Assembly (NCBI GenBank): GCA_023053545.1
Contig: JAKZAN010000002.1
Span: forward strand, 7,994,790 to 8,058,789
Length of the DNA stretch: 64,000 nucleotides
Direction of reading: 5' to 3'
Origin: Lepidurus packardi
Lineage: Eukaryota > Arthropoda > Branchiopoda > Notostraca > Triopsidae
Shown here: piece after piece, positions 1 through 64,000 of the stretch
Layout of the letters: each line of letters starts with the position of its first letter
Numbering within the stretch: the first letter of the stretch is position 1
The notes under the pieces: generated by a model
The model's database searches: none
Seen by the model: the letters and a program-made list of their open reading frames with translations, nothing else
What the model was told of the DNA's origin: nothing
Translations under genes and position numbers: made by a program

Positions 1-1214
1 AGACAAAGCAAATAAATGCTTAGCATCGAAATTGAAAATATAATATTCGTATATGTGATGTAAAGGGAAGGGAAGTTAAGGGGATTCGTAAATGTGAAGA
101 GTGCGCAGTGCATTTAAGGACAAGGATTTCCCCTATTGGTCGGAATATAACAATATAAGTACAGTCTATATATTCAATATAAGTACTTGGGATGACCGTA
201 TTCCACTTCTCATTTTACTGTGGTCTTACTAAGAGCGCGAAGCTTGTTTACCATGGAAGGTATATCCTCCCATCTCCTGTGAAGGCGTTTGCTACCAATT
301 TCGTTTTTTCTTTTCTTACAGGAAAATGCAATTTAATTGATAATTGTGAAGAGTGTCTTGGTGATGGCGACTGTGCCTTCATGGTTGGACCCAACGACGG
401 GGACATCGTCTGTTTCAACGAAGATACGGGGCACCCGCTGGCACCCTACTATGCTCGTATTGAGCATTGCGGTATAGTAATACATTTTCTTTTAATAGAA
501 TATGCTAAATTCGATTCTTTAGATGAAAGTACCTACATTCGAGTGGCTACAAGCCTCGTCGTTCTTGCAGTTTGTGTAATTTGCGTACTTGGAGTTATGG
601 TTTACTGGTACGCTCTGAAATGCTTTAATTACAAAACTTTATCCTAATGATTTGTCGTTATAGTAAACGACGGCGTAATCGACGGAATGAAATAGTATAG
701 GAAAATTACTCATGCTTTTGATCCTCTTCATGCTTTTGTGTTTCCGGTTTTTGTAATCCAGTTTACGATTTGTAGTTTAATCGGACATTGTATGCTTTTG
801 ATTTTTTCAATGGTTTTTATTGTGCTTTTATCATATTTTGTGATTTTTTTCAATTTGTATGTCTAAAAACTTTGAATACATAAGTTAACCTTGTTTTTAT
901 CTATCTTGTCTGTTTGGTGAAATGTTTTAACAATTTACGCAGCTCCTTTTCCGAAATAAATTTTCCGTTTATTTACTCTTTTCGTTACCTCCTGCCAACA
1001 CAAATTTTACACGTTTTCCGAAGGTTTTGTCTTCGAAAGGCTTGGAAAGATACGGTCCGAAAGGGTTGGAAAGCTATGCTATATCGGTTCTTCCGTCCCC
1101 CAGCAACCATCGTCGCATCCCAGCACTCAACCATCGTCGTTCTGATTTGAGGTCACACAGTGCAAACATTGTCGGCTTTCAAAATTTAGTTTTAGTCGCT
1201 GTTTCCAGAAGTTC
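1..1214 (+). repeat. Left terminal inverted repeat of copy A (truncated)
   Basis: Reverse complement of 6210-7424. It carries the small membrane-protein ORF at 192-647 and an AT-rich stretch at about 700-900. The inner end is marked by a match to the codons around the transposase stop on the other side, after which the two arms diverge. The outer part of this arm, present in copy B at 9838-11011, is cut off by the window start. Confidence 0.9.
192..647 (+). CDS. TIR-encoded small single-pass membrane protein (copy A, left arm)
   Basis: Not a family I can name with confidence. The 151-residue ORF has a cysteine-rich stretch with the pattern C-x5-C-x2-C-x5-C (the CEECL run), reminiscent of a PSI or PTTG1IP-type ectodomain. 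One strongly hydrophobic segment follows (about residues 117-139, valine-rich), then a short basic tail. A spliced alternative is plausible: the start ACCATGG near 254-260, a strong Kozak context, followed by a GT at about 261 and a pyrimidine-rich AG at about 321, which would give a shorter protein beginning just before the cysteine-rich stretch. Because it lies in the TIR, an identical copy sits on the other arm, so the element has two doses pointing inward. Possible roles such as membrane association are unknown. Confidence 0.5.
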   Translation: MTVFHFSFYCGLTKSAKLVYHGRYILPSPVKAFATNFVFSFLTGKCNLIDNCEECLGDGDCAFMVGPNDGDIVCFNEDTGHPLAPYYARIEHCGIVIHFLLIEYAKFDSLDESTYIRVATSLVVLAVCVICVLGVMVYWYALKCFNYKTLS

Positions 1215-1460
1215 TTTTAAAATTGCAAGCGAAGAGCGATTTCGCTCGCCAATTTTGAAGACCGATTTTTAGCTCTGGGCGCAAGTACAGCTCGTCTGAC
1301 CTGCTGCGTGTGTGCTTCGGTTGTGTTGTGTTGAGTGTTGCTCTTGCCTCTATATTAATGTGATAGTGAGATTAAATTTGTATTTAAGTTGTTGTCCTTT
1401 CTTTGTTAGTTATCATGTTGCTTGCAGTTTGCTAATTCTGCTCCTTACATTAAGTTTAAA

Positions 1461-4400
1461 ATGCAGGGTCTTGGTCCTGTGGATCGCGAGAAATTTGATT
1501 TAGTGGTACGACAAAAAGCCAGAGTTCGCAACTCGGTGATTATCACCAATGAGAAATATCAGAAGATTCTTGCCGAATTGCACAAACAAAAAGAAGGGGC
1601 GACGTTAAGTAATGAAATAAGTAGAAAATTTATTTTGCAAACTGACGAAAGCGGTGAGGAATACGTTGCGTGCTTTACTGAGCCGTCCCAAAGTATGGCA
1701 AAAGGGTACGCGCGTCAACCTTTCAAGCGCGTCGTCCGGGCTGAAGAAATGTACGATTACATCAAGAAGGTGCACGAAAATGACACGAATCATACGTCAC
1801 CTAGGGCGGCGTTTCATTATGTAAGTTAATTAAGCAATATATCAAGCTTACCATACTATAACATTGTTTTAGGTGCAAGCGTATTACTATGGAGTAACCC
1901 GTTTTTTAGTTGAAGAATATACCCAAATGTGCCCGTACTGTGCAACCAAAAAAGTCCAAACAAATGCAACTCCCATGAGGCACGTGGTTGCCAGTGATGT
2001 CATGTCACAAGGACAGGTAAGTGGTCCTGAGAAGATACGGGGAAAAGCTTACAGATTTTACTTTTCTTTGGTAGCTCGATCTGGTCCTTCTGCCGAAGAA
2101 GTCGGTTGTCGACGGGTATCGCTACATAGCCCAGTATGTAGACTTGGCGTCCCGTTTCCATATTCTATGGCCAATGCGCAAAAAAAATGGGACGGAAATC
2201 TATGAAGGCTTACTGAGATACGTGTTCAGCGTGTTTGGACCCCCAAAAAGGCTCCAGACAGATAATGGAACTGAATTTCGGGATCAAGTAATACTGTTAA
2301 CATGAACATGAACGGATACCAAAGGAAGATTAATATTATTTCACAGGCGTTGGCAGCGGGCTTAAGTAATTGGCCCATACAACATATCTTTGGAAGGGTA
2401 CGACATCCCCAAAGCCAAGGAGTAGTTGAGCGGGCCAACGCTGAGCTGAAGAAATTGCTTCGTAACCGCACGCTGACCGACAAGCAACAAAGAACCTGGC
2501 TCTACTGGCTGCCAGTAGTTCAGTGTAATATTCTTTTGATTAAACAATGAGGGATTTGGGTTTGTAATGGAATAATGTTGTATTTTATTTTCAGATCAAA
2601 TGAATACGAGAAGATCACAACCCATTGGCCAACTATCTTCATTCGCGGTCATGTTTGGGAAAGCTCCGGTACCTTATGGAAGACCGGAACTAAACCCAAC
2701 ACCAGCTGCTGATTATACCACTACGGAACTGCCATTGGGTCCTGATTCAGAAGATAGCGAGGAAGACGGATCAGAACCTCTTCCTACTCTGTCAGCGGAC
2801 TTCATTTTTCTAGATACCCTTGATGCTGTAAGTTTCTTCCAATGATGATGTTGTTCCTTCCAATGTTCCTGAGCTATCCCTTGAAAAATTATCTGTTTCG
2901 ACTCAGGAATTGGAACCTGAAGAGGACCCTTTTGCGCTAGCTTCCACGTCAACTGCCAATCCGGTCATCGAAGCCTACTGCGGTGGAGATGTGGTATGCC
3001 TGAAATCGCCGACTCAGGAGTTAATGGAACCTGAAGAGGACCCTTTTGCGCTAGCTTCCACGTCAACTGCCAATCCGGTCATCGAAGCCTACTGCGGTAG
3101 AAGTGGTGTGATCTGCACGGATGTTGAAGTCGCTGAAACGGACTCAGAGGTACTACCTGCGTGCACTTTTCCACCAAGAAAAAAAAAATTACTGCCATGG
3201 TTCATCATATTTAATTTTTTTATGTATTTTTATTTTAGCTTGACGGTGTTGCACCACTAAACGAGGATCGTCTGGCCATCTTCCGCTTTGTCCGCAGCCA
3301 AGCGGCAGCAGCATTATCCCATAGCCATGAAACTATGAATCAAAAGGCTGGGTTAAATCCGTGCAAACGCACAACCAAGCTAGAAGTAGGGAACCACGTT
3401 ACCGTGTTAATTCCCACCAAAGACCGGACAAGCTTGGAGAGCAGCCGCCTTCCAGGTATAGTCATCAGAGTGAGCGGTGATACATACCGAACCTACACCG
3501 TCCAGTCGTTCCACGGGGTACTTCGGGAGTCATATACGGAAAATCACTTAGAGCTTTATGAACAGAAATTTAAGCAACTCTACCATTGTAAAAGTTACGA
3601 AGTTATACCGCTAAGGACGGCGGTTCGACTTTTTTACGGCGGTAAAAGCAAAGTAGACATTTGCGAGTGTAAAAGTGATTGTGAAACTAAGCGGTGCAGG
3701 TGTAACCGAACGTTAAAAAATTGCACATCGGCTTGTCATGGTGGAAGGTACTGCCAAAACCAGGCGCTTTCTGAAACAAGTATGGCAGTTACACAATTAT
3801 ACTTTCAAGCTCTGAGGTTTAAAGTAAACGAAGTGATCGGCTCCGCATATAACCTTGCTGGTAATTTCTTCACTTTGTTTTGGGGCGAAGAGGGTAAGGT
3901 TTTGTTTTTCTTTTAGGAGATGTGAACTCTGACGATTCGAACGACTATTGCAAACCTGAATATCACGAACCGTACAGATCCATTCCGGTAGATGAAATGC
4001 AGGTGTTGTCGGAGCAAGGACTACAATATCGTTTGAAAGTCTCTGAAGACCATTTTTGGGATCAAGCTGGTAAGCACATAAATTATTTAAGAGAGATACA
4101 AGGCTTAAAGTCCCGACTTATTTATTTATGATCCAGATGCGACTTCTTGTAGCTGCCGTAAGATGTGTTTGAAAAAATTTTGCAAGTGCATGCAGGCCTC
4201 ACGGAGATGTACCGAACTTTGCCATGGCGAACAAGCTTGCAACAATGCCGAAGCACGAGAATTAAGTGAGTTGCAAATGAATATAACAATGTCAAACTTA
4301 TTCTGCGGTACAGAACATCAAGCAAAAAAATCTTCGAATGGGTGTGACTGCATTGAAGACTGCGATGTGGCAGAAGATTGTTCCTGTCGAGCATTCTGTG

Positions 4401-6232
4401 ATATGGAATGCACTTGCAGCAAGAACTGTTCAAAAAGTAAATCAATTTTGTGAATATATAATTTAATCCCGTTCCATACAACAATATATAATTACATGTA
4501 GGGAAAGGCCTCCCAACCCAGAATAACCGAATCATGTGTGACTGCACGGAGTCATGTATAAACAGTAAGGAATGTGAATGCAAGAAGGCTGACATTCCGT
4601 GTTGGTCGGCTTTGTGCCATAACGGAAGGACTTGCGATCTTATCGATGAGAACATGGGTAAGCTTATTACCATACTGCTGCAAAGAAAAACGCGAAGATG
4701 ACTACTCTAATTATTCAAAACAGAAACACAAGCGGGACCACGCGATGACCAGTCAGCGATTCAGTCCGCTGAACCACAATTCACTGATGCAGACATGGGT
4801 ACGCATTTTGATTCTTCCTCCTAAATTGCTGATTGATTTTTACTTTTCAATCATTTAAGCAGTCAACGAGGAGGCTATCCCTATGGAAGACGAACCACAG
4901 CCCTTAACTGAGGATGATTTATTTAAAAAATTCAACTGCCAATGCAAAGATAATTATTGCGCACCAAAATTCTGTCCTTGTCGAACGACCGTTAATTTGC
5001 TGGATCCAACTGACCTCTCCCGTACAATAAAATCTCTTCGATGCAGCACGACATGTCATAGAGGACGATTATGTTCAAACCAAGTTGAACGAAAAGGTAA
5101 TTTTATTGAAGAATTCAAACTTACCCGATTAAGATTTAATTACTTTTTGCTCGACAGTTACTAATAAGTTGGAGACGCTTTTTCATTCCACGAAACTCAA
5201 GCATTTACGCACGGTGCTACCGTCGTTATATGCTGCATATGCATGGATTCAGGCAAACATGCATCACTTTGAGGAGCATGTTACCATCCCCTACGTAAGG
5301 TATTCAATGGCACAAATTCCTCACCCTAAAATTCCTTTTATAGTTGGAACAAAAATGGAAATTAAACAACAAAATGGAAAAGCGTATTAAGGAAACGGGG
5401 GCCTTGGATTACCCCACTGTAATCCTGGATCGTGATTTGGATGATTACTGGTACCGCTATAGAATTATTGCTCACACCCCGGATGATTTAGAAATTCTGC
5501 GCGATGCAAAGATCTGTCTTCTTTGGGCTTCCAATGCTGTGACAATTGAAGCTTCGACTAACCGAAGTCCATACAAATTGCTCGAGTATCAGGTAGAAAA
5601 CAAGACATCTCTGCTATAACCTAACCTAAACCATTACTTTTCGGCAGCTAGCGATGGATTCCAAATCTAAGGCTGGGAAGCAGCAGTCGTCTCATGCTAC
5701 AACTGTCCTAAATTGGGCCGTAACACAAAAGGAACAAGGCAATCGCACAACGGTACGTGCGACCAGTTTTAAACATCCTTCGGTTCCGGCGTCGAGAAAA
5801 TTGCGAGCCGGACCACTAAAGTTTGAAAACATGCTGCCTACAGAAAAGACGCACTTAGTGTTATCGTGGCTTCTGAAGGAATCGAGTCTGGACAAAGGAA
5901 TTAAAAAACTAGAAAAGGCCGACAATAGCGATCTAAAATTAGATTCCCGGGCTATCTCGGATGGAGTTCTTGACCAGCGGGTTAACAAAGAATTTAACCG
6001 AGTATATACGTACCTCACACCGCAAGCCAAGATTACCGTAAAAAAGCTCATCGCAGAAAAGCGCGGGAAAAAGCTATTTTGCTGTCCTGCATGCAGTCTA
6101 CCGGCGAAAAACAAAACTGTACAGTGTGACCGATGCTTGTCATGGTTTCATTACCTTTGTGCAACGAATTTTCACATGGCGGAGCACAAGGATAAAGACT
6201 GGTTTTGTGGAACTTGTGGAAACAGCGACTAA
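1461..6232 (+). CDS. Integrase-type transposase fused to five CXC modules and a PHD finger (copy A)
   Basis: Sixteen exons (1461-1820, 1873-2016, 2075-2287, 2347-2524, 2595-2827, 2907-3149, 3239-3860, 3917-4069, 4137-4265, 4314-4436, 4502-4657, 4724-4798, 4863-5096, 5158-5294, 5344-5592, 5648-6232) with GT-AG introns join in frame to 3,834 nt, or 1,277 residues. Domains: H2C2 zinc finger (H105, H111, C140, C143); DDE core D170, D231, E267 (x60, x35) with QTDNGTEF and HPQSQGVVERAN; a KRBA2-like post-core domain starting VGNHVTVLIP at about 520; CXC modules near residues 599-631, 718-752, 769-798, 812-846 and 895-945; an unknown helical region; a C-terminal C4HC3 PHD finger from about 1227. In the DDE family the core cuts and joins element ends; CXC modules bind DNA and PHD fingers read histone tails. 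Roles here are inferred. A separate PHD gene starting at 5654 is the alternative. Confidence 0.75.
2910..3097 (+). repeat. 114-bp in-frame tandem duplication inside transposase exon 6
   Basis: A 73-bp segment starting ggaacctgaagaggaccc occurs at about 2910-2982 and again at about 3024-3096, with a 41-bp linker. The 114-bp period is divisible by three, so the acidic peptide EPEEDPFALASTST is encoded twice in frame. It lies in the low-complexity acidic linker between the integrase core and its C-terminal domain. The same duplication is in copy B. Confidence 0.9.
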
Positions 6233-6777
6233 AACTAAATTTTGAAAAGCCGACAATGTTTGCACTGTGTGACCTCAAATCAGAACGACGATGGTTGAGT
6301 GCTGGGATGCGACGATGGTTGCTGGGGGACGGAAGAACCGATATAGCATAGCTTTCCAACCCTTTCGGACCGTATCTTTCCAAGCCTTTCGAAGACAAAA
6401 CCTTCGGAAAACGTGTAAAATTTGTGTTGGCAGGAGGTAACGAAAAGAGTAAATAAACGGAAAATTTATTTCGGAAAAGGAGCTGCGTAAATTGTTAAAA
6501 CATTTCACCAAACAGACAAGATAGATAAAAACAAGGTTAACTTATGTATTCAAAGTTTTTAGACATACAAATTGAAAAAAATCACAAAATATGATAAAAG
6601 CACAATAAAAACCATTGAAAAAATCAAAAGCATACAATGTCCGATTAAACTACAAATCGTAAACTGGATTACAAAAACCGGAAACACAAAAGCATGAAGA
6701 GGATCAAAAGCATGAGTAATTTTCCTATACTATTTCATTCCGTCGATTACGCCGTCGTTTACTATAACGACAAATCA

Positions 6778-7233
6778 TTAGGATAAAGTTTTGTAATTAA
6801 AGCATTTCAGAGCGTACCAGTAAACCATAACTCCAAGTACGCAAATTACACAAACTGCAAGAACGACGAGGCTTGTAGCCACTCGAATGTAGGTACTTTC
6901 ATCTAAAGAATCGAATTTAGCATATTCTATTAAAAGAAAATGTATTACTATACCGCAATGCTCAATACGAGCATAGTAGGGTGCCAGCGGGTGCCCCGTA
7001 TCTTCGTTGAAACAGACGATGTCCCCGTCGTTGGGTCCAACCATGAAGGCACAGTCGCCATCACCAAGACACTCTTCACAATTATCAATTAAATTGCATT
7101 TTCCTGTAAGAAAAGAAAAAACGAAATTGGTAGCAAACGCCTTCACAGGAGATGGGAGGATATACCTTCCATGGTAAACAAGCTTCGCGCTCTTAGTAAG
7201 ACCACAGTAAAATGAGAAGTGGAATACGGTCAT
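6778..7233 (-). CDS. TIR-encoded small membrane protein (copy A, right arm)
   Basis: Exact inverted duplicate of the ORF at 192-647, transcribed toward the centre of the element and therefore convergent with the transposase gene. Same cysteine-rich stretch, single hydrophobic segment and possible short intron. Function unknown. Confidence 0.5.
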   Translation of the reverse strand: MTVFHFSFYCGLTKSAKLVYHGRYILPSPVKAFATNFVFSFLTGKCNLIDNCEECLGDGDCAFMVGPNDGDIVCFNEDTGHPLAPYYARIEHCGIVIHFLLIEYAKFDSLDESTYIRVATSLVVLAVCVICVLGVMVYWYALKCFNYKTLS

Positions 7234-7719
7234 CCCAAGTACTTATATTGAATATATAGACTGTACTTATATTGTTATATTCCGACCAATAGGGGAAATC
7301 CTTGTCCTTAAATGCACTGCGCACTCTTCACATTTACGAATCCCCTTAACTTCCCTTCCCTTTACATCACATATACGAATATTATATTTTCAATTTCGAT
7401 GCTAAGCATTTATTTGCTTTGTCTGCTACATAAGTTCAATTGAAATTTTAATAAATATAGGCATTCCATTTAGTGAACATACCCGAGTGAACCAAACTTT
7501 TGAAAATATACACACATTTGGTGTATATTGCACCATTATATTAAAAAAAGACATTTGCAGGCAATTCTTGAACATAGGGCAACCGATAGAGTTCAAAGTT
7601 GGGAACCTGAGTTCGGTATTGTGTAGAAAAAGCCCTTTCTCATAGCATGTTCACAGCACAAAGATAAACCACTTAATTTATTACATCAACAGGTTAAGTG
7701 TGCTATTAAATCTTATAAA

Positions 7720-8310
7720 AACTCTCTCAAAATAGGACGCTTATGGGGATTTCTTGAACTTGGGCTCCCCGAGTTCGAACTCGGGTTACCCGAGTTCGAA
7801 CTTGGGAAGCCCAAGTTCAGTATTGCGTAGAGAAAGGACTATTCACAGCTAGTTCACGACAAAAAGAGAAACCACTTAATTTATTACATCAACAGGTTAA
7901 GTGTGCTATTAAATCTTATAAAAACTCTCTCAAAATAGGACGCTTATGGGGATTTCTTGAACTTGGGCTCCCCGAGTTCGAACTCGGGTTACCCGAGTTC
8001 GAACTTGGGGAACCCAAGTTCAGTATTGCGTAGAGAAAGGACTATTCACAGCTAGTTCACGACAAAAAGAGAAACCACTTAATTTATTACATCAACTGGT
8101 TTAGTGTGCTATTAAATCTTATAAAAACTCTCCCAAAATAGGACGCTTATGGGGATTTCTTGAACTTGGGCTCCCCGAGTTCGAACTCGGGTTACCCGAG
8201 TTCGAACTTGGGGAGCCCAAGTTCAGTATTGCGTAGAGAAAGGACTATTCACAGCTAGTTCACGACAAAAAGAGAAACCACTTAATTTATTACATCAACA
8301 AGCTTATTAT
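7720..8310. repeat. Subterminal tandem array of palindromic units (copy A right arm)
   Basis: Three units of about 201-204 bp, aligned on ggacgcttatggggatttct at about 7736, 7937 and 8141. Each contains an imperfect palindrome of about 62 bp beginning gaacttgggctccccgag and built from repeats of GTTCGAAC. A diverged fourth unit follows at about 8577-8720. The units could be transposase-binding sites, as subterminal repeats are in other DNA transposons; that role is inferred. Confidence 0.85.
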
Positions 8311-8598
8311 TTTATACAATTTTACGAAAGGTCTCTCAAACTTTTTAAAATCATAAGCAAGATTTTTATTCAATCAAATTTTACAATATTGTCTCAATTC
8401 TTGAACAATATAGGGCTATTACCGATAGAGTTCTAACTTTTGGGAACCCGAGTTCGGTATTGTGTAGAAAAAGCCCCTTCTCATAGCACGTTCACAGCAC
8501 AAAGATAAACCACTTAATTTATTACATCAACAGGTTAAGTATGCTATTAAATCTTATAAAAACTCTCTCAAAATAGGACGCTTATGGGGAATTCTTGA

Positions 8599-9412
8599 GC
8601 TATATGTTTACCCAATAGTTCGAACTTATGCTGGGTAGCTCAAGTTCAGTATTATGTAGAGAGAGCACTTTTTCCATCGCATTTTCAGAACAAAAAGAAA
8701 CCAGTTAATTAATTTAATCAAGTTTACTACTCTATCATATGTATCGATTTTATTTAATACGCGAATACAAAGAGACCGAGCAACGCGGTCTCCTTTTCTT
8801 AACAACAACAAAAAAGTTTATTAACACTTTATTCACTATTTTAACTGCATGAACAATACATGAAACGCAACGGTGTAATCACTAAGAAAGGGTTACATTT
8901 ACAAGTACAAACTTGAATAGAAAGTAGGAGATTTGACACAACGAAGGTCTATGTTTGGATGTCGAATGAGAAGTTTTAAGCATCCTTCGATTTCTATGAA
9001 ATATATAAATACAAAATAGATTTAAAATGAATCTGTGTCTAAGTTAAGTAACTTCACATAAGTTCACTAAATCTTTTCCGTTAAAAGAGATACCATTTGT
9101 TTATATTTTTGTTCACGGCTTGAATAAAGAAAGAATAACAATTTTCATAAGCTTTATACTGGAGAGAAAATACAATTAACAGCGACTCCAACGGATCATG
9201 TTTGCAAGTAGATAAAGTCACACCCAAAGCTACACCCTTCTTTTGGAAAATGCCACGCCTCTGCAAAATGTGTCACGTCAAATATAAAGTTCATACTTTT
9301 AAGCATCGAACTTGGGCAGATGCCTCGCGTCCCAAGTTCAGTGTCTACCCAAGTACGAACTTGGGCTGCCCGAGCTCGAACTCGGGCAGATATCGAACTT
9401 GGGTCGCAACAT
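8599..9412. repeat. Right-flank segment duplicated at 19611-20424
   Basis: Non-coding. It begins with the decayed array unit, contains a stem-loop followed by a T-run at about 8774-8798, and ends with another palindromic block at about 9307-9405 built from the same cccaagttcgaacttggg-type words as the array. The segment is repeated almost exactly after copy B, and the two diverge at 9412/20424. The last block may be the true outer end of the element; no matching left end was found to test this. Confidence 0.75.
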
Positions 9413-9424
9413 ATTCAAGTAGAA

Positions 9425-9524
9425 NNNNNNNNNNNNNNNNNNNNNNNNNNNNNNNNNNNNNNNNNNNNNNNNNNNNNNNNNNNNNNNNNNNNNNNNNNNN
9501 NNNNNNNNNNNNNNNNNNNNNNNN
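9425..9524. other. Assembly gap of exactly 100 N
   Basis: A run of 100 undetermined bases, the conventional size for a gap of unknown length. It sits exactly between the two element copies, so their distance and true arrangement are not established. Confidence 0.99.
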
Positions 9525-9740
9525 CGTATGAAATGGCCTTCATTAGTGTCTCTTAGGTATCTCAATGTTAGGTGTCTCAAGGTACTGTTAATGGCGTCCA
9601 GTTCAATTTTGATTTGTCTATTTTCGTCGTTTCGTTTTGTTTGCATTTCTTTGATGAATTTTAGCATTGCGGTGTCGAGTTTCTCTATGCTACGTTGGCG
9701 ACTGTCTGTGAAGGTCAGATGTTTGATTTGCGTTCTGTTG
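9525..9740. other. Unique sequence left of copy B, possible exon on the minus strand
   Basis: Not repeated elsewhere in the window. On the minus strand it reads open for about 60 residues, from about 9737 down to the gap, with a charged heptad-like peptide (IEKLDTAMLKFIKEMQTK). This could be a coding exon of a host or element gene cut by the gap. No start or splice context supports it firmly. Confidence 0.3.
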
Positions 9741-9769
9741 TTTTGCGCAGAGAAAGGGCTTTTTCTACA

Positions 9770-10720
9770 CAATACCGAACTTAGGCTCCCCAAGTTCGAA
9801 CTCGGGTAACCCGAGTTCGAACTCGGGGAGCCCAAGTTCAAGAAATCCCCATAAGCGTCCTATTTTGAGAGAGTTTTTATAAGATTTAATAGCATACTTA
9901 ACCTGTTGATGTAATAAATTAAGTGGTTTATCTTTGTGCTGTGAACGTGCTATGAGAAGGGGCTTTTTCTACACAATACCGAACTCGGGTTCCCAAAAGT
10001 TAGAACTCTATCGGTAATAGCCCTATATTGTTCAAGAATTGAGACAATATTGTAAAATTTGATTGAATAAAAATCTTGCTTATGATTTTAAAAAGTTTGA
10101 GAGACCTTTCGTAAAATTGTATAAAATAATAAGCTTGTTGATGTAATAAATTAAGTGGTTTCTCTTTTTGTCGTGAACTAGCTGTGAATAGTCCTTTCTC
10201 TACGCAATACTGAACTTGGGCTCCCCAAGTTCGAACTCGGGTAACCCGAGTTCGAACTCGGGGAGCCCAAGTTCAAGAAATCCCCATAAGCGTCCTATTT
10301 TGGGAGAGTTTTTATAAGATTTAATAGCACACTAAACCAGTTGATGTAATAAATTAAGTGGTTTCTCTTTTTGTCGTGAACTAGCTGTGAATAGTCCTTT
10401 CTCTACGCAATACTGAACTTGGGTTCCCCAAGTTCGAACTCGGGTAACCCGAGTTCGAACTCGGGGAGCCCAAGTTCAAGAAATCCCCATAAGCGTCCTA
10501 TTTTGAGAGAGTTTTTATAAGATTTAATAGCACACTTAACCTGTTGATGTAATAAATTAAGTGGTTTCTCTTTTTGTCGTGAACTAGCTGTGAATAGTCC
10601 TTTCTCTACGCAATACTGAACTTGGGCTTCCCAAGTTCGAACTCGGGTAACCCGAGTTCGAACTCGGGGAGCCCAAGTTCAAGAAATCCCCATAAGCGTC
10701 CTATTTTGAGAGAGTTTTTA
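9770..10720. repeat. Subterminal tandem array of palindromic units (copy B left arm)
   Basis: Palindromic blocks lie at about 9776-9840, 10210-10275, 10415-10480 and 10612-10680, spaced by about 200 bp units, with a variant spacer at about 9990-10150. Each block reads as two GTTCGAAC-centred inverted repeats nested in a larger hairpin. This is the mirror image of the array at about 18755-19290. Confidence 0.85.
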
Positions 10721-12226
10721 TAAGATTTAATAGCACACTTAACCTGTTGATGTAATAAATTAAGTGGTTTATCTTTGTGCTGTGAACATGCTATGAGAAA
10801 GGGCTTTTTCTACACAATACCGAACTCAGGTTCCCAACTTTGAACTCTATCGGTTGCCCTATGTTCAAGAATTGCCTGCAAATGTCTTTTTTTAATATAA
10901 TGGTGCAATATACACCAAATGTGTGTATATTTTCAAAAGTTTGGTTCACTCGGGTATGTTCACTAAATGGAATGCCTATATTTATTAAAATTTCAATTGA
11001 ACTTATGTAGCAGACAAAGCAAATAAATGCTTAGCATCGAAATTGAAAATATAATATTCGTATATGTGATGTAAAGGGAAGGGAAGTTAAGGGGATTCGT
11101 AAATGTGAAGAGTGCGCAGTGCATTTAAGGACAAGGATTTCCCCTATTGGTCGGAATATAACAATATAAGTACAGTCTATATATTCAATATAAGTACTTG
11201 GGATGACCGTATTCCACTTCTCATTTTACTGTGGTCTTACTAAGAGCGCGAAGCTTGTTTACCATGGAAGGTATATCCTCCCATCTCCTGTGAAGGCGTT
11301 TGCTACCAATTTCGTTTTTTCTTTTCTTACAGGAAAATGCAATTTAATTGATAATTGTGAAGAGTGTCTTGGTGATGGCGACTGTGCCTTCATGGTTGGA
11401 CCCAACGACGGGGACATCGTCTGTTTCAACGAAGATACGGGGCACCCGCTGGCACCCTACTATGCTCGTATTGAGCATTGCGGTATAGTAATACATTTTC
11501 TTTTAATAGAATATGCTAAATTCGATTCTTTAGATGAAAGTACCTACATTCGAGTGGCTACAAGCCTCGTCGTTCTTGCAGTTTGTGTAATTTGCGTACT
11601 TGGAGTTATGGTTTACTGGTACGCTCTGAAATGCTTTAATTACAAAACTTTATCCTAATGATTTGTCGTTATAGTAAACGACGGCGTAATCGACGGAATG
11701 AAATAGTATAGGAAAATTACTCATGCTTTTGATCCTCTTCATGCTTTTGTGTTTCCGGTTTTTGTAATCCAGTTTACGATTTGTAGTTTAATCGGACATT
11801 GTATGCTTTTGATTTTTTCAATGGTTTTTATTGTGCTTTTATCATATTTTGTGATTTTTTTCAATTTGTATGTCTAAAAACTTTGAATACATAAGTTAAC
11901 CTTGTTTTTATCTATCTTGTCTGTTTGGTGAAATGTTTTAACAATTTACGCAGCTCCTTTTCCGAAATAAATTTTCCGTTTATTTACTCTTTTCGTTACC
12001 TCCTGCCAACACAAATTTTACACGTTTTCCGAAGGTTTTGTCTTCGAAAGGCTTGGAAAGATACGGTCCGAAAGGGTTGGAAAGCTATGCTATATCGGTT
12101 CTTCCGTCCCCCAGCAACCATCGTCGCATCCCAGCACTCAACCATCGTCGTTCTGATTTGAGGTCACACAGTGCAAACATTGTCGGCTTTTCAAAATTTA
12201 GTTTTAGTCGCTGTTTCCAGAAGTTC
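9838..12226 (+). repeat. Left terminal inverted repeat of copy B, about 2.39 kb
   Basis: Inverted complement of 17222-19610. From outside to inside it holds the palindrome array, an AT-rich spacer, the membrane-protein ORF (11203-11658) and a further non-coding stretch. The inner boundary falls where the sequence stops matching the 3' coding end of the transposase. Confidence 0.9.
11203..11658 (+). CDS. TIR-encoded small membrane protein (copy B, left arm)
   Basis: Identical to the copy A ORF at 192-647. It has a cysteine-rich stretch with a CEECL run, one hydrophobic segment and a short tail; a spliced version starting at an ACCATGG near 11266 is possible. It is not recognised as a transposition protein. 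Its identity across four arms shows sequence homogenisation or very recent copying, not necessarily selection on the protein. Confidence 0.5.
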   Translation: MTVFHFSFYCGLTKSAKLVYHGRYILPSPVKAFATNFVFSFLTGKCNLIDNCEECLGDGDCAFMVGPNDGDIVCFNEDTGHPLAPYYARIEHCGIVIHFLLIEYAKFDSLDESTYIRVATSLVVLAVCVICVLGVMVYWYALKCFNYKTLS

Positions 12227-12472
12227 TTTTAAAATTGCAAGCGAAGAGCGATTTCGCTCGCCAATTTTGAAGACCGATTTTTAGCTCTGGGCGCAAGTAC
12301 AGCTCGTCTGACCTGCTGCGTGTGTGCTTCGGTTGTGTTGTGTTGAGTGTTGCTCTTGCCTCTATATTAATGTGATAGTGAGATTAAATTTGTATTTAAG
12401 TTGTTGTCCTTTCTTTGTTAGTTATCATGTTGCTTGCAGTTTGCTAATTCTGCTCCTTACATTAAGTTTAAA

Positions 12473-15400
12473 ATGCAGGGTCTTGGTCCTGTGGATCGCG
12501 AGAAATTTGATTTAGTGGTACGACAAAAAGCCAGAGTTCGCAACTCGGTGATTATCACCAATGAGAAATATCAGAAGATTCTTGCCGAATTGCACAAACA
12601 AAAAGAAGGGGCGACGTTAAGTAATGAAATAAGTAGAAAATTTATTTTGCAAACTGACGAAAGCGGTGAGGAATACGTTGCGTGCTTTACTGAGCCGTCC
12701 CAAAGTATGGCAAAAGGGTACGCGCGTCAACCTTTCAAGCGCGTCGTCCGGGCTGAAGAAATGTACGATTACATCAAGAAGGTGCACGAAAATGACACGA
12801 ATCATACGTCACCTAGGGCGGCGTTTCATTATGTAAGTTAATTAAGCAATATATCAAGCTTACCATACTATAACATTGTTTTAGGTGCAAGCGTATTACT
12901 ATGGAGTAACCCGTTTTTTAGTTGAAGAATATACCCAAATGTGCCCGTACTGTGCAACCAAAAAAGTCCAAACAAATGCAACTCCCATGAGGCACGTGGT
13001 TGCCAGTGATGTCATGTCACAAGGACAGGTAAGTGGTCCTGAGAAGATACGGGGAAAAGCTTACAGATTTTACTTTTCTTTGGTAGCTCGATCTGGTCCT
13101 TCTGCCGAAGAAGTCGGTTGTCGACGGGTATCGCTACATAGCCCAGTATGTAGACTTGGCGTCCCGTTTCCATATTCTATGGCCAATGCGCAAAAAAAAT
13201 GGGACGGAAATCTATGAAGGCTTACTGAGATACGTGTTCAGCGTGTTTGGACCCCCAAAAAGGCTCCAGACAGATAATGGAACTGAATTTCGGGATCAAG
13301 TAATACTGTTAACATGAACATGAACGGATACCAAAGGAAGATTAATATTATTTCACAGGCGTTGGCAGCGGGCTTAAGTAATTGGCCCATACAACATATC
13401 TTTGGAAGGGTACGACATCCCCAAAGCCAAGGAGTAGTTGAGCGGGCCAACGCTGAGCTGAAGAAATTGCTTCGTAACCGCACGCTGACCGACAAGCAAC
13501 AAAGAACCTGGCTCTACTGGCTGCCAGTAGTTCAGTGTAATATTCTTTTGATTAAACAATGAGGGATTTGGGTTTGTAATGGAATAATGTTGTATTTTAT
13601 TTTCAGATCAAATGAATACGAGAAGATCACAACCCATTGGCCAACTATCTTCATTCGCGGTCATGTTTGGGAAAGCTCCGGTACCTTATGGAAGACCGGA
13701 ACTAAACCCAACACCAGCTGCTGATTATACCACTACGGAACTGCCATTGGGTCCTGATTCAGAAGATAGCGAGGAAGACGGATCAGAACCTCTTCCTACT
13801 CTGTCAGCGGACTTCATTTTTCTAGATACCCTTGATGCTGTAAGTTTCTTCCAATGATGATGTTGTTCCTTCCAATGTTCCTGAGCTATCCCTTGAAAAA
13901 TTATCTGTTTCGACTCAGGAATTGGAACCTGAAGAGGACCCTTTTGCGCTAGCTTCCACGTCAACTGCCAATCCGGTCATCGAAGCCTACTGCGGTGGAG
14001 ATGTGGTATGCCTGAAATCGCCGACTCAGGAGTTAATGGAACCTGAAGAGGACCCTTTTGCGCTAGCTTCCACGTCAACTGCCAATCCGGTCATCGAAGC
14101 CTACTGCGGTAGAAGTGGTGTGATCTGCACGGATGTTGAAGTCGCTGAAACGGACTCAGAGGTACTACCTGCGTGCACTTTTCCACCAAGAAAAAAAAAA
14201 TTACTGCCATGGTTCATCATATTTAATTTTTTTATGTATTTTTATTTTAGCTTGACGGTGTTGCACCACTAAACGAGGATCGTCTGGCCATCTTCCGCTT
14301 TGTCCGCAGCCAAGCGGCAGCAGCATTATCCCATAGCCATGAAACTATGAATCAAAAGGCTGGGTTAAATCCGTGCAAACGCACAACCAAGCTAGAAGTA
14401 GGGAACCACGTTACCGTGTTAATTCCCACCAAAGACCGGACAAGCTTGGAGAGCAGCCGCCTTCCAGGTATAGTCATCAGAGTGAGCGGTGATACATACC
14501 GAACCTACACCGTCCAGTCGTTCCACGGGGTACTTCGGGAGTCATATACGGAAAATCACTTAGAGCTTTATGAACAGAAATTTAAGCAACTCTACCATTG
14601 TAAAAGTTACGAAGTTATACCGCTAAGGACGGCGGTTCGACTTTTTTACGGCGGTAAAAGCAAAGTAGACATTTGCGAGTGTAAAAGTGATTGTGAAACT
14701 AAGCGGTGCAGGTGTAACCGAACGTTAAAAAATTGCACATCGGCTTGTCATGGTGGAAGGTACTGCCAAAACCAGGCGCTTTCTGAAACAAGTATGGCAG
14801 TTACACAATTATACTTTCAAGCTCTGAGGTTTAAAGTAAACGAAGTGATCGGCTCCGCATATAACCTTGCTGGTAATTTCTTCACTTTGTTTTGGGGCGA
14901 AGAGGGTAAGGTTTTGTTTTTCTTTTAGGAGATGTGAACTCTGACGATTCGAACGACTATTGCAAACCTGAATATCACGAACCGTACAGATCCATTCCGG
15001 TAGATGAAATGCAGGTGTTGTCGGAGCAAGGACTACAATATCGTTTGAAAGTCTCTGAAGACCATTTTTGGGATCAAGCTGGTAAGCACATAAATTATTT
15101 AAGAGAGATACAAGGCTTAAAGTCCCGACTTATTTATTTATGATCCAGATGCGACTTCTTGTAGCTGCCGTAAGATGTGTTTGAAAAAATTTTGCAAGTG
15201 CATGCAGGCCTCACGGAGATGTACCGAACTTTGCCATGGCGAACAAGCTTGCAACAATGCCGAAGCACGAGAATTAAGTGAGTTGCAAATGAATATAACA
15301 ATGTCAAACTTATTCTGCGGTACAGAACATCAAGCAAAAAAATCTTCGAATGGGTGTGACTGCATTGAAGACTGCGATGTGGCAGAAGATTGTTCCTGTC

Positions 15401-17244
15401 GAGCATTCTGTGATATGGAATGCACTTGCAGCAAGAACTGTTCAAAAAGTAAATCAATTTTGTGAATATATAATTTAATCCCGTTCCATACAACAATATA
15501 TAATTACATGTAGGGAAAGGCCTCCCAACCCAGAATAACCGAATCATGTGTGACTGCACGGAGTCATGTATAAACAGTAAGGAATGTGAATGCAAGAAGG
15601 CTGACATTCCGTGTTGGTCGGCTTTGTGCCATAACGGAAGGACTTGCGATCTTATCGATGAGAACATGGGTAAGCTTATTACCATACTGCTGCAAAGAAA
15701 AACGCGAAGATGACTACTCTAATTATTCAAAACAGAAACACAAGCGGGACCACGCGATGACCAGTCAGCGATTCAGTCCGCTGAACCACAATTCACTGAT
15801 GCAGACATGGGTACGCATTTTGATTCTTCCTCCTAAATTGCTGATTGATTTTTACTTTTCAATCATTTAAGCAGTCAACGAGGAGGCTATCCCTATGGAA
15901 GACGAACCACAGCCCTTAACTGAGGATGATTTATTTAAAAAATTCAACTGCCAATGCAAAGATAATTATTGCGCACCAAAATTCTGTCCTTGTCGAACGA
16001 CCGTTAATTTGCTGGATCCAACTGACCTCTCCCGTACAATAAAATCTCTTCGATGCAGCACGACATGTCATAGAGGACGATTATGTTCAAACCAAGTTGA
16101 ACGAAAAGGTAATTTTATTGAAGAATTCAAACTTACCCGATTAAGATTTAATTACTTTTTGCTCGACAGTTACTAATAAGTTGGAGACGCTTTTTCATTC
16201 CACGAAACTCAAGCATTTACGCACGGTGCTACCGTCGTTATATGCTGCATATGCATGGATTCAGGCAAACATGCATCACTTTGAGGAGCATGTTACCATC
16301 CCCTACGTAAGGTATTCAATGGCACAAATTCCTCACCCTAAAATTCCTTTTATAGTTGGAACAAAAATGGAAATTAAACAACAAAATGGAAAAGCGTATT
16401 AAGGAAACGGGGGCCTTGGATTACCCCACTGTAATCCTGGATCGTGATTTGGATGATTACTGGTACCGCTATAGAATTATTGCTCACACCCCGGATGATT
16501 TAGAAATTCTGCGCGATGCAAAGATCTGTCTTCTTTGGGCTTCCAATGCTGTGACAATTGAAGCTTCGACTAACCGAAGTCCATACAAATTGCTCGAGTA
16601 TCAGGTAGAAAACAAGACATCTCTGCTATAACCTAACCTAAACCATTACTTTTCGGCAGCTAGCGATGGATTCCAAATCTAAGGCTGGGAAGCAGCAGTC
16701 GTCTCATGCTACAACTGTCCTAAATTGGGCCGTAACACAAAAGGAACAAGGCAATCGCACAACGGTACGTGCGACCAGTTTTAAACATCCTTCGGTTCCG
16801 GCGTCGAGAAAATTGCGAGCCGGACCACTAAAGTTTGAAAACATGCTGCCTACAGAAAAGACGCACTTAGTGTTATCGTGGCTTCTGAAGGAATCGAGTC
16901 TGGACAAAGGAATTAAAAAACTAGAAAAGGCCGACAATAGCGATCTAAAATTAGATTCCCGGGCTATCTCGGATGGAGTTCTTGACCAGCGGGTTAACAA
17001 AGAATTTAACCGAGTATATACGTACCTCACACCGCAAGCCAAGATTACCGTAAAAAAGCTCATCGCAGAAAAGCGCGGGAAAAAGCTATTTTGCTGTCCT
17101 GCATGCAGTCTACCGGCGAAAAACAAAACTGTACAGTGTGACCGATGCTTGTCATGGTTTCATTACCTTTGTGCAACGAATTTTCACATGGCGGAGCACA
17201 AGGATAAAGACTGGTTTTGTGGAACTTGTGGAAACAGCGACTAA
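12473..17244 (+). CDS. Integrase-type transposase fused to five CXC modules and a PHD finger (copy B)
   Basis: Same 16-exon structure as the copy A gene, shifted by 11,012 bp, and also open throughout (1,277 residues). The start ATG at 12473 follows an AT-rich leader and opens the conserved N-terminal peptide QGLGPVDREKFD; an in-frame upstream ATG at 12434 exists but lies in pyrimidine-rich leader sequence. The DDE triad, the H2C2 finger and all zinc-ligand cysteines of the CXC modules are kept. CXC3 lacks the CH...C half, and CXC5 has a spacer of about 14 residues before its third cysteine group. Integrase plus CXC is known from KRBA2-like transposon proteins as I recall them; five CXC modules plus a terminal PHD finger in one chain is not a combination I recognise. 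Confidence 0.78.
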
Positions 17245-17789
17245 AACTAAATTTTGAAAAGCCGACAATGTTTGCACTGTGTGACCTCAAATCAGAACGA
17301 CGATGGTTGAGTGCTGGGATGCGACGATGGTTGCTGGGGGACGGAAGAACCGATATAGCATAGCTTTCCAACCCTTTCGGACCGTATCTTTCCAAGCCTT
17401 TCGAAGACAAAACCTTCGGAAAACGTGTAAAATTTGTGTTGGCAGGAGGTAACGAAAAGAGTAAATAAACGGAAAATTTATTTCGGAAAAGGAGCTGCGT
17501 AAATTGTTAAAACATTTCACCAAACAGACAAGATAGATAAAAACAAGGTTAACTTATGTATTCAAAGTTTTTAGACATACAAATTGAAAAAAATCACAAA
17601 ATATGATAAAAGCACAATAAAAACCATTGAAAAAATCAAAAGCATACAATGTCCGATTAAACTACAAATCGTAAACTGGATTACAAAAACCGGAAACACA
17701 AAAGCATGAAGAGGATCAAAAGCATGAGTAATTTTCCTATACTATTTCATTCCGTCGATTACGCCGTCGTTTACTATAACGACAAATCA

Positions 17790-18245
17790 TTAGGATAAAG
17801 TTTTGTAATTAAAGCATTTCAGAGCGTACCAGTAAACCATAACTCCAAGTACGCAAATTACACAAACTGCAAGAACGACGAGGCTTGTAGCCACTCGAAT
17901 GTAGGTACTTTCATCTAAAGAATCGAATTTAGCATATTCTATTAAAAGAAAATGTATTACTATACCGCAATGCTCAATACGAGCATAGTAGGGTGCCAGC
18001 GGGTGCCCCGTATCTTCGTTGAAACAGACGATGTCCCCGTCGTTGGGTCCAACCATGAAGGCACAGTCGCCATCACCAAGACACTCTTCACAATTATCAA
18101 TTAAATTGCATTTTCCTGTAAGAAAAGAAAAAACGAAATTGGTAGCAAACGCCTTCACAGGAGATGGGAGGATATACCTTCCATGGTAAACAAGCTTCGC
18201 GCTCTTAGTAAGACCACAGTAAAATGAGAAGTGGAATACGGTCAT
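17790..18245 (-). CDS. TIR-encoded small membrane protein (copy B, right arm)
   Basis: Inverted duplicate of 11203-11658; convergent with the transposase gene. The same uncertainties about splicing and function apply. Confidence 0.5.
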   Translation of the reverse strand: MTVFHFSFYCGLTKSAKLVYHGRYILPSPVKAFATNFVFSFLTGKCNLIDNCEECLGDGDCAFMVGPNDGDIVCFNEDTGHPLAPYYARIEHCGIVIHFLLIEYAKFDSLDESTYIRVATSLVVLAVCVICVLGVMVYWYALKCFNYKTLS

Positions 18246-18754
18246 CCCAAGTACTTATATTGAATATATAGACTGTACTTATATTGTTATATTCCGACCA
18301 ATAGGGGAAATCCTTGTCCTTAAATGCACTGCGCACTCTTCACATTTACGAATCCCCTTAACTTCCCTTCCCTTTACATCACATATACGAATATTATATT
18401 TTCAATTTCGATGCTAAGCATTTATTTGCTTTGTCTGCTACATAAGTTCAATTGAAATTTTAATAAATATAGGCATTCCATTTAGTGAACATACCCGAGT
18501 GAACCAAACTTTTGAAAATATACACACATTTGGTGTATATTGCACCATTATATTAAAAAAAGACATTTGCAGGCAATTCTTGAACATAGGGCAACCGATA
18601 GAGTTCAAAGTTGGGAACCTGAGTTCGGTATTGTGTAGAAAAAGCCCTTTCTCATAGCATGTTCACAGCACAAAGATAAACCACTTAATTTATTACATCA
18701 ACAGGTTAAGTGTGCTATTAAATCTTATAAAAACTCTCTCAAAATAGGACGCTT

Positions 18755-19290
18755 ATGGGGATTTCTTGAACTTGGGCTCCCCGAGTTCGAACTCGGGTTA
18801 CCCGAGTTCGAACTTGGGAAGCCCAAGTTCAGTATTGCGTAGAGAAAGGACTATTCACAGCTAGTTCACGACAAAAAGAGAAACCACTTAATTTATTACA
18901 TCAACAGGTTAAGTGTGCTATTAAATCTTATAAAAACTCTCTCAAAATAGGACGCTTATGGGGATTTCTTGAACTTGGGCTCCCCGAGTTCGAACTCGGG
19001 TTACCCGAGTTCGAACTTGGGGAACCCAAGTTCAGTATTGCGTAGAGAAAGGACTATTCACAGCTAGTTCACGACAAAAAGAGAAACCACTTAATTTATT
19101 ACATCAACTGGTTTAGTGTGCTATTAAATCTTATAAAAACTCTCCCAAAATAGGACGCTTATGGGGATTTCTTGAACTTGGGCTCCCCGAGTTCGAACTC
19201 GGGTTACCCGAGTTCGAACTTGGGGAGCCCAAGTTCAGTATTGCGTAGAGAAAGGACTATTCACAGCTAGTTCACGACAAAAAGAGAAAC
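18755..19290. repeat. Subterminal tandem array of palindromic units (copy B right arm)
   Basis: Three palindromic blocks at about 18768-18833, 18968-19028 and 19173-19233, mirroring those in the left arm. The inner sequence of each unit (ttaaatcttataaaaactct and flanks) is also shared, so the whole unit of about 200 bp is the repeating element. Confidence 0.85.
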
Positions 19291-19610
19291 CACTTAATTT
19301 ATTACATCAACAAGCTTATTATTTTATACAATTTTACGAAAGGTCTCTCAAACTTTTTAAAATCATAAGCAAGATTTTTATTCAATCAAATTTTACAATA
19401 TTGTCTCAATTCTTGAACAATATAGGGCTATTACCGATAGAGTTCTAACTTTTGGGAACCCGAGTTCGGTATTGTGTAGAAAAAGCCCCTTCTCATAGCA
19501 CGTTCACAGCACAAAGATAAACCACTTAATTTATTACATCAACAGGTTAAGTATGCTATTAAATCTTATAAAAACTCTCTCAAAATAGGACGCTTATGGG
19601 GAATTCTTGA

Positions 19611-20424
19611 GCTATATGTTTACCCAATAGTTCGAACTTATGCTGGGTAGCTCAAGTTCAGTATTATGTAGAGAGAGCACTTTTTCCATCGCATTTTCAG
19701 AACAAAAAGAAACCAGTTAATTAATTTAATCAAGTTTACTACTCTATCATATGTATCGATTTTATTTAATACGCGAATACAAAGAGACCGAGCAACGCGG
19801 TCTCCTTTTCTTAACAACAACAAAAAAGTTTATTAACACTTTATTCACTATTTTAACTGCATGAACAATACATGAAACGCAACGGTGTAATCACTAAGAA
19901 AGGGTTACATTCACAAGTACAAACTTGAATAGAAAGTAGGAGATTTGACACAACGAAGGTCTATGTTTGGATGTCGAATGAGAAGTTTTAAGCATCCTTC
20001 GATTTCTATGAAATATATAAATACAAAATAGATTTAAAATGAATCTGTGTCTAAGTTAAGTAACTTCACATAAGTTCACTAAATCTTTTCCGTTAAAAGA
20101 GATACCATTTGTTTATATTTTTGTTCACGGCTTGAATAAAGAAAGAATAACAATTTTCATAAGCTTTATACTGGAGAGAAAATACAATTAACAGCGACTC
20201 CAACGGATCATGTTTGCAAGTAGATAAAGTCACACCCAAAGCTACACCCTTCTTTTGGAAAATGCCACGCCTCTGCAAAATGTGTCACGTCAAATATAAA
20301 GTTCATACTTTTAAGCATCGAACTTGGGCAGATGCCTCGCGTCCCAAGTTCAGTGTCTACCCAAGTACGAACTTGGGCTGCCCGAGCTCGAACTCGGGCA
20401 GATATCGAACTTGGGTCGCAACAG
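19611..20424. repeat. Right flank of copy B, duplicate of 8599-9412
   Basis: One substitution (19931 area, C for T) was noticed between the two versions. After 20424 the sequence is single-copy, which marks the right breakpoint of the duplicated block. Confidence 0.8.
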
Positions 20425-21793
20425 TGCTATTGGATGTTGGGCAGGTCTAATCTTTGAACCATGAACCATTTTGTCACGCACTAAACCGCACACGGTCTTC
20501 TTGGCAAGATGAGCGTTGTTCGAAGGAATGGTGGACTTTTAACGTATGTATTGATAAGGTTCTTAGTAAGTGAACACTCTAAGATAGACACTCTATAAGA
20601 ATTCCGTGGTAGAATGCTAGTTAACTCAAACTCTTAAAACACGACAACGACTTCCATCCACATACCATGTCATTGTTACACTATGTCGCAAACGTGCGAT
20701 TTAAAATCTGACTTCTGACCTCTGACCTGACACAAGTCTCAACTCGAAACGACTCAAGGCGTGAACTAATTGCCCACATCTTTTATACACAACAACGGCC
20801 CGAGCGCTTCACGCCGGAATAGCAGTTAACGAGGCTAAGGCGCCAAGCTACCGGAGTCGCCGGACGGAGATTCTCAGGTGCCCTATGCTATACTACATCG
20901 CAACATGGCGAAGCTTTCTGATCCCGCGCCACGAGTCAATGCTATTACAATGTATCCATACAATGCCTTGTCAGCACATCTCGTACTTGGAGATGAATAA
21001 GCAACGAAACTGCATGTGGTAGGAACGCTGATCATGCGAAATATAAGCAATGACTATATAATTTAGGCCATGACAATTGCTAGCTGAAATCTATCGAAAG
21101 CTACTAGACAAGAATTGGTTCATCTGTACATAATTACGTCAAGAAATTCCCCTGAGCTTGCACTGTAGCATGCTTTAACACGATGAAAGGTGAGGAAGTT
21201 CAACTTTTCTAATACCTCCGTCGAAATCTAGAGTTTGAACCAATAAGCCGTCCGAGGTGTCGAAAGAACGCGAAATGTGAAAGTGGGAAATAGTACAACA
21301 AGAATCGATCCTGCGAAAGCGCGTGAGCGAAATCGCGAAGCGTGGTACAATGGAAAAATATTAGTTGTGTGAAATAGTATGACAAAATTTGAAATAAAAC
21401 TTAAAGGGGGAACTAAACACCATGTATTATGTTTACAAATGAAGTAGTAAATGCTAGTGAATAAATATCCAAAAGAAATGGTATGTCTAAATATAAGAAT
21501 TATAGCGAATTCGCAAATTTGTCGGTGAATTTGTCATAACGGCAACCTCGGCGAAAGCCAAGTCAGGCAGTTCCACCACTTCTACACTAGAATAATCTGG
21601 CAGATGTCAGCACCCTCGGAACCTTAAAAGAAAATCCCTTTGTTTAAACTTGAGTAGAACAGCAGCGCCGTATTGGTACCATTAGAAACATTCCTTTCAA
21701 AAGGCTACGTCAGTAAAACACTAAACAAGAAATATAAACAAGTTCTTGCTGTCCGTTTTGTGTGAGAATTATAATTAATACCAGCAATTAATC
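20425..21793. other. Intergenic sequence upstream of TAF9
   Basis: No convincing ORF, RNA gene or repeat seen. Moderately AT-rich, with scattered short palindromes only. The last few hundred bases presumably hold the TAF9 promoter; no clear TATA or initiator could be fixed. Confidence 0.5.
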
Positions 21794-22735
21794 ATGAATT
21801 CCACTCCAGGCAAACCTTTGCCGAAAGATGCCCATGTGGTGACGGCTATTCTTAAAGACATGGGTGTTCTCCAGTACGAACCGCGAGTAGTACAGCAAAT
21901 GTTGGAATTCATTTACAGTAACTTTCTGCTTTTATTTTATCCATACAACTATACCTAATATAATGGATAAAAATGTATGGTTTAGGATACGTTGCTAGTG
22001 TGCTTGACGATGCCAAAGTCTATGCAGGTCACGCCAAAAAGAAGAATATTGACTTGGATGACGTCAAGTTGGCTGTAGCCATGCAAACTGAGCGTTCTTT
22101 TACTAGCCCACCGCCCAGAGAAGTATTTTCACCTCTCATACTATCTTAGTTGCATAAAATAACTGCTATGTTATGAAAAGATCCTCCTGGAAATCGCCCG
22201 TGCTCGAAACAGTAGTCCCCTACCGACAGTGAAGCCCCATTGTGGTTTAAGACTACCCCCTGATCGCTATTGTCTGTCTTCTTGCAATTATCGCCTTAAA
22301 GCACTTAAAAAGGTAATCAGTCTCTGCGTAATTATTACACTGTATCATTGTGGATTTATTTAGCCTCCAGTTACTCCAGCATCCATAAATCTGCCTACGG
22401 TTCGTGCGGGAATGACGTCTGCTTCAGCGACAGTCGTTCGAACCGCAGTGAGTCGTATTACTCCAGGAGCAAGCAGTAACAGTGGATACACGCCGCGTAC
22501 CTCTACTTACACGCCCCGCCCCTCTGCTCCGAGGCCTGTGATCAAGATGAACATGGGAGGCACATCCGTCCCTACAGGAAATACCGTTTCAACACCCATG
22601 CCAATTATTCAGATCTCTGCCACTTCTGGAGCAAGCTCCAGCACGCCTTCCGTCGTGGTCAAGACAGAAGTCAAGCAGGAACCTATGGAAGAGAGCTTGA
22701 AAAGGAAACGCGAAGATGATGACTACGATGTATAA
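21794..22735 (+). CDS. TAF9: Transcription initiation factor TFIID subunit 9
   Basis: Histone-fold subunit of TFIID and SAGA-type complexes, which pairs with TAF6 in promoter recognition by RNA polymerase II. Exons 21794-21917, 21986-22122, 22181-22312 and 22364-22735 join in frame to 765 nt (254 residues), close to the usual length of animal TAF9. The N-terminus shows the diagnostic MPKDA-type start (PLPKDAHVV), then [40 protein letters not shown] and [10 protein letters not shown], the three helices of the histone fold. Exon 3 gives the conserved [11 protein letters not shown] motif. The C-terminal tail is rich in Ser, Thr and Pro and ends in an acidic DDYDV. The gene is convergent with the Rho GAP gene, with stops about 240 bp apart. 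Confidence 0.95.
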
Positions 22736-22977
22736 AGGGAACCAATTATAATCCACAACAAATATTATTTTCTTTCTTAGTTTCTTTCTTGACATCTAGT
22801 ACATCGCGTCGCTAGGTTTAAAGCCCAGAAAAAAAAACTTGAATAGAAAGGAAAGTTTAATTTTTGTACACCCTCTGCATCCGTGTACAATTTTTCCATA
22901 AGAAAACATACATATTTGGGAAACACAGGCACTGGAATGTATAGATTTGTTTTTGCTTCGAAAATACCTTAATTATT

Positions 22978-25900
22978 TCAACTTTTGGACTTGAAAATAT
23001 CTGCGTACTGCGTTAACAGGGCTTCCACCACCAAGTTCTGTTGCATCATGTCCAAGGCGAGATTGGTTGTCTCGGCCAAGGGCCACATTAACGTGGGTCC
23101 GAAAACGATGGCTAAATTGCTGATATGCATACGGTTATGCTCCCGGTACTCGGTCACCCTAAAAGCAAGTCCACAAAATTAGGCCTTTTTCTTTTCAAAT
23201 TATTGCTATTTGTTATTTTTATTAACTTTAAAAATATATTATTTTTTTATTATTTGTTAATTTATTATTTTTATTATCAAATTATTACTTGAGAAGGTGC
23301 CCCAGCAGGAATTTCAGCGTTTCATAGTTCTCCTTGGGCAGCATTTCCACAATTTCTTTGAACCGCGCCGTCTTCTCGTTTTTGATAGTCAGATTGCTAG
23401 CTTGCAAGGCCTTGGCAAAGAGCGCGTGGGAAATCAAGGGCTCTTTCAGTTCCCGGAAAAACAATTTGAGGGCGCCAGTCAACACGTGGACGTCTTCTTC
23501 TTCCTCCAAAACACCCCATTTATCTTGGTCAACCTGCGAATAGATAAACGTATCGATAGAGTATTATAAATTTAAAAAAAAAAGAATTTTATTGGGTACC
23601 CTGTTTTACAGTTACAAGCTAGTAGCTTAGTCGAGTTTAAAAGTGATTTTTTTTCGGACCAAAAGGCTTTTAGTAAAAAGTAGTAGCTTAGTCAAAAAAA
23701 ACAAGAAATTTTTCTATCAAAATTTCATCTTCATCTTTACTGGCAAACTTTTCTTCGTAATTTTCTTCAAAATTTCAATCCATATTTCCAATGCATTCAA
23801 GAGAATAATATTTCTTAAGCTGAGAGACAAAATTACAATAATATCCTTCTTATCTTGAGAGTGGTAGATAGCTGATGTGATAACACTCAACACGATAACA
23901 CGTGTTGAGTAGTAGCTTAGTAAAGATAATATAACAAGTTTTGGTTTAAAAAAAGTTACTAAGCTAGTAGCTTAGTAAAGAGTGGTAGCTTATAACTACA
24001 AAACAGGTTATTATTACCTGCAAACGGATCTTTTGAACTTGGGACAAGTTCCCGGACGCTCGATAAAGCCCATCTGCTTTCATGTTCTCAGGCTGGCCTT
24101 CAATCACGGCAATCACTTGCTTAACAAAGCAGGGCACAGTGCTCTGCTCAACCGCGCAGAGGTTCTGCAATCGACAGCCGAATACGGGCTCATCTTTATA
24201 AATGCCCTTTTTCATGAGGGTGTCTAGGTTGGGGCGTCGAACGAAGAACTTTTTAAGTTTATCCCGTAGCTTATTTTGGCGATCTGCCGGCATGGCTGCA
24301 GTCAAATCCTCCGTGCTGCCGAGGATCCGCACTAAAGTCCAGTAAAAAACAAATAATCATATAAAAAACATCCAAAAGCATCACAAAACGGATGAAATAC
24401 CCTTGGTAGACTTGGTGCGAACCAATCGGCCGAATCTCTTTGGTTCTTCTGGGGTGGGAGGGGTCAAAAAGGTAGGGCTAGTAGGTTTGGAAGGCGAAGG
24501 TGGGACTGATCCTGCCCCTGTGACTTGACTAGAGGGCTAAACAATAAGAAAATAATTTTTTGAGTCTAAAAATTACTCAAAACGAGAATACCAGTTGTTG
24601 GATGACTAGGCGGATTTTCTCGAACCATTCCTTAGATTTGGTGACGTCGTCATCTTGCAGCAGCAACTGCTGTCCCAACACAGTGCTGATTTGGAACACA
24701 TTCTTGCGACTGGATCGATCGCACGCCCACTCCAGTACCGCCCCTTTTAAGTCCACACATAATTCAGGCATGTTGGCCACATTGCCTGTGCGCTACAAAA
24801 GCAGAGAAGTACAATGAATAATTATAATGAGTACAGGTCATTGAATTTACCACTTGAGTGGCCGCTTTTGCATCTTTGACCAGCAGCAGCAACAGATCGG
24901 TGAGAACAACAAACGAAGAGGACCAATTCTTACGCACTTTTCGGCCCTGGTCGGTAATTTTGGTCTTGTACAGAACTCCCTGGTGGATCACGTTCTGTAA
25001 CAGAGCCATACAAATATACTTATTAGGATGTTATGTTACTAGCTTCAACTTAAGACCCTATCCAAGATCGCGGGAAAAGGAAAATACAGGAAAAAGAACA
25101 ATAGTTTAGGAATCTTTAAGACGAAGAAGTAAAAGACTTGAAAGACACCGCATGCCCCGCACTTACGAGGCCCAAAGTAGATATCCATTCACTTACGATG
25201 GCCCCAGCTTGGAACGACGGCCACTGGCCACCAATCGTGCTTCCGCGAGGTAAAGAACCGGTCCAGCCAATCGGAGGGACGGCACTCATAGGCAGTGTGT
25301 AGTTACTTGGCTTGGTACAAGCATTTTCCACTTCTTCTGTGACACCACTGTTGACAAAGCACACGGAAAGTAGAACTGTTAGATTCAAGCCAGACTACTA
25401 CTACCAAAGTATATAGGTTTACACAATACGATAACAAGGGTATCTTCCGATGTAAAGGTTTTGGACTTACTTTCTCAGTCTCAAGAGTAGATTCAGGTTA
25501 AAAAAAAAAAAAAACAGACTATCGAAGGGTACAATTTTTAAACCTCCCAGCACGGTTCAGAAAAGGTAACGACGGTTTACAAAGAGCAATGCCGGTCGGG
25601 AAATAGTCATAAGGACGAATCGACAAAAGGACCCCGTGTACCCGATGCAAGGATGCCGGCCCCCGACACAAGGACGACGGGCCTCGACAGAAGGACGCCA
25701 GGTCCATAATCTTTTAAGGGACCAGAAATAGAGTTTCGAGTTCAAAAAAGGTTCTTCTCATTGGGTAAGTGCCCATTAGATTAGAAAGTGCCTAAGCCGT
25801 ATTAAAAAATACGTCAGAAGGACTACGAACCCCGACAGAAGGAAGCCAAACGTAGCCTAAACTAGCCTAGCATAACTCAACCTAACCTAACCTAGCCTTC

Positions 25901-28900
25901 TGACATTCTTATTGCGTAAACCTACTGTGTAAACCTTTATACTGTGACTACTACGGTAAAAAAATCAATAAAAAAAATCAGAGATTTTTACCTGAACGGA
26001 GTAAGGACCATGGAACGCGCCTTGATATTGCGCTCAGTGCGTGAGATGGCCAATATCCGCGTACTGGCTGGCGTAGTAATAGGCGCAATGGCGCTGGGCT
26101 CTTCTGGTACGGTGATGGTCGGCATACTAGCCTTGTCTGTTGGAGGAGGAGTGAGCAGAAGCAGGTTCTGCTCGACCAGCGGATATGTGAAAGTGGGCGT
26201 GTTAACATCGGTCTTCATTTTGGCTTCACCGGTAGGCACCTCAGGCAGCGTCCACACGGATTCGTTGCTATTTTCCTCGAAAAAATACACCCGACCTTCA
26301 TTATCCAAGGACGAGTACCACTGGCAAATACAAATAATCAAAAAGCTAATTAGAATCAAAACTATTTTTCTTAAAAAGAAGTAATTCTTATAGTAAAAAC
26401 CCTTTGAAAAAAAAAGAAAAACACGTTTAAAACACCTCAACTTCTTGCACTTGGGCCATTCGCACGCGATTCCACAAGGGCTCGGATTCCTGCACGTGTA
26501 CCCGGTGCTCTTTCCAGGTGGGCGTGAAGCAAGCCACCTCGGAAGATTGCACAAGTTTGGGCACGGCAAAGGCCCGTTTGCTCAGCCATTTCTTTCCGAC
26601 GAGCAAGGAACATGGGCTAGAACTTTGCTGCTCGTTGGGCCATGAAACCCGAACGGACGGGGGATAGTTCTCTTCCAGTTCAGAAGGTAATACTGCCCAG
26701 CTCCAGGTCTTGCGGGTCCACGGACTGGGCAGGAAATCCCAGGTGTGACTACCATCACCTCGCCGGCAGCCAAAGTCGGCCTTTTTCAGTAGCAGCGCCA
26801 AATCCCACGAAGTTTCCCGGCTGAACGTCAAGGAGGATTGCTCCGATAGTTCGGAGATCCGATCCAGTGGACTCGGCTGTTGGCTCCGCAGAGTCAGAGG
26901 GGACCGACGGCGGCTGGGGAAGGTACTTTCACTGGGAGAGACCTCCTCGTTTTTCAAGAGATTGCCTACTTCACCATCCGTCGGGGAAGAGGGCGATAAC
27001 GGGGGTGAAGCTGACCGGGAACAACACTGCCAAAGGAAAGCCATTTTGCTGGTTGCGCTTTCTCCTGAATCTGCTCCTCTGGGACTTGAGACAACGCTGC
27101 GCTACACGCAATTCAAAATGCCAGTCGTCGTCAATGTCAAGTCTCCCCAAATGGAACATACAGGGAATGGGACTAGGGAATGTAAGTAATTGAAACGGAC
27201 CGCTTCCTGTTTCCTGTTGCGCTGCCATTATGTCGATTAACCCAACATTATACACATGCATATTTTTACCACACCCGCATCCGCTTAGCTTAACCTCAGA
27301 TCAGGAAAAGGCTAAAAGATTGGGAGAGAAAGAATGGGAGAAAATAATACAAACTTACTTTAGCCCCTGTCGACGAATTGATGTAGCACACTTCCTCAGC
27401 TTCCACGTCCCAGGATTTGACCCAACCTGTCGGAAGACAGTACTTGGAGGTCCTTGTTTTGCTGCTCTGTGTCTTTCGGCTTTCGGTGGCTTCTTTGGCG
27501 ACTTTCTCGCTAGCACTCGCTGGCTTTCGAGGCTCCCGGCCTTTTACGCTGTAGTGGAAACTAGAAAACAAGGGCAACTCTAGTTGAATCCCTTCTTCGT
27601 CCGCGGAATACGCCTAGAATGACGAAACCGGCAGAGAAAATGAGGTTACCCAATGAGATTCCAAAAGGCGGCACAGTTTTAGAAGATTATTTATTTGATT
27701 TTTTTACCCGGGCACGGCCGTCCCTGTCGTTCATTCCCAGCTTTTCTTTCAAATTAGAAATGGACGTTGAAAGAAGAGGCGTATTGCGACGAGGAGGTTT
27801 CCAGCTTTTACTGCCCGTCGTAGGATGGTAATAATACGGTCGACCAGAGGCTAAACTGTATTCCAACCAACCGTCGGGCAAGAAACGTCGAGGGGCGCGG
27901 TTTGGACTAGGGGAGGGAGGAGCGTCTCCTACTGCTACCGCATTCTTGCCGGGTGAAATCTTCTGTTTGTTTTGCTTTTTCAGTGAAGGAAAGGAATTGG
28001 TTTCATTAGTCACAACAGTTCACAAGAACTCAAGAAAACTTAATTTTAGAGCACGTTCCACTGGCTGCACTGGTGCAATATTTTTGGCACTCAGTGTGTG
28101 TAAAGATATGCATGTTTGACCAAGTTTTATAGCGCATACCATTGGCTCCACTGGTGCAATATTTGTGGCACTCAGTGTGTGTAAAGATATGCATGTTTGA
28201 CACACTGAGTGCCACAAATATTGCACCAGTGCAGCCAATGGAATGCGCTATAAATCTTTCCCACAACAACTCGATAAAAGTGCATAAAACTAACTTCTTC
28301 GTCGAGGATGTCCAAAGATTTGTCAGACGAAGAGACGAGCGAGTCCAGAGAGTCTTTTGATCCAAGATTGTCATCCGAAGAAGCGGAAAAAGACTCCTTG
28401 AAGAAATCCGTGTTGCGATACAAAGCAGCTGGAGATAAAACATGGGTACTAGTAGGTTGATCCGTATCCTCACGATCAGGGGTACACAGGGGATTGTTGA
28501 AACTCAGGTTAGTGGCTTCCTCCAAAGACAAATCGGCAGTCGGAAGGCGGGGGAACGTAGGCAAGTTCTCATACCGAATCTTGCCCGGTTTGGGGGGCAA
28601 ATCCGGGGCTGCAGGCACTAGGGATCCAGTCACACTCATAGGAGCTTTCGGAATCTGTTGAGCTAAGCGTTCCAGAGATTCCGAGAGGTGTTTCACACGT
28701 GGGGCTAAACGCGGCTTCTCCGTGCGGGGCAAAGGAACCACTTTGCTGTAGTGGCTGACTCTAGGAGGAGTGGGACCCGAACCTGGCGAAGAATCGGGCG
28801 TAATGAAGGGCGTGGTAGGAGAAAGAGCTGGGGAAACGGGACTCGTCTGATTCAGAGGCACTTGTTCTGGCTGAGTTAAGACATTCAATCGCCCTTTGGG

Positions 28901-29776
28901 CGGGAGAGCTGGCGCTTTGTCCGCTTTATCAGGACTGATGAGATTAGCTTTATCGACTTCTTGCAGAAAAAGACGGGACGCTTGACGAGGTGGAGGGCGG
29001 GGCGGCAGAACGGGAAAGAGTTTGTCAGAGATAGTCTTGACAGAGCTCGCAGTCGGGGAACTCGCACCAGTAGAGTTGATTGTAGATTCGGTCGCAATGG
29101 TGTCGGTGACATTGTCGTGGGCTTCGAGTGTTTTCAACAATTTGGGCGGTGGACGCGGCACGATGTTCCCGACACACTCTGCACTGGGCTCGCTGTAAGA
29201 AAACCGCTGGGCGCTCGGGGCAGAAGCCCAGTCTTCTTTCGCGAATTCTGGTGGCGGTGGAATCGTGGTTATACAGGGCTCAATCGCCCAAGATTTACGA
29301 CGATCCCAAATGTCTTTGGACAGACGGGTTTTCCTCTGCTTCTCTTGCTCCACGGCCAGTTTGGCGGTGCCCAGGCTGCTCAACTGGTCCCGGAACGTGA
29401 CAGCATCCATGGATGTCGATCGCTGCTTGGAGAGAACGGAACTGGCTAGTTTGGTCAAGAGGTTATCGTCGCTTTTGCTCTCGGGCAGCCCAAGTTTCAG
29501 GCTTGGCAGCTGGCTGGTATTGTTGCTGCTGAGCGAAAGTGGGGGGCGTGTGCGCGTTTTGATCTCAGGTTTCACATGCCTAGTGTTCACGATTTCCAAA
29601 TAAGGGGTAGGAGCGTAAAATGGGGCGATATCAGAGGCAGATTCTTCCAATCTGGTTACTTGCCACCAATCGGCATTGGTTTTTTTTATTACGATTAACT
29701 GTTCACCTTCCTGCATCACCACATTGTCATGAGAAAAGGGGTAAAGAACTTTGACTTTTTGTGTCTCTTCCATCAT
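22978..29776 (-). CDS. Rho GTPase-activating protein with SH3, WW, PH and RhoGAP domains (ARHGAP27/12-like)
   Basis: Predicted to stimulate GTP hydrolysis by Rho-family GTPases at membranes. The large first exon (about 28297-29776, ATG at 29774-29776) encodes an N-terminal SH3 domain (VKVLYPF ... DWWQVTRLEE) and a long proline-rich stretch with many PxLPPKP-type sites. Downstream exons encode WW modules (27690-28000, DGWLEYSLASGRPYYYHP; 27350-27615, PTGWVKSWDVE; 25992-26320, WYSSLDNEGRVYFFEE), a PH domain over 24592-25347 (GVLYKTKITDQGRKVRKNW), and RhoGAP in 24018-24331, 23289-23533 and 22978-23158. The arginine finger GLYRASGN, LKLFFRELKEPLI and SNLAIVFGPTL are present. Exons around 26436-27035 and 25197-25347 are less certain at their edges. 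The domain order fits the ARHGAP27/12/15/9 group. It is divergent from DDX18, with about 500 bp between starts. Confidence 0.88.
23570..24010. repeat. AT-rich RhoGAP intron with scattered short repeats
   Basis: The 11-mer agtagcttagt recurs several times between 23620 and 23990. A small inverted repeat (about 23886-23911, actcaacacg ... cgtgttgagt) also occurs. It looks like a degraded simple or foldback repeat in an intron. Confidence 0.6.
28044..28248. mobile_element. Small TA-flanked MITE with partial tandem copy, in a RhoGAP intron
   Basis: A 117-bp palindromic element spans 28132-28248, flanked by TA on both sides. Its inverted ends start gcgcat(a/t)cca(t)tggct and include tgcaatatttgtggcactcag. 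A half copy lies just before it at about 28044-28120. The same terminal sequence bounds the larger element at 37283-38247. The TA flanks suggest mobilisation by a Tc1/mariner-type transposase. Confidence 0.7.
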
Positions 29777-30051
29777 CAAGAATGAAGGATATTTCTACAT
29801 TTAAGATGTATTTTTTTTTACGAAAAAATCGGAAATGAGAATGGAATAAAATTTCAAGCAATTACGAAGTCAGACGGGTTTAACTTTTTTGGCTTATGGT
29901 AGTTGTACCACATTCGGCTCCTAAACGAGCTATTTGGGAAATTTAATGACTATTTAACGATGAGACAAGTTCATTTACTCATCAGAAACAATCAACAGGT
30001 TACCAGCCACACCAAGATGTTTACACCCTTTATATACCGTACTCATAGCAA

Positions 30052-30235
30052 CGATTCAGGTAGAGGGGATTTGCGAAAGGAATAGCGATCCGCCTTGAAA
30101 AGCCGTGAACCACAGAAAAGAGGCGGGAGCTGTAGCCGAGTGGAAACGGTTCAGGTTAGAGGGGAACTGCGAAGGAACAGCGATCCTCATTGAAAAGCCG
30201 TGACCCGCAGAAAAGGGTCTGCAGCCGAGTGCGCA
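30052..30235. repeat. Two diverged tandem copies of a unit of about 95 bp upstream of DDX18
   Basis: The pattern gaggg(g/a)...tgcgaa...aacagcgatcc...ttgaaaagccgtga appears at about 30058-30122 and about 30155-30220. The spacer contains tagccgagtgg, which matches the tRNA A-box consensus. The repeat sits between the divergent RhoGAP and DDX18 starts. Confidence 0.55.
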
Positions 30236-30277
30236 CGTGTTTTTGTTGAATAATCCATTAAATTTCCTTGATTAAAA

Positions 30278-32749
30278 TGGCGTTAAACGATACTGTATTA
30301 AAGCGGAAGCTTAAGAAAAGAGAACTCAACAAGTTACAAGTGCTCAAGAAAATGGAATCCGAAAATGGTACAATTATTTTTTTTATTTAATAATATATGA
30401 TAATGTATAAAGTTACACGAGTTACTTTTAGCCATGGTAGCTGAAGAGCCAACTGTTAAACCGTCTTTGAAGAGACCTGCAGAAGAACCCGTAGAGATTG
30501 GCAGAAGTCCAGGATCAGCTAAGAAGAAATTAAAGAAAAAGAAAAATCAAACTGCCAACGTAGATGAAGAGAACACAGAAGATGTCAAATCGGCAGACTC
30601 TACCTTGATTGATGAAAAGGATAACGATGATCGGGTTTGTGTGACCCCAGCTACTGATCCTCATTGTAACTTCTGACTTAATTGCAAAAGAGCATTTCTA
30701 ATGGTCTTCGTGTTTAACATGTCTAGTACCCGGGACTGCATTGGGTATTGGTATCTTGACAGACACTTCCTTCTCATCTTTGCAAGGGAAGGTGTCCGAA
30801 GCCACCTTGACAGCCGTTGAGGAAATGGGCTTCAAAAACATGACAGAAATCCAAGTACAGTAAAATATGCCTCCTTTTTGGACGTAATCTCTTTACAGCT
30901 TTTCATCTTAGGCAAAAACAATTCCACATTTGCTGGAAGGGAGGGATTTAGTGGGTAAAGCCAAAACTGGTTCGGGCAAGACACTCGCGTTTTTATTACC
31001 AGCTGTGGAGCTGCTCAACAAGCTCAAATTCATGCCTCGCAACGGTACTTACACAATTTGGTATTACTATAATAATAAAACAACGTTATTTGCCCACAGG
31101 TACTGGCGTGGTCATCATTTCCCCCACTCGTGAGTTGTCTATGCAAACGTTTGGCGTTTTGAAAGAACTTTTAAAACATCATTCGCATACTTACGGCCTC
31201 ATAATGGGAGGAGCCAATCGCCAGTCAGAAGCCCAGAAACTCTCCAAAGGCGTCAATATCTTAGTAGCCACGCCTGGTCGTCTGTTGGACCACCTGCAAA
31301 ACACTGCTAATTTTGTTTTCAAGAATCTTCAGTGTCTAATCATAGACGAAGCAGATCGCGTTCTGGAGATCGGTTTTGAAGAAGAAATGAAGCAAATCAT
31401 CAAGCTTCTCCCTAGTATGTATACCAGTTTTTGTATCTGGTTACTAGTATGCCTCTCTTCTTGCAGAAAAGAGACAAACCATGCTGTTTAGTGCAACCGT
31501 TACAGAGAAAATTGAAGCTTTGAGTAAGCTGGCCCTGAAAAAAGAGCCCATTTCGGTAGGAGTTGACGACGCTTTAGATACAGCCACCGTAGAAGGGCTG
31601 GAACAAGGTAACATACTAAATATACTAAATAGTTTTAACTTGATGTCATATCATCTGTTCTCTAATGTAGGATACGTGGTGTGCCCATCTGAAAAGCGGT
31701 TACTACTGCTTTTTAGCTTCTTAAAGCGCAATCGAACGAAGAAAGTTATGGTATTCTTTAGCTCCTGCCTCTCCGTCAAGTACCACCACGAGTTACTCAA
31801 CTACATTGATTTGCCCGTTATGTGCATCCACGTAATAACTTTTTGTTTACTACAGAAAAGGGAACCAAAGAAATAATTGATTTGATCAATGTATTCAATT
31901 GATATAGGGCAAGCAGAAACAAACCAAGCGAACGACAACGTTCTTCCAGTTTTGCAATGCAGAAACAGGGATTCTGCTTTGTACGGATGTGGCAGCGCGA
32001 GGTTTGGACATCCCCGCCGTTGATTGGATTGTCCAGTATGACCCCCCAGATGATCCCAAGGTAGATATTTTTCAATAGTCTCTTCTTGATTGCTAAGTTT
32101 CATTTTCACCCATACTTAAAGGAATACATCCATCGAGTCGGTCGAACTGCGCGTGGCCAGGGCGGCAAAGGGCACGCCTTGCTAATTGTACGTCCCGAAG
32201 AGCTGGGCTTTTTGCGGTACTTGAAACAGGCCAAAGTTCCCTTGAACGAGTATGAGTTCTCTTGGAGCAAAATAGCTGATATTCAACCGCAGGTTAATTC
32301 AATGACAAAACCGAGCTTTGTGTGTGTGTAATTAATTATTGTTCCTTGAACTCGTTTAGTTGGAAAAGCTGATCACGAAAAACTATTTCCTCCACATGTC
32401 GGCCAAGGAAGCGTTCAAATCCTATGTACGAGCATACGATTCCCATCATTTAAAGAATATCTTTGATGTTAACACCTTGGATTTAGCCAAAGTAGCCCTG
32501 TCATTTGGTTTTAAGGTGCCACCTGCTGTGGATTTGAGTAAACATTTTATTTCCTTTTTTACGGTTTCGTTCTAATATGTGATATTTGTTTGTGTAATTG
32601 TAGACGTCCATGTTAACAAAAACGCTCGTCCTCGCAAAATGCAAGGGAAAATGGGCAGCAGACACGACCAAGACAAACAAAAGAGGGCCACTATCTACAA
32701 AGCTTTGCCTGGTCGAAACCCGCGTGACCAGCGACAGTTTTCGCGTTAA
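30278..32749 (+). CDS. DDX18: ATP-dependent RNA helicase DDX18 (Has1/pitchoune)
   Basis: Nucleolar DEAD-box helicase needed for large- and small-subunit rRNA processing. About 11 exons; the coding start is at 30278 and the stop is 32747-32749. A lysine-rich N-terminal tail (exons 30278-30367 and from 30432) precedes the helicase core. Visible motifs: Q motif GFKNMTEIQ, Walker A AKTGSGKT, Ia PTRELS, Ib [27 protein letters not shown] and [11 protein letters not shown]. The family-specific runs [19 protein letters not shown] and [11 protein letters not shown] identify DDX18 rather than other DEAD-box proteins. The C-terminal tail is basic and ends RDQRQFSR. The junction of exon 2 to 3 near 30650-30730 is uncertain. 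NCAPD2 follows on the same strand after about 300 bp. Confidence 0.95.
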
Positions 32750-33046
32750 ATTGTAAACAAATGGCGAAACATTACATTCTGCTACGTCTTTAGCTAAAAT
32801 TGAACGAGTCAATTGCAAAAATGTAGACTTAACTTTTCCTTTTTGGTTGACAAATTAGCGCCATCTAATGTCTATAATTAATATGCTATCAAGGAAATTC
32901 TTCTACACATAGATGGCTCTTGAAATTTGGCGCCACTGAATAAAGGCCGTTTGTTGTTTTGGCTTTGTGCATTTCTACTCAAATAATTTTCTTAGTTATC
33001 CAGGGAATACATTCTTATTATACTACTGCATCAAATTAAATTAAGG

Positions 33047-36000
33047 ATGTCCAATTTCACTTTCGTTTTGCCGTTAACGAAAGATGAGCTGCTTGTCGAG
33101 TCAGGTGAAAACGACTCGAAGTGTGAAAACCAGTATGTGGTGAAGCAGTTGCTAGGCGCTAAGCAGATTGATGAAGGACTTCGAAGTATACACGGTTTTA
33201 CTTCCTTAAAAACAATGCATCTAATGGAATTTTAATCCTCTAGATGTTCACAGACTTGTGAGCACCGAGGGCCCTGATTTTATTTTGGCGAATTTTGACT
33301 TATTTTACAGCTGTATTGTTAATTACGCTCTTTTGGACGCGGATCAAAAGCATTCAGCCTGGTCTGTCCTGTATGACGAGTTTACCAAGTTTACCCACAT
33401 TTTAAGTAAAACTTTGCAAAGCACCTCTGGCCAGGCTTTATCAGAAAACGGAACCAAGACACTAAATGTCCTTAAGATGCTAAGTTACGCCTTTTGCCAT
33501 TTGGTCAGATGCCTTGAGACAGAAAGTGCCAACCCTGCTTTGGATGTGTCAAGTCTTGCCAAGGTATTATTTTAAACCTTCTTTAGCCTGACACTAGCAG
33601 CTTTTTCCATTGCTTGTTTTTTAGGGTCGCGGTAGAGGTGCGAAGAAGAAATCAAATAATGAAACAGCCGCCGAACCTTTTGACCGAGATAAAAGCCTCT
33701 TGGCTATGTACCAAATCTTACAACTGCCTTTAGGCAAGCTATGGAGTCCAGCCATCAGCCCAGAGTCTAATTTCCTTAAACTGTTTACGGACTGCGTGTG
33801 CAAAGCTCTAGAAAACCCCTCCTTAGGCTACGTCCGAAGCAAAGACACCCGCAATTCCATTTTTGAGATTTTAGGGAGTCTCATTCAGCGCTACAATCAA
33901 GGCGAGACGGTCACTCATCGCCTTACAGAGCTTGTTACAACATCTGAGAAGAGTGTGCCCGCTTTAATAGCCGGAATACCTCACCTCCTAGAAGTGACAC
34001 ACTACCAGGCCTTAATGGGTCAGATCCTCTGCCTTGGACAGCGTTTCGGAAGCTCTGTGCTTGACACTGATACCGTTCGCAACCTATCAACCTTCCTCAT
34101 AGGTTTAGCAGAACACAGCCCGGAAATATTCCTATCCCATTTGCCACTCTTGCCTCTACTCCTGGACGAAAAGAATGCCAGTTTACGTGGCGCGGTATGC
34201 ACGGTCATCGGCGAGGTCGTAGCGCATTGCCTGACTGATGAAGGCTTGCCCTCTAATCGCAGACATCAACGCGACAGTTTGCTCAATCTACTACTGGATC
34301 ACGTGCATGATAAGAACGCCCACGTCCGTTCCCGCGCTCTTCGCTGTTGGTCCCAGCTGAGTTCCAACAAAGCCATCCCGCTCTCGTATCTGCAGCAGTT
34401 ACTCCCCAGGACCATTGGACGACTCAAAGATGCGAGTAGTATGGTTCGCAAGCAGAGTCTCCTGCTCCTCAAATCCCTTATCGAAGAAAATCCGTTTGGT
34501 CCCTTGCTTATTTCAGAACCGGACTTGTCCAGAACTCTAGCAGAGGAAGAAAGCAAGCTGCAAACTATGACAGGTTCGACAGTTGACCCAGCGAGTGCTG
34601 GAAAACAAAGTCGGCAGCTGCAGTGGGATAAAATGGAGGCAGAACTGTTGGAAAGCTTGGAAGATGTCAATGAAGGTAGGAAAGTTTTGTTCCATGGTTC
34701 ATTTCTTTGCTATAATCAGCTTGCATTTGGAAATTGGATTAATAGACGACTTCAACGAGGAGATCGCGACTCTGCCTGAAGCTGTAAATTGGACAAATCT
34801 CATACATATGGTAGTAGCAGCCCTGGACCAAATGGATGGCGTCGAAGCTGTGCGAATTCTGTGCTTCTTTGTGCTCAAGAACCCAAAGATACGCCAAGGA
34901 GTGTTGGCTTGGATGGATTTTGACCTAGAAGACACCAATCTTGCCCCGATTCCAGAAGTGGAACCAAATCAATGGCTCAATGTTCTGCGTCTCCTTTACG
35001 TAGAGCGAGAATTGCTTTTGGATGAGGCGCAAGCGGAGGAGCAGCCTGAGCAGGAACCACCCGAGTCCCAATTAAACACCCAAACGCAGAAACACATCGT
35101 GGATTTCTATAGAGTACGTATTCACTGTAGCAACATATTCTCGGGGGTTCTTGAAGTTTTTGTACTTTTATTTTTACTTTATGTATTATTATTTATTTAC
35201 ACTTATTATTATTTATTTATATTTATTATTACAGTGGGCGATCGGTTAACGAACATAATTCGTTGCAAAATGAGGTACGCTAACTGAATTTCGTTCACCG
35301 ATCATCGATTTACCATACGCCCATAGCTTTTTATGGGAAGTTGATTCATTCTGGAGAAACCAAAATTTTTTTTTTTTTTATATAATTACTTACTCCCTTT
35401 ATTTATATGTAATAACAATAATACAATATGTAATAATACAAATTATATATAATAATATTTAATAACAATAAATAATAATGCGTAATAATATAATATGTAA
35501 TAACAATAATCCGAGAACGTATTGACAAATGTTACACAAAGCGTCGCTTCTTCGTGTGATTGTTCTGTTTGTCAGGAGCAGCCTGAGCAGGAACCGCCCG
35601 TTTGTCAGTAAACACGTTCTCCGTGTTTACTGACAATCGGGTATCATGTATCCCGCTGTCAATTTTTCAGCTAATGGAGTGAAAGAAAGTACAAGTTTTA
35701 ATAATTTTAACAACGAAAGTTGATGAGGATCGTTAACCTTATCTAACCTAACTTAATGCATTTTCTATCTCACTACCAACTTTCAACTCGATGGACACTT
35801 CGTTGTCAGTTTTTTCCGGAGAACGTTTAGCAACAATACGGCATGGTAATGTCATTGTTGACCTCGGGGCTTTTAACCGGAGAACCTGTTGGGTCTGTTA
35901 GGTGTTCGTTATCCAAACATAAAATGCGCAAAAAAAAAAGTCTTCGTTATCCGAACTGTTCGTTAACCGATCACCTGCTGTGTTTATTTAGATTTCTTAT

Positions 36001-39000
36001 TATTATTATTTTTTTTTTTTACTTTTAGAGCATGAAGTCATTCGGGGAAGCTGTGACCCAGGTCTTGGACGTCCTGGCCAAGCTGCTGTACTCTAAGCAA
36101 GTATCGGACAGCCAAGCAGCCATAAGCCTCATCATTTCGGCCTCCAGAATGAACGTCGCTTATGCCACGCCCTGCGTCAGAGCAATGCTACCGCTCGTCC
36201 TCTCCAAAGAACCCAATATTCAAGAATGCATCCTGGAAGCTTTCAAGACACTTTATCTGCAACCCGTTGATCAATCCAAAGCAACCATTAGCCACGTAGT
36301 GAAACAGCTATGCGCCTTGCCCCGCGGAGCCAATGTAGGAGAGCTCATTTGTCTGCAGGAGCTACTCGCTATGTGTCTGGCTGGGGGGGATTTATCGACT
36401 CCCATTATACAACGGCTATGGCAATGCTTTCTTCATGGCACGGATGCGACTGACAGTTTTTCCGCTCTGCAAATCCTCTCCATGGCGGCCGGGTAAAAAA
36501 AGAAGAAAGAAGCATAATTTATAACCTCTTATTCTAAAGAGTCTCTTTGTCTTTTTGATCTGGAATGTAGTGGCGATGGGGATCTGGTAAGACGGAACGT
36601 GGAAGTACTCATTCAAGAGGGATTGGGTCCGCGATCTGAAAAAGACCTCCGCTGGGCTTTGTATACGTGCAAAATGCTCCTCAAGTTCAATGCTAAAAAG
36701 CAGGAAGCTCCAGTCAGGTAGGAAGCCCTACTAATGTGTTACAAAACTCGCGATTTATGTTTTTCTATTAATTGCCGTAGGTTGTCGGTAACACACCGTG
36801 TCTTTGAGCGCTTAATCGAGCTACTAACGGATGCTCTCGACAGCCGACAGGAATTCTACACTCCTTTCGCTGTGCGAGCGGTGGAACTCTTGTTTGAAGC
36901 AAGTATTTTTTGTTTTTTTCCGTCGAGTTTACGTAACGCGATGTTTTTGAACGTTAGGTGTCCCAAGACCCACTTGTAATTATGGAGAGGCTGCTGCGGA
37001 GCTTGCAGCAGAAGCTAGGCTGGAATCAGAGTCACAAAGGCCCAATGCAGTGCGATAGTTTCGCGTTGAGCAGTTTGGTTTCTGTAGTGGGAGAAGCCGC
37101 GTACCGCTTTCAGCTCTTCTTGGAAGGCCCAGTACTCACGCGAGTTAAAAAACTGGCGGCCGACAAGGAGGTGGAGGACAAGGAGCAGCGGCGGACCAAA
37201 ATTGCCAAAGTTAACCTGCAAATTCGCTCTCCCAGCAGCAGCACGAGGAAACGCGTGCCCAAAGTAGTATACATTTCTTATAGCAAGTTCCACTGGCTGC
37301 ACTCGTGCAATATTTTTGGCACTCAGTGTGTCAAGCATGTACAGTGGTGCCTCGCATAACGAACGCAATCCGTTCCAGGGCGGTGTTTGCTATGTGGGAC
37401 GCCGTTTCCCATATGTTACTATGGGAATAATTTAGACCTGTTCCCGAGCCCGGTCCAAAATCGCGAAAAATCGTAATTTTGCATAATGACACTGGATGCC
37501 ACTTCTTTTCTTTAACCTATGAAACCACGCCCTAAATGGCTTTTAACTCTTTTCCCTCTTGTTCTCAAGCTTGCGAGCTTGTTCCCGGAGTGGTTCTTTT
37601 AAGATCTTCGTACTTGACCCTAGCTTTCTCACGTATTATTTCCAGAGTGTTTAGATCTCCTTTCGTTTACCTTTCATTAATCCAAACTAACAGCAACCTC
37701 TCCATTTCATCACTAATCGAATTTCATTGCACCTGTGAACAAACTCTTGGGATTCCCTTGCCACCTTAGCTTTCGTGATTGATTCTCTATTTTCTAGAAT
37801 TATTGAATTATTGAATTATTATTAAATATTATTATTATTGAATTATTTATTATTATTATAATTATTATTTATTATTATTATTATTATTGAATTATTATTG
37901 AATTATAGAACTATTGGCTATGGTTGACTTGATCACTCCATATTCAGCTGCAAGATCCACACTCTAGCTCCTGAGCCTTATTTGTCTATGGTTTCTTGCT
38001 TCATTTTAACAGTAAGCGCTTTTCTACTCTTCTCACTAACGGTCTTCTTAGGTGCCATTTTGACAACACTAAGAAAGCACTCAACTATCTACAAATTTTA
38101 AATGTAAAAAACAAAAGAGCGCACGTGCGGTTCGTAATGCGGAACATTTGCGAGGCGTTTGTTGTGCGAGGCACCACTATATCTATATCTGTACACACTG
38201 TGTACAGACACTTGAGTGCCAAAAATAGTGCAGCCAGTGGAACGCGCTACTAGTTAGGTTTTACTTCATTGTTATACTAGGGCAAAGAGACCGACGAAGA
38301 CGATGAACTAATGGGAGCTGTGGCCTACGACCCTGAAGAAGAAATGATCCAACAGGCGATGGAAATGTCTGTTTCCAACTCGAAAGCTCTTTTCTCTGCT
38401 TATGTGTAAGAAGAATGGCATTTTTGTTGCCTATGTCTTTATTTTTTTGCTTTCTTCAACAGGCCTTTTCTCGCATCGTTGTTGGCAGACACCAATACAA
38501 GCAAGATGCCGCACGTACAAGCAGCAGCGGTAGTGGCATTGGCCAAATGTTGCCTGCTTAACGTCCAAGTTTGTGACCAGCATTTGCAACTCGTCTTCTC
38601 CCTGATGGCCAAATCCCCGATTCCCGGGATCCGCTCTAACGCGATTGTCGCAGCAACGCAGCTATATTTCCGCTTTCCTAACCAAGTCGATCCGTGGGCG
38701 GGGCATCTATTCTCCCGCTTGAGAGATGAGTCTGCGGAAGTACGTCTTTGCGTTCTCGAGCGCGTTACGGAGTTGGTGCTCCAAGATATGATGAAGATCA
38801 AGGGCCAGGCTTCAGAAGTCGCGCGTTGCTTGGTGGATTCGGACCCCCAAGTTGCCAGTAAGGCCACAAAATAAATTCGATGTAAATTCTACGTATTCTA
38901 TACTCTTTTCTTTGTCAGGAACGGCTGAGCTCTTCTTTGAAGAGTTTGCCCAAAAAGGAAATGCGTTATATAACGTCATTCCGGACCTGGTTTCTCGCCT

Positions 39001-39729
39001 GTCTTCTCCGGAAAACCCTATTTCCGACGAAGATTTCACACTGATCTTCACCGCCGTCCTGCATCATATCAAGAACGATAAGCAAGGTGACGCTCATGCG
39101 GCCAAACTGCTGCTACGACTGTGTGTGGCACGGGATTCCTCACAGCTCAACAAGCTTTGTATCTGCCTTCAGAAGCTCCCAGTTTCACCCAAAGGTTTGA
39201 AAGGCATCTTGGATTGCTGGAAAGATCTGCAGAGCAACATTGGCTTGGAAATTGTGCAGGAAACGCTTCGAACAATGCTAGCTATGGCTAAGAAATCTAA
39301 AGCTGAAGCATACAAGGTATTTCTCTGCGAATTTGGCAAGTTTGGTATCTTTTACAGCCCATTTTTTTTCTAGGGACTGATTGAAGAAGTGGAAGCCAAA
39401 ATGGCAACAATTGAAAACGGCGCGGAAGGAGAAGAAGAAAGCAAAGTTCCTGGGAACGAAAGAGACGAAAACTCCAGTAGCGAATCGTCAAGTTCAGACT
39501 TTGAAAAGCCCAGGGAACCTAGACGGAGCAATAGAGGCAACGATAAAAGGACTAGCAAGGTTCCGGAAAAGACCTCAGCTCGTAAGATTGTACCAAAATG
39601 TAGTTCAGAGCGTACGTTAAATCAGTCACGTTTGATTTGTATCTAGGTCCTGCCGCAGCCAAAAAGAAACCTCAAAGGGCTCGACGAAAGTTTTTCTGTA
39701 CAAGTGATGAAGAAGATTCTGATTATTGA
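33047..39729 (+). CDS. NCAPD2: Condensin complex subunit 1 (CAP-D2)
   Basis: HEAT-repeat subunit of condensin I, required for mitotic chromosome compaction. About 13 exons, main ones near 33047-33190, 33245-33562, 33627-34676, 34745-35113, 36030-36494, 36571-36718, 36780-36900, 36960-37266, 38282-38406, 38462-38860, 38920-39315, 39375-39590 and 39646-39729. Recognisable family segments: FDLFYSCIVNYALLD near the N-terminus, HVHDKNAHVRSRALRCW and RKQSLLLLKSLIEENPFGP in the HEAT array, RLLYVERELLLDEAQAEEQP, and VIPDLVSRLSSPENPISDE near the C-terminus. The tail is highly charged with acidic serine clusters and ends FFCTSDEEDSDY. About 1,280 residues are expected, slightly shorter than human CAP-D2. 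Two introns hold MITEs (35114-36029 and 37267-38281). Confidence 0.93.
35232..35980. mobile_element. Tigger-like MITE in an NCAPD2 intron
   Basis: The ends pair as inverted repeats: the left starts cagtgggcgatcggttaacg, and the reverse complement of the right end starts cagcaggtgatcggttaacg. The left end follows TA; the expected TA after the right end is altered. The interior is AT-rich with TAA-type microsatellite runs and no ORF. It is a non-autonomous element of the Tc1/mariner superfamily by its CAG-ended repeats. Confidence 0.7.
37283..38247. mobile_element. TA-flanked MITE with a second, Tigger-like MITE inside it (NCAPD2 intron)
   Basis: Outer inverted ends: GC(A/G)(A/C)GTTCCACTGGCTGCACT, flanked by TA. 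Inside it, 37342-38179 is a second element with ends cagtggtgcctcgca(t/c)aac, also in a TA context. The interior of the nested element is AT-rich with ATT microsatellites at about 37795-37910 and no intact transposase. The outer element matches the small MITE at 28132-28248. Confidence 0.75.
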
Positions 39730-39882
39730 TCCTGTGAAAAACTCCGTTATTTGTGTTTGTACTATGCAAAATATTAATTCATTAATAATAAATAATTATT
39801 ATTAATAATTATTAATGATTAATAAGTAATAAAAAATACATTAATTCAACTCTGTTTCATAATTTCTATATGTCGTATTTCT

Positions 39883-40090
39883 TAAAGATGTTTTTGTACC
39901 TCTTTACTCAGACGGTCTCTATTGAATGCAGTCCCCTACAAGAAAGGACAGTTACACCAGCAACTTTCAGAGCACAAGTTAAATCAGTCACGTTTGATTT
40001 GTATCTAGTACAGCCGCAGCCAAAAAAAAACTTCACCGGTATCGACAACGTTTTTTATGTACCAGCTTATTGATGCGAAACACTCACAGA
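39883..40090. pseudogene. Decayed duplicate of the FARSB and NCAPD2 3' ends
   Basis: 39883-39968 resembles 40528-40612 (FARSB last exon end and 3' UTR; shared run gtcccctacaagaaagg). 39970-40089 resembles 39611-39765 (NCAPD2 last intron and exon; shared run aaatcagtcacgtttgattt). Reading frames in the duplicate are broken and the NCAPD2-like part loses its acidic tail. This is an old tandem duplication of the convergent junction. Confidence 0.75.
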
Positions 40091-40580
40091 TGTTACTGAT
40101 GTTTGTTATTGTTTCGCCAAAGCCTTGATTACGAATGTAAAATAAGAAATCGATTGCTAACTGCCGCCAAAGTTTCTACGCTTGTTTTGATTTTGAACAA
40201 GATTTCTCAAAAACGGCTTGTCGCACTTGAAAGCAAACTAAAACGTTCATTTTTTTGTATAGCAGCTAGTGCACAAGCAAACGACACATTCTTAGATCAC
40301 GTATTTATAGTTGCAAACTTCATTTGCATATTGCTAATCTTTTACTCATGGGAAAATGTGCTTTGGACATGGTTATCTATTACCTGTTAGCAAGTTTCTC
40401 AAAAAGTTGTTCAGAAATTCCCCACGCTAAACGCCTGTACCGAGCTAAGGTATACTATATAAAATTATCTAGTATCAGAACTTATCCATTCATTCAACTC
40501 TTTCTGATAACCTCTAGCTGTCACATTTTTTTAAGATGTTTTTGTACCCCTTTATTCAGACCGTCACTAAATACAGTCCC

Positions 40581-42933
40581 CTACAAGAAAGGTTCCACCA
40601 GCAACTCCAAGGCGGCGCAAGGCATGTTAAGATCAAAGTGTGTTACGACTTCCGGATGAATTACCCCGAAACTCCCCAGGTGTCGTCCTTGGTATTTGAC
40701 TGAAGCACAGCGACCAGGGAAGAAAGTATCATCTTGGGTAGGTTCAAGACTGTAGCCTGTCTCCGCGTCCAATGGAACGCCCAACAATTGCATCACACGA
40801 TCCAATACGCCATGCACTACTTCAAAGCCGGGAGCTTTCCCGTAATGCAGAATGCACAGTCGACGCTCGTTCCGAGCTCCCACTTCTGTATAATCAACAA
40901 AGTCATTAATAATCGCAACTACTAACAGGATTGGAAGGAAAAGGACCTTTGGTGGAATCCTGCAAAAGAACGTCAGAAATCTCAAAGACTTTAATAGGCA
41001 GGGGTCGGTTGCGATTAGCAGCCACTGTTTTAAGCAAGCCGGGTAACAAGGTTGTTCTTCCAACTTGAAATTCCAAAGTTTTAGGATTGCTCACGTGGAC
41101 TGCATCCACTGGAAGTGGCTTACGCAGCTTCTGACCAATATCTTCGCGAGAACACTGTCAAGAACAGCGTTGTAAGCGAGGCTTCAGTTGCAACATTAAA
41201 AGAACTTTACCAATGCAAAAGTTAAAGCTTCCGTGAATCCTGCTTGAGCCAACTGCTCTCTTAACTGGTCTGTTAGCTTATTCAATGGATTTTGGGTAGA
41301 AAACGTTGCACTGGAAGGCAGAGTCTCGGCAATGTGGTTATATCCATAGGCAATGGCTACATCTTCCGAAACATCGCAAGCGTGCAAGACGTCGTGGCGC
41401 AGAGGAGGAATTTCCACTCTTAACGCATCCTGCTTGTCCACTTGGCAAGTTAAACACATACGAGTTAACAAGCGAGAAATTTCGCCTGCTTTTAACCTAA
41501 TCACAAAGGTTAGCCGTTTTAAATAAACAAAATACAATACAGATTTTACTTGACGCCAACTAATCGGTTGATTTTTTCAGTCTCCATCTCAATGAACCGG
41601 GATTCAAGAGTCGGGTAAAGGCGTGTCTGGTTAGCTGGATTTTTGACTCGTAATGCTTCTACATGGAAAGGTTGCAGACAGTAACGACTGAAGAGACAGA
41701 CCAACGTATCAAGCACTACTAACGCTTTGGTATGGTCCGTAGCAGTGCATTCGATCAATATATTGCGGGTATTCAAGGTGATCCGAGAATGATACGAGTT
41801 GATGATGGGAGGCATGGATAAAACTACGCCATTCGAGTCCAAAATCACGGGAACAACCGGGCTGTCAGCCACCAACGGCACATAAGCCTTGAGCTGAATA
41901 TCTCCCTGCAAGTCAATAAAAAAAAATAAAAAACGAACAAGGTAAAGTTTGGCCATCTGGAGAAATGGTAAAAAATTATTACTTTGTATTGCTCTAGTAG
42001 TTCTTCCGCGTCCAACACTACATCTCGATTCAGGGCGCGAAACTTGATGTCCTTAGCGGGAAGCGCGCGGTACACGAAAGGACCCTTAATGGTATCTAGA
42101 TCATGGGTTCCTATAGCCACCAAACTGCGTTTCCGACAGATGTTTTGATGCAGCTTGTCCTGGAGGTCAATAAAGGAGTCGTAACGTGCTGGGTCTAAAA
42201 TGACGTTTCTTAAAACAGCTCCAACAGCATACGGACGAATCGACTGGGTCTGCGTCAAGCACATAAGGGAAAAGGTGAATGCAGGTTATAAGAACTGGAA
42301 CGGTTAATCAAGATGTGCATACCGATGCTTCTACGACCAGTTCTTGCAAATCAGCAGGCTCATTCCGAGTATACTTGGGCATGGTTATCCTATAAATTAG
42401 GTACCTTTAGAGAGAAAACTTTCTTATGTTCAGGATATGTGTACCTTCCTAGGAAAACGTTGAGTGCTTGGGATAAGCCTTCTATGCAGAGCAAGTCATG
42501 TCGGTTGGCAGGAATATCAATCCTGTATACAACTTCATCTGAACCGTTGTCTTTACCACTAAGTTGTCTTTCTGTCGTCTGGGTATAAAAAAAGGACAAT
42601 TATCGGGTTTCGAATGATGCAATCCCCATAAACAAATGGCAATAAATTTGTTCTTACAACTTCATCTAGCTCGATCCCGAACTGGAAGCACAACTCGTCG
42701 AACTCTTCATCGCCTATAAATAAGAAGAACCGTAGAATGTGACGGATTAGATAGAACACAAAGAAATGTGACTTGTATGTTGTAAATGGTCGCAACCACA
42801 TGTGCAACTCAAGTGCATTGCAAGTATACAGTACGGTAATTAACAAAGCAGAGGAATGGCAAGTAGATAGCTTACTGTAACGCTGCCCGAGCTCCTTAAA
42901 TAAGTTATCTCGAACAATACTAATTGTCGGCAT
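40581..42933 (-). CDS. FARSB: Phenylalanine-tRNA ligase beta subunit, cytosolic
   Basis: Beta subunit of the alpha2-beta2 enzyme that charges tRNA-Phe; this subunit carries the B1-B8 domains including editing and tRNA binding. Nine exons on the minus strand (42933-42876, 42713-42658, 42578-42445, 42389-42323, 42249-41983, 41905-41550, 41496-41211, 41154-40923, 40885-40581) join in frame to 1,761 nt, or 586 residues, against about 589 in human. Identifying runs: [12 protein letters not shown] at the start, [73 protein letters not shown] and [20 protein letters not shown] near the end. The upstream in-frame GIKK extension at 42948 is probably not used. Convergent with NCAPD2; an LTR element lies about 195 bp upstream of its ATG. 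Confidence 0.95.
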
Positions 42934-43127
42934 CTTCTTGATTCCCAATATCCAATGAAATAAATTTTGAGGAAGACTGAAGTTTTTGTTTTTAGTTAAA
43001 CTATCGGAGAATCCCCATTTGTATCGTGTATTACTTCCAAAAGATCGATGCTGTCGTTCATATCAATACTTCTCCCTTCAGCACTTCCTATATTAGGGTG
43101 TGGATAAAATGCGAAACGCAAAATGCG

Positions 43128-43393
43128 TGTAGCGGCAGATGGCGTGCGAGAGGCAAGGAGAACGCCAGTGGAAGGCCAAGTCAGAGAGAGAGAGAGGGAG
43201 CGAGAGAAAAAGCGCGCGAGTGTAAAAGACAGAGTTACCGTTTTGATTGTTGTAGAAGCCCCGAGCTAAATCCCCACTTTAAATAAACTATCCTATCTAA
43301 ATTAAATTAAAACTGTGTACACCTTTTTCCCAGGCCAGTTTTCCTCCTTTTTAGTGTGAAATCCGTTAGTGTAAATCACAAATTTACGCTACA
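43128..43393 (+). repeat. 5' long terminal repeat
   Basis: 266 bp, TG...CA ends. Contains a GA-rich stretch (about 43175-43210) and an aataaa polyadenylation-type hexamer at about 43282-43287. Confidence 0.92.
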
Positions 43394-43395
43394 TT

Positions 43396-43413
43396 TGGTG
43401 TCAGGAGTGGGAT
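43396..43413 (+). promoter_or_regulatory. Primer-binding site, tRNA-Leu-type
   Basis: TGGTGTCAGGAGTGGGAT, two bases after the LTR. TGG pairs with the tRNA CCA end and the rest fits the 3' end of leucine tRNAs as known from other gypsy elements. The tRNA assignment is from memory. Confidence 0.7.
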
Positions 43414-43740
43414 AGAACGTGTCAGTGGCGCCCAGTTGCGTAATTCGTGATTGTAAAGGGTAGTGTTGCGAAAAGTTAAGTTGGTTAACTCCTCAAAATT
43501 GTTAAAATTCCAAAACTTTTATAAGATTTCTCCAAAATTTCATTGTTGCCTAATTCGAGCTAATCAAATTCCACTGTTGCGTAGTCCGGTGGCTCTTAAT
43601 TTTCATTATTGCGTTGTGTGTTGTATGTGCAAAGAACAATTCAGTGTTGACGATCCTGCAAGTTCATTGAAACTTATTTCTCCAGAAGTTGATTGTTGTC
43701 AGAATCTGTTTTCGAATTCCCTTTTTGTTTTTATCCCTGG

Positions 43741-44940
43741 ATGCCAACGCGTAGCGGCCGGGACTACTATCAAGAACCGAAGATGGATGTTAACGACGTC
43801 GAACGCTTGTTGGAAGTTGTGGTGCAACGCCAAGCCGGCGTCATGGAGCGGGAGAGATTAGCTTTTCGCGAAGAACTTCAGGCTCAACGAGAGGCGTTTC
43901 TTGGTCAACTGGGTAACCAAGCTGTTCCATGCCAAGCTAATCCACCAAGAGCTCTTTCACAAGCGAGCCTAGCTGCGATTCCCCATTTTACCGGGGGTCC
44001 CATGGAAAACGTACATTCGTGGTTGGACACGATTGCCCGTGTAGGAACAGTAGAAGGATGGACTGCAGAGGATCGTCTACGAGCCGCCTTATCCAAGATC
44101 GCGGACACAGCCTACCTTTGGCATGCAGCCAAAGGAATGGACAACCAGGATTGGGACTCGTGGAGAACGGCTCTCGTAGGCGCGTTTGGAAGGACGTTGA
44201 CGTTGGAGGAATGGGGGCGTATGGTGGAGGCTAGACGACAGCTTCCTGGAGAGCCGACCACTGTGTACATTTACGACAAACTCCGACTTTGTCGATTATG
44301 CCCGGTAGTTCTTCCGGAAATCGAGCAGGTCAAGCGATTGGCCTGGGGGCTATTCCGGTCAGAAATAGCAGCAGCGGTCATGGCGGGTGCGCCAGCTACC
44401 GTGGACGCCTTCATTGCGCAGGTTAATAACGTGGAACAAGGAATGGGCAGCGCAGCAATCGCTTCGCCGGTCGCCGCAATAACATCTATTACACCGGTGT
44501 ATCCAAACACTGCACCGCCCATCCATTCGACACACAGGGTCTCTGGAACACCACCCTTATACCCTCCTCAGTCAGCAAGGACCATCGATGAAGTTTTGGA
44601 GAAGATGTTGAACCGCCTCACGAGCTTGGAAAACCGAATTGACCGCAACCCCGGAGTCCCTGTCCGAATGTCCGACGTCGATGTCCGAAGAAATGTCCAA
44701 ACACCACCCGCCAATTTTGTGCCTCACACTCTTGCAGAGCCCCGTGAGCGACGTGCTGGATGCTATAACTGCGGTGGACAAGGACACCTGGCCCGTGAAT
44801 GCCCGCAACCCCAGCGTCAACGACGGGGTGTTTGCTATACCTGCCAAGAAGAAGGACACATGTCGCGCGAATGCCCGCAACGTACTGCTTCGGGAAACGG
44901 GGAAGCCGGTCCACGGGACCAGGTCCGGCAAACCCAATAG
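43741..44940 (+). CDS. gag: Gag polyprotein with two CCHC zinc knuckles
   Basis: Structural protein that would package the element RNA. The 399-residue ORF from ATG 43741 was chosen over an ATG at 43693 because the region between is hydrophobic and outside the conserved part. Residues about 75-250 form the retrotransposon gag core (IPHFTGGPMENVHSWLD, GWTAEDRLRAALSKIADTA, LPGEPTTVYIYDKLRL). Two nucleic-acid-binding knuckles follow near the C-terminus: CYNCGGQGHLARECPQ and CYTCQEEGHMSRECPQ. The ORF overlaps the downstream ORF by about 140 nt in the -1 frame, consistent with -1 frameshifting; I saw no canonical slippery heptamer in phase. Confidence 0.9.
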   Translation: MPTRSGRDYYQEPKMDVNDVERLLEVVVQRQAGVMERERLAFREELQAQREAFLGQLGNQAVPCQANPPRALSQASLAAIPHFTGGPMENVHSWLDTIARVGTVEGWTAEDRLRAALSKIADTAYLWHAAKGMDNQDWDSWRTALVGAFGRTLTLEEWGRMVEARRQLPGEPTTVYIYDKLRLCRLCPVVLPEIEQVKRLAWGLFRSEIAAAVMAGAPATVDAFIAQVNNVEQGMGSAAIASPVAAITSITPVYPNTAPPIHSTHRVSGTPPLYPPQSARTIDEVLEKMLNRLTSLENRIDRNPGVPVRMSDVDVRRNVQTPPANFVPHTLAEPRERRAGCYNCGGQGHLARECPQPQRQRRGVCYTCQEEGHMSRECPQRTASGNGEAGPRDQVRQTQ

Positions 44941-46457
44941 TAAGCTTGACGACGACGAAAGGACAGTTACCCTTGGTCCAGGTGACTGTTCATCCCATTG
45001 GTGGATGTGACGCACTCGTAGACACTGGAGCGTGTGTCAGCGTCATTCGAGCGGACGTGGCGAAATCTCTGGCAAACGACATGATACCGACCAATGGAGT
45101 AGACCTACGTAGCGTCGATGGAAGTTTGGTGCGTCCCTTGGGGATGGTGCAACTTAGTGTTACATTTCAAAACACAGAAGTACAATTGGACAGCGTACCG
45201 GTGGTGGAGTCGTCTCCTTTTCAGTTAATTTTGGGTATGGACTGGATCGCCAAAAGCAAAGTTTCTCTGTGTCCCGATGGTAACGGTGGGATGAAGGTCA
45301 CGGTGGGGGATGGCCAAGCAGAGGCCAAACTGACTGGTGATGACGAACACCGTCCAGAGATGACGTCACTGCGGCCTGGTGGAGCAGTGGATGTCAGGAG
45401 AAGGGAGTCGGACGATTGGGAAACTGTGGCACGGCAGATGAGCGAGATCGACATAACCGACCGAGAAGATAAGAGTAATTTGCAGAGCCAAATTGACCAG
45501 ATGCAGGATCAAATTACGACTTTACAAAGCGAAGCTGGGCACGTAGAAACTTCGTCCGAAAATCTGTCTAATCAGGTCACAATTCTGCAGGCAGGGCTGC
45601 AAGAGAAGGAAAAACAATGGGTTGCCCTGACGCAAGACTTCGAGCGACTGCAGAGGGACTGCCGGAATTTGCAACAAGTCTGTAATCTGTTAGAGGAGGA
45701 AAAGGAAGAGTTAGAAGCCAAATTGGCAGCTTTGGAGTTGGATAAGGAAACATGGGAAGCAGATATTTTTCAATTGAAAGACCGCAATGCCATATTACAA
45801 GCAGAAATTGTTGGCTTGAAGGAAGAGTTTGCCCATAAGCGAGAAAGCGTGCCAGTACAGCAAGCCGCAGGACCGGACAATCGCATGGTGGAAGAATTGG
45901 AGCACTTGTTAGCTACTTCGAGGCAAGAAAGTGAGCGGTTGGCGGCTGAATTGCAAAGCGCCAAAGTCAAAAGTGCTAAATTCCTTCGGCAAGTCAAACA
46001 ATTGCAAGCTGAGCGTGAGAAATTCAAGCCCCCCAAGCTGGTCGATGATCCTTTGCAGCAGTTGGCTCAAGAAGAAATGCAAAGCCAAATTGACCATGCC
46101 AACCAATCTAGCAGTGCCCTCAAGGAGAAGTTAACGGCTCTTCAAACCGAACGCGACCGTTTGGCTACCCAAATGGATGTCATGCATACCAAGAAACGCT
46201 GGCGTGTGTTTCCGGCACACATTTCCCAACTAAGACCTTACCGAGAAGGTTATTACAGCGGCGACAGTGAAAGCCCGAAAGATGATGCCGATGACAGAGA
46301 TTGCGCGAGCTCAGAGGGTGAGGCGGCGAACAAGTTAGAAGAAGAGCCTTTGGCCGTCCTGGAAGGCATGATGGAAAACGAAGTTCCGAAGAGTCGCTAT
46401 CCACGGCGAATTGTTAGACCTCCTGATAAGCTGACTGATTATGTTACCAACCTTTAG
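44799..46457 (+). CDS. Retroviral-type aspartic protease fused to a long coiled coil
   Basis: Read in the -1 frame relative to gag; a realistic N-terminus is set by frameshifting within the overlap 44799-44940. Near 45000-45250 is a retropepsin-like domain: ALVDTGACVSVI with catalytic DTG at 45021-45029, then FQLILGMDWIAKSKVSL. About 45460-46190 encodes some 240 residues of heptad-rich helix (Leu, Gln, Glu, Lys), resembling tropomyosin or lamin-type coiled coils. The C-terminal RVFPAHISQLRPYREGYY resembles the segment that follows integrase in gypsy polyproteins, and the tail is acidic. No RT YxDD, RNase H or integrase HHCC/DDE motif exists, so pol appears replaced rather than merely decayed. 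The 552-codon frame is open throughout. Confidence 0.85.
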   Translation: MPATPASTTGCLLYLPRRRTHVARMPATYCFGKRGSRSTGPGPANPIVSLTTTKGQLPLVQVTVHPIGGCDALVDTGACVSVIRADVAKSLANDMIPTNGVDLRSVDGSLVRPLGMVQLSVTFQNTEVQLDSVPVVESSPFQLILGMDWIAKSKVSLCPDGNGGMKVTVGDGQAEAKLTGDDEHRPEMTSLRPGGAVDVRRRESDDWETVARQMSEIDITDREDKSNLQSQIDQMQDQITTLQSEAGHVETSSENLSNQVTILQAGLQEKEKQWVALTQDFERLQRDCRNLQQVCNLLEEEKEELEAKLAALELDKETWEADIFQLKDRNAILQAEIVGLKEEFAHKRESVPVQQAAGPDNRMVEELEHLLATSRQESERLAAELQSAKVKSAKFLRQVKQLQAEREKFKPPKLVDDPLQQLAQEEMQSQIDHANQSSSALKEKLTALQTERDRLATQMDVMHTKKRWRVFPAHISQLRPYREGYYSGDSESPKDDADDRDCASSEGEAANKLEEEPLAVLEGMMENEVPKSRYPRRIVRPPDKLTDYVTNL

Positions 46458-46610
46458 AGAATATTTGTGATTTTGTACGCGCTTTATTTACGTGCCAGTT
46501 CCTAAATTGCCTGCGATTATTTGAATGACTTGTGTATGCAAAATTATTTAATGAAGAAACATGCAAACAAACCACTCGAGGACGAGTGGTGGTGGTCAGG
46601 AAAGGCCGAG

Positions 46611-46876
46611 TGTAGCGGCAGATGGCGTGCGAGAGGCAAGGAGAACGCCAGTGGAAGGCCAAGTCAGAGAGAGAGAGAGGGAGCGAGAGAAAAAGCGCGC
46701 GAGTGTAAAAGACAGAGTTACCGTTTTGATTGTTGTAGAAGCCCCGAGCTAAATCCCCACTTTAAATAAACTATCCTATCTAAATTAAATTAAAACTGTG
46801 TACACCTTTTTCCCAGGCCAGTTTTCCTCCTTTTTAGTGTGAAATCCGTTAGTGTAAATCACAAATTTACGCTACA
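46611..46876 (+). repeat. 3' long terminal repeat
   Basis: 266 bp, matching the 5' LTR over all stretches compared by eye. Preceded by a purine-rich tract that would serve as the plus-strand primer. Confidence 0.92.
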
Positions 46877-48569
46877 ATAAAAAGCGAACCTTCAAAAGCT
46901 CTCTTTTTAGTTGATTGCGTTGGACTCCAAAGTTGTTTCGCGTTTTAATAACAGAAAAAATGAGGTCTCGCCGCAGTGAGAGCTAAGACTTTTTCGATTG
47001 TTCTCCATTCTCGATGTGATCCTGGTTGTATCTCTATAGGTTGTCAATATTATCAATTGTGTGATCCCAGTTTTTCCTCGTACAGTGAAAACCGCTTAAC
47101 ACGAAATCGAAGGGACCGGAATATTTTTTCGTGCTAACAGATATATGCAAAAAACCTAGTTAGTAAAAAAACCTGTCGTGATAACAGGATTAGTATTCAA
47201 GATATACTCATACATTGACAGTCTATACATTTTAAAGTACAAATAATACATTTTAAAGCATTTTAACTGACTATAAATACAAATTAAAAGTTTTAACTGC
47301 CCACGGACTGTTGGAGCGAGAAAGAGAAAGACGCTTACGCAGGGTTCTTAACACAATGTATTGTATTTAATCCAATACAATTATATAAATCAATCTTTCA
47401 TTGAACGATAGAGTTAGGATAATTTAGTACTTAATTTGGTACTTTGATAATTTGGTACTAAATTGACAAGTTTTGGTGCTTATTTTTCTTGGAAGGAAGT
47501 TATTTTATTTATATAAGGCTCAGAATGAAAAGCTAACTTTAAATATGGTAGGGCAATTGTGGTTTATAGCGGAAACTTACGATACGAATTTCCTATTACG
47601 AATATGGGCCTATTTGACTACAGATAGTTCCCATACTGGCATAACCAGCCGGCTTCCAGAAGCCCCGGAAAGGGTTGGCGTTGGATGGTATGATGCAAAG
47701 TGATGGAAACCGTAGTGCTAGATTCAAAGTAAATACATAATTGGTTAGGCCTTTCGGGCGACGTTTTAGAGATTTCACTCTAAGTTCAAGAAAACAAGTT
47801 TGTCTTCTAAAAGCGAAGGAGAAATCTACTTTCTTGAATTAATTAAGAAATTTTTATTCGAATTCCTTATAAACCTACAATCTGAATCTGGACTATAGTA
47901 ATCTACAATTTGACTATGTAGTCTTGGTGGCTAAATTTTTACTTTTCCTTGCGGGATTTCTCTTGATTCTTGATATCTCTCGTCCCAGGTTCAAACGTTT
48001 TCCCCTTGATTCTTGAACCAGTGGTCAAGGTCAACAACAAGACGTTTCTCCAAGCTGAATTACACTATCGGTAATTATACCTCGATCGCACCCTCGAATT
48101 TCCTTGACTTCTCTCACATGTTGAGGATGATTCCGTGAAAATGGCCATCAACATTGCTTTCCCATGATTCGATTCTGATTGAAACTCAGATTGAAACTTC
48201 GATTGAAACTAAGATTCGAGGTTAAATCCAGGTTTGATTGACTGTTTTATTTGTCTTAGTAGTGTCATTCAAACCCCAAGTCCGTAATGCTAACGATTAA
48301 TGTCGCATGGTGGAACAATTGGCTTGTAACACGGAATATAAGTGTACTGGTAAGAGGGAGATAACAAATGTAGATACTATGACAGATTGTTCGGGGAAGA
48401 AAATTTGCGGATATGTCCGAAGAGAACGAGGGACAAGTGGGAGTAGGTCAGGTAGGGTTGGGATAAGTTTGAGTAAGTCAGGTAGGGTTGGGATAAGTTT
48501 GGCTAATTGAAAGTTCGGAAAAAATCATTTGCGACACCGGTGTTATAGCGCTGGGATGAAATCGGGCAC

Positions 48570-48595
48570 TGGTTGTGGTACATGTACCACAACCA
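48570..48595. repeat. 26-bp perfect palindrome
   Basis: Centred on gtac/atgtac, arm sequence tggttgtggtac. It lies 12 bp before a much longer palindrome. Confidence 0.9.
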
Positions 48596-48606
48596 TGATC
48601 ATTCTC

Positions 48607-48666
48607 ATTGTCTAAGCAGGCGTGTACTACAGCGTGCACGCTGTAGTACACGCCTGCTTAGACAAT
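48607..48666. repeat. 60-bp perfect palindrome
   Basis: Both halves match with no mismatch and no spacer (centre at 48636/48637; left arm begins attgtctaagcaggcgtgta). Followed directly by an A-run of about 11. It could extrude as a cruciform, or fold as a 30-bp hairpin if transcribed. Confidence 0.95.
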
Positions 48667-48845
48667 AAAAAAAAAAGCCACAGGCTTATCCGCTGTACAA
48701 TTATGATACCAACAATACGAACAACGTAGATCTTATTCTGCAGAAATGATCATGAACGTAACCCTATTGGTTACCCTGTCGTTAGGTATAGCCAAATTCT
48801 ACGAGAAAATGAAGTCGAACCAAGGGGCGTGCCACGGGCTGCGGT

Positions 48846-48895
48846 CAGGGCCGCCCAGAGGTTAGACGGGGCCCGGGGCGAACCTAAAATGGAGG

Positions 48896-48936
<41 letters not shown>

Positions 48937-51900
48937 GCCGTCGTAGGCTGCGTCTATTGACCGCTTCTTTTATTGAGGCCCCTTTGGTGCACATAAGAAA
49001 CTGTAAAAAAAAGTATTTAAAAAATTGAAAACCTTCTGTAATCTTGATTAAATCAGACTTGTATATAGACAAAACAAAAGAAAAATTCAGAATACAGACT
49101 TTCTTGCTCTTCGCATTGCAAACTCGTCAATTAAATTATCGTAATTAAGATTCCGAGCCAGTTTGTGTTCAACAGATAAAATCAGTAAATGATTTAGTCG
49201 TTCCTGGCCCATAGTGGAGCGCAAGTGGTTTTTTACGAGGGACATCTTGCTGAAAGATCGCTCAGCAGACGCAACTGACACAGGCAAACAAAGAAACATA
49301 CGCAACGATATACAAATCTGAGGAAACAAGGTCTCTAAGGAATGTTCATATATTTTGTTTAGCAGCTTCAAGGGAGAGCAAAGCTTTGACTGGAGAAAAT
49401 TTTCACGAATCTTGACAAAAAGTCGCATTTCTTCGACTAGATCTTCTTCATTTAAATCACGAGAATAAGCTTGAGCGAGACTTTTGGTTTTCCGATGTAT
49501 TAAATCCATATTTGTGACTTCTTGGTCCCAAAGAAAAGAGAAGAGATCGCAAATGTTATTCGCTGCTTGAAAACGCTCTTTAATTTCCATTGATATTCTG
49601 TCTAAAGTGGCCAAAAAGACTTCTACTTTAAACTTGTCCTCCGCTGTTTCATGCAAGTGCTCCGTATTTTTCGGTTCACCATAAAAAGTCTTCCTTTTAT
49701 GGAGTGCTTTGGTTTTTAGCTGGCTTTCCAAGCCCAACTGAGTAGCGACTAGTTTAGCTTCACTTACTAGTTGGTCCCAGTTCGTTCTCAATGTTTCGAT
49801 GTCTTGAAGAAGGTTTCTGCATTCTCTAACTTCTCCTTCAATGCTAAGACTCGCTTTTTGTAGCAGCTTGTTCCTGTCATCGATGGCCTGCAGAGTCTTG
49901 TACCAAAATGTACTCAAAAGGACGAAGTGAAAAGATGACATCCAATTATCAAGCGTATCTGCATCCTCGTGCGCTTCAGGTGGCAAATCCAGTTCTTGAA
50001 GAAGCTCAAGAGATTTGAGGATTCCACGATAGTCCTTCAGCAAGGGCTTCACAGCGTCCATTCTGGCGCTCCAACGAGTATCTGAGAGGCTGTGCAGAGA
50101 TACACTTGCGTTTTCTCGCAAAACTTTCCAGCGAGCTGGACTGCAGCTGAACAAGTTGTACAATTTTTGGATGTTGCCAAAGTAACTCTTAATTGCAAGG
50201 CATGCCTGGGCAGCATTCACACCACACAAATTCAAACTGTGGGCTCCACAAGGGGAATAAAGAGCGCACGAGTTCACTTTTAAAATTACTGCCTGTACAC
50301 CCTTGTAGCAGCCCGACATGTTAGAAGCGTTATCGTATGCTTGGCCTCTGCAAAGCATGATTTCCAAATTGTTTTCCTTCAGAACTTCGAAAATCAGACC
50401 TGAAATGTCTTTCCCTTTCTTTTTTTCAAAATCTGCAAGTTTCAAAAATCTTTCGAAGACTTCCCAATTACCATCTGAACTCTGGTTGACAAAGCGAAAG
50501 AGGAATGTGACTTGTTCTGTGTGGGATGTATCTGGGGTGGTATCAGCAATAATGCTATAGTACTGAGCTTTAATCATTTCATCTACGACAGCCTTTCGAA
50601 CAGAGTTACCACAAAGCTCGAGAAACTCATTCTGAGTTCTCCAGGAGAGATAGTGGGCCTGCATTCTTTCACCTCGCTGCTGGTATTTCACTACCTCATC
50701 CAGATGATACATCAGAGTCTGGTTATGTCTGCCAATGAGTTCTAAGACCCCGATAAAATTCCCGTTAAACGTGCTCCCCGACATGAGAAGAAGAACCGCG
50801 AAAGACAAGATTCCTTCCCGCCAAAAACAAAGCCCCATCGAGACAGCATCTTAGAATTTCTCTCCATTTCTCGGATTCTTTGTTTACTTGCTTCACAACC
50901 TCCTTATCAATTCCTGTTGCCTTTTTTAAGGAAGTTAAACAGTCCTTCCATGCAAGATAAGCTTCAACGTGTGCAGCGGACTTTTCGTGATTCCTCAATT
51001 TTTCGTTAAGCTTATGCCAGTTCCCTCTAACGCCAACTCCAAATTTGCACAGTTTTGAAGCGGATTCGGATTGCCGGTCACTTTGGAAAAGACAGCAAGA
51101 AAAACAAAATAGCCCTCCTACGCTGTCACTCCAAACTAACCAGTCTCGAGGTACTTTTACGCTGTTAGGCTGCTCCTTGTACAGTACAATCACTGGGAAA
51201 GGCCGTCCATAAGAATCCCTCGGAAAAGCAGTGGGCATTGACGGAACCCCTTGTAGAACAATGAGGTCACGGTTCTTGACGATTTCTTCACGGGTTGTCC
51301 ATGCGCCGGGATCACGTGCAGCTTCAGCTAGATGTTCTATATCATCGTCGTTCTCGACGCGTAATCCTGGTAAGTTGTCTTCCGGTTGCAAAGGTGAACT
51401 AGTAGTTTCTTCTACTGCTTCGCTTCCCTCATGTTGAGCGGGTAATTCTGCTTCACATATTTCGTAGGGGAGGATCTTGGCAACAAAGAGCTCTTCGGTA
51501 TCTGTTCTTGGCTGAGGTAGCGCCTCATCTGATAGCAAAGTTAATTGAATAGGTACCATACATTTCGCACTAGGAATTGACAAATTTACATTCATTCACT
51601 TGTTGAGCATTTTCGAACGAAATTTCTGTAGTAAGTGAATGTTCAACGATTTCGTTGCGACTGGAACTGGGCTGCGAAATCCAACCCAAGTCGATCAAAG
51701 TTATTTTACCACGCTGGTCTGCAGAATCCCTATCCCGTTTAAGTTTTCTTTTTTGAGCACCAGACGGGTGATTTCTCTTCATTCTAATTAATTCTGAATA
51801 GTCAAGTGATAGATAGACTAAGCCATAAGCTAATCCAAACTCCATCAATTGCCTGATCTCTTAGGAGCTGCTGTCATCTGTGGTGAGAATATTTTAGTTG

Positions 51901-52156
51901 TGCTCCCTATGGCCCGAAACCGTAACCTTGAAAAAAGAGCGCGGTTTTTTACAGTTGTTTATAAGATTTTAGAGCGTGCGCCATACATCAAGATGGCGAG
52001 TTTCACAAGCTTTAAAAAGTGTTGAAAAAAATTGAGCAGTTTTGTCAAATATTTTTTAGCAGTATTTTTGTGTACAAAAAATCCAAGTGGGGGCCCCCCA
52101 AGGAGCCGGGGCCCGGGACAAATCGCCCCACCCGCCCCCCCCTCTGGGCGGGCCTG
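48846..52156 (-). mobile_element. hAT-family DNA transposon (ZMYM1-like), 3.3 kb
   Basis: Terminal inverted repeats CAGGGCCGCCCAGAGG (left) and CAGGCCCGCCCAGAGG (reverse complement of the right end), followed inward by GC-rich subterminal sequence. The 8-bp target duplication gctgcggt is perfect at 48838-48845 and 52157-52164, the length diagnostic of hAT. A T-run of about 30 bases lies just inside the left end. Confidence 0.95.
49087..51782 (-). pseudogene. hAT transposase, ZMYM1-like, broken by two frame changes
   Basis: Three minus-strand frames in succession cover one transposase. First, 51782 to about 51570 (MKRNHPSGAQKRKLKRDRD, the typical N-terminus). Second, about 51595-50765 with a TTF-type zinc finger (CFSCCLF ... 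GNWHKLNEKLRNHEKS). Third, about 50820-49087 with the DUF4371/RNase-H-like core: IIADTTPDTSHTEQVTF gives the first Asp, RWSARMDAV is the conserved RW region, and the hATC dimerisation end holds SAERSFSKMSLVKNHLRST with the catalytic Glu. No plausible introns join the frames, so frameshifts probably inactivate it. An assembly error in homopolymers is the alternative. Confidence 0.88.
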
Positions 52157-52164
52157 GCTGCGGT

Positions 52165-52692
52165 CAGTAACCCAGTCTTCCAGTATCCCTGACCTCGCTT
52201 ACTCATGGGTACATTGAACCCAACGCTGGCGATACCTTTCTGTGCCTTATGAGTTATCGCATGAAATTGTTTTGCTCATAGATAGCCATCCCAAGCTAAA
52301 AACACGTGTACCCGTGCACCAATGTCAACAAGTGGGTGTACGCTTTGACCTAATTTTTATTTCGCTATATAAGCCGACATCTCGTCCTCAGTCGGAGGGC
52401 CAGTGTCAGGAATCCAGACCCAACTCTGACACTTTAGTTAATATAATTGGTACCACTCAGGTTAGGCCCGTGTAACTAATTCCGTACCAGTTCAACTTAA
52501 GGTAACTAACCTTCAAGTTAATCGAATACCTTCTCACTATATTCGAATGACCTATTATAGCTAACGAATTGGCAAAGAGTCCTGTTGTAACTGAAGCAAC
52601 TTAAAGAATAACCAAACAATTGCTAAATGCCCATCGTATAATTTTATAGACTTCATCTTATCGTTAGAGTATCTTCTAAACCACCTCAAGCG
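52165..52692. other. Intergenic sequence upstream of the first SDR gene
   Basis: No coding or repeat signal seen. Probably contains the promoter of the SDR gene; no specific element identified. Confidence 0.4.
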
Positions 52693-53775
52693 ATGGTTTG
52701 TGGAAATGTCTTGGTAACAGGGTCTAGCCGCGGCATTGGTTTGAAACTCGTAAAACAAATAGCTTTGGTTCCAAAAGTGCAGTTAATTCTAGCAACCTGC
52801 CGTTGCCCGGAAGAAGCCAAAGAGCTACAAGATTTAGCTAGAGAAAATCCTAAGGTGCATCCCATAAAACTAGGTACGTACAGAAATTCAATAATCTTCT
52901 TAATTATACACTTAATTCTTTTCATCAAAAAACATGGATTGTATTTAAGTTTTATTGAAAATACATCTAAATGTTATTTTCAATCTTTTAGATGTTTCTA
53001 GTGCAGAATCAATAAAAAATGTCGCCAAGATTGTGGAAGCAAAAGTGGGCAAAAATGGACTGAACTTGCTTATCAACAATGCAGGCATATTACTGCAAGC
53101 TCCCAAGTTAGAGCTAGTTACAGCCGAACAAATGATGGAGAACTACGCCACTAACGCCGTGGCTCCGCTTATGCTGACCCAAGTAACTGTCGTTTTAAAT
53201 TATAGAAACCGTTGAAATAATATTTATAAGGCATTGCTTCCCTTACTTGAAAAAGCAGCTGCAGTAAAGCAAATCAAGAAAGCTGATATTAAAGCAGCAA
53301 TTGTGAACATCACCTCTGATTTGGGCTCCTTAACATTGATTCCTGATTTATATCATGAATTCATGAAACGACTTCATGGCAATCTTTTACCCTATATTTG
53401 TAGCAAGGTATATTTATGATAATCTTTTTTTACTGATTGTATATAATGCCGTTTTAGGCCTGCTTAAATATGATAACGAGATGCTTAGCAGTTGAGAAAC
53501 CCGAAATTATGGTTGTTAGTATCCATCCCGGATGGGTAAGTTGGCATTTCTGTTCAGAAATTTTCTGAAGACTTTTTGGAACAAATTTAAGTAAATAGAT
53601 AAATACTATACTAAAATTATTTTAATTTTTATAGGTTATAACCGATATGGGAGGTCCGAATGCAACTCTAACTGGCGAACAGAGTGCTTCTTCCATTGTT
53701 ACTATGCTAGAAGGACTGAAAAGCGAGCATAGTGGGGAATACTTTAATTGGGAAGGTCAAACTATACCATGGTGA
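52693..53775 (+). CDS. Short-chain dehydrogenase/reductase, sniffer/C-factor-like, paralogue 1
   Basis: NAD(P)-dependent oxidoreductase of the classical SDR fold; sniffer-type members act as carbonyl reductases, the substrate here is unknown. Exons 52693-52873, 52992-53182, 53231-53407, 53458-53535 and 53635-53775 join to 768 nt (255 residues). Motifs: cofactor-binding TGSSRGIG near the N-terminus, NNAG, catalytic serine region NITSDLGS, and the active-site YxxxK as YICSK. A HPGWVITDMGG segment follows, and the protein ends WEGQTIPW. The related gene at 57027-58047 has the same five exon lengths. Confidence 0.92.
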
Positions 53776-54136
53776 ACAGTATGCGATGGAATTTGTTGTA
53801 GTCGCTATCTGAATTAACAAGAATTTACTGGGCAATTTCTAGAATAGCAACATTCTTAAAACTTTCCATCTTTTAGCAATATCATGGCGGTCTATAGTAA
53901 CCCTTGACTTTTCTATTAATTACTGAAATTTAGGGACGTTATTTGTGTCAATACAAGGTCTATACGTTATTGCAGAGATTGCAGATTATTAATTAACCTG
54001 TTACATAAACTTTGTGTACTGTGTGGTCTTTAGTTTACAATACATGCCCTAAACAAAGTCTAATATTTATAGCGTTATTTTAACATGCCATGCTATATTC
54101 CTTAAACTATATTCCTCAAGTATAGTTTAAGCACAG

Positions 54137-54598
54137 TGGACGTCGTGAAAGCCTAGTAGACAATACGGAAGAGATCCATCCCGCGCCCCATCCCGTGCCC
54201 GGTATTTTGAGAAGCGTGAGGGCAGGCCAAACGGTGAGACGAAGGCAATTCAGGTATGTCCTAGCGCACCAAGCCGCGATGTCCAACAATGAAACTTTAG
54301 TAACTTCAAGAATATCAGATATTTTTTCGTTAATCAGGCATCCGTTTAACTTACAGTAAAAGGGAGCATTTGGCGGTTATGCGTCAGTTATTGGATACCC
54401 ATGGCGACCGTCGCCGTGGCCGAATGTTTTGTTAGTAATTTTTTCTGTAAGATATTTTTGTCAGACATACTGTTTTAACTCACAGTGCAAGGGCGTCTTT
54501 CGCGAAAAGTTCGGCGATGGTGAAGCCAGGGAGGCGCAGTGGGTGATACATGAAGAGGCTTGGACGCAGTGTAAGGCACACGCTGAGGAATTTGGCTG
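54137..54598 (+). other. Candidate exons of an unrecognised small basic protein
   Basis: 54137-54253 reads open after an AG (GRRESLVDNTEEIHPAPHP then an Arg-rich run). 54357-54430 continues it in frame (SKREHLAVMRQLLDTHGDRR). The next acceptor near 54486 gives either a short basic end or, in another frame, a 37-residue end with AWTQCKAHAEEFG. The first exon and start are not seen. No family recognised; gene status uncertain. Confidence 0.35.
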
Positions 54599-54599
54599 A

Positions 54600-57026
54600 C
54601 CACCTACCTTATATACGGGGGCGAAAGGCTACGCTACCTTGAACATCCTTGCGAGACATCGTAAATTATAATTTTCATCAATGAGCATTTTCGATTAACA
54701 TAACATGTACATATAATTTCTTCATCAGAGCATTGAACACGTGATCTCTTTGCGGACTTATTACCGTTTGTTTGGTTTGTGACCTTTTTAGCCTCTACAG
54801 CGGCCAAAACAAAAGGCGACTCCCGCGGAGCGAACTTTTGTCCCATCCGCTGGTCTGCAAGCTGTCCTGTAACTTGGTAGTAGTGGTTGTGAGTTCGCTT
54901 CAGCTTCAGTTTGTCATCGCCAACTAACTCTAAAAGCAGTCCTTCGTTTTGATGTTACTTATTCAATGAAGGAAGACACTGTCTCTGTATTTGAAGAAGC
55001 AGGGTCAGTTGTTCAAAAAATATTCTGCTGCCATTTCTCACATTTGTAAACAAAACTGCTTCAAAAACCATTCCGAACTTGCTTTTGGAAAGGAATGGGT
55101 GCGCGACAAATATCGTATTGAATTAACATCATTGTACTGTCCTTCGTTTCGTTCCCAAGAGACGAGGAACATTTACGAATCCAAGCACCTCAACTTCTTT
55201 CTTAATTTTTGATTGAGAATAACAAGCGGGTTCTAAATTCAACTTGTGTTCTTTACGCACACATAACATTTTTTCATCTTCAAGACAGTTCGTTTCTATG
55301 TCAAGGACATCTAAACTAGCAATACTGTAGGAAACAACGGAGCTAGTGCTTGCTATAGGTTCAAGGAAAATTGTGCAGCAGGTGTGGAACTTAGGCTATA
55401 GTATTAGAAGTTTGTAATTGGAAATTTTTACCTGGGGATACTTTCTCGGGTTCTGCTGGATGTTGTTTACCAAGTAGGTTTATAATATGTTTTAAACAAT
55501 TAAAGAAATATGTAACACCGAAATCAAGGACCGCTGATGCTGATCTCTGATTACGGAATGAGTTCTAGTCAAAGTTTTATAACCAATATTCCGAAAAGTT
55601 TGCGAAAGGGTAAAAGTGAATATCCTTTGAAATCGTAAGTGGGCAAACTAGACATACACTCAAATGAAAAGTCCCTTGTTTTCGAGAAAGGGTGAATTCC
55701 CCTTTGTAGAAAAATTAGGCGTTTCCAGTTATATAATTATGCGTTCGCATTTCTTCCATTGAGATATAACCAAAGCTTGTTTGGTGACTTAAAGTAGTAA
55801 AAAGTAATGTCTTGTAGAACATTTTCTTTTTCTTTCAATACGTTCTAAATCATGTCGAATGTTTAGAAATAAAAACTAAGTGCAGTTAGTTTTAACAATA
55901 CGTTTGCTTAAAAACGAGTAAAGTTGGAGGTTCTGATTACCAATAAAAATCCAGCGTTTTAATTCAAAGTAAGTTAACGGTACGTGAATTTCCAAAACAA
56001 ATCTCTAGCTTGGGTGTCCAACATAGCTAGCATTTTTAGAACTGCATGACCTGATGCATGTTACTTTCAGAAGTCAATTCTACCCTGCTGAGTATGAAAG
56101 CTTCAACGTCTTGCGGCAGAGAATGTTGACTAGAATTCAGTTGTACTTTTCCTTCGAGGCTTTCACTGAAAATCTTTTAGTGGAAGTTAGAGAACAACAT
56201 CAACGTATCGACCCTCAGAATGCCACCTATATACTGCGCTCTAGATAAAGTTCCACCGCTGAGCACGGCGTGTACGGAGTTCTAGAATATATGGTCACTG
56301 TCACATTCGCCTTGCTTGCATTTTTTTACACTTTTTACTAATCTTTGCAGCTAACTTAGCACAGTGCTAAGGTGAGAGCTTCGGTGATCCCTGACCCCGC
56401 GGGCTGGATTACACATCCTGCTGACGCACATAGTGTTGGATGGAGCAACGGAGCTACGCGAGATGGCATACCCAACTTTGCGTATTGCCGTTATGAGCTT
56501 TTTGGCAGTTGAGTTAGTAAGTCTTAGAGAGTCAAGGGGAGAGAATCAAAAGCTAGAGTCGTTGTTAGTCCCGTTAGTTATGTTGTGGTCCCTTTGTTCA
56601 CTGGACTATTAGTCCCCTTATTTTCACCATTGTGTTTATCACAATACAATTCTATAAATCCACCTTTCCTCGAATGTTACTTCTATTTTCCTGACAGATT
56701 TGATGCCCTGTCAGATTTAGACGTAACAATATGTACAATACTGAACAAAGGTTCGAAAAACATGTACTTTATCATAAAGACCTTTCAACTCCTTCGATTA
56801 AATCAAAAGCACGCCTAAGAACTGTGTGAAAAATAGGCCGAATTCCTACAGTGTTTATTCAAACGTGAGATCTGTAAACTACGATACCTTACAGCTCAGT
56901 TCGATTTTCCTTATCTAATCTTGACCAGATTATGTCTTTTGCTTAGCAACCCGAAAGTAGTGTTTCAAGAACTGTCTGAAAAGAAACAGAAAAATTATTT
57001 GCGGCAATTCGAAGAAAGGTACAACA
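54600..57026. other. Intergenic stretch without a supported gene
   Basis: Only short uncorroborated reading frames (for example 54991-55212 and 56054-56248) without splice or family support. The sequence is AT-rich; no repeat recognised. Confidence 0.4.
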
Positions 57027-58047
57027 ATGATTAAAGGAAACGTAGTTGTTACAGGTGCCAATCAAGGTCTTGGTTTAGCCCTTGTCAAACAGCTCGTTTT
57101 GGTACCGGAAGTGCAATTAGTTTTTGCTACCTGCCGTTCGCCAGACGAAGCCAAAGTACTACAAGATTTGGCAAAGGAGAATTCCAAAGTTAAAGTTACG
57201 CAATTAGGTAAAAACTGCTTCCTCTACATTCTTATTCGTTTGCTTAAATATTCTATAAACATCTCTAGATGTTTGCAGTACGGAATCAGTTGAGAATGCC
57301 GTTAAGATTATTAGCCAACAAGTTGGCGAAATGGGACTCAATTTGCTTATCAACAATGCTGCTATCTTAAAACGGGCTCCCAGTTTAAAGTTACTCACAG
57401 CCGAACAAATGATGGAGACATATGCCACTAACACCGTGGCCCCTCTTATGCTAATTCAAGTAATTGTCATTTAAGTTCGTCTAAAACTTTTCCTAACCAA
57501 GTTATCCAGGCGATGCTTCCCTTATTAGAAACTGCAGTGGCATCAAATTTGAAAACTGAAATTGGGATGAAAAATGCCATGGTAGCGAACATCAGTTCAT
57601 TAGGAGGCTCCTTAAAATCGCTTCCTGATTTAATGGCGGCATTTGGAGAAAAGCTTGGTAATGCGTTGCCCTACTGTAGTAGTAAAGTAATAACTACAGA
57701 AAACACACATGTACATAAACAGACCTTAATCACGTTTTTTAATAAAAAGGCCGCCCTTAATATGATAACTAGATGCACTGCCGTTGAAAAACCGGATATA
57801 ATGGTGGTTAGTATCCATCCCGGATATGTAAGTATAACTTATCTGTTTACCAGAATACTTGTAATTTTTCTATCATTTTGTATGTACTTTCTAACGATTT
57901 GAATAGGTTGCTACCGATATGGGCGGTCCTGATGCAACTTTGACGGCAGAACAAAGTGCATCTTCCATTATTAAGACCTTACGAAACTTGAAAAGCGAGC
58001 AAACTGGAGGATTCTTCGACTGGGAAGGTGAAGTAATACCTTGGTGA
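57027..58047 (+). CDS. Short-chain dehydrogenase/reductase, sniffer/C-factor-like, paralogue 2
   Basis: Exons 57027-57207, 57269-57459, 57510-57686, 57750-57827 and 57907-58047 have exactly the lengths of the upstream paralogue (181, 191, 177, 78, 141 nt), giving 255 residues. Cofactor motif TGANQGLG, catalytic region NISSLGGS and YCSSK are present. The usual NNAG is NNAA here, a mild change in the motif that stabilises the central sheet. The C-terminus HPGYVATDMGG ... WEGEVIPW parallels the paralogue. Duplicate genes of the same family about 3.3 kb apart. Confidence 0.92.
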
Positions 58048-58666
58048 GCATTTGAAGTTTGACTCCTTTCTATCGGATTCCAGCAAGAAATACTGCAAGA
58101 TTTTTATTTTACGTTCACAGCCTATATCCGTTTCATTATGCAAACTGTGTTAGCTAATGTTTTATTTAAAAACTGTCCTTAATTGCACCGACGAAACTAC
58201 CGAATAAACGTGTTCGGGATTTACCGTTCTACCAAAGACAAACCCATATAGCCTCCTCTGAACCCTTGAAACAGTTTCTTACAATCTTTACTAGCATACT
58301 GTAGCTCTTCTAGGCACATAATATTATAATTAAGGTTTATTGTGGGTTTTTGAAGTAATAACGAAAAACTTAGCATACAATTCCTTCCAAGTGTGTAACT
58401 TTGTCATGTTTCCCGGGGTTCCGCTCATTCGGTTTCGCAGGATCTATTCGCGTTTTACCATTTCGGCTTACATATTTTTCGTTTTTATCATTGAGTTCAT
58501 GGGGTGTCTTGTTGGAAATATCGATTGTGTTGGCTTGCATTGATAGTGTTGATGCATCGATTGTGTTTACTAGCAAACAGGAAGTGCACAAAGGTAAATA
58601 AGAGAAAACTTCAAGTAGTTCACGGGCAAATCGAATTCTCTAAAAGGTTGCAATCGGTTCTTGATC
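58048..58666. other. Intergenic region upstream of MPC2
   Basis: No supported gene. The MPC2 promoter is expected near the right end. Confidence 0.4.
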
Positions 58667-59152
58667 ATGTCTGCTATTTACCGTACCACGATGGCGGCTT
58701 TGGACAGGCGCGTTCCTCAGAAATTGCAACCTCTATGGAATCACGCAGCTGGTCCCAAGACTGTCTTTTTCTGGGCCCCCCTTTTTAAATGGGTAAGGTC
58801 AACAGAAAGCGATGTAGATGTAGTAGATAATTTGCTGTATTTTTTCCCCTTTAGAGCTTGGTCATAGCTGGATTGGGAGATATTAACAGGCCTGTAGAAA
58901 AGGTAAGCACACGCCAATCTGCAGCTCTTACAGCGACAGGTTTTATCTGGGCGCGTTATTCCATGGTGATTATCCCCAAGAATTGGTCCCTTTTTAGCGT
59001 TAATCTATTTGTGGGATTAACGGGACTTTATCAATTGGTTCGAGTTTACAAGTAATACTCCAACCCTTTTCAATAAATGGTAACCCTATTCACTTTGTTC
59101 CAGACATGAGCAGGATTTGAAAAAAAGCAGCTTAAAAGCCATTGAAGCGTAA
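58667..59152 (+). CDS. MPC2: Mitochondrial pyruvate carrier subunit 2
   Basis: Inner-membrane subunit that with MPC1 imports pyruvate into mitochondria. Exons 58667-58792, 58855-59051 and 59104-59152 join to 372 nt (123 residues), the usual MPC2 size. Diagnostic segments: HAAGPKTVFFWAPLFKW, VIAGLGDINRPVEKVSTRQS, ATGFIWARYSMVIIPKNWSL and the third hydrophobic segment VNLFVGLTGLYQLVRVYK. It has the short amphipathic N-terminus and three membrane segments typical of the family. Confidence 0.96.
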
Positions 59153-59474
59153 ATCAAAAGAGCGCAGGAAGAGAGACGTAGCTGTATTTGTAAATGGTAT
59201 AATTCTGAAGAGGAACTGAGTCAAAAAACCAGTGGCCGTCACGTGTGGATTAAATCAAAGTTTATCACTACCGTGATTCTGTATAAGTACGCCGAGGAAT
59301 CTCCGCATCCAATACACTTAATTAGTATAACACAAGATCCGAGCTAGAAGTCTATTCTAAAACATTTGCATAGAACATTAAACTTCTTGCACGTACGGCA
59401 CTCTTGTTATCTCCCCCAAAGTCTGATAACTTTGGTATTTTCTCAAAATTTCACTCATGTTATTCGTAAATCTT

Positions 59475-60657
59475 TTAAATGGGCGTGGCAGTAGCAGTGG
59501 CTAGACTTTCATCCGTTTCCTCGTAGAGAGTAGTACAGGTGAGATCCGCAGCACTTTTGACTTTCCGAGCCGAAGCCATACGATGCAGAGCCACTTCTGT
59601 GGCGAGCACCACAACTGAATGTTGCCGAAGCCTATGGCCTGGTCTCGGGTGGTATTCTGGGGTCAGCAAACTGGTTTCGATTACTGGAAGGTGCCAGCGC
59701 GACGATCGGCAAGAAACCATCTACCGTGAGGTGGTAATCATAGATAACAAATAAAATAGATATTATGATCTCCCTTATCGGTGTTTTTTGTTGATTTTTG
59801 TATGCAGATTCTTTACTTACGTGGTGATGGTTCTCTGCCAAGGAAAGTGACGGCCTGTGAAGATGAACGGGGCTTTGGGGACTTCCCGGATCGTTAAACT
59901 TTGGCTGATAGGGCTCCAGCATCCGAATTTTGCCCCAGTTTTTAATAAAAAGTGCCACGGCCCCTGCCCATAGGAGCAAAACCAAGAGTACTATGCCGAC
60001 TTCCTCGGCCCGCAGGATCACTTTAGGACCGCCTTCGGTTGCGTTTTCATCGGTTTCTTCGTCGGAATACGTGTTGTTCCAATCTAAAAGAGGGAGTAAA
60101 AGCAACGAACGACAGGGTCAGTAGTCTTTCTTTTTAGGTTAGTTGGTCTCCCTGATAGTGAGTTTCCTTTTCACCGTAGGCCGAGTATGTCGTTTTTCCA
60201 AATTGAGACGGCTTCTGGCTCTACTCAGAGCCACTTATCCGGGACGATCAGAAGCGATCTCACTCGAACCGTAAGTGTACCAAAATTATTCCCCCAGACA
60301 AAAAAGAAAAGAAAGAGAGAGCGTAAAAGGGCTACTGGGAGTATTTTCAAGCTTGAGATGGGCCACGTCGCACTGACAGTCTATGGGATCGGTTAGAGCA
60401 GATTGCCTCCCCTAAATCCCCAGTCTGAATGAAAAGGCCTTGTTGATTAAAAGCAGCGTGTGTCCTGCATCCCAAAATCACCCTGCCTGGCCCGACTCAA
60501 TTGACACGAGAAGGACACCAAAAACAACAACAACAAACATTCCTACTGCGTTCCTGGCAAGACAGAAGACATAATGAAAGCAAACTAGATTGCACTGAAG
60601 AAAAATGAAACGTCAAGTCTAATAGAGACAAACCTTACCCATCACGACAAAATCCAT
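59475..60657 (-). CDS. Small single-pass membrane protein, unrecognised family
   Basis: Three minus-strand exons, 60657-60639, 60083-59821 and 59720-59475, join in frame to 528 nt (175 residues), which supports the model. The short acidic N-terminal part has N-x-T sites (NNT, NAT). One hydrophobic segment (about VGIVLLVLLLWAGAVALF) follows, then a cytosolic-type tail beginning KNWGKIRMLEPYQPKFNDPG, with polybasic and Ser/Pro-rich stretches. There is no signal peptide, so an N-out type III topology is likely. I do not recognise a named family; the conserved look of the juxtamembrane segment suggests an arthropod protein. Confidence 0.7.
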
Positions 60658-61142
60658 TCGCTCGTACCCTGCTGCTCGCCCAAGGGTCGCCTATTCATCT
60701 CGAGGGAAGATCCGTGCACTTTCGTTTTGCGTGTCTGCCTCTTCTGTTTCGTGGAAAGGGTAGAATAGAACGTCCGTCATACACGAAGCCCGGAACGGAA
60801 CTGGTTCCTCACCGATGTTTGCCTAGGGTTGTTTGAGGGCGACAGTAGAAACGCAGCAATGGGGTACCGCTGACGATTGCTTATCGACCCAAGGAAAACG
60901 CCATCAAGTGCCAACCCTGAAAGATCATAAGACAAGCGGAGTGGGCGAACTTTAGCGTTAGGTCCGCGGGAGAAAGGCCGCAAAGCTTCGTAGACGCTCA
61001 TATCGTTATAGAGATTTGTATAGAACCCGTAGTTCACATCATTCCACGTCGGTGCCTTCATAACAGGTAGTGCTGCATAATAGACGTGTACATAACGGCG
61101 AACAGACAGAATAAGCTATGGGAGAAAAAAGTGAAAAGAAAC

Positions 61143-63139
61143 TTAATGAAGCGCCAATGCGAGCGAGGCATTGGCAGCGAAACAATACGGCATCTCCGTG
61201 CCGTGGAGGTAGGTAGGCGTGCCCTTCACCAGCAGATTCACCACGCCCAGAACAGAGAAGACTAATCCCAGCAACGCCAAGCACAAAGCTCCCAATTTGG
61301 TAGAATTTAGGCCTGTTCCTCGCTCCTGGCGTAAGTAGCAGACGGCTGGTAGGATGTACGCCAGAGGAATAGCTGCTACAATACCCTACAGTGGGCGAGA
61401 GAAAGTCTGATTATAAAGCCTTTCCAGCTAGAGTCGCTAGAGTCATGTTACGTTGAGATATAGGGCGGTACCCAAGCTATTAAGGAATAGGGAACAGCCA
61501 GATGTCGTCAGAACCAGGACCAAGGTGACACTAGCCTCGACCCAAGGACGAGGTGGGGTGTCGTGACCGAAAAGGAGGTGGATCAGGACGTTACGAGCCA
61601 CGAGGCATTCGATGGGGTATGTGAGAAGAACGGTGAGCGAGAAAGCAATCCGTGCTGCATTCAATAGATGATCTCCCTGACAGTAGTTGTTGAGTAAATC
61701 GCCTTGCACTTGGCTCCGGAAGGTAAGGTAACCGCCCAACGCAAAAAGCGTTTGGACCACGGCGGAAGTGAGGACGGAAACGTGAGTTAGACGGGCCCAG
61801 CGAGAAGCGCTCGGTGCCTTCAGGGAACCCCACAAGAGGAAGGTACTATGATGACACATGAAAGCTGCTCAGTCCGTTAAAGAAAGAAGTCCAAACATTG
61901 GGGCTTTAGTGCTCCGAGTAAAGGTATCGAACCCTGAATAGCGTCTAGAATGGAATTGCTTACCAAAAGCCATTATGCCGACAGCTTCCGGAATGCCCCA
62001 ATTGGCGTACACCAATGGTTCTTCTGTAAAAGTCCTGTCAATAATAAGAATAGTAATTGCCAAAGGTGCATTTCTTTCCACTGGACACAAAATCTAGAAG
62101 TGCCTATGGCTTTTCATTTCTTGCTTTCATTTAAAAAAAAATATTTGAAAACTATTTACCTATAGATTGAATTTGAAATGATTTTGAACTATTTTAAGTT
62201 CTTTTCCAATTACTTCTACTTCGCTTGTACCTTATCTTTAACATTCAGTTTGAATTAGCCTATTGTTACCTAGGCTTTAATTATCTTGTAAATCTAATTT
62301 AACTAACTGTTATTTATTAATTTTATTTAACCGTTTTCTGAGAGTGGGCCTGGAAGGTTAACGTCCCAGGCAGACCTACCAGAGATGAGCCAGACTCGGT
62401 AGGCGGATCCAGATGGTGAGCAGGATGAATGCCGTCAGGAAGAGCGAAAACAAGGAAGCGCTAGTGAGACGGGTCATGTCTTTGAACAAAGACAGTGGCA
62501 GGGTGAGGGTAATGGTCGCTACGCCTACCACGCACCGTCGCAGCGTTTCCGCAGTGAGTGCTTGACTGGCTGGTAAATAAGCTGCCACCACCTTTGTTAC
62601 GGTATCCCCGACGATAATGTTATAGCTCAGCATGGCCACGAAGGGATACAGGAATTGCAGAAGGATAAGGAAGGCGTGACCGGCAATTCCCAAGCTGTTT
62701 CGAGCCAAAGCAGCGTAGGATTGAACTCCGGCTTTTTCTGCAGCGCTCACCAACAGAATGAGGCTAAAGTCAGTTAAGAGAGCCAGTAATAACAGGAGGA
62801 AGATGCCCACAACTAATCCGGCTCGTTCGAACGCAAAAGCCATGCCTATTAAACAATCAAAGGTCACCCGGAAATTGAACCTCTTTTCCATCTTATAAGT
62901 AAAACCAATTCCTGACCAATAACGCCGCTGCCGATGATTGAGTTGATGTAATTAAAAGAAGCCTGGGGTAGAGAACTTCGCTGGTCCTCGCATTTCTTCT
63001 CCTCCTAAAGAAACCCAAGTAATTTAGCAAGTTGTAGAAAAACGAAGGCAAAAAGCTTTCTTGTTCTTACCTCGACGAGCGGAAGCGTTTCTCCATCTTC
63101 TTCTCCCTGAATTGAGTCTGGCTCGCTCTTCGTTTCCAT
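61143..63139 (-). CDS. Amino-acid transporter of the SLC38 family (SLC38A11-like)
   Basis: Putative sodium-coupled neutral amino-acid transporter of the plasma or organelle membrane (AAAP superfamily, about 11 segments). Exons run from ATG 63139 through 63071, a short exon near 63005-62930, 62862-62376 region, 62038-61963, 61867-61448 and 61387-61143. Identifying runs: SFNYINSIIGSGVIG just after the start, then MAFAFERAGLVVG, PFVAMLSYNIIVGDTV, the conserved CHHSTFLLWGSL, LTYPIECLVARNVL and the terminal GIVAAIPLAYILPAVCYL. The stop is 61143-61145. Exon edges near 62900 and 62370 are approximate. Divergent from no close neighbour; gamma-tubulin ends about 570 bp beyond its start on the same strand. 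Confidence 0.88.
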
Positions 63140-63712
63140 GGATTCCTGTTAGGTGAAAATTTTGATCCCAGGAAAAAAAACTTTCGTTTTCGCAAACTCT
63201 GCAGCCTGACCTGTGTCACCTGGCCAGAGACTTGTTTCCAAGTTTTCAGTGATCTACTTTATCCCTTCTGGATATCGCACTCTTTCTAGTGTACTATCTT
63301 TTTCTCGATCTTGAGGTTTCCGTTGTGCTGGGTCGTCGAAGGCAAAAAAAAAAAATGAGGCAAAACAGACAAGCCACTTGTTGCCAATGCGCCTCGCGAA
63401 CACTAAGCCCACACAGGCAAGAATGACGAAAAACAAACCTTGTTCTGCGCCCACTCTCTCCTTTCCTCCGTACTCTTCTTCCTAGTTTCTGAATCGATAA
63501 AACGCGGTTCGACGTCTTCCCCTATGGCAGCTCTCGCGCAGCTGTCGTTTAAAAATCGATCTCTCAACGCAAAAGAAAACAAAGCTTTTATTAGAAGGGC
63601 CAATATCGCTTTTGTTTACAGAACTGCGAGTTTCGTCAAAAAGAACGCATGGCACATGTTATGCGAATGACCAAGAACAGAGAGATAATGGGGAAGCGAA
63701 AAGTGATTGAAG
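63140..63712. other. Intergenic region between the SLC38-like gene and gamma-tubulin
   Basis: About 570 bp, with no supported gene; should contain the SLC38-like promoter and the gamma-tubulin 3' UTR. Short open frames here lack support. Confidence 0.5.
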
Positions 63713-63934
63713 TTAGGAAGATTTAGCACTGGGAGCTGAGTCAGGAATAGCCGTCCATTGCAAGTAATCAGATTTGGTAGCGGCTGTGTATTCGTCAGCC
63801 AATTGCTGGACGACCTCTCGGCTATTGTCCAGTTCATCTAGGTTATCAATGAACATGGCTTCTTTGCGGAATTGGTCCAAAAAGGCGTTGCGTTTCCGGA
63901 GCTTGTCAAACTGGGCTAGGGTTCGGTCAAACAA
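63713..63934 (-). CDS. TUBG1: Gamma-tubulin, last exon only (gene continues past the window)
   Basis: C-terminal part of gamma-tubulin, the microtubule nucleator of centrosomes. The exon encodes [40 protein letters not shown] and [20 protein letters not shown], characteristic of the gamma-tubulin C-terminal helices, then a short variable tail ending SAPSAKSS. An AG acceptor precedes the exon at 63935-63936 on the minus strand; upstream exons lie beyond 64000. The stop is at 63713-63715. Confidence 0.93.
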
Positions 63935-64000
63935 CTAGCAAAGGAAGAAAACAAAAGCAAACGGTAAGTGGTTGGGAACAAAACATGTTTAGAAAGAAAA

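What the first reader, a model, noticed from the sequence alone, without database searches (positions are those of the whole stretch)
12473..17244. One-chain transposase joining a DD35E integrase, five CXC modules and a PHD finger
Seen: 16 exons join in frame to 3,834 nt with no stop. They include a complete DDE triad (D170, D231, E267), an H2C2 finger, five cysteine-rich CXC modules and a C4HC3 PHD finger at the very end. Known: integrase-derived DNA transposons (Ginger/KRBA2-like) can carry accessory domains; CXC modules bind DNA and PHD fingers read histone H3 tails. Inference: the protein may couple end recognition (CXC on subterminal repeats) to chromatin-directed target choice (PHD), as chromodomains do in some gypsy elements. 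I do not recognise this full architecture as described.
Basis: partly seen in the sequence, partly recalled or inferred. Interest (0 to 1): 0.9.

Follow-up and report, generated by a model that had tools for sequence, protein, structure and literature searches.

The report
Integrase-type transposon with envelope-gene cargo
The protein belongs to a large (about 13 kb) cut-and-paste DNA transposon that jumped recently in what is probably an arthropod genome; its moving enzyme fuses a retrovirus-type integrase to cysteine-rich modules and a histone-reading type of finger, and the transposon also carries remains of a virus-like envelope gene.

Summary
At 12473-17244(+), 15 exons (not 16) join into one 1,293-aa frame with a DD35E integrase core (D170, D231, E267), H2C2 residues, five cysteine-rich modules and a C-terminal PHD finger. 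Scanned as pieces, the PHD passes Pfam's cut-off; of five CXC-like modules one does.

The gene is the transposase of a larger mobile element. Ends are TGTTGCGACCCAAGT...ACTTGGGTCGCAACA; uninterrupted gene-bearing copies are 12.8-13.1 kb; 17 of 18 end pairs have identical 4-bp target duplications, in a palindromic preference TGG-NN-CCA. The arms beside the gene carry 52 half-sites CCCRAGTTC, against 0 in the gene and 1 in 43 kb of host DNA: probable transposase-binding arrays. The outer left arm carries a Baculovirus-F-like envelope ORF, 262 aa in ten gene-bearing copies but 478-541 aa in four elements without the gene.

It works like a Ginger transposon but fails defining tests of Ginger1 and Ginger2. 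PHD-guided targeting is untested. The window's two gene copies are most likely one insertion assembled twice (TSD GTGC). I found no described relative; Repbase was unavailable.

The parts
12473..17244 (+). Transposase gene, 15 exons: 12473-12832, 12885-13028, 13087-13299, 13359-13536, 13607-13839, 13919-14161, 14251-14872, 14929-15081, 15149-15448, 15514-15669, 15736-15810, 15875-16108, 16170-16306, 16356-16604, 16660-17244; 1,293 aa
   Evidence: Exon joining and frame; leave-one-out codon test 15 of 15 exons; ten full-length copies at 99-100%
12785..12953 (+). H2C2 residues H105, H111, C140, C143 (spans intron 1)
   Evidence: Positions; Pfam Integrase_H2C2 17.1 bits, below the 25.5 cut-off
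13090..13442 (+). DD35E catalytic core: D170 (13090-13092), D231 (13273-13275), E267 (13440-13442)
   Evidence: Pfam rve 6.1e-12; PFV integrase 6.7e-10 over residues 181-321; spacing
14674..14766 (+). Cysteine-rich module 1 (residues 599-629)
   Evidence: TCR 12.3 bits, below cut-off; 39% identical to the module 2 stretch, E 0.06-0.18
15160..15252 (+). Cysteine-rich module 2 (residues 720-750), CXC/tesmin type
   Evidence: TCR 25.1 bits, above the 23.5 cut-off when scanned alone
15355..15441 (+). Cysteine-rich module 3 (from residue 785)
   Evidence: Cysteine pattern only; no Pfam match
15549..15647 (+). Cysteine-rich module 4 (from residue 828)
   Evidence: Cysteine pattern only; no TCR match
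15949..16086 (+). Cysteine-rich module 5 (from residue 918)
   Evidence: Cysteine pattern only; no Pfam match
17056..17235 (+). PHD finger (about residues 1232-1291)
   Evidence: Pfam PHD 27.3 bits, cut-off 24, scanned as a piece; TAF3 PHD in the PDB, best 9.9e-8, 3e-6 with the whole chain
9835..12226 (.). Left inner inverted arm (2,392 bp), with 203-bp tandem repeats at 10136-10847
   Evidence: Inverted repeat I1; 99.875%; tandem repeats
17222..19613 (.). Right inner inverted arm (2,392 bp), with 203-bp tandem repeats at 18601-19312
11194..11658 (+). ORF for a small cysteine-containing protein with one strongly hydrophobic segment (left arm)
   Evidence: hydropathy 2.84; genome matches at copies of this element apart from one of E=0.003; no Pfam family
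17790..18254 (-). The same ORF in the right arm
9525..9552 (-). First codons of the envelope-like (Baculo_F) ORF; the rest lies in the gap here and, in the first copy, left of the window at G000:C2:7993183-7993968
   Evidence: L025:3292-4080 minus strand, Baculo_F 8.5e-10; places; L025 4053 = window 9525
20409..20423 (.). Right terminus ACTTGGGTCGCAACA
20424..20427 (.). Target-site duplication GTGC; its partner ends at G000:C2:7991758, left of the window
1..9411 (.). Same sequence as 11012-20423 (99.98%), gene copy at 1461-6232: most likely the same insertion assembled twice
   Evidence: left flank of this copy (GTGC) matches the right flank of the other
9425..9524 (.). 100-N scaffold gap

Best explanation
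A recently active cut-and-paste DNA transposon of about 13 kb with a Ginger-like integrase transposase. Shown by sequence: precise ends (TG...CA with a 15-bp terminal inverted repeat), 4-bp target duplications, near-identical dispersed copies, shorter relatives without the gene down to 214 bp, and a one-frame transposase model with integrase, cysteine-rich modules and PHD. Inferred: the cysteine-rich array binds the CCCRAGTTC half-sites at the ends and along the arms; the integrase core cuts behind CA and joins the ends at sites staggered by 4 bp within TGG-NN-CCA; the PHD finger binds histone H3 tails and biases insertion or tethers the complex to chromatin. The envelope-like gene and the small membrane protein are cargo; the envelope frame is short in the gene-bearing copies and is probably not needed for transposition.
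For: Ten full-length gene copies at 99-100%. Terminal 14-mer 48 times in 108.6 Mb, backward-read control 0; 17 of 18 convergent pairs with identical 4-bp flanks. Target palindrome: mean 3.89 of 6 matches at 18 sites, unchanged on leave-one-out, host background 1.43, 0 of 20,000 random sets as high. CCCRAGTTC, both strands: 28 in the 5.1-kb left arm, 24 in the 3.2-kb right arm, 5 in the 214-bp copy, 0 in the gene, 1 in 43 kb host (part of the arm count is tandem repetition). Seven of the ten gene copies (six insertions, if the window holds one) have no frame-breaking change; the other three share a 1-nt exon-3 indel. Domains.
Against: No transcript or protein data. Four of five CXC-like modules fall below or outside the profile, the cysteine-rich region matches nothing in the PDB at E up to 10, and single-sequence structure models were uninformative (mean pLDDT 38 and 35). 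Between copies, 14 non-synonymous (one is the stop codon) and 9 synonymous changes, with about 3.0 to 1 expected without selection, give only weak evidence of constraint; the PHD part has 2 and 0. No relative with this architecture was found, so conservation cannot be used. One of 18 end pairs lacks an exact TSD.
Confidence: 0.8

Rival explanations
1. The exons belong to two adjacent genes: an integrase-CXC transposase ending before intron 14, and a separate PHD protein that starts at the ATG near the start of exon 15, both carried by the transposon.
For: Exon 15 is long (585 nt) with an ATG as its third codon; the intron-14 donor GTAGAA looks weaker than most others by eye; no relative fixes the fusion.
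Against: The frame is kept across the 55-nt intron 14, and the assigned frame is best in exons 13-15 as in the rest. A second promoter or an earlier polyadenylation site was not looked for.
Confidence: 0.15
2. It is a host gene or domesticated integrase duplicated with its surroundings, not a transposase.
For: A 15-exon gene with a chromatin-reading type of domain; copies are nearly identical, as recent segmental duplicates would be.
Against: Copies lie in different flanks with exact shared ends and identical 4-bp flanks in 17 of 18 pairs, and a 214-bp copy has the same ends.
Confidence: 0.02
3. It is a decayed Gypsy-type LTR retroelement (integrase plus env) misread as a DNA transposon.
For: Integrase core matches retroelement and retroviral integrases; TG...CA ends; a Baculo_F-type env ORF.
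Against: Ends are inverted, not direct repeats; the transposase chain has no RT, RNase H, protease or gag match in Pfam at E up to 1.
Confidence: 0.03

Closest known systems
Ginger1 DNA transposons (PMC2836005, parts 1-2 of 4 of the main section read)
   Same: Gypsy-like integrase transposase with H2C2 and DDE; TGTNR ends (here TGTTG); 4-bp TSD; introns; extra C-terminal domains, with PHD in one family (Ginger1-9_HM)
   Different: Published Ginger1: CCGG or CCGT targets, 2.6-7 kb, TIRs 40-270 bp, OTU or Ulp1 domain, GPY/F and YPYY motifs. Here: target TGG-NN-CCA, 13 kb, 2.4-kb inner inverted arms, no OTU or Ulp1 match, five CXC-like modules
Ginger2/TDD DNA transposons (PMC2836005)
   Same: Integrase transposase with H2C2 and DDE; TGTNR ends; 4-bp TSD in animals
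   Different: Published target RTATAY and TIRs of 45-297 bp (its Table 2); here target TGG-NN-CCA and far longer arms
KRBA2-/SCAND3-like integrase proteins (recalled, from no call)
   Same: From memory, a similar integrase core and a cysteine-rich stretch after it
   Different: Not compared with any sequence here; a lead only. Paper searches listed nothing on the point by title or abstract start
Mavericks of nematodes with a fusogen (PMC10680173, passage read, on Widen et al. 2023)
   Same: An integrase-bearing DNA transposon that carries an envelope-fusion type of gene
   Different: Mavericks encode a DNA polymerase and capsid proteins and have 6-bp TSDs (PMC10680173, PMC10045372 passages); such genes were not seen among the ORFs examined here, and the envelope frame is short in the gene-bearing copies
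Teratorn (PMC10175614, start of abstract seen in a search listing only)
   Same: A DNA transposon combined with virus-derived genes
   Different: piggyBac-like and 180 kb, not integrase-type; not compared further
LIN54/tesmin CXC DNA-binding domains (PMC4974476, passages read)
   Same: Module 2 fits the TCR profile; the arm palindromes centre on TTCGAA, which fits TTYRAA
   Different: At the position where I recall the minor-groove tyrosine (before the fourth cysteine) the five modules have R, F, D, E, F

Membership tests
Ginger1 | TGTNR terminus | tested here: met
   TGTTG at both ends
Ginger1 | 4-bp TSD | tested here: met
   17 of 18 pairs
Ginger1 | CCGG or CCGT/ACGG target | tested here: not met
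   0 of the 17 identical TSDs, nor GTGC at the window's insertion, is CCGG, CCGT or ACGG
Ginger1 | TIR of 40-270 bp | tested here: not met
   15-bp terminal repeat plus 2,392-bp inner inverted arms
Ginger1 | OTU or Ulp1 protease domain | tested here: not met
   No such Pfam match in the 1,293-aa protein at E up to 1
Ginger1 | GPY/F and YPYY motifs | tested here: inconclusive
   Not seen by eye in the translation; no profile was available
Ginger2 | H2C2 and DDE integrase | tested here: inconclusive
   rve above cut-off; H2C2 residues present but profile below cut-off
Ginger2 | TGTNR terminus and 4-bp TSD | tested here: met
Ginger2 | RTATAY target | tested here: not met
   One of 17 TSDs is TATA; consensus is TGG-NN-CCA
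Ginger2 | TIR of 45-297 bp | tested here: not met
   15-bp terminal repeat plus 2,392-bp inner inverted arms
Ginger1 or Ginger2 | Placement in the integrase tree | not testable with these tools
   No reference Ginger sequences were at hand
Polinton/Maverick | 6-bp TSD | tested here: not met
   4 bp
Polinton/Maverick | DNA polymerase and capsid genes | tested here: inconclusive
   Largest left-arm ORF is 262 aa; not every arm ORF was scanned against Pfam
LTR retrotransposon | Direct LTRs and RT | tested here: not met
   Inverted ends; no RT match in the transposase
PHD finger | Profile match | tested here: met
   27.3 bits against cut-off 24 as a piece; TAF3 PHD 9.9e-8; not listed in the whole-chain Pfam scan
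CXC (TCR) domain | Profile match | tested here: inconclusive
   One of five modules above cut-off; none matched the PDB
LIN54-type DNA reading | Minor-groove tyrosine in each CXC | tested here: inconclusive
   0 of 5 modules have Y before the fourth cysteine; that this is the position is recalled, the paper passages give only residue numbers
Baculovirus F-type envelope | F1 part with cleavage site and membrane anchor | tested here: met
   541-aa frame of L043: Baculo_F 1.8e-20, profile 136-577 of 609; hydrophobic segment 498-516 and RQKRG
Baculovirus F-type envelope | Signal peptide and F2 in the same frame | tested here: not met
   The frame starts shortly before RQKRG and the profile match at position 136 of 609

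The most novel reading that the evidence does not exclude
A cut-and-paste DNA transposon that has become virus-like: an integrase transposase that reads its ends through a CXC array and chromatin through a PHD finger, carrying a fusion envelope and a membrane protein that once let it, or still let short relatives, pass between cells or species.
Probability: 0.1. Interest if true: 0.92.

Novelty: new variant of a known kind. Interest (0 to 1): 0.6.

Why it matters
It gives a young, multi-copy integrase-type DNA transposon in which end recognition by repeated sites, a target palindrome and chromatin reading can be tested separately: a 214-bp copy defines the ends. It also places an envelope-type gene on a cut-and-paste transposon, which bears on how such genes move between retroelements, DNA transposons and viruses.

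Tried and rejected
Homologues of the whole chain: three database searches. One was wasted on exon 1 alone (3 candidates, no hit). The whole protein gave 11 hits at E<=10 among the 7,985 candidates scored (the list of candidates was capped), covering 7-19% of the query; 7 of 11 also carry RT and two more copia-type domains. Residues 560-1293 gave none of 3,112 candidates at E<=10. Viral contigs, with 203 aa of the integrase core: 11 pattern stretches, none a relative. P0009, an integrase plus PHD protein, aligns significantly only in the integrase core.

LIN54-like reading of TTCGAA by the CXC array: TTCGAA is enriched in the arms (14 against 2.0 expected left, 8 against 1.4 right; gene 2 against 1.9; 40 kb host 13 against 15.7), but the tyrosines seem absent, so I keep only the weaker claim that the arms hold candidate binding sites.

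Tandem duplication in the window: rejected in favour of one insertion assembled twice, because the TSD partner of the left copy is the right flank of the other copy. The left copy is 639 bp shorter left of the gene than C2:8430189 (coordinates), which may be collapsed repeats.

Structure prediction of exons 9 and 15: low confidence, not used. A first alignment of gene copies had one copy reversed and was replaced. Selection on the envelope ORF: between two copies 2 synonymous and 25 non-synonymous differences; all but four of the latter lie after residue 480, where one frame runs out differently: no sign of constraint.
Full report
WHAT WAS CHECKED. In a leave-one-out codon test the assigned frame scored highest in 15 of 15 exons (stops in the other frames help that score, but exons 11 and 13 have a second stop-free frame and still prefer the assigned one); exons are 45.8% GC and introns 31.6%.

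DOMAINS. Pfam, whole chain: rve 6.1e-12 (residues 182-260), TCR 16.8 bits, below cut-off, PHD not listed. Scanned as pieces: PHD 3.6e-6, 27.3 bits, above cut-off; TCR (CXC) for module 2, 25.1 bits, above cut-off; module 1, 12.3 bits; modules 3-5 no TCR match; Integrase_H2C2 17.1 bits, below cut-off. Among solved structures the core matches foamy-virus integrase (6.7e-10, residues 181-321) and the PHD matches TAF3's PHD (9.9e-8); the cysteine-rich region matches nothing at E up to 10. The triad is D170, D231, E267, with 35 residues between the last two. TAF3's PHD reads H3K4me3 (recalled); in the alignment the tryptophan before FH/YH is kept and the tryptophan near the first cysteines is phenylalanine here, so methyl-lysine reading is possible but not shown.

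MOBILE ELEMENT. The gene occurs full length at 99-100% in 10 places of the window's 108.6-Mb genome (two of the ten are the window's). Comparing flanks of eight copies outside the window gave sharp ends, TGTTGCGACCCAAGT...ACTTGGGTCGCAACA; one of the eight (C6) lacks the right end and one (C3:2973k) has its left end further out. The terminal 14-mer occurs 48 times, its backward-read control 0 times. Eighteen convergent pairs were examined; 17 have identical 4-bp flanks, the exception being C2:7191717 (acct/cctt). Of the other 12 end hits three belong to the window and nine were left unpaired. Lengths of the 18: six of 12,831-13,081 bp; four of 15,061-18,950 bp; one of 11,306 bp, in which sequence with a gag-like ORF interrupts the right end; six of 3,602-5,373 bp; one of 214 bp.

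ONE INSERTION, NOT TWO. Window 1-9411 repeats 11012-20423 at 99.98% across a 100-N gap. The left copy's left flank, about 3 kb outside the window, ends GTGC; the right copy's right flank begins GTGC; the left copy's own right flank is TATT..., 13 bases long before the gap. The simplest reading is one insertion with TSD GTGC, assembled twice.

TARGET. Eighteen empty sites (17 exact pairs plus the window; the inexact pair dropped) show a palindrome TGG-NN-CCA around the TSD: on both strands together T 26/36, G 22/36, G 22/36 and their mirror images. Sites match 3.89 of 6 positions on average, the same when each is scored with a consensus from the other 17; random host sites match 1.43, and 0 of 20,000 sets of 18 reached the observed mean. 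Ginger1 targets CCGG/CCGT and Ginger2 RTATAY (PMC2836005).

ARMS. The gene lies between inverted arms of 2,392 bp, 99.9% alike; within eight of eight copies measured the longest matching arm piece (1,862-2,371 bp) is 99.6-99.96% alike. In two of the eight paired copies that hold the gene (C3:6607576 and C3:7592035) the gene is flipped relative to the outer ends (read), as recombination between the arms would do. The arms carry 203-bp tandem repeats and 21-bp periods. In copy C2:8430189 the half-site CCCRAGTTC, counted on both strands, occurs 28 times in the whole left arm (5,130 bp) and 24 in the right (3,180 bp), against 5 in the 214-bp copy, 0 in the gene and 1 in 43 kb of host DNA; much of the arm count comes from the 203-bp repeats, so the sites are not independent. 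The terminus itself contains CCCAAGT. These are the best candidates for transposase-binding sites; that the cysteine-rich array binds them is inference.

CARGO. Both arms hold an ORF of 154 aa with a strongly hydrophobic segment; it matches no Pfam family and, apart from one match of E=0.003, its genome matches lie in copies of this element. In a second subfamily its frame changes at residues 96-98, which may mark a short intron. The outer left arm, 2.5 kb without counterpart in the right arm, encodes on the minus strand a Baculovirus-F-like ORF (8.5e-10). In ten gene-bearing insertions its open frame is 262 aa; in the seven shorter elements without the gene (the 214-bp one aside, the interrupted 11.3-kb one included) four have frames of 478, 512, 512 and 541 aa and three 262, 262 and 230 (places set against the pairs). 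I read two of the four (C1 and C5). The 541-aa frame matches Baculo_F positions 136-577 of 609 (1.8e-20) and two PDB sequences named 'fusion protein' (9w4c, 9w4d; 1.5e-9), and has a hydrophobic segment near its end. It has no signal peptide or F2 part in frame. In one search, 44 of 67 matches are more distant (23-44% identity) and were not followed. The two frames compared show no sign of selection.

ACTIVITY. Seven of ten gene copies, six insertions if the window holds one, have no frame-breaking change; three share a 1-nt indel in exon 3. Variation among the ten is 34 sites: 14 non-synonymous (one of them the stop codon), 9 synonymous, 10 intronic, 1 exonic indel. This is recent mobility; whether it moves now is unknown.

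HOST. TTAGG arrays, one at the very end of contig C3, point to an arthropod (telomere type recalled). The species is not known.

LITERATURE. Full-text searches for 'Ginger + DNA transposon + integrase + PHD finger' and 'transposase + CXC domain + integrase + PHD' returned 0 papers; searches for envelope genes on DNA transposons (20 of 43 listed, 15 of 29, 8 of 10, 3 of 3) listed none that by title or abstract start describes one on a Ginger-like element. Repbase and most subscription journals were not searchable. PMC2836005: parts 1-2 of 4 of its main section and passages. PMC10045372, PMC4974476, PMC10680173, PMC6431247, PMC12863088: passages only. PMC10175614: listing only.

VERDICT. It works like a Ginger transposon, but the target, TIR and protease-domain tests fail for Ginger1 and the target and TIR tests for Ginger2, so I do not file it as either. 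It is a new variant of the integrase-type cut-and-paste transposons; its most unusual features are the long repeat-filled arms, the cysteine-rich array plus PHD on one chain, the target palindrome and the envelope-type cargo.

Noticed in passing
window 49087-51595 (-): hAT-type transposase: Dimer_Tnp_hAT 1.3e-10 and DUF4371 3.8e-9 in the 587-aa ORF; the neighbouring 276-aa ORF has no match.
   Followed up: partly
window 43693-46457 (+): Gag-like ORF with two CCHC knuckles overlapping an ORF with a retroviral-type aspartyl protease and a long coiled-coil-like stretch.
   Followed up: partly
L043 5684 onward (G000:C1:7279183 on): Sequence with a gag-like ORF (by eye) interrupts a short copy about 55 bases before its right end; the end itself lies further on, at C1:7286681.
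   Followed up: partly
L037 and L038 (G000:C2, about 836 kb and 690 kb): Two decayed relatives of the transposase (74-76% DNA identity in most pieces) with stop codons; only parts of residues 1-191 and 461-566 match, none of the cysteine-rich or PHD part.
   Followed up: partly
G000, many contigs: 44 more distant F-like envelope matches (23-44% identity to the element's own) in this small genome, many in open frames of more than 450 aa.
   Followed up: no
window 13923-14113: A 77-bp direct repeat (99%) at 114-bp spacing in exon 6 of the transposase, duplicating an acidic stretch.
   Followed up: no
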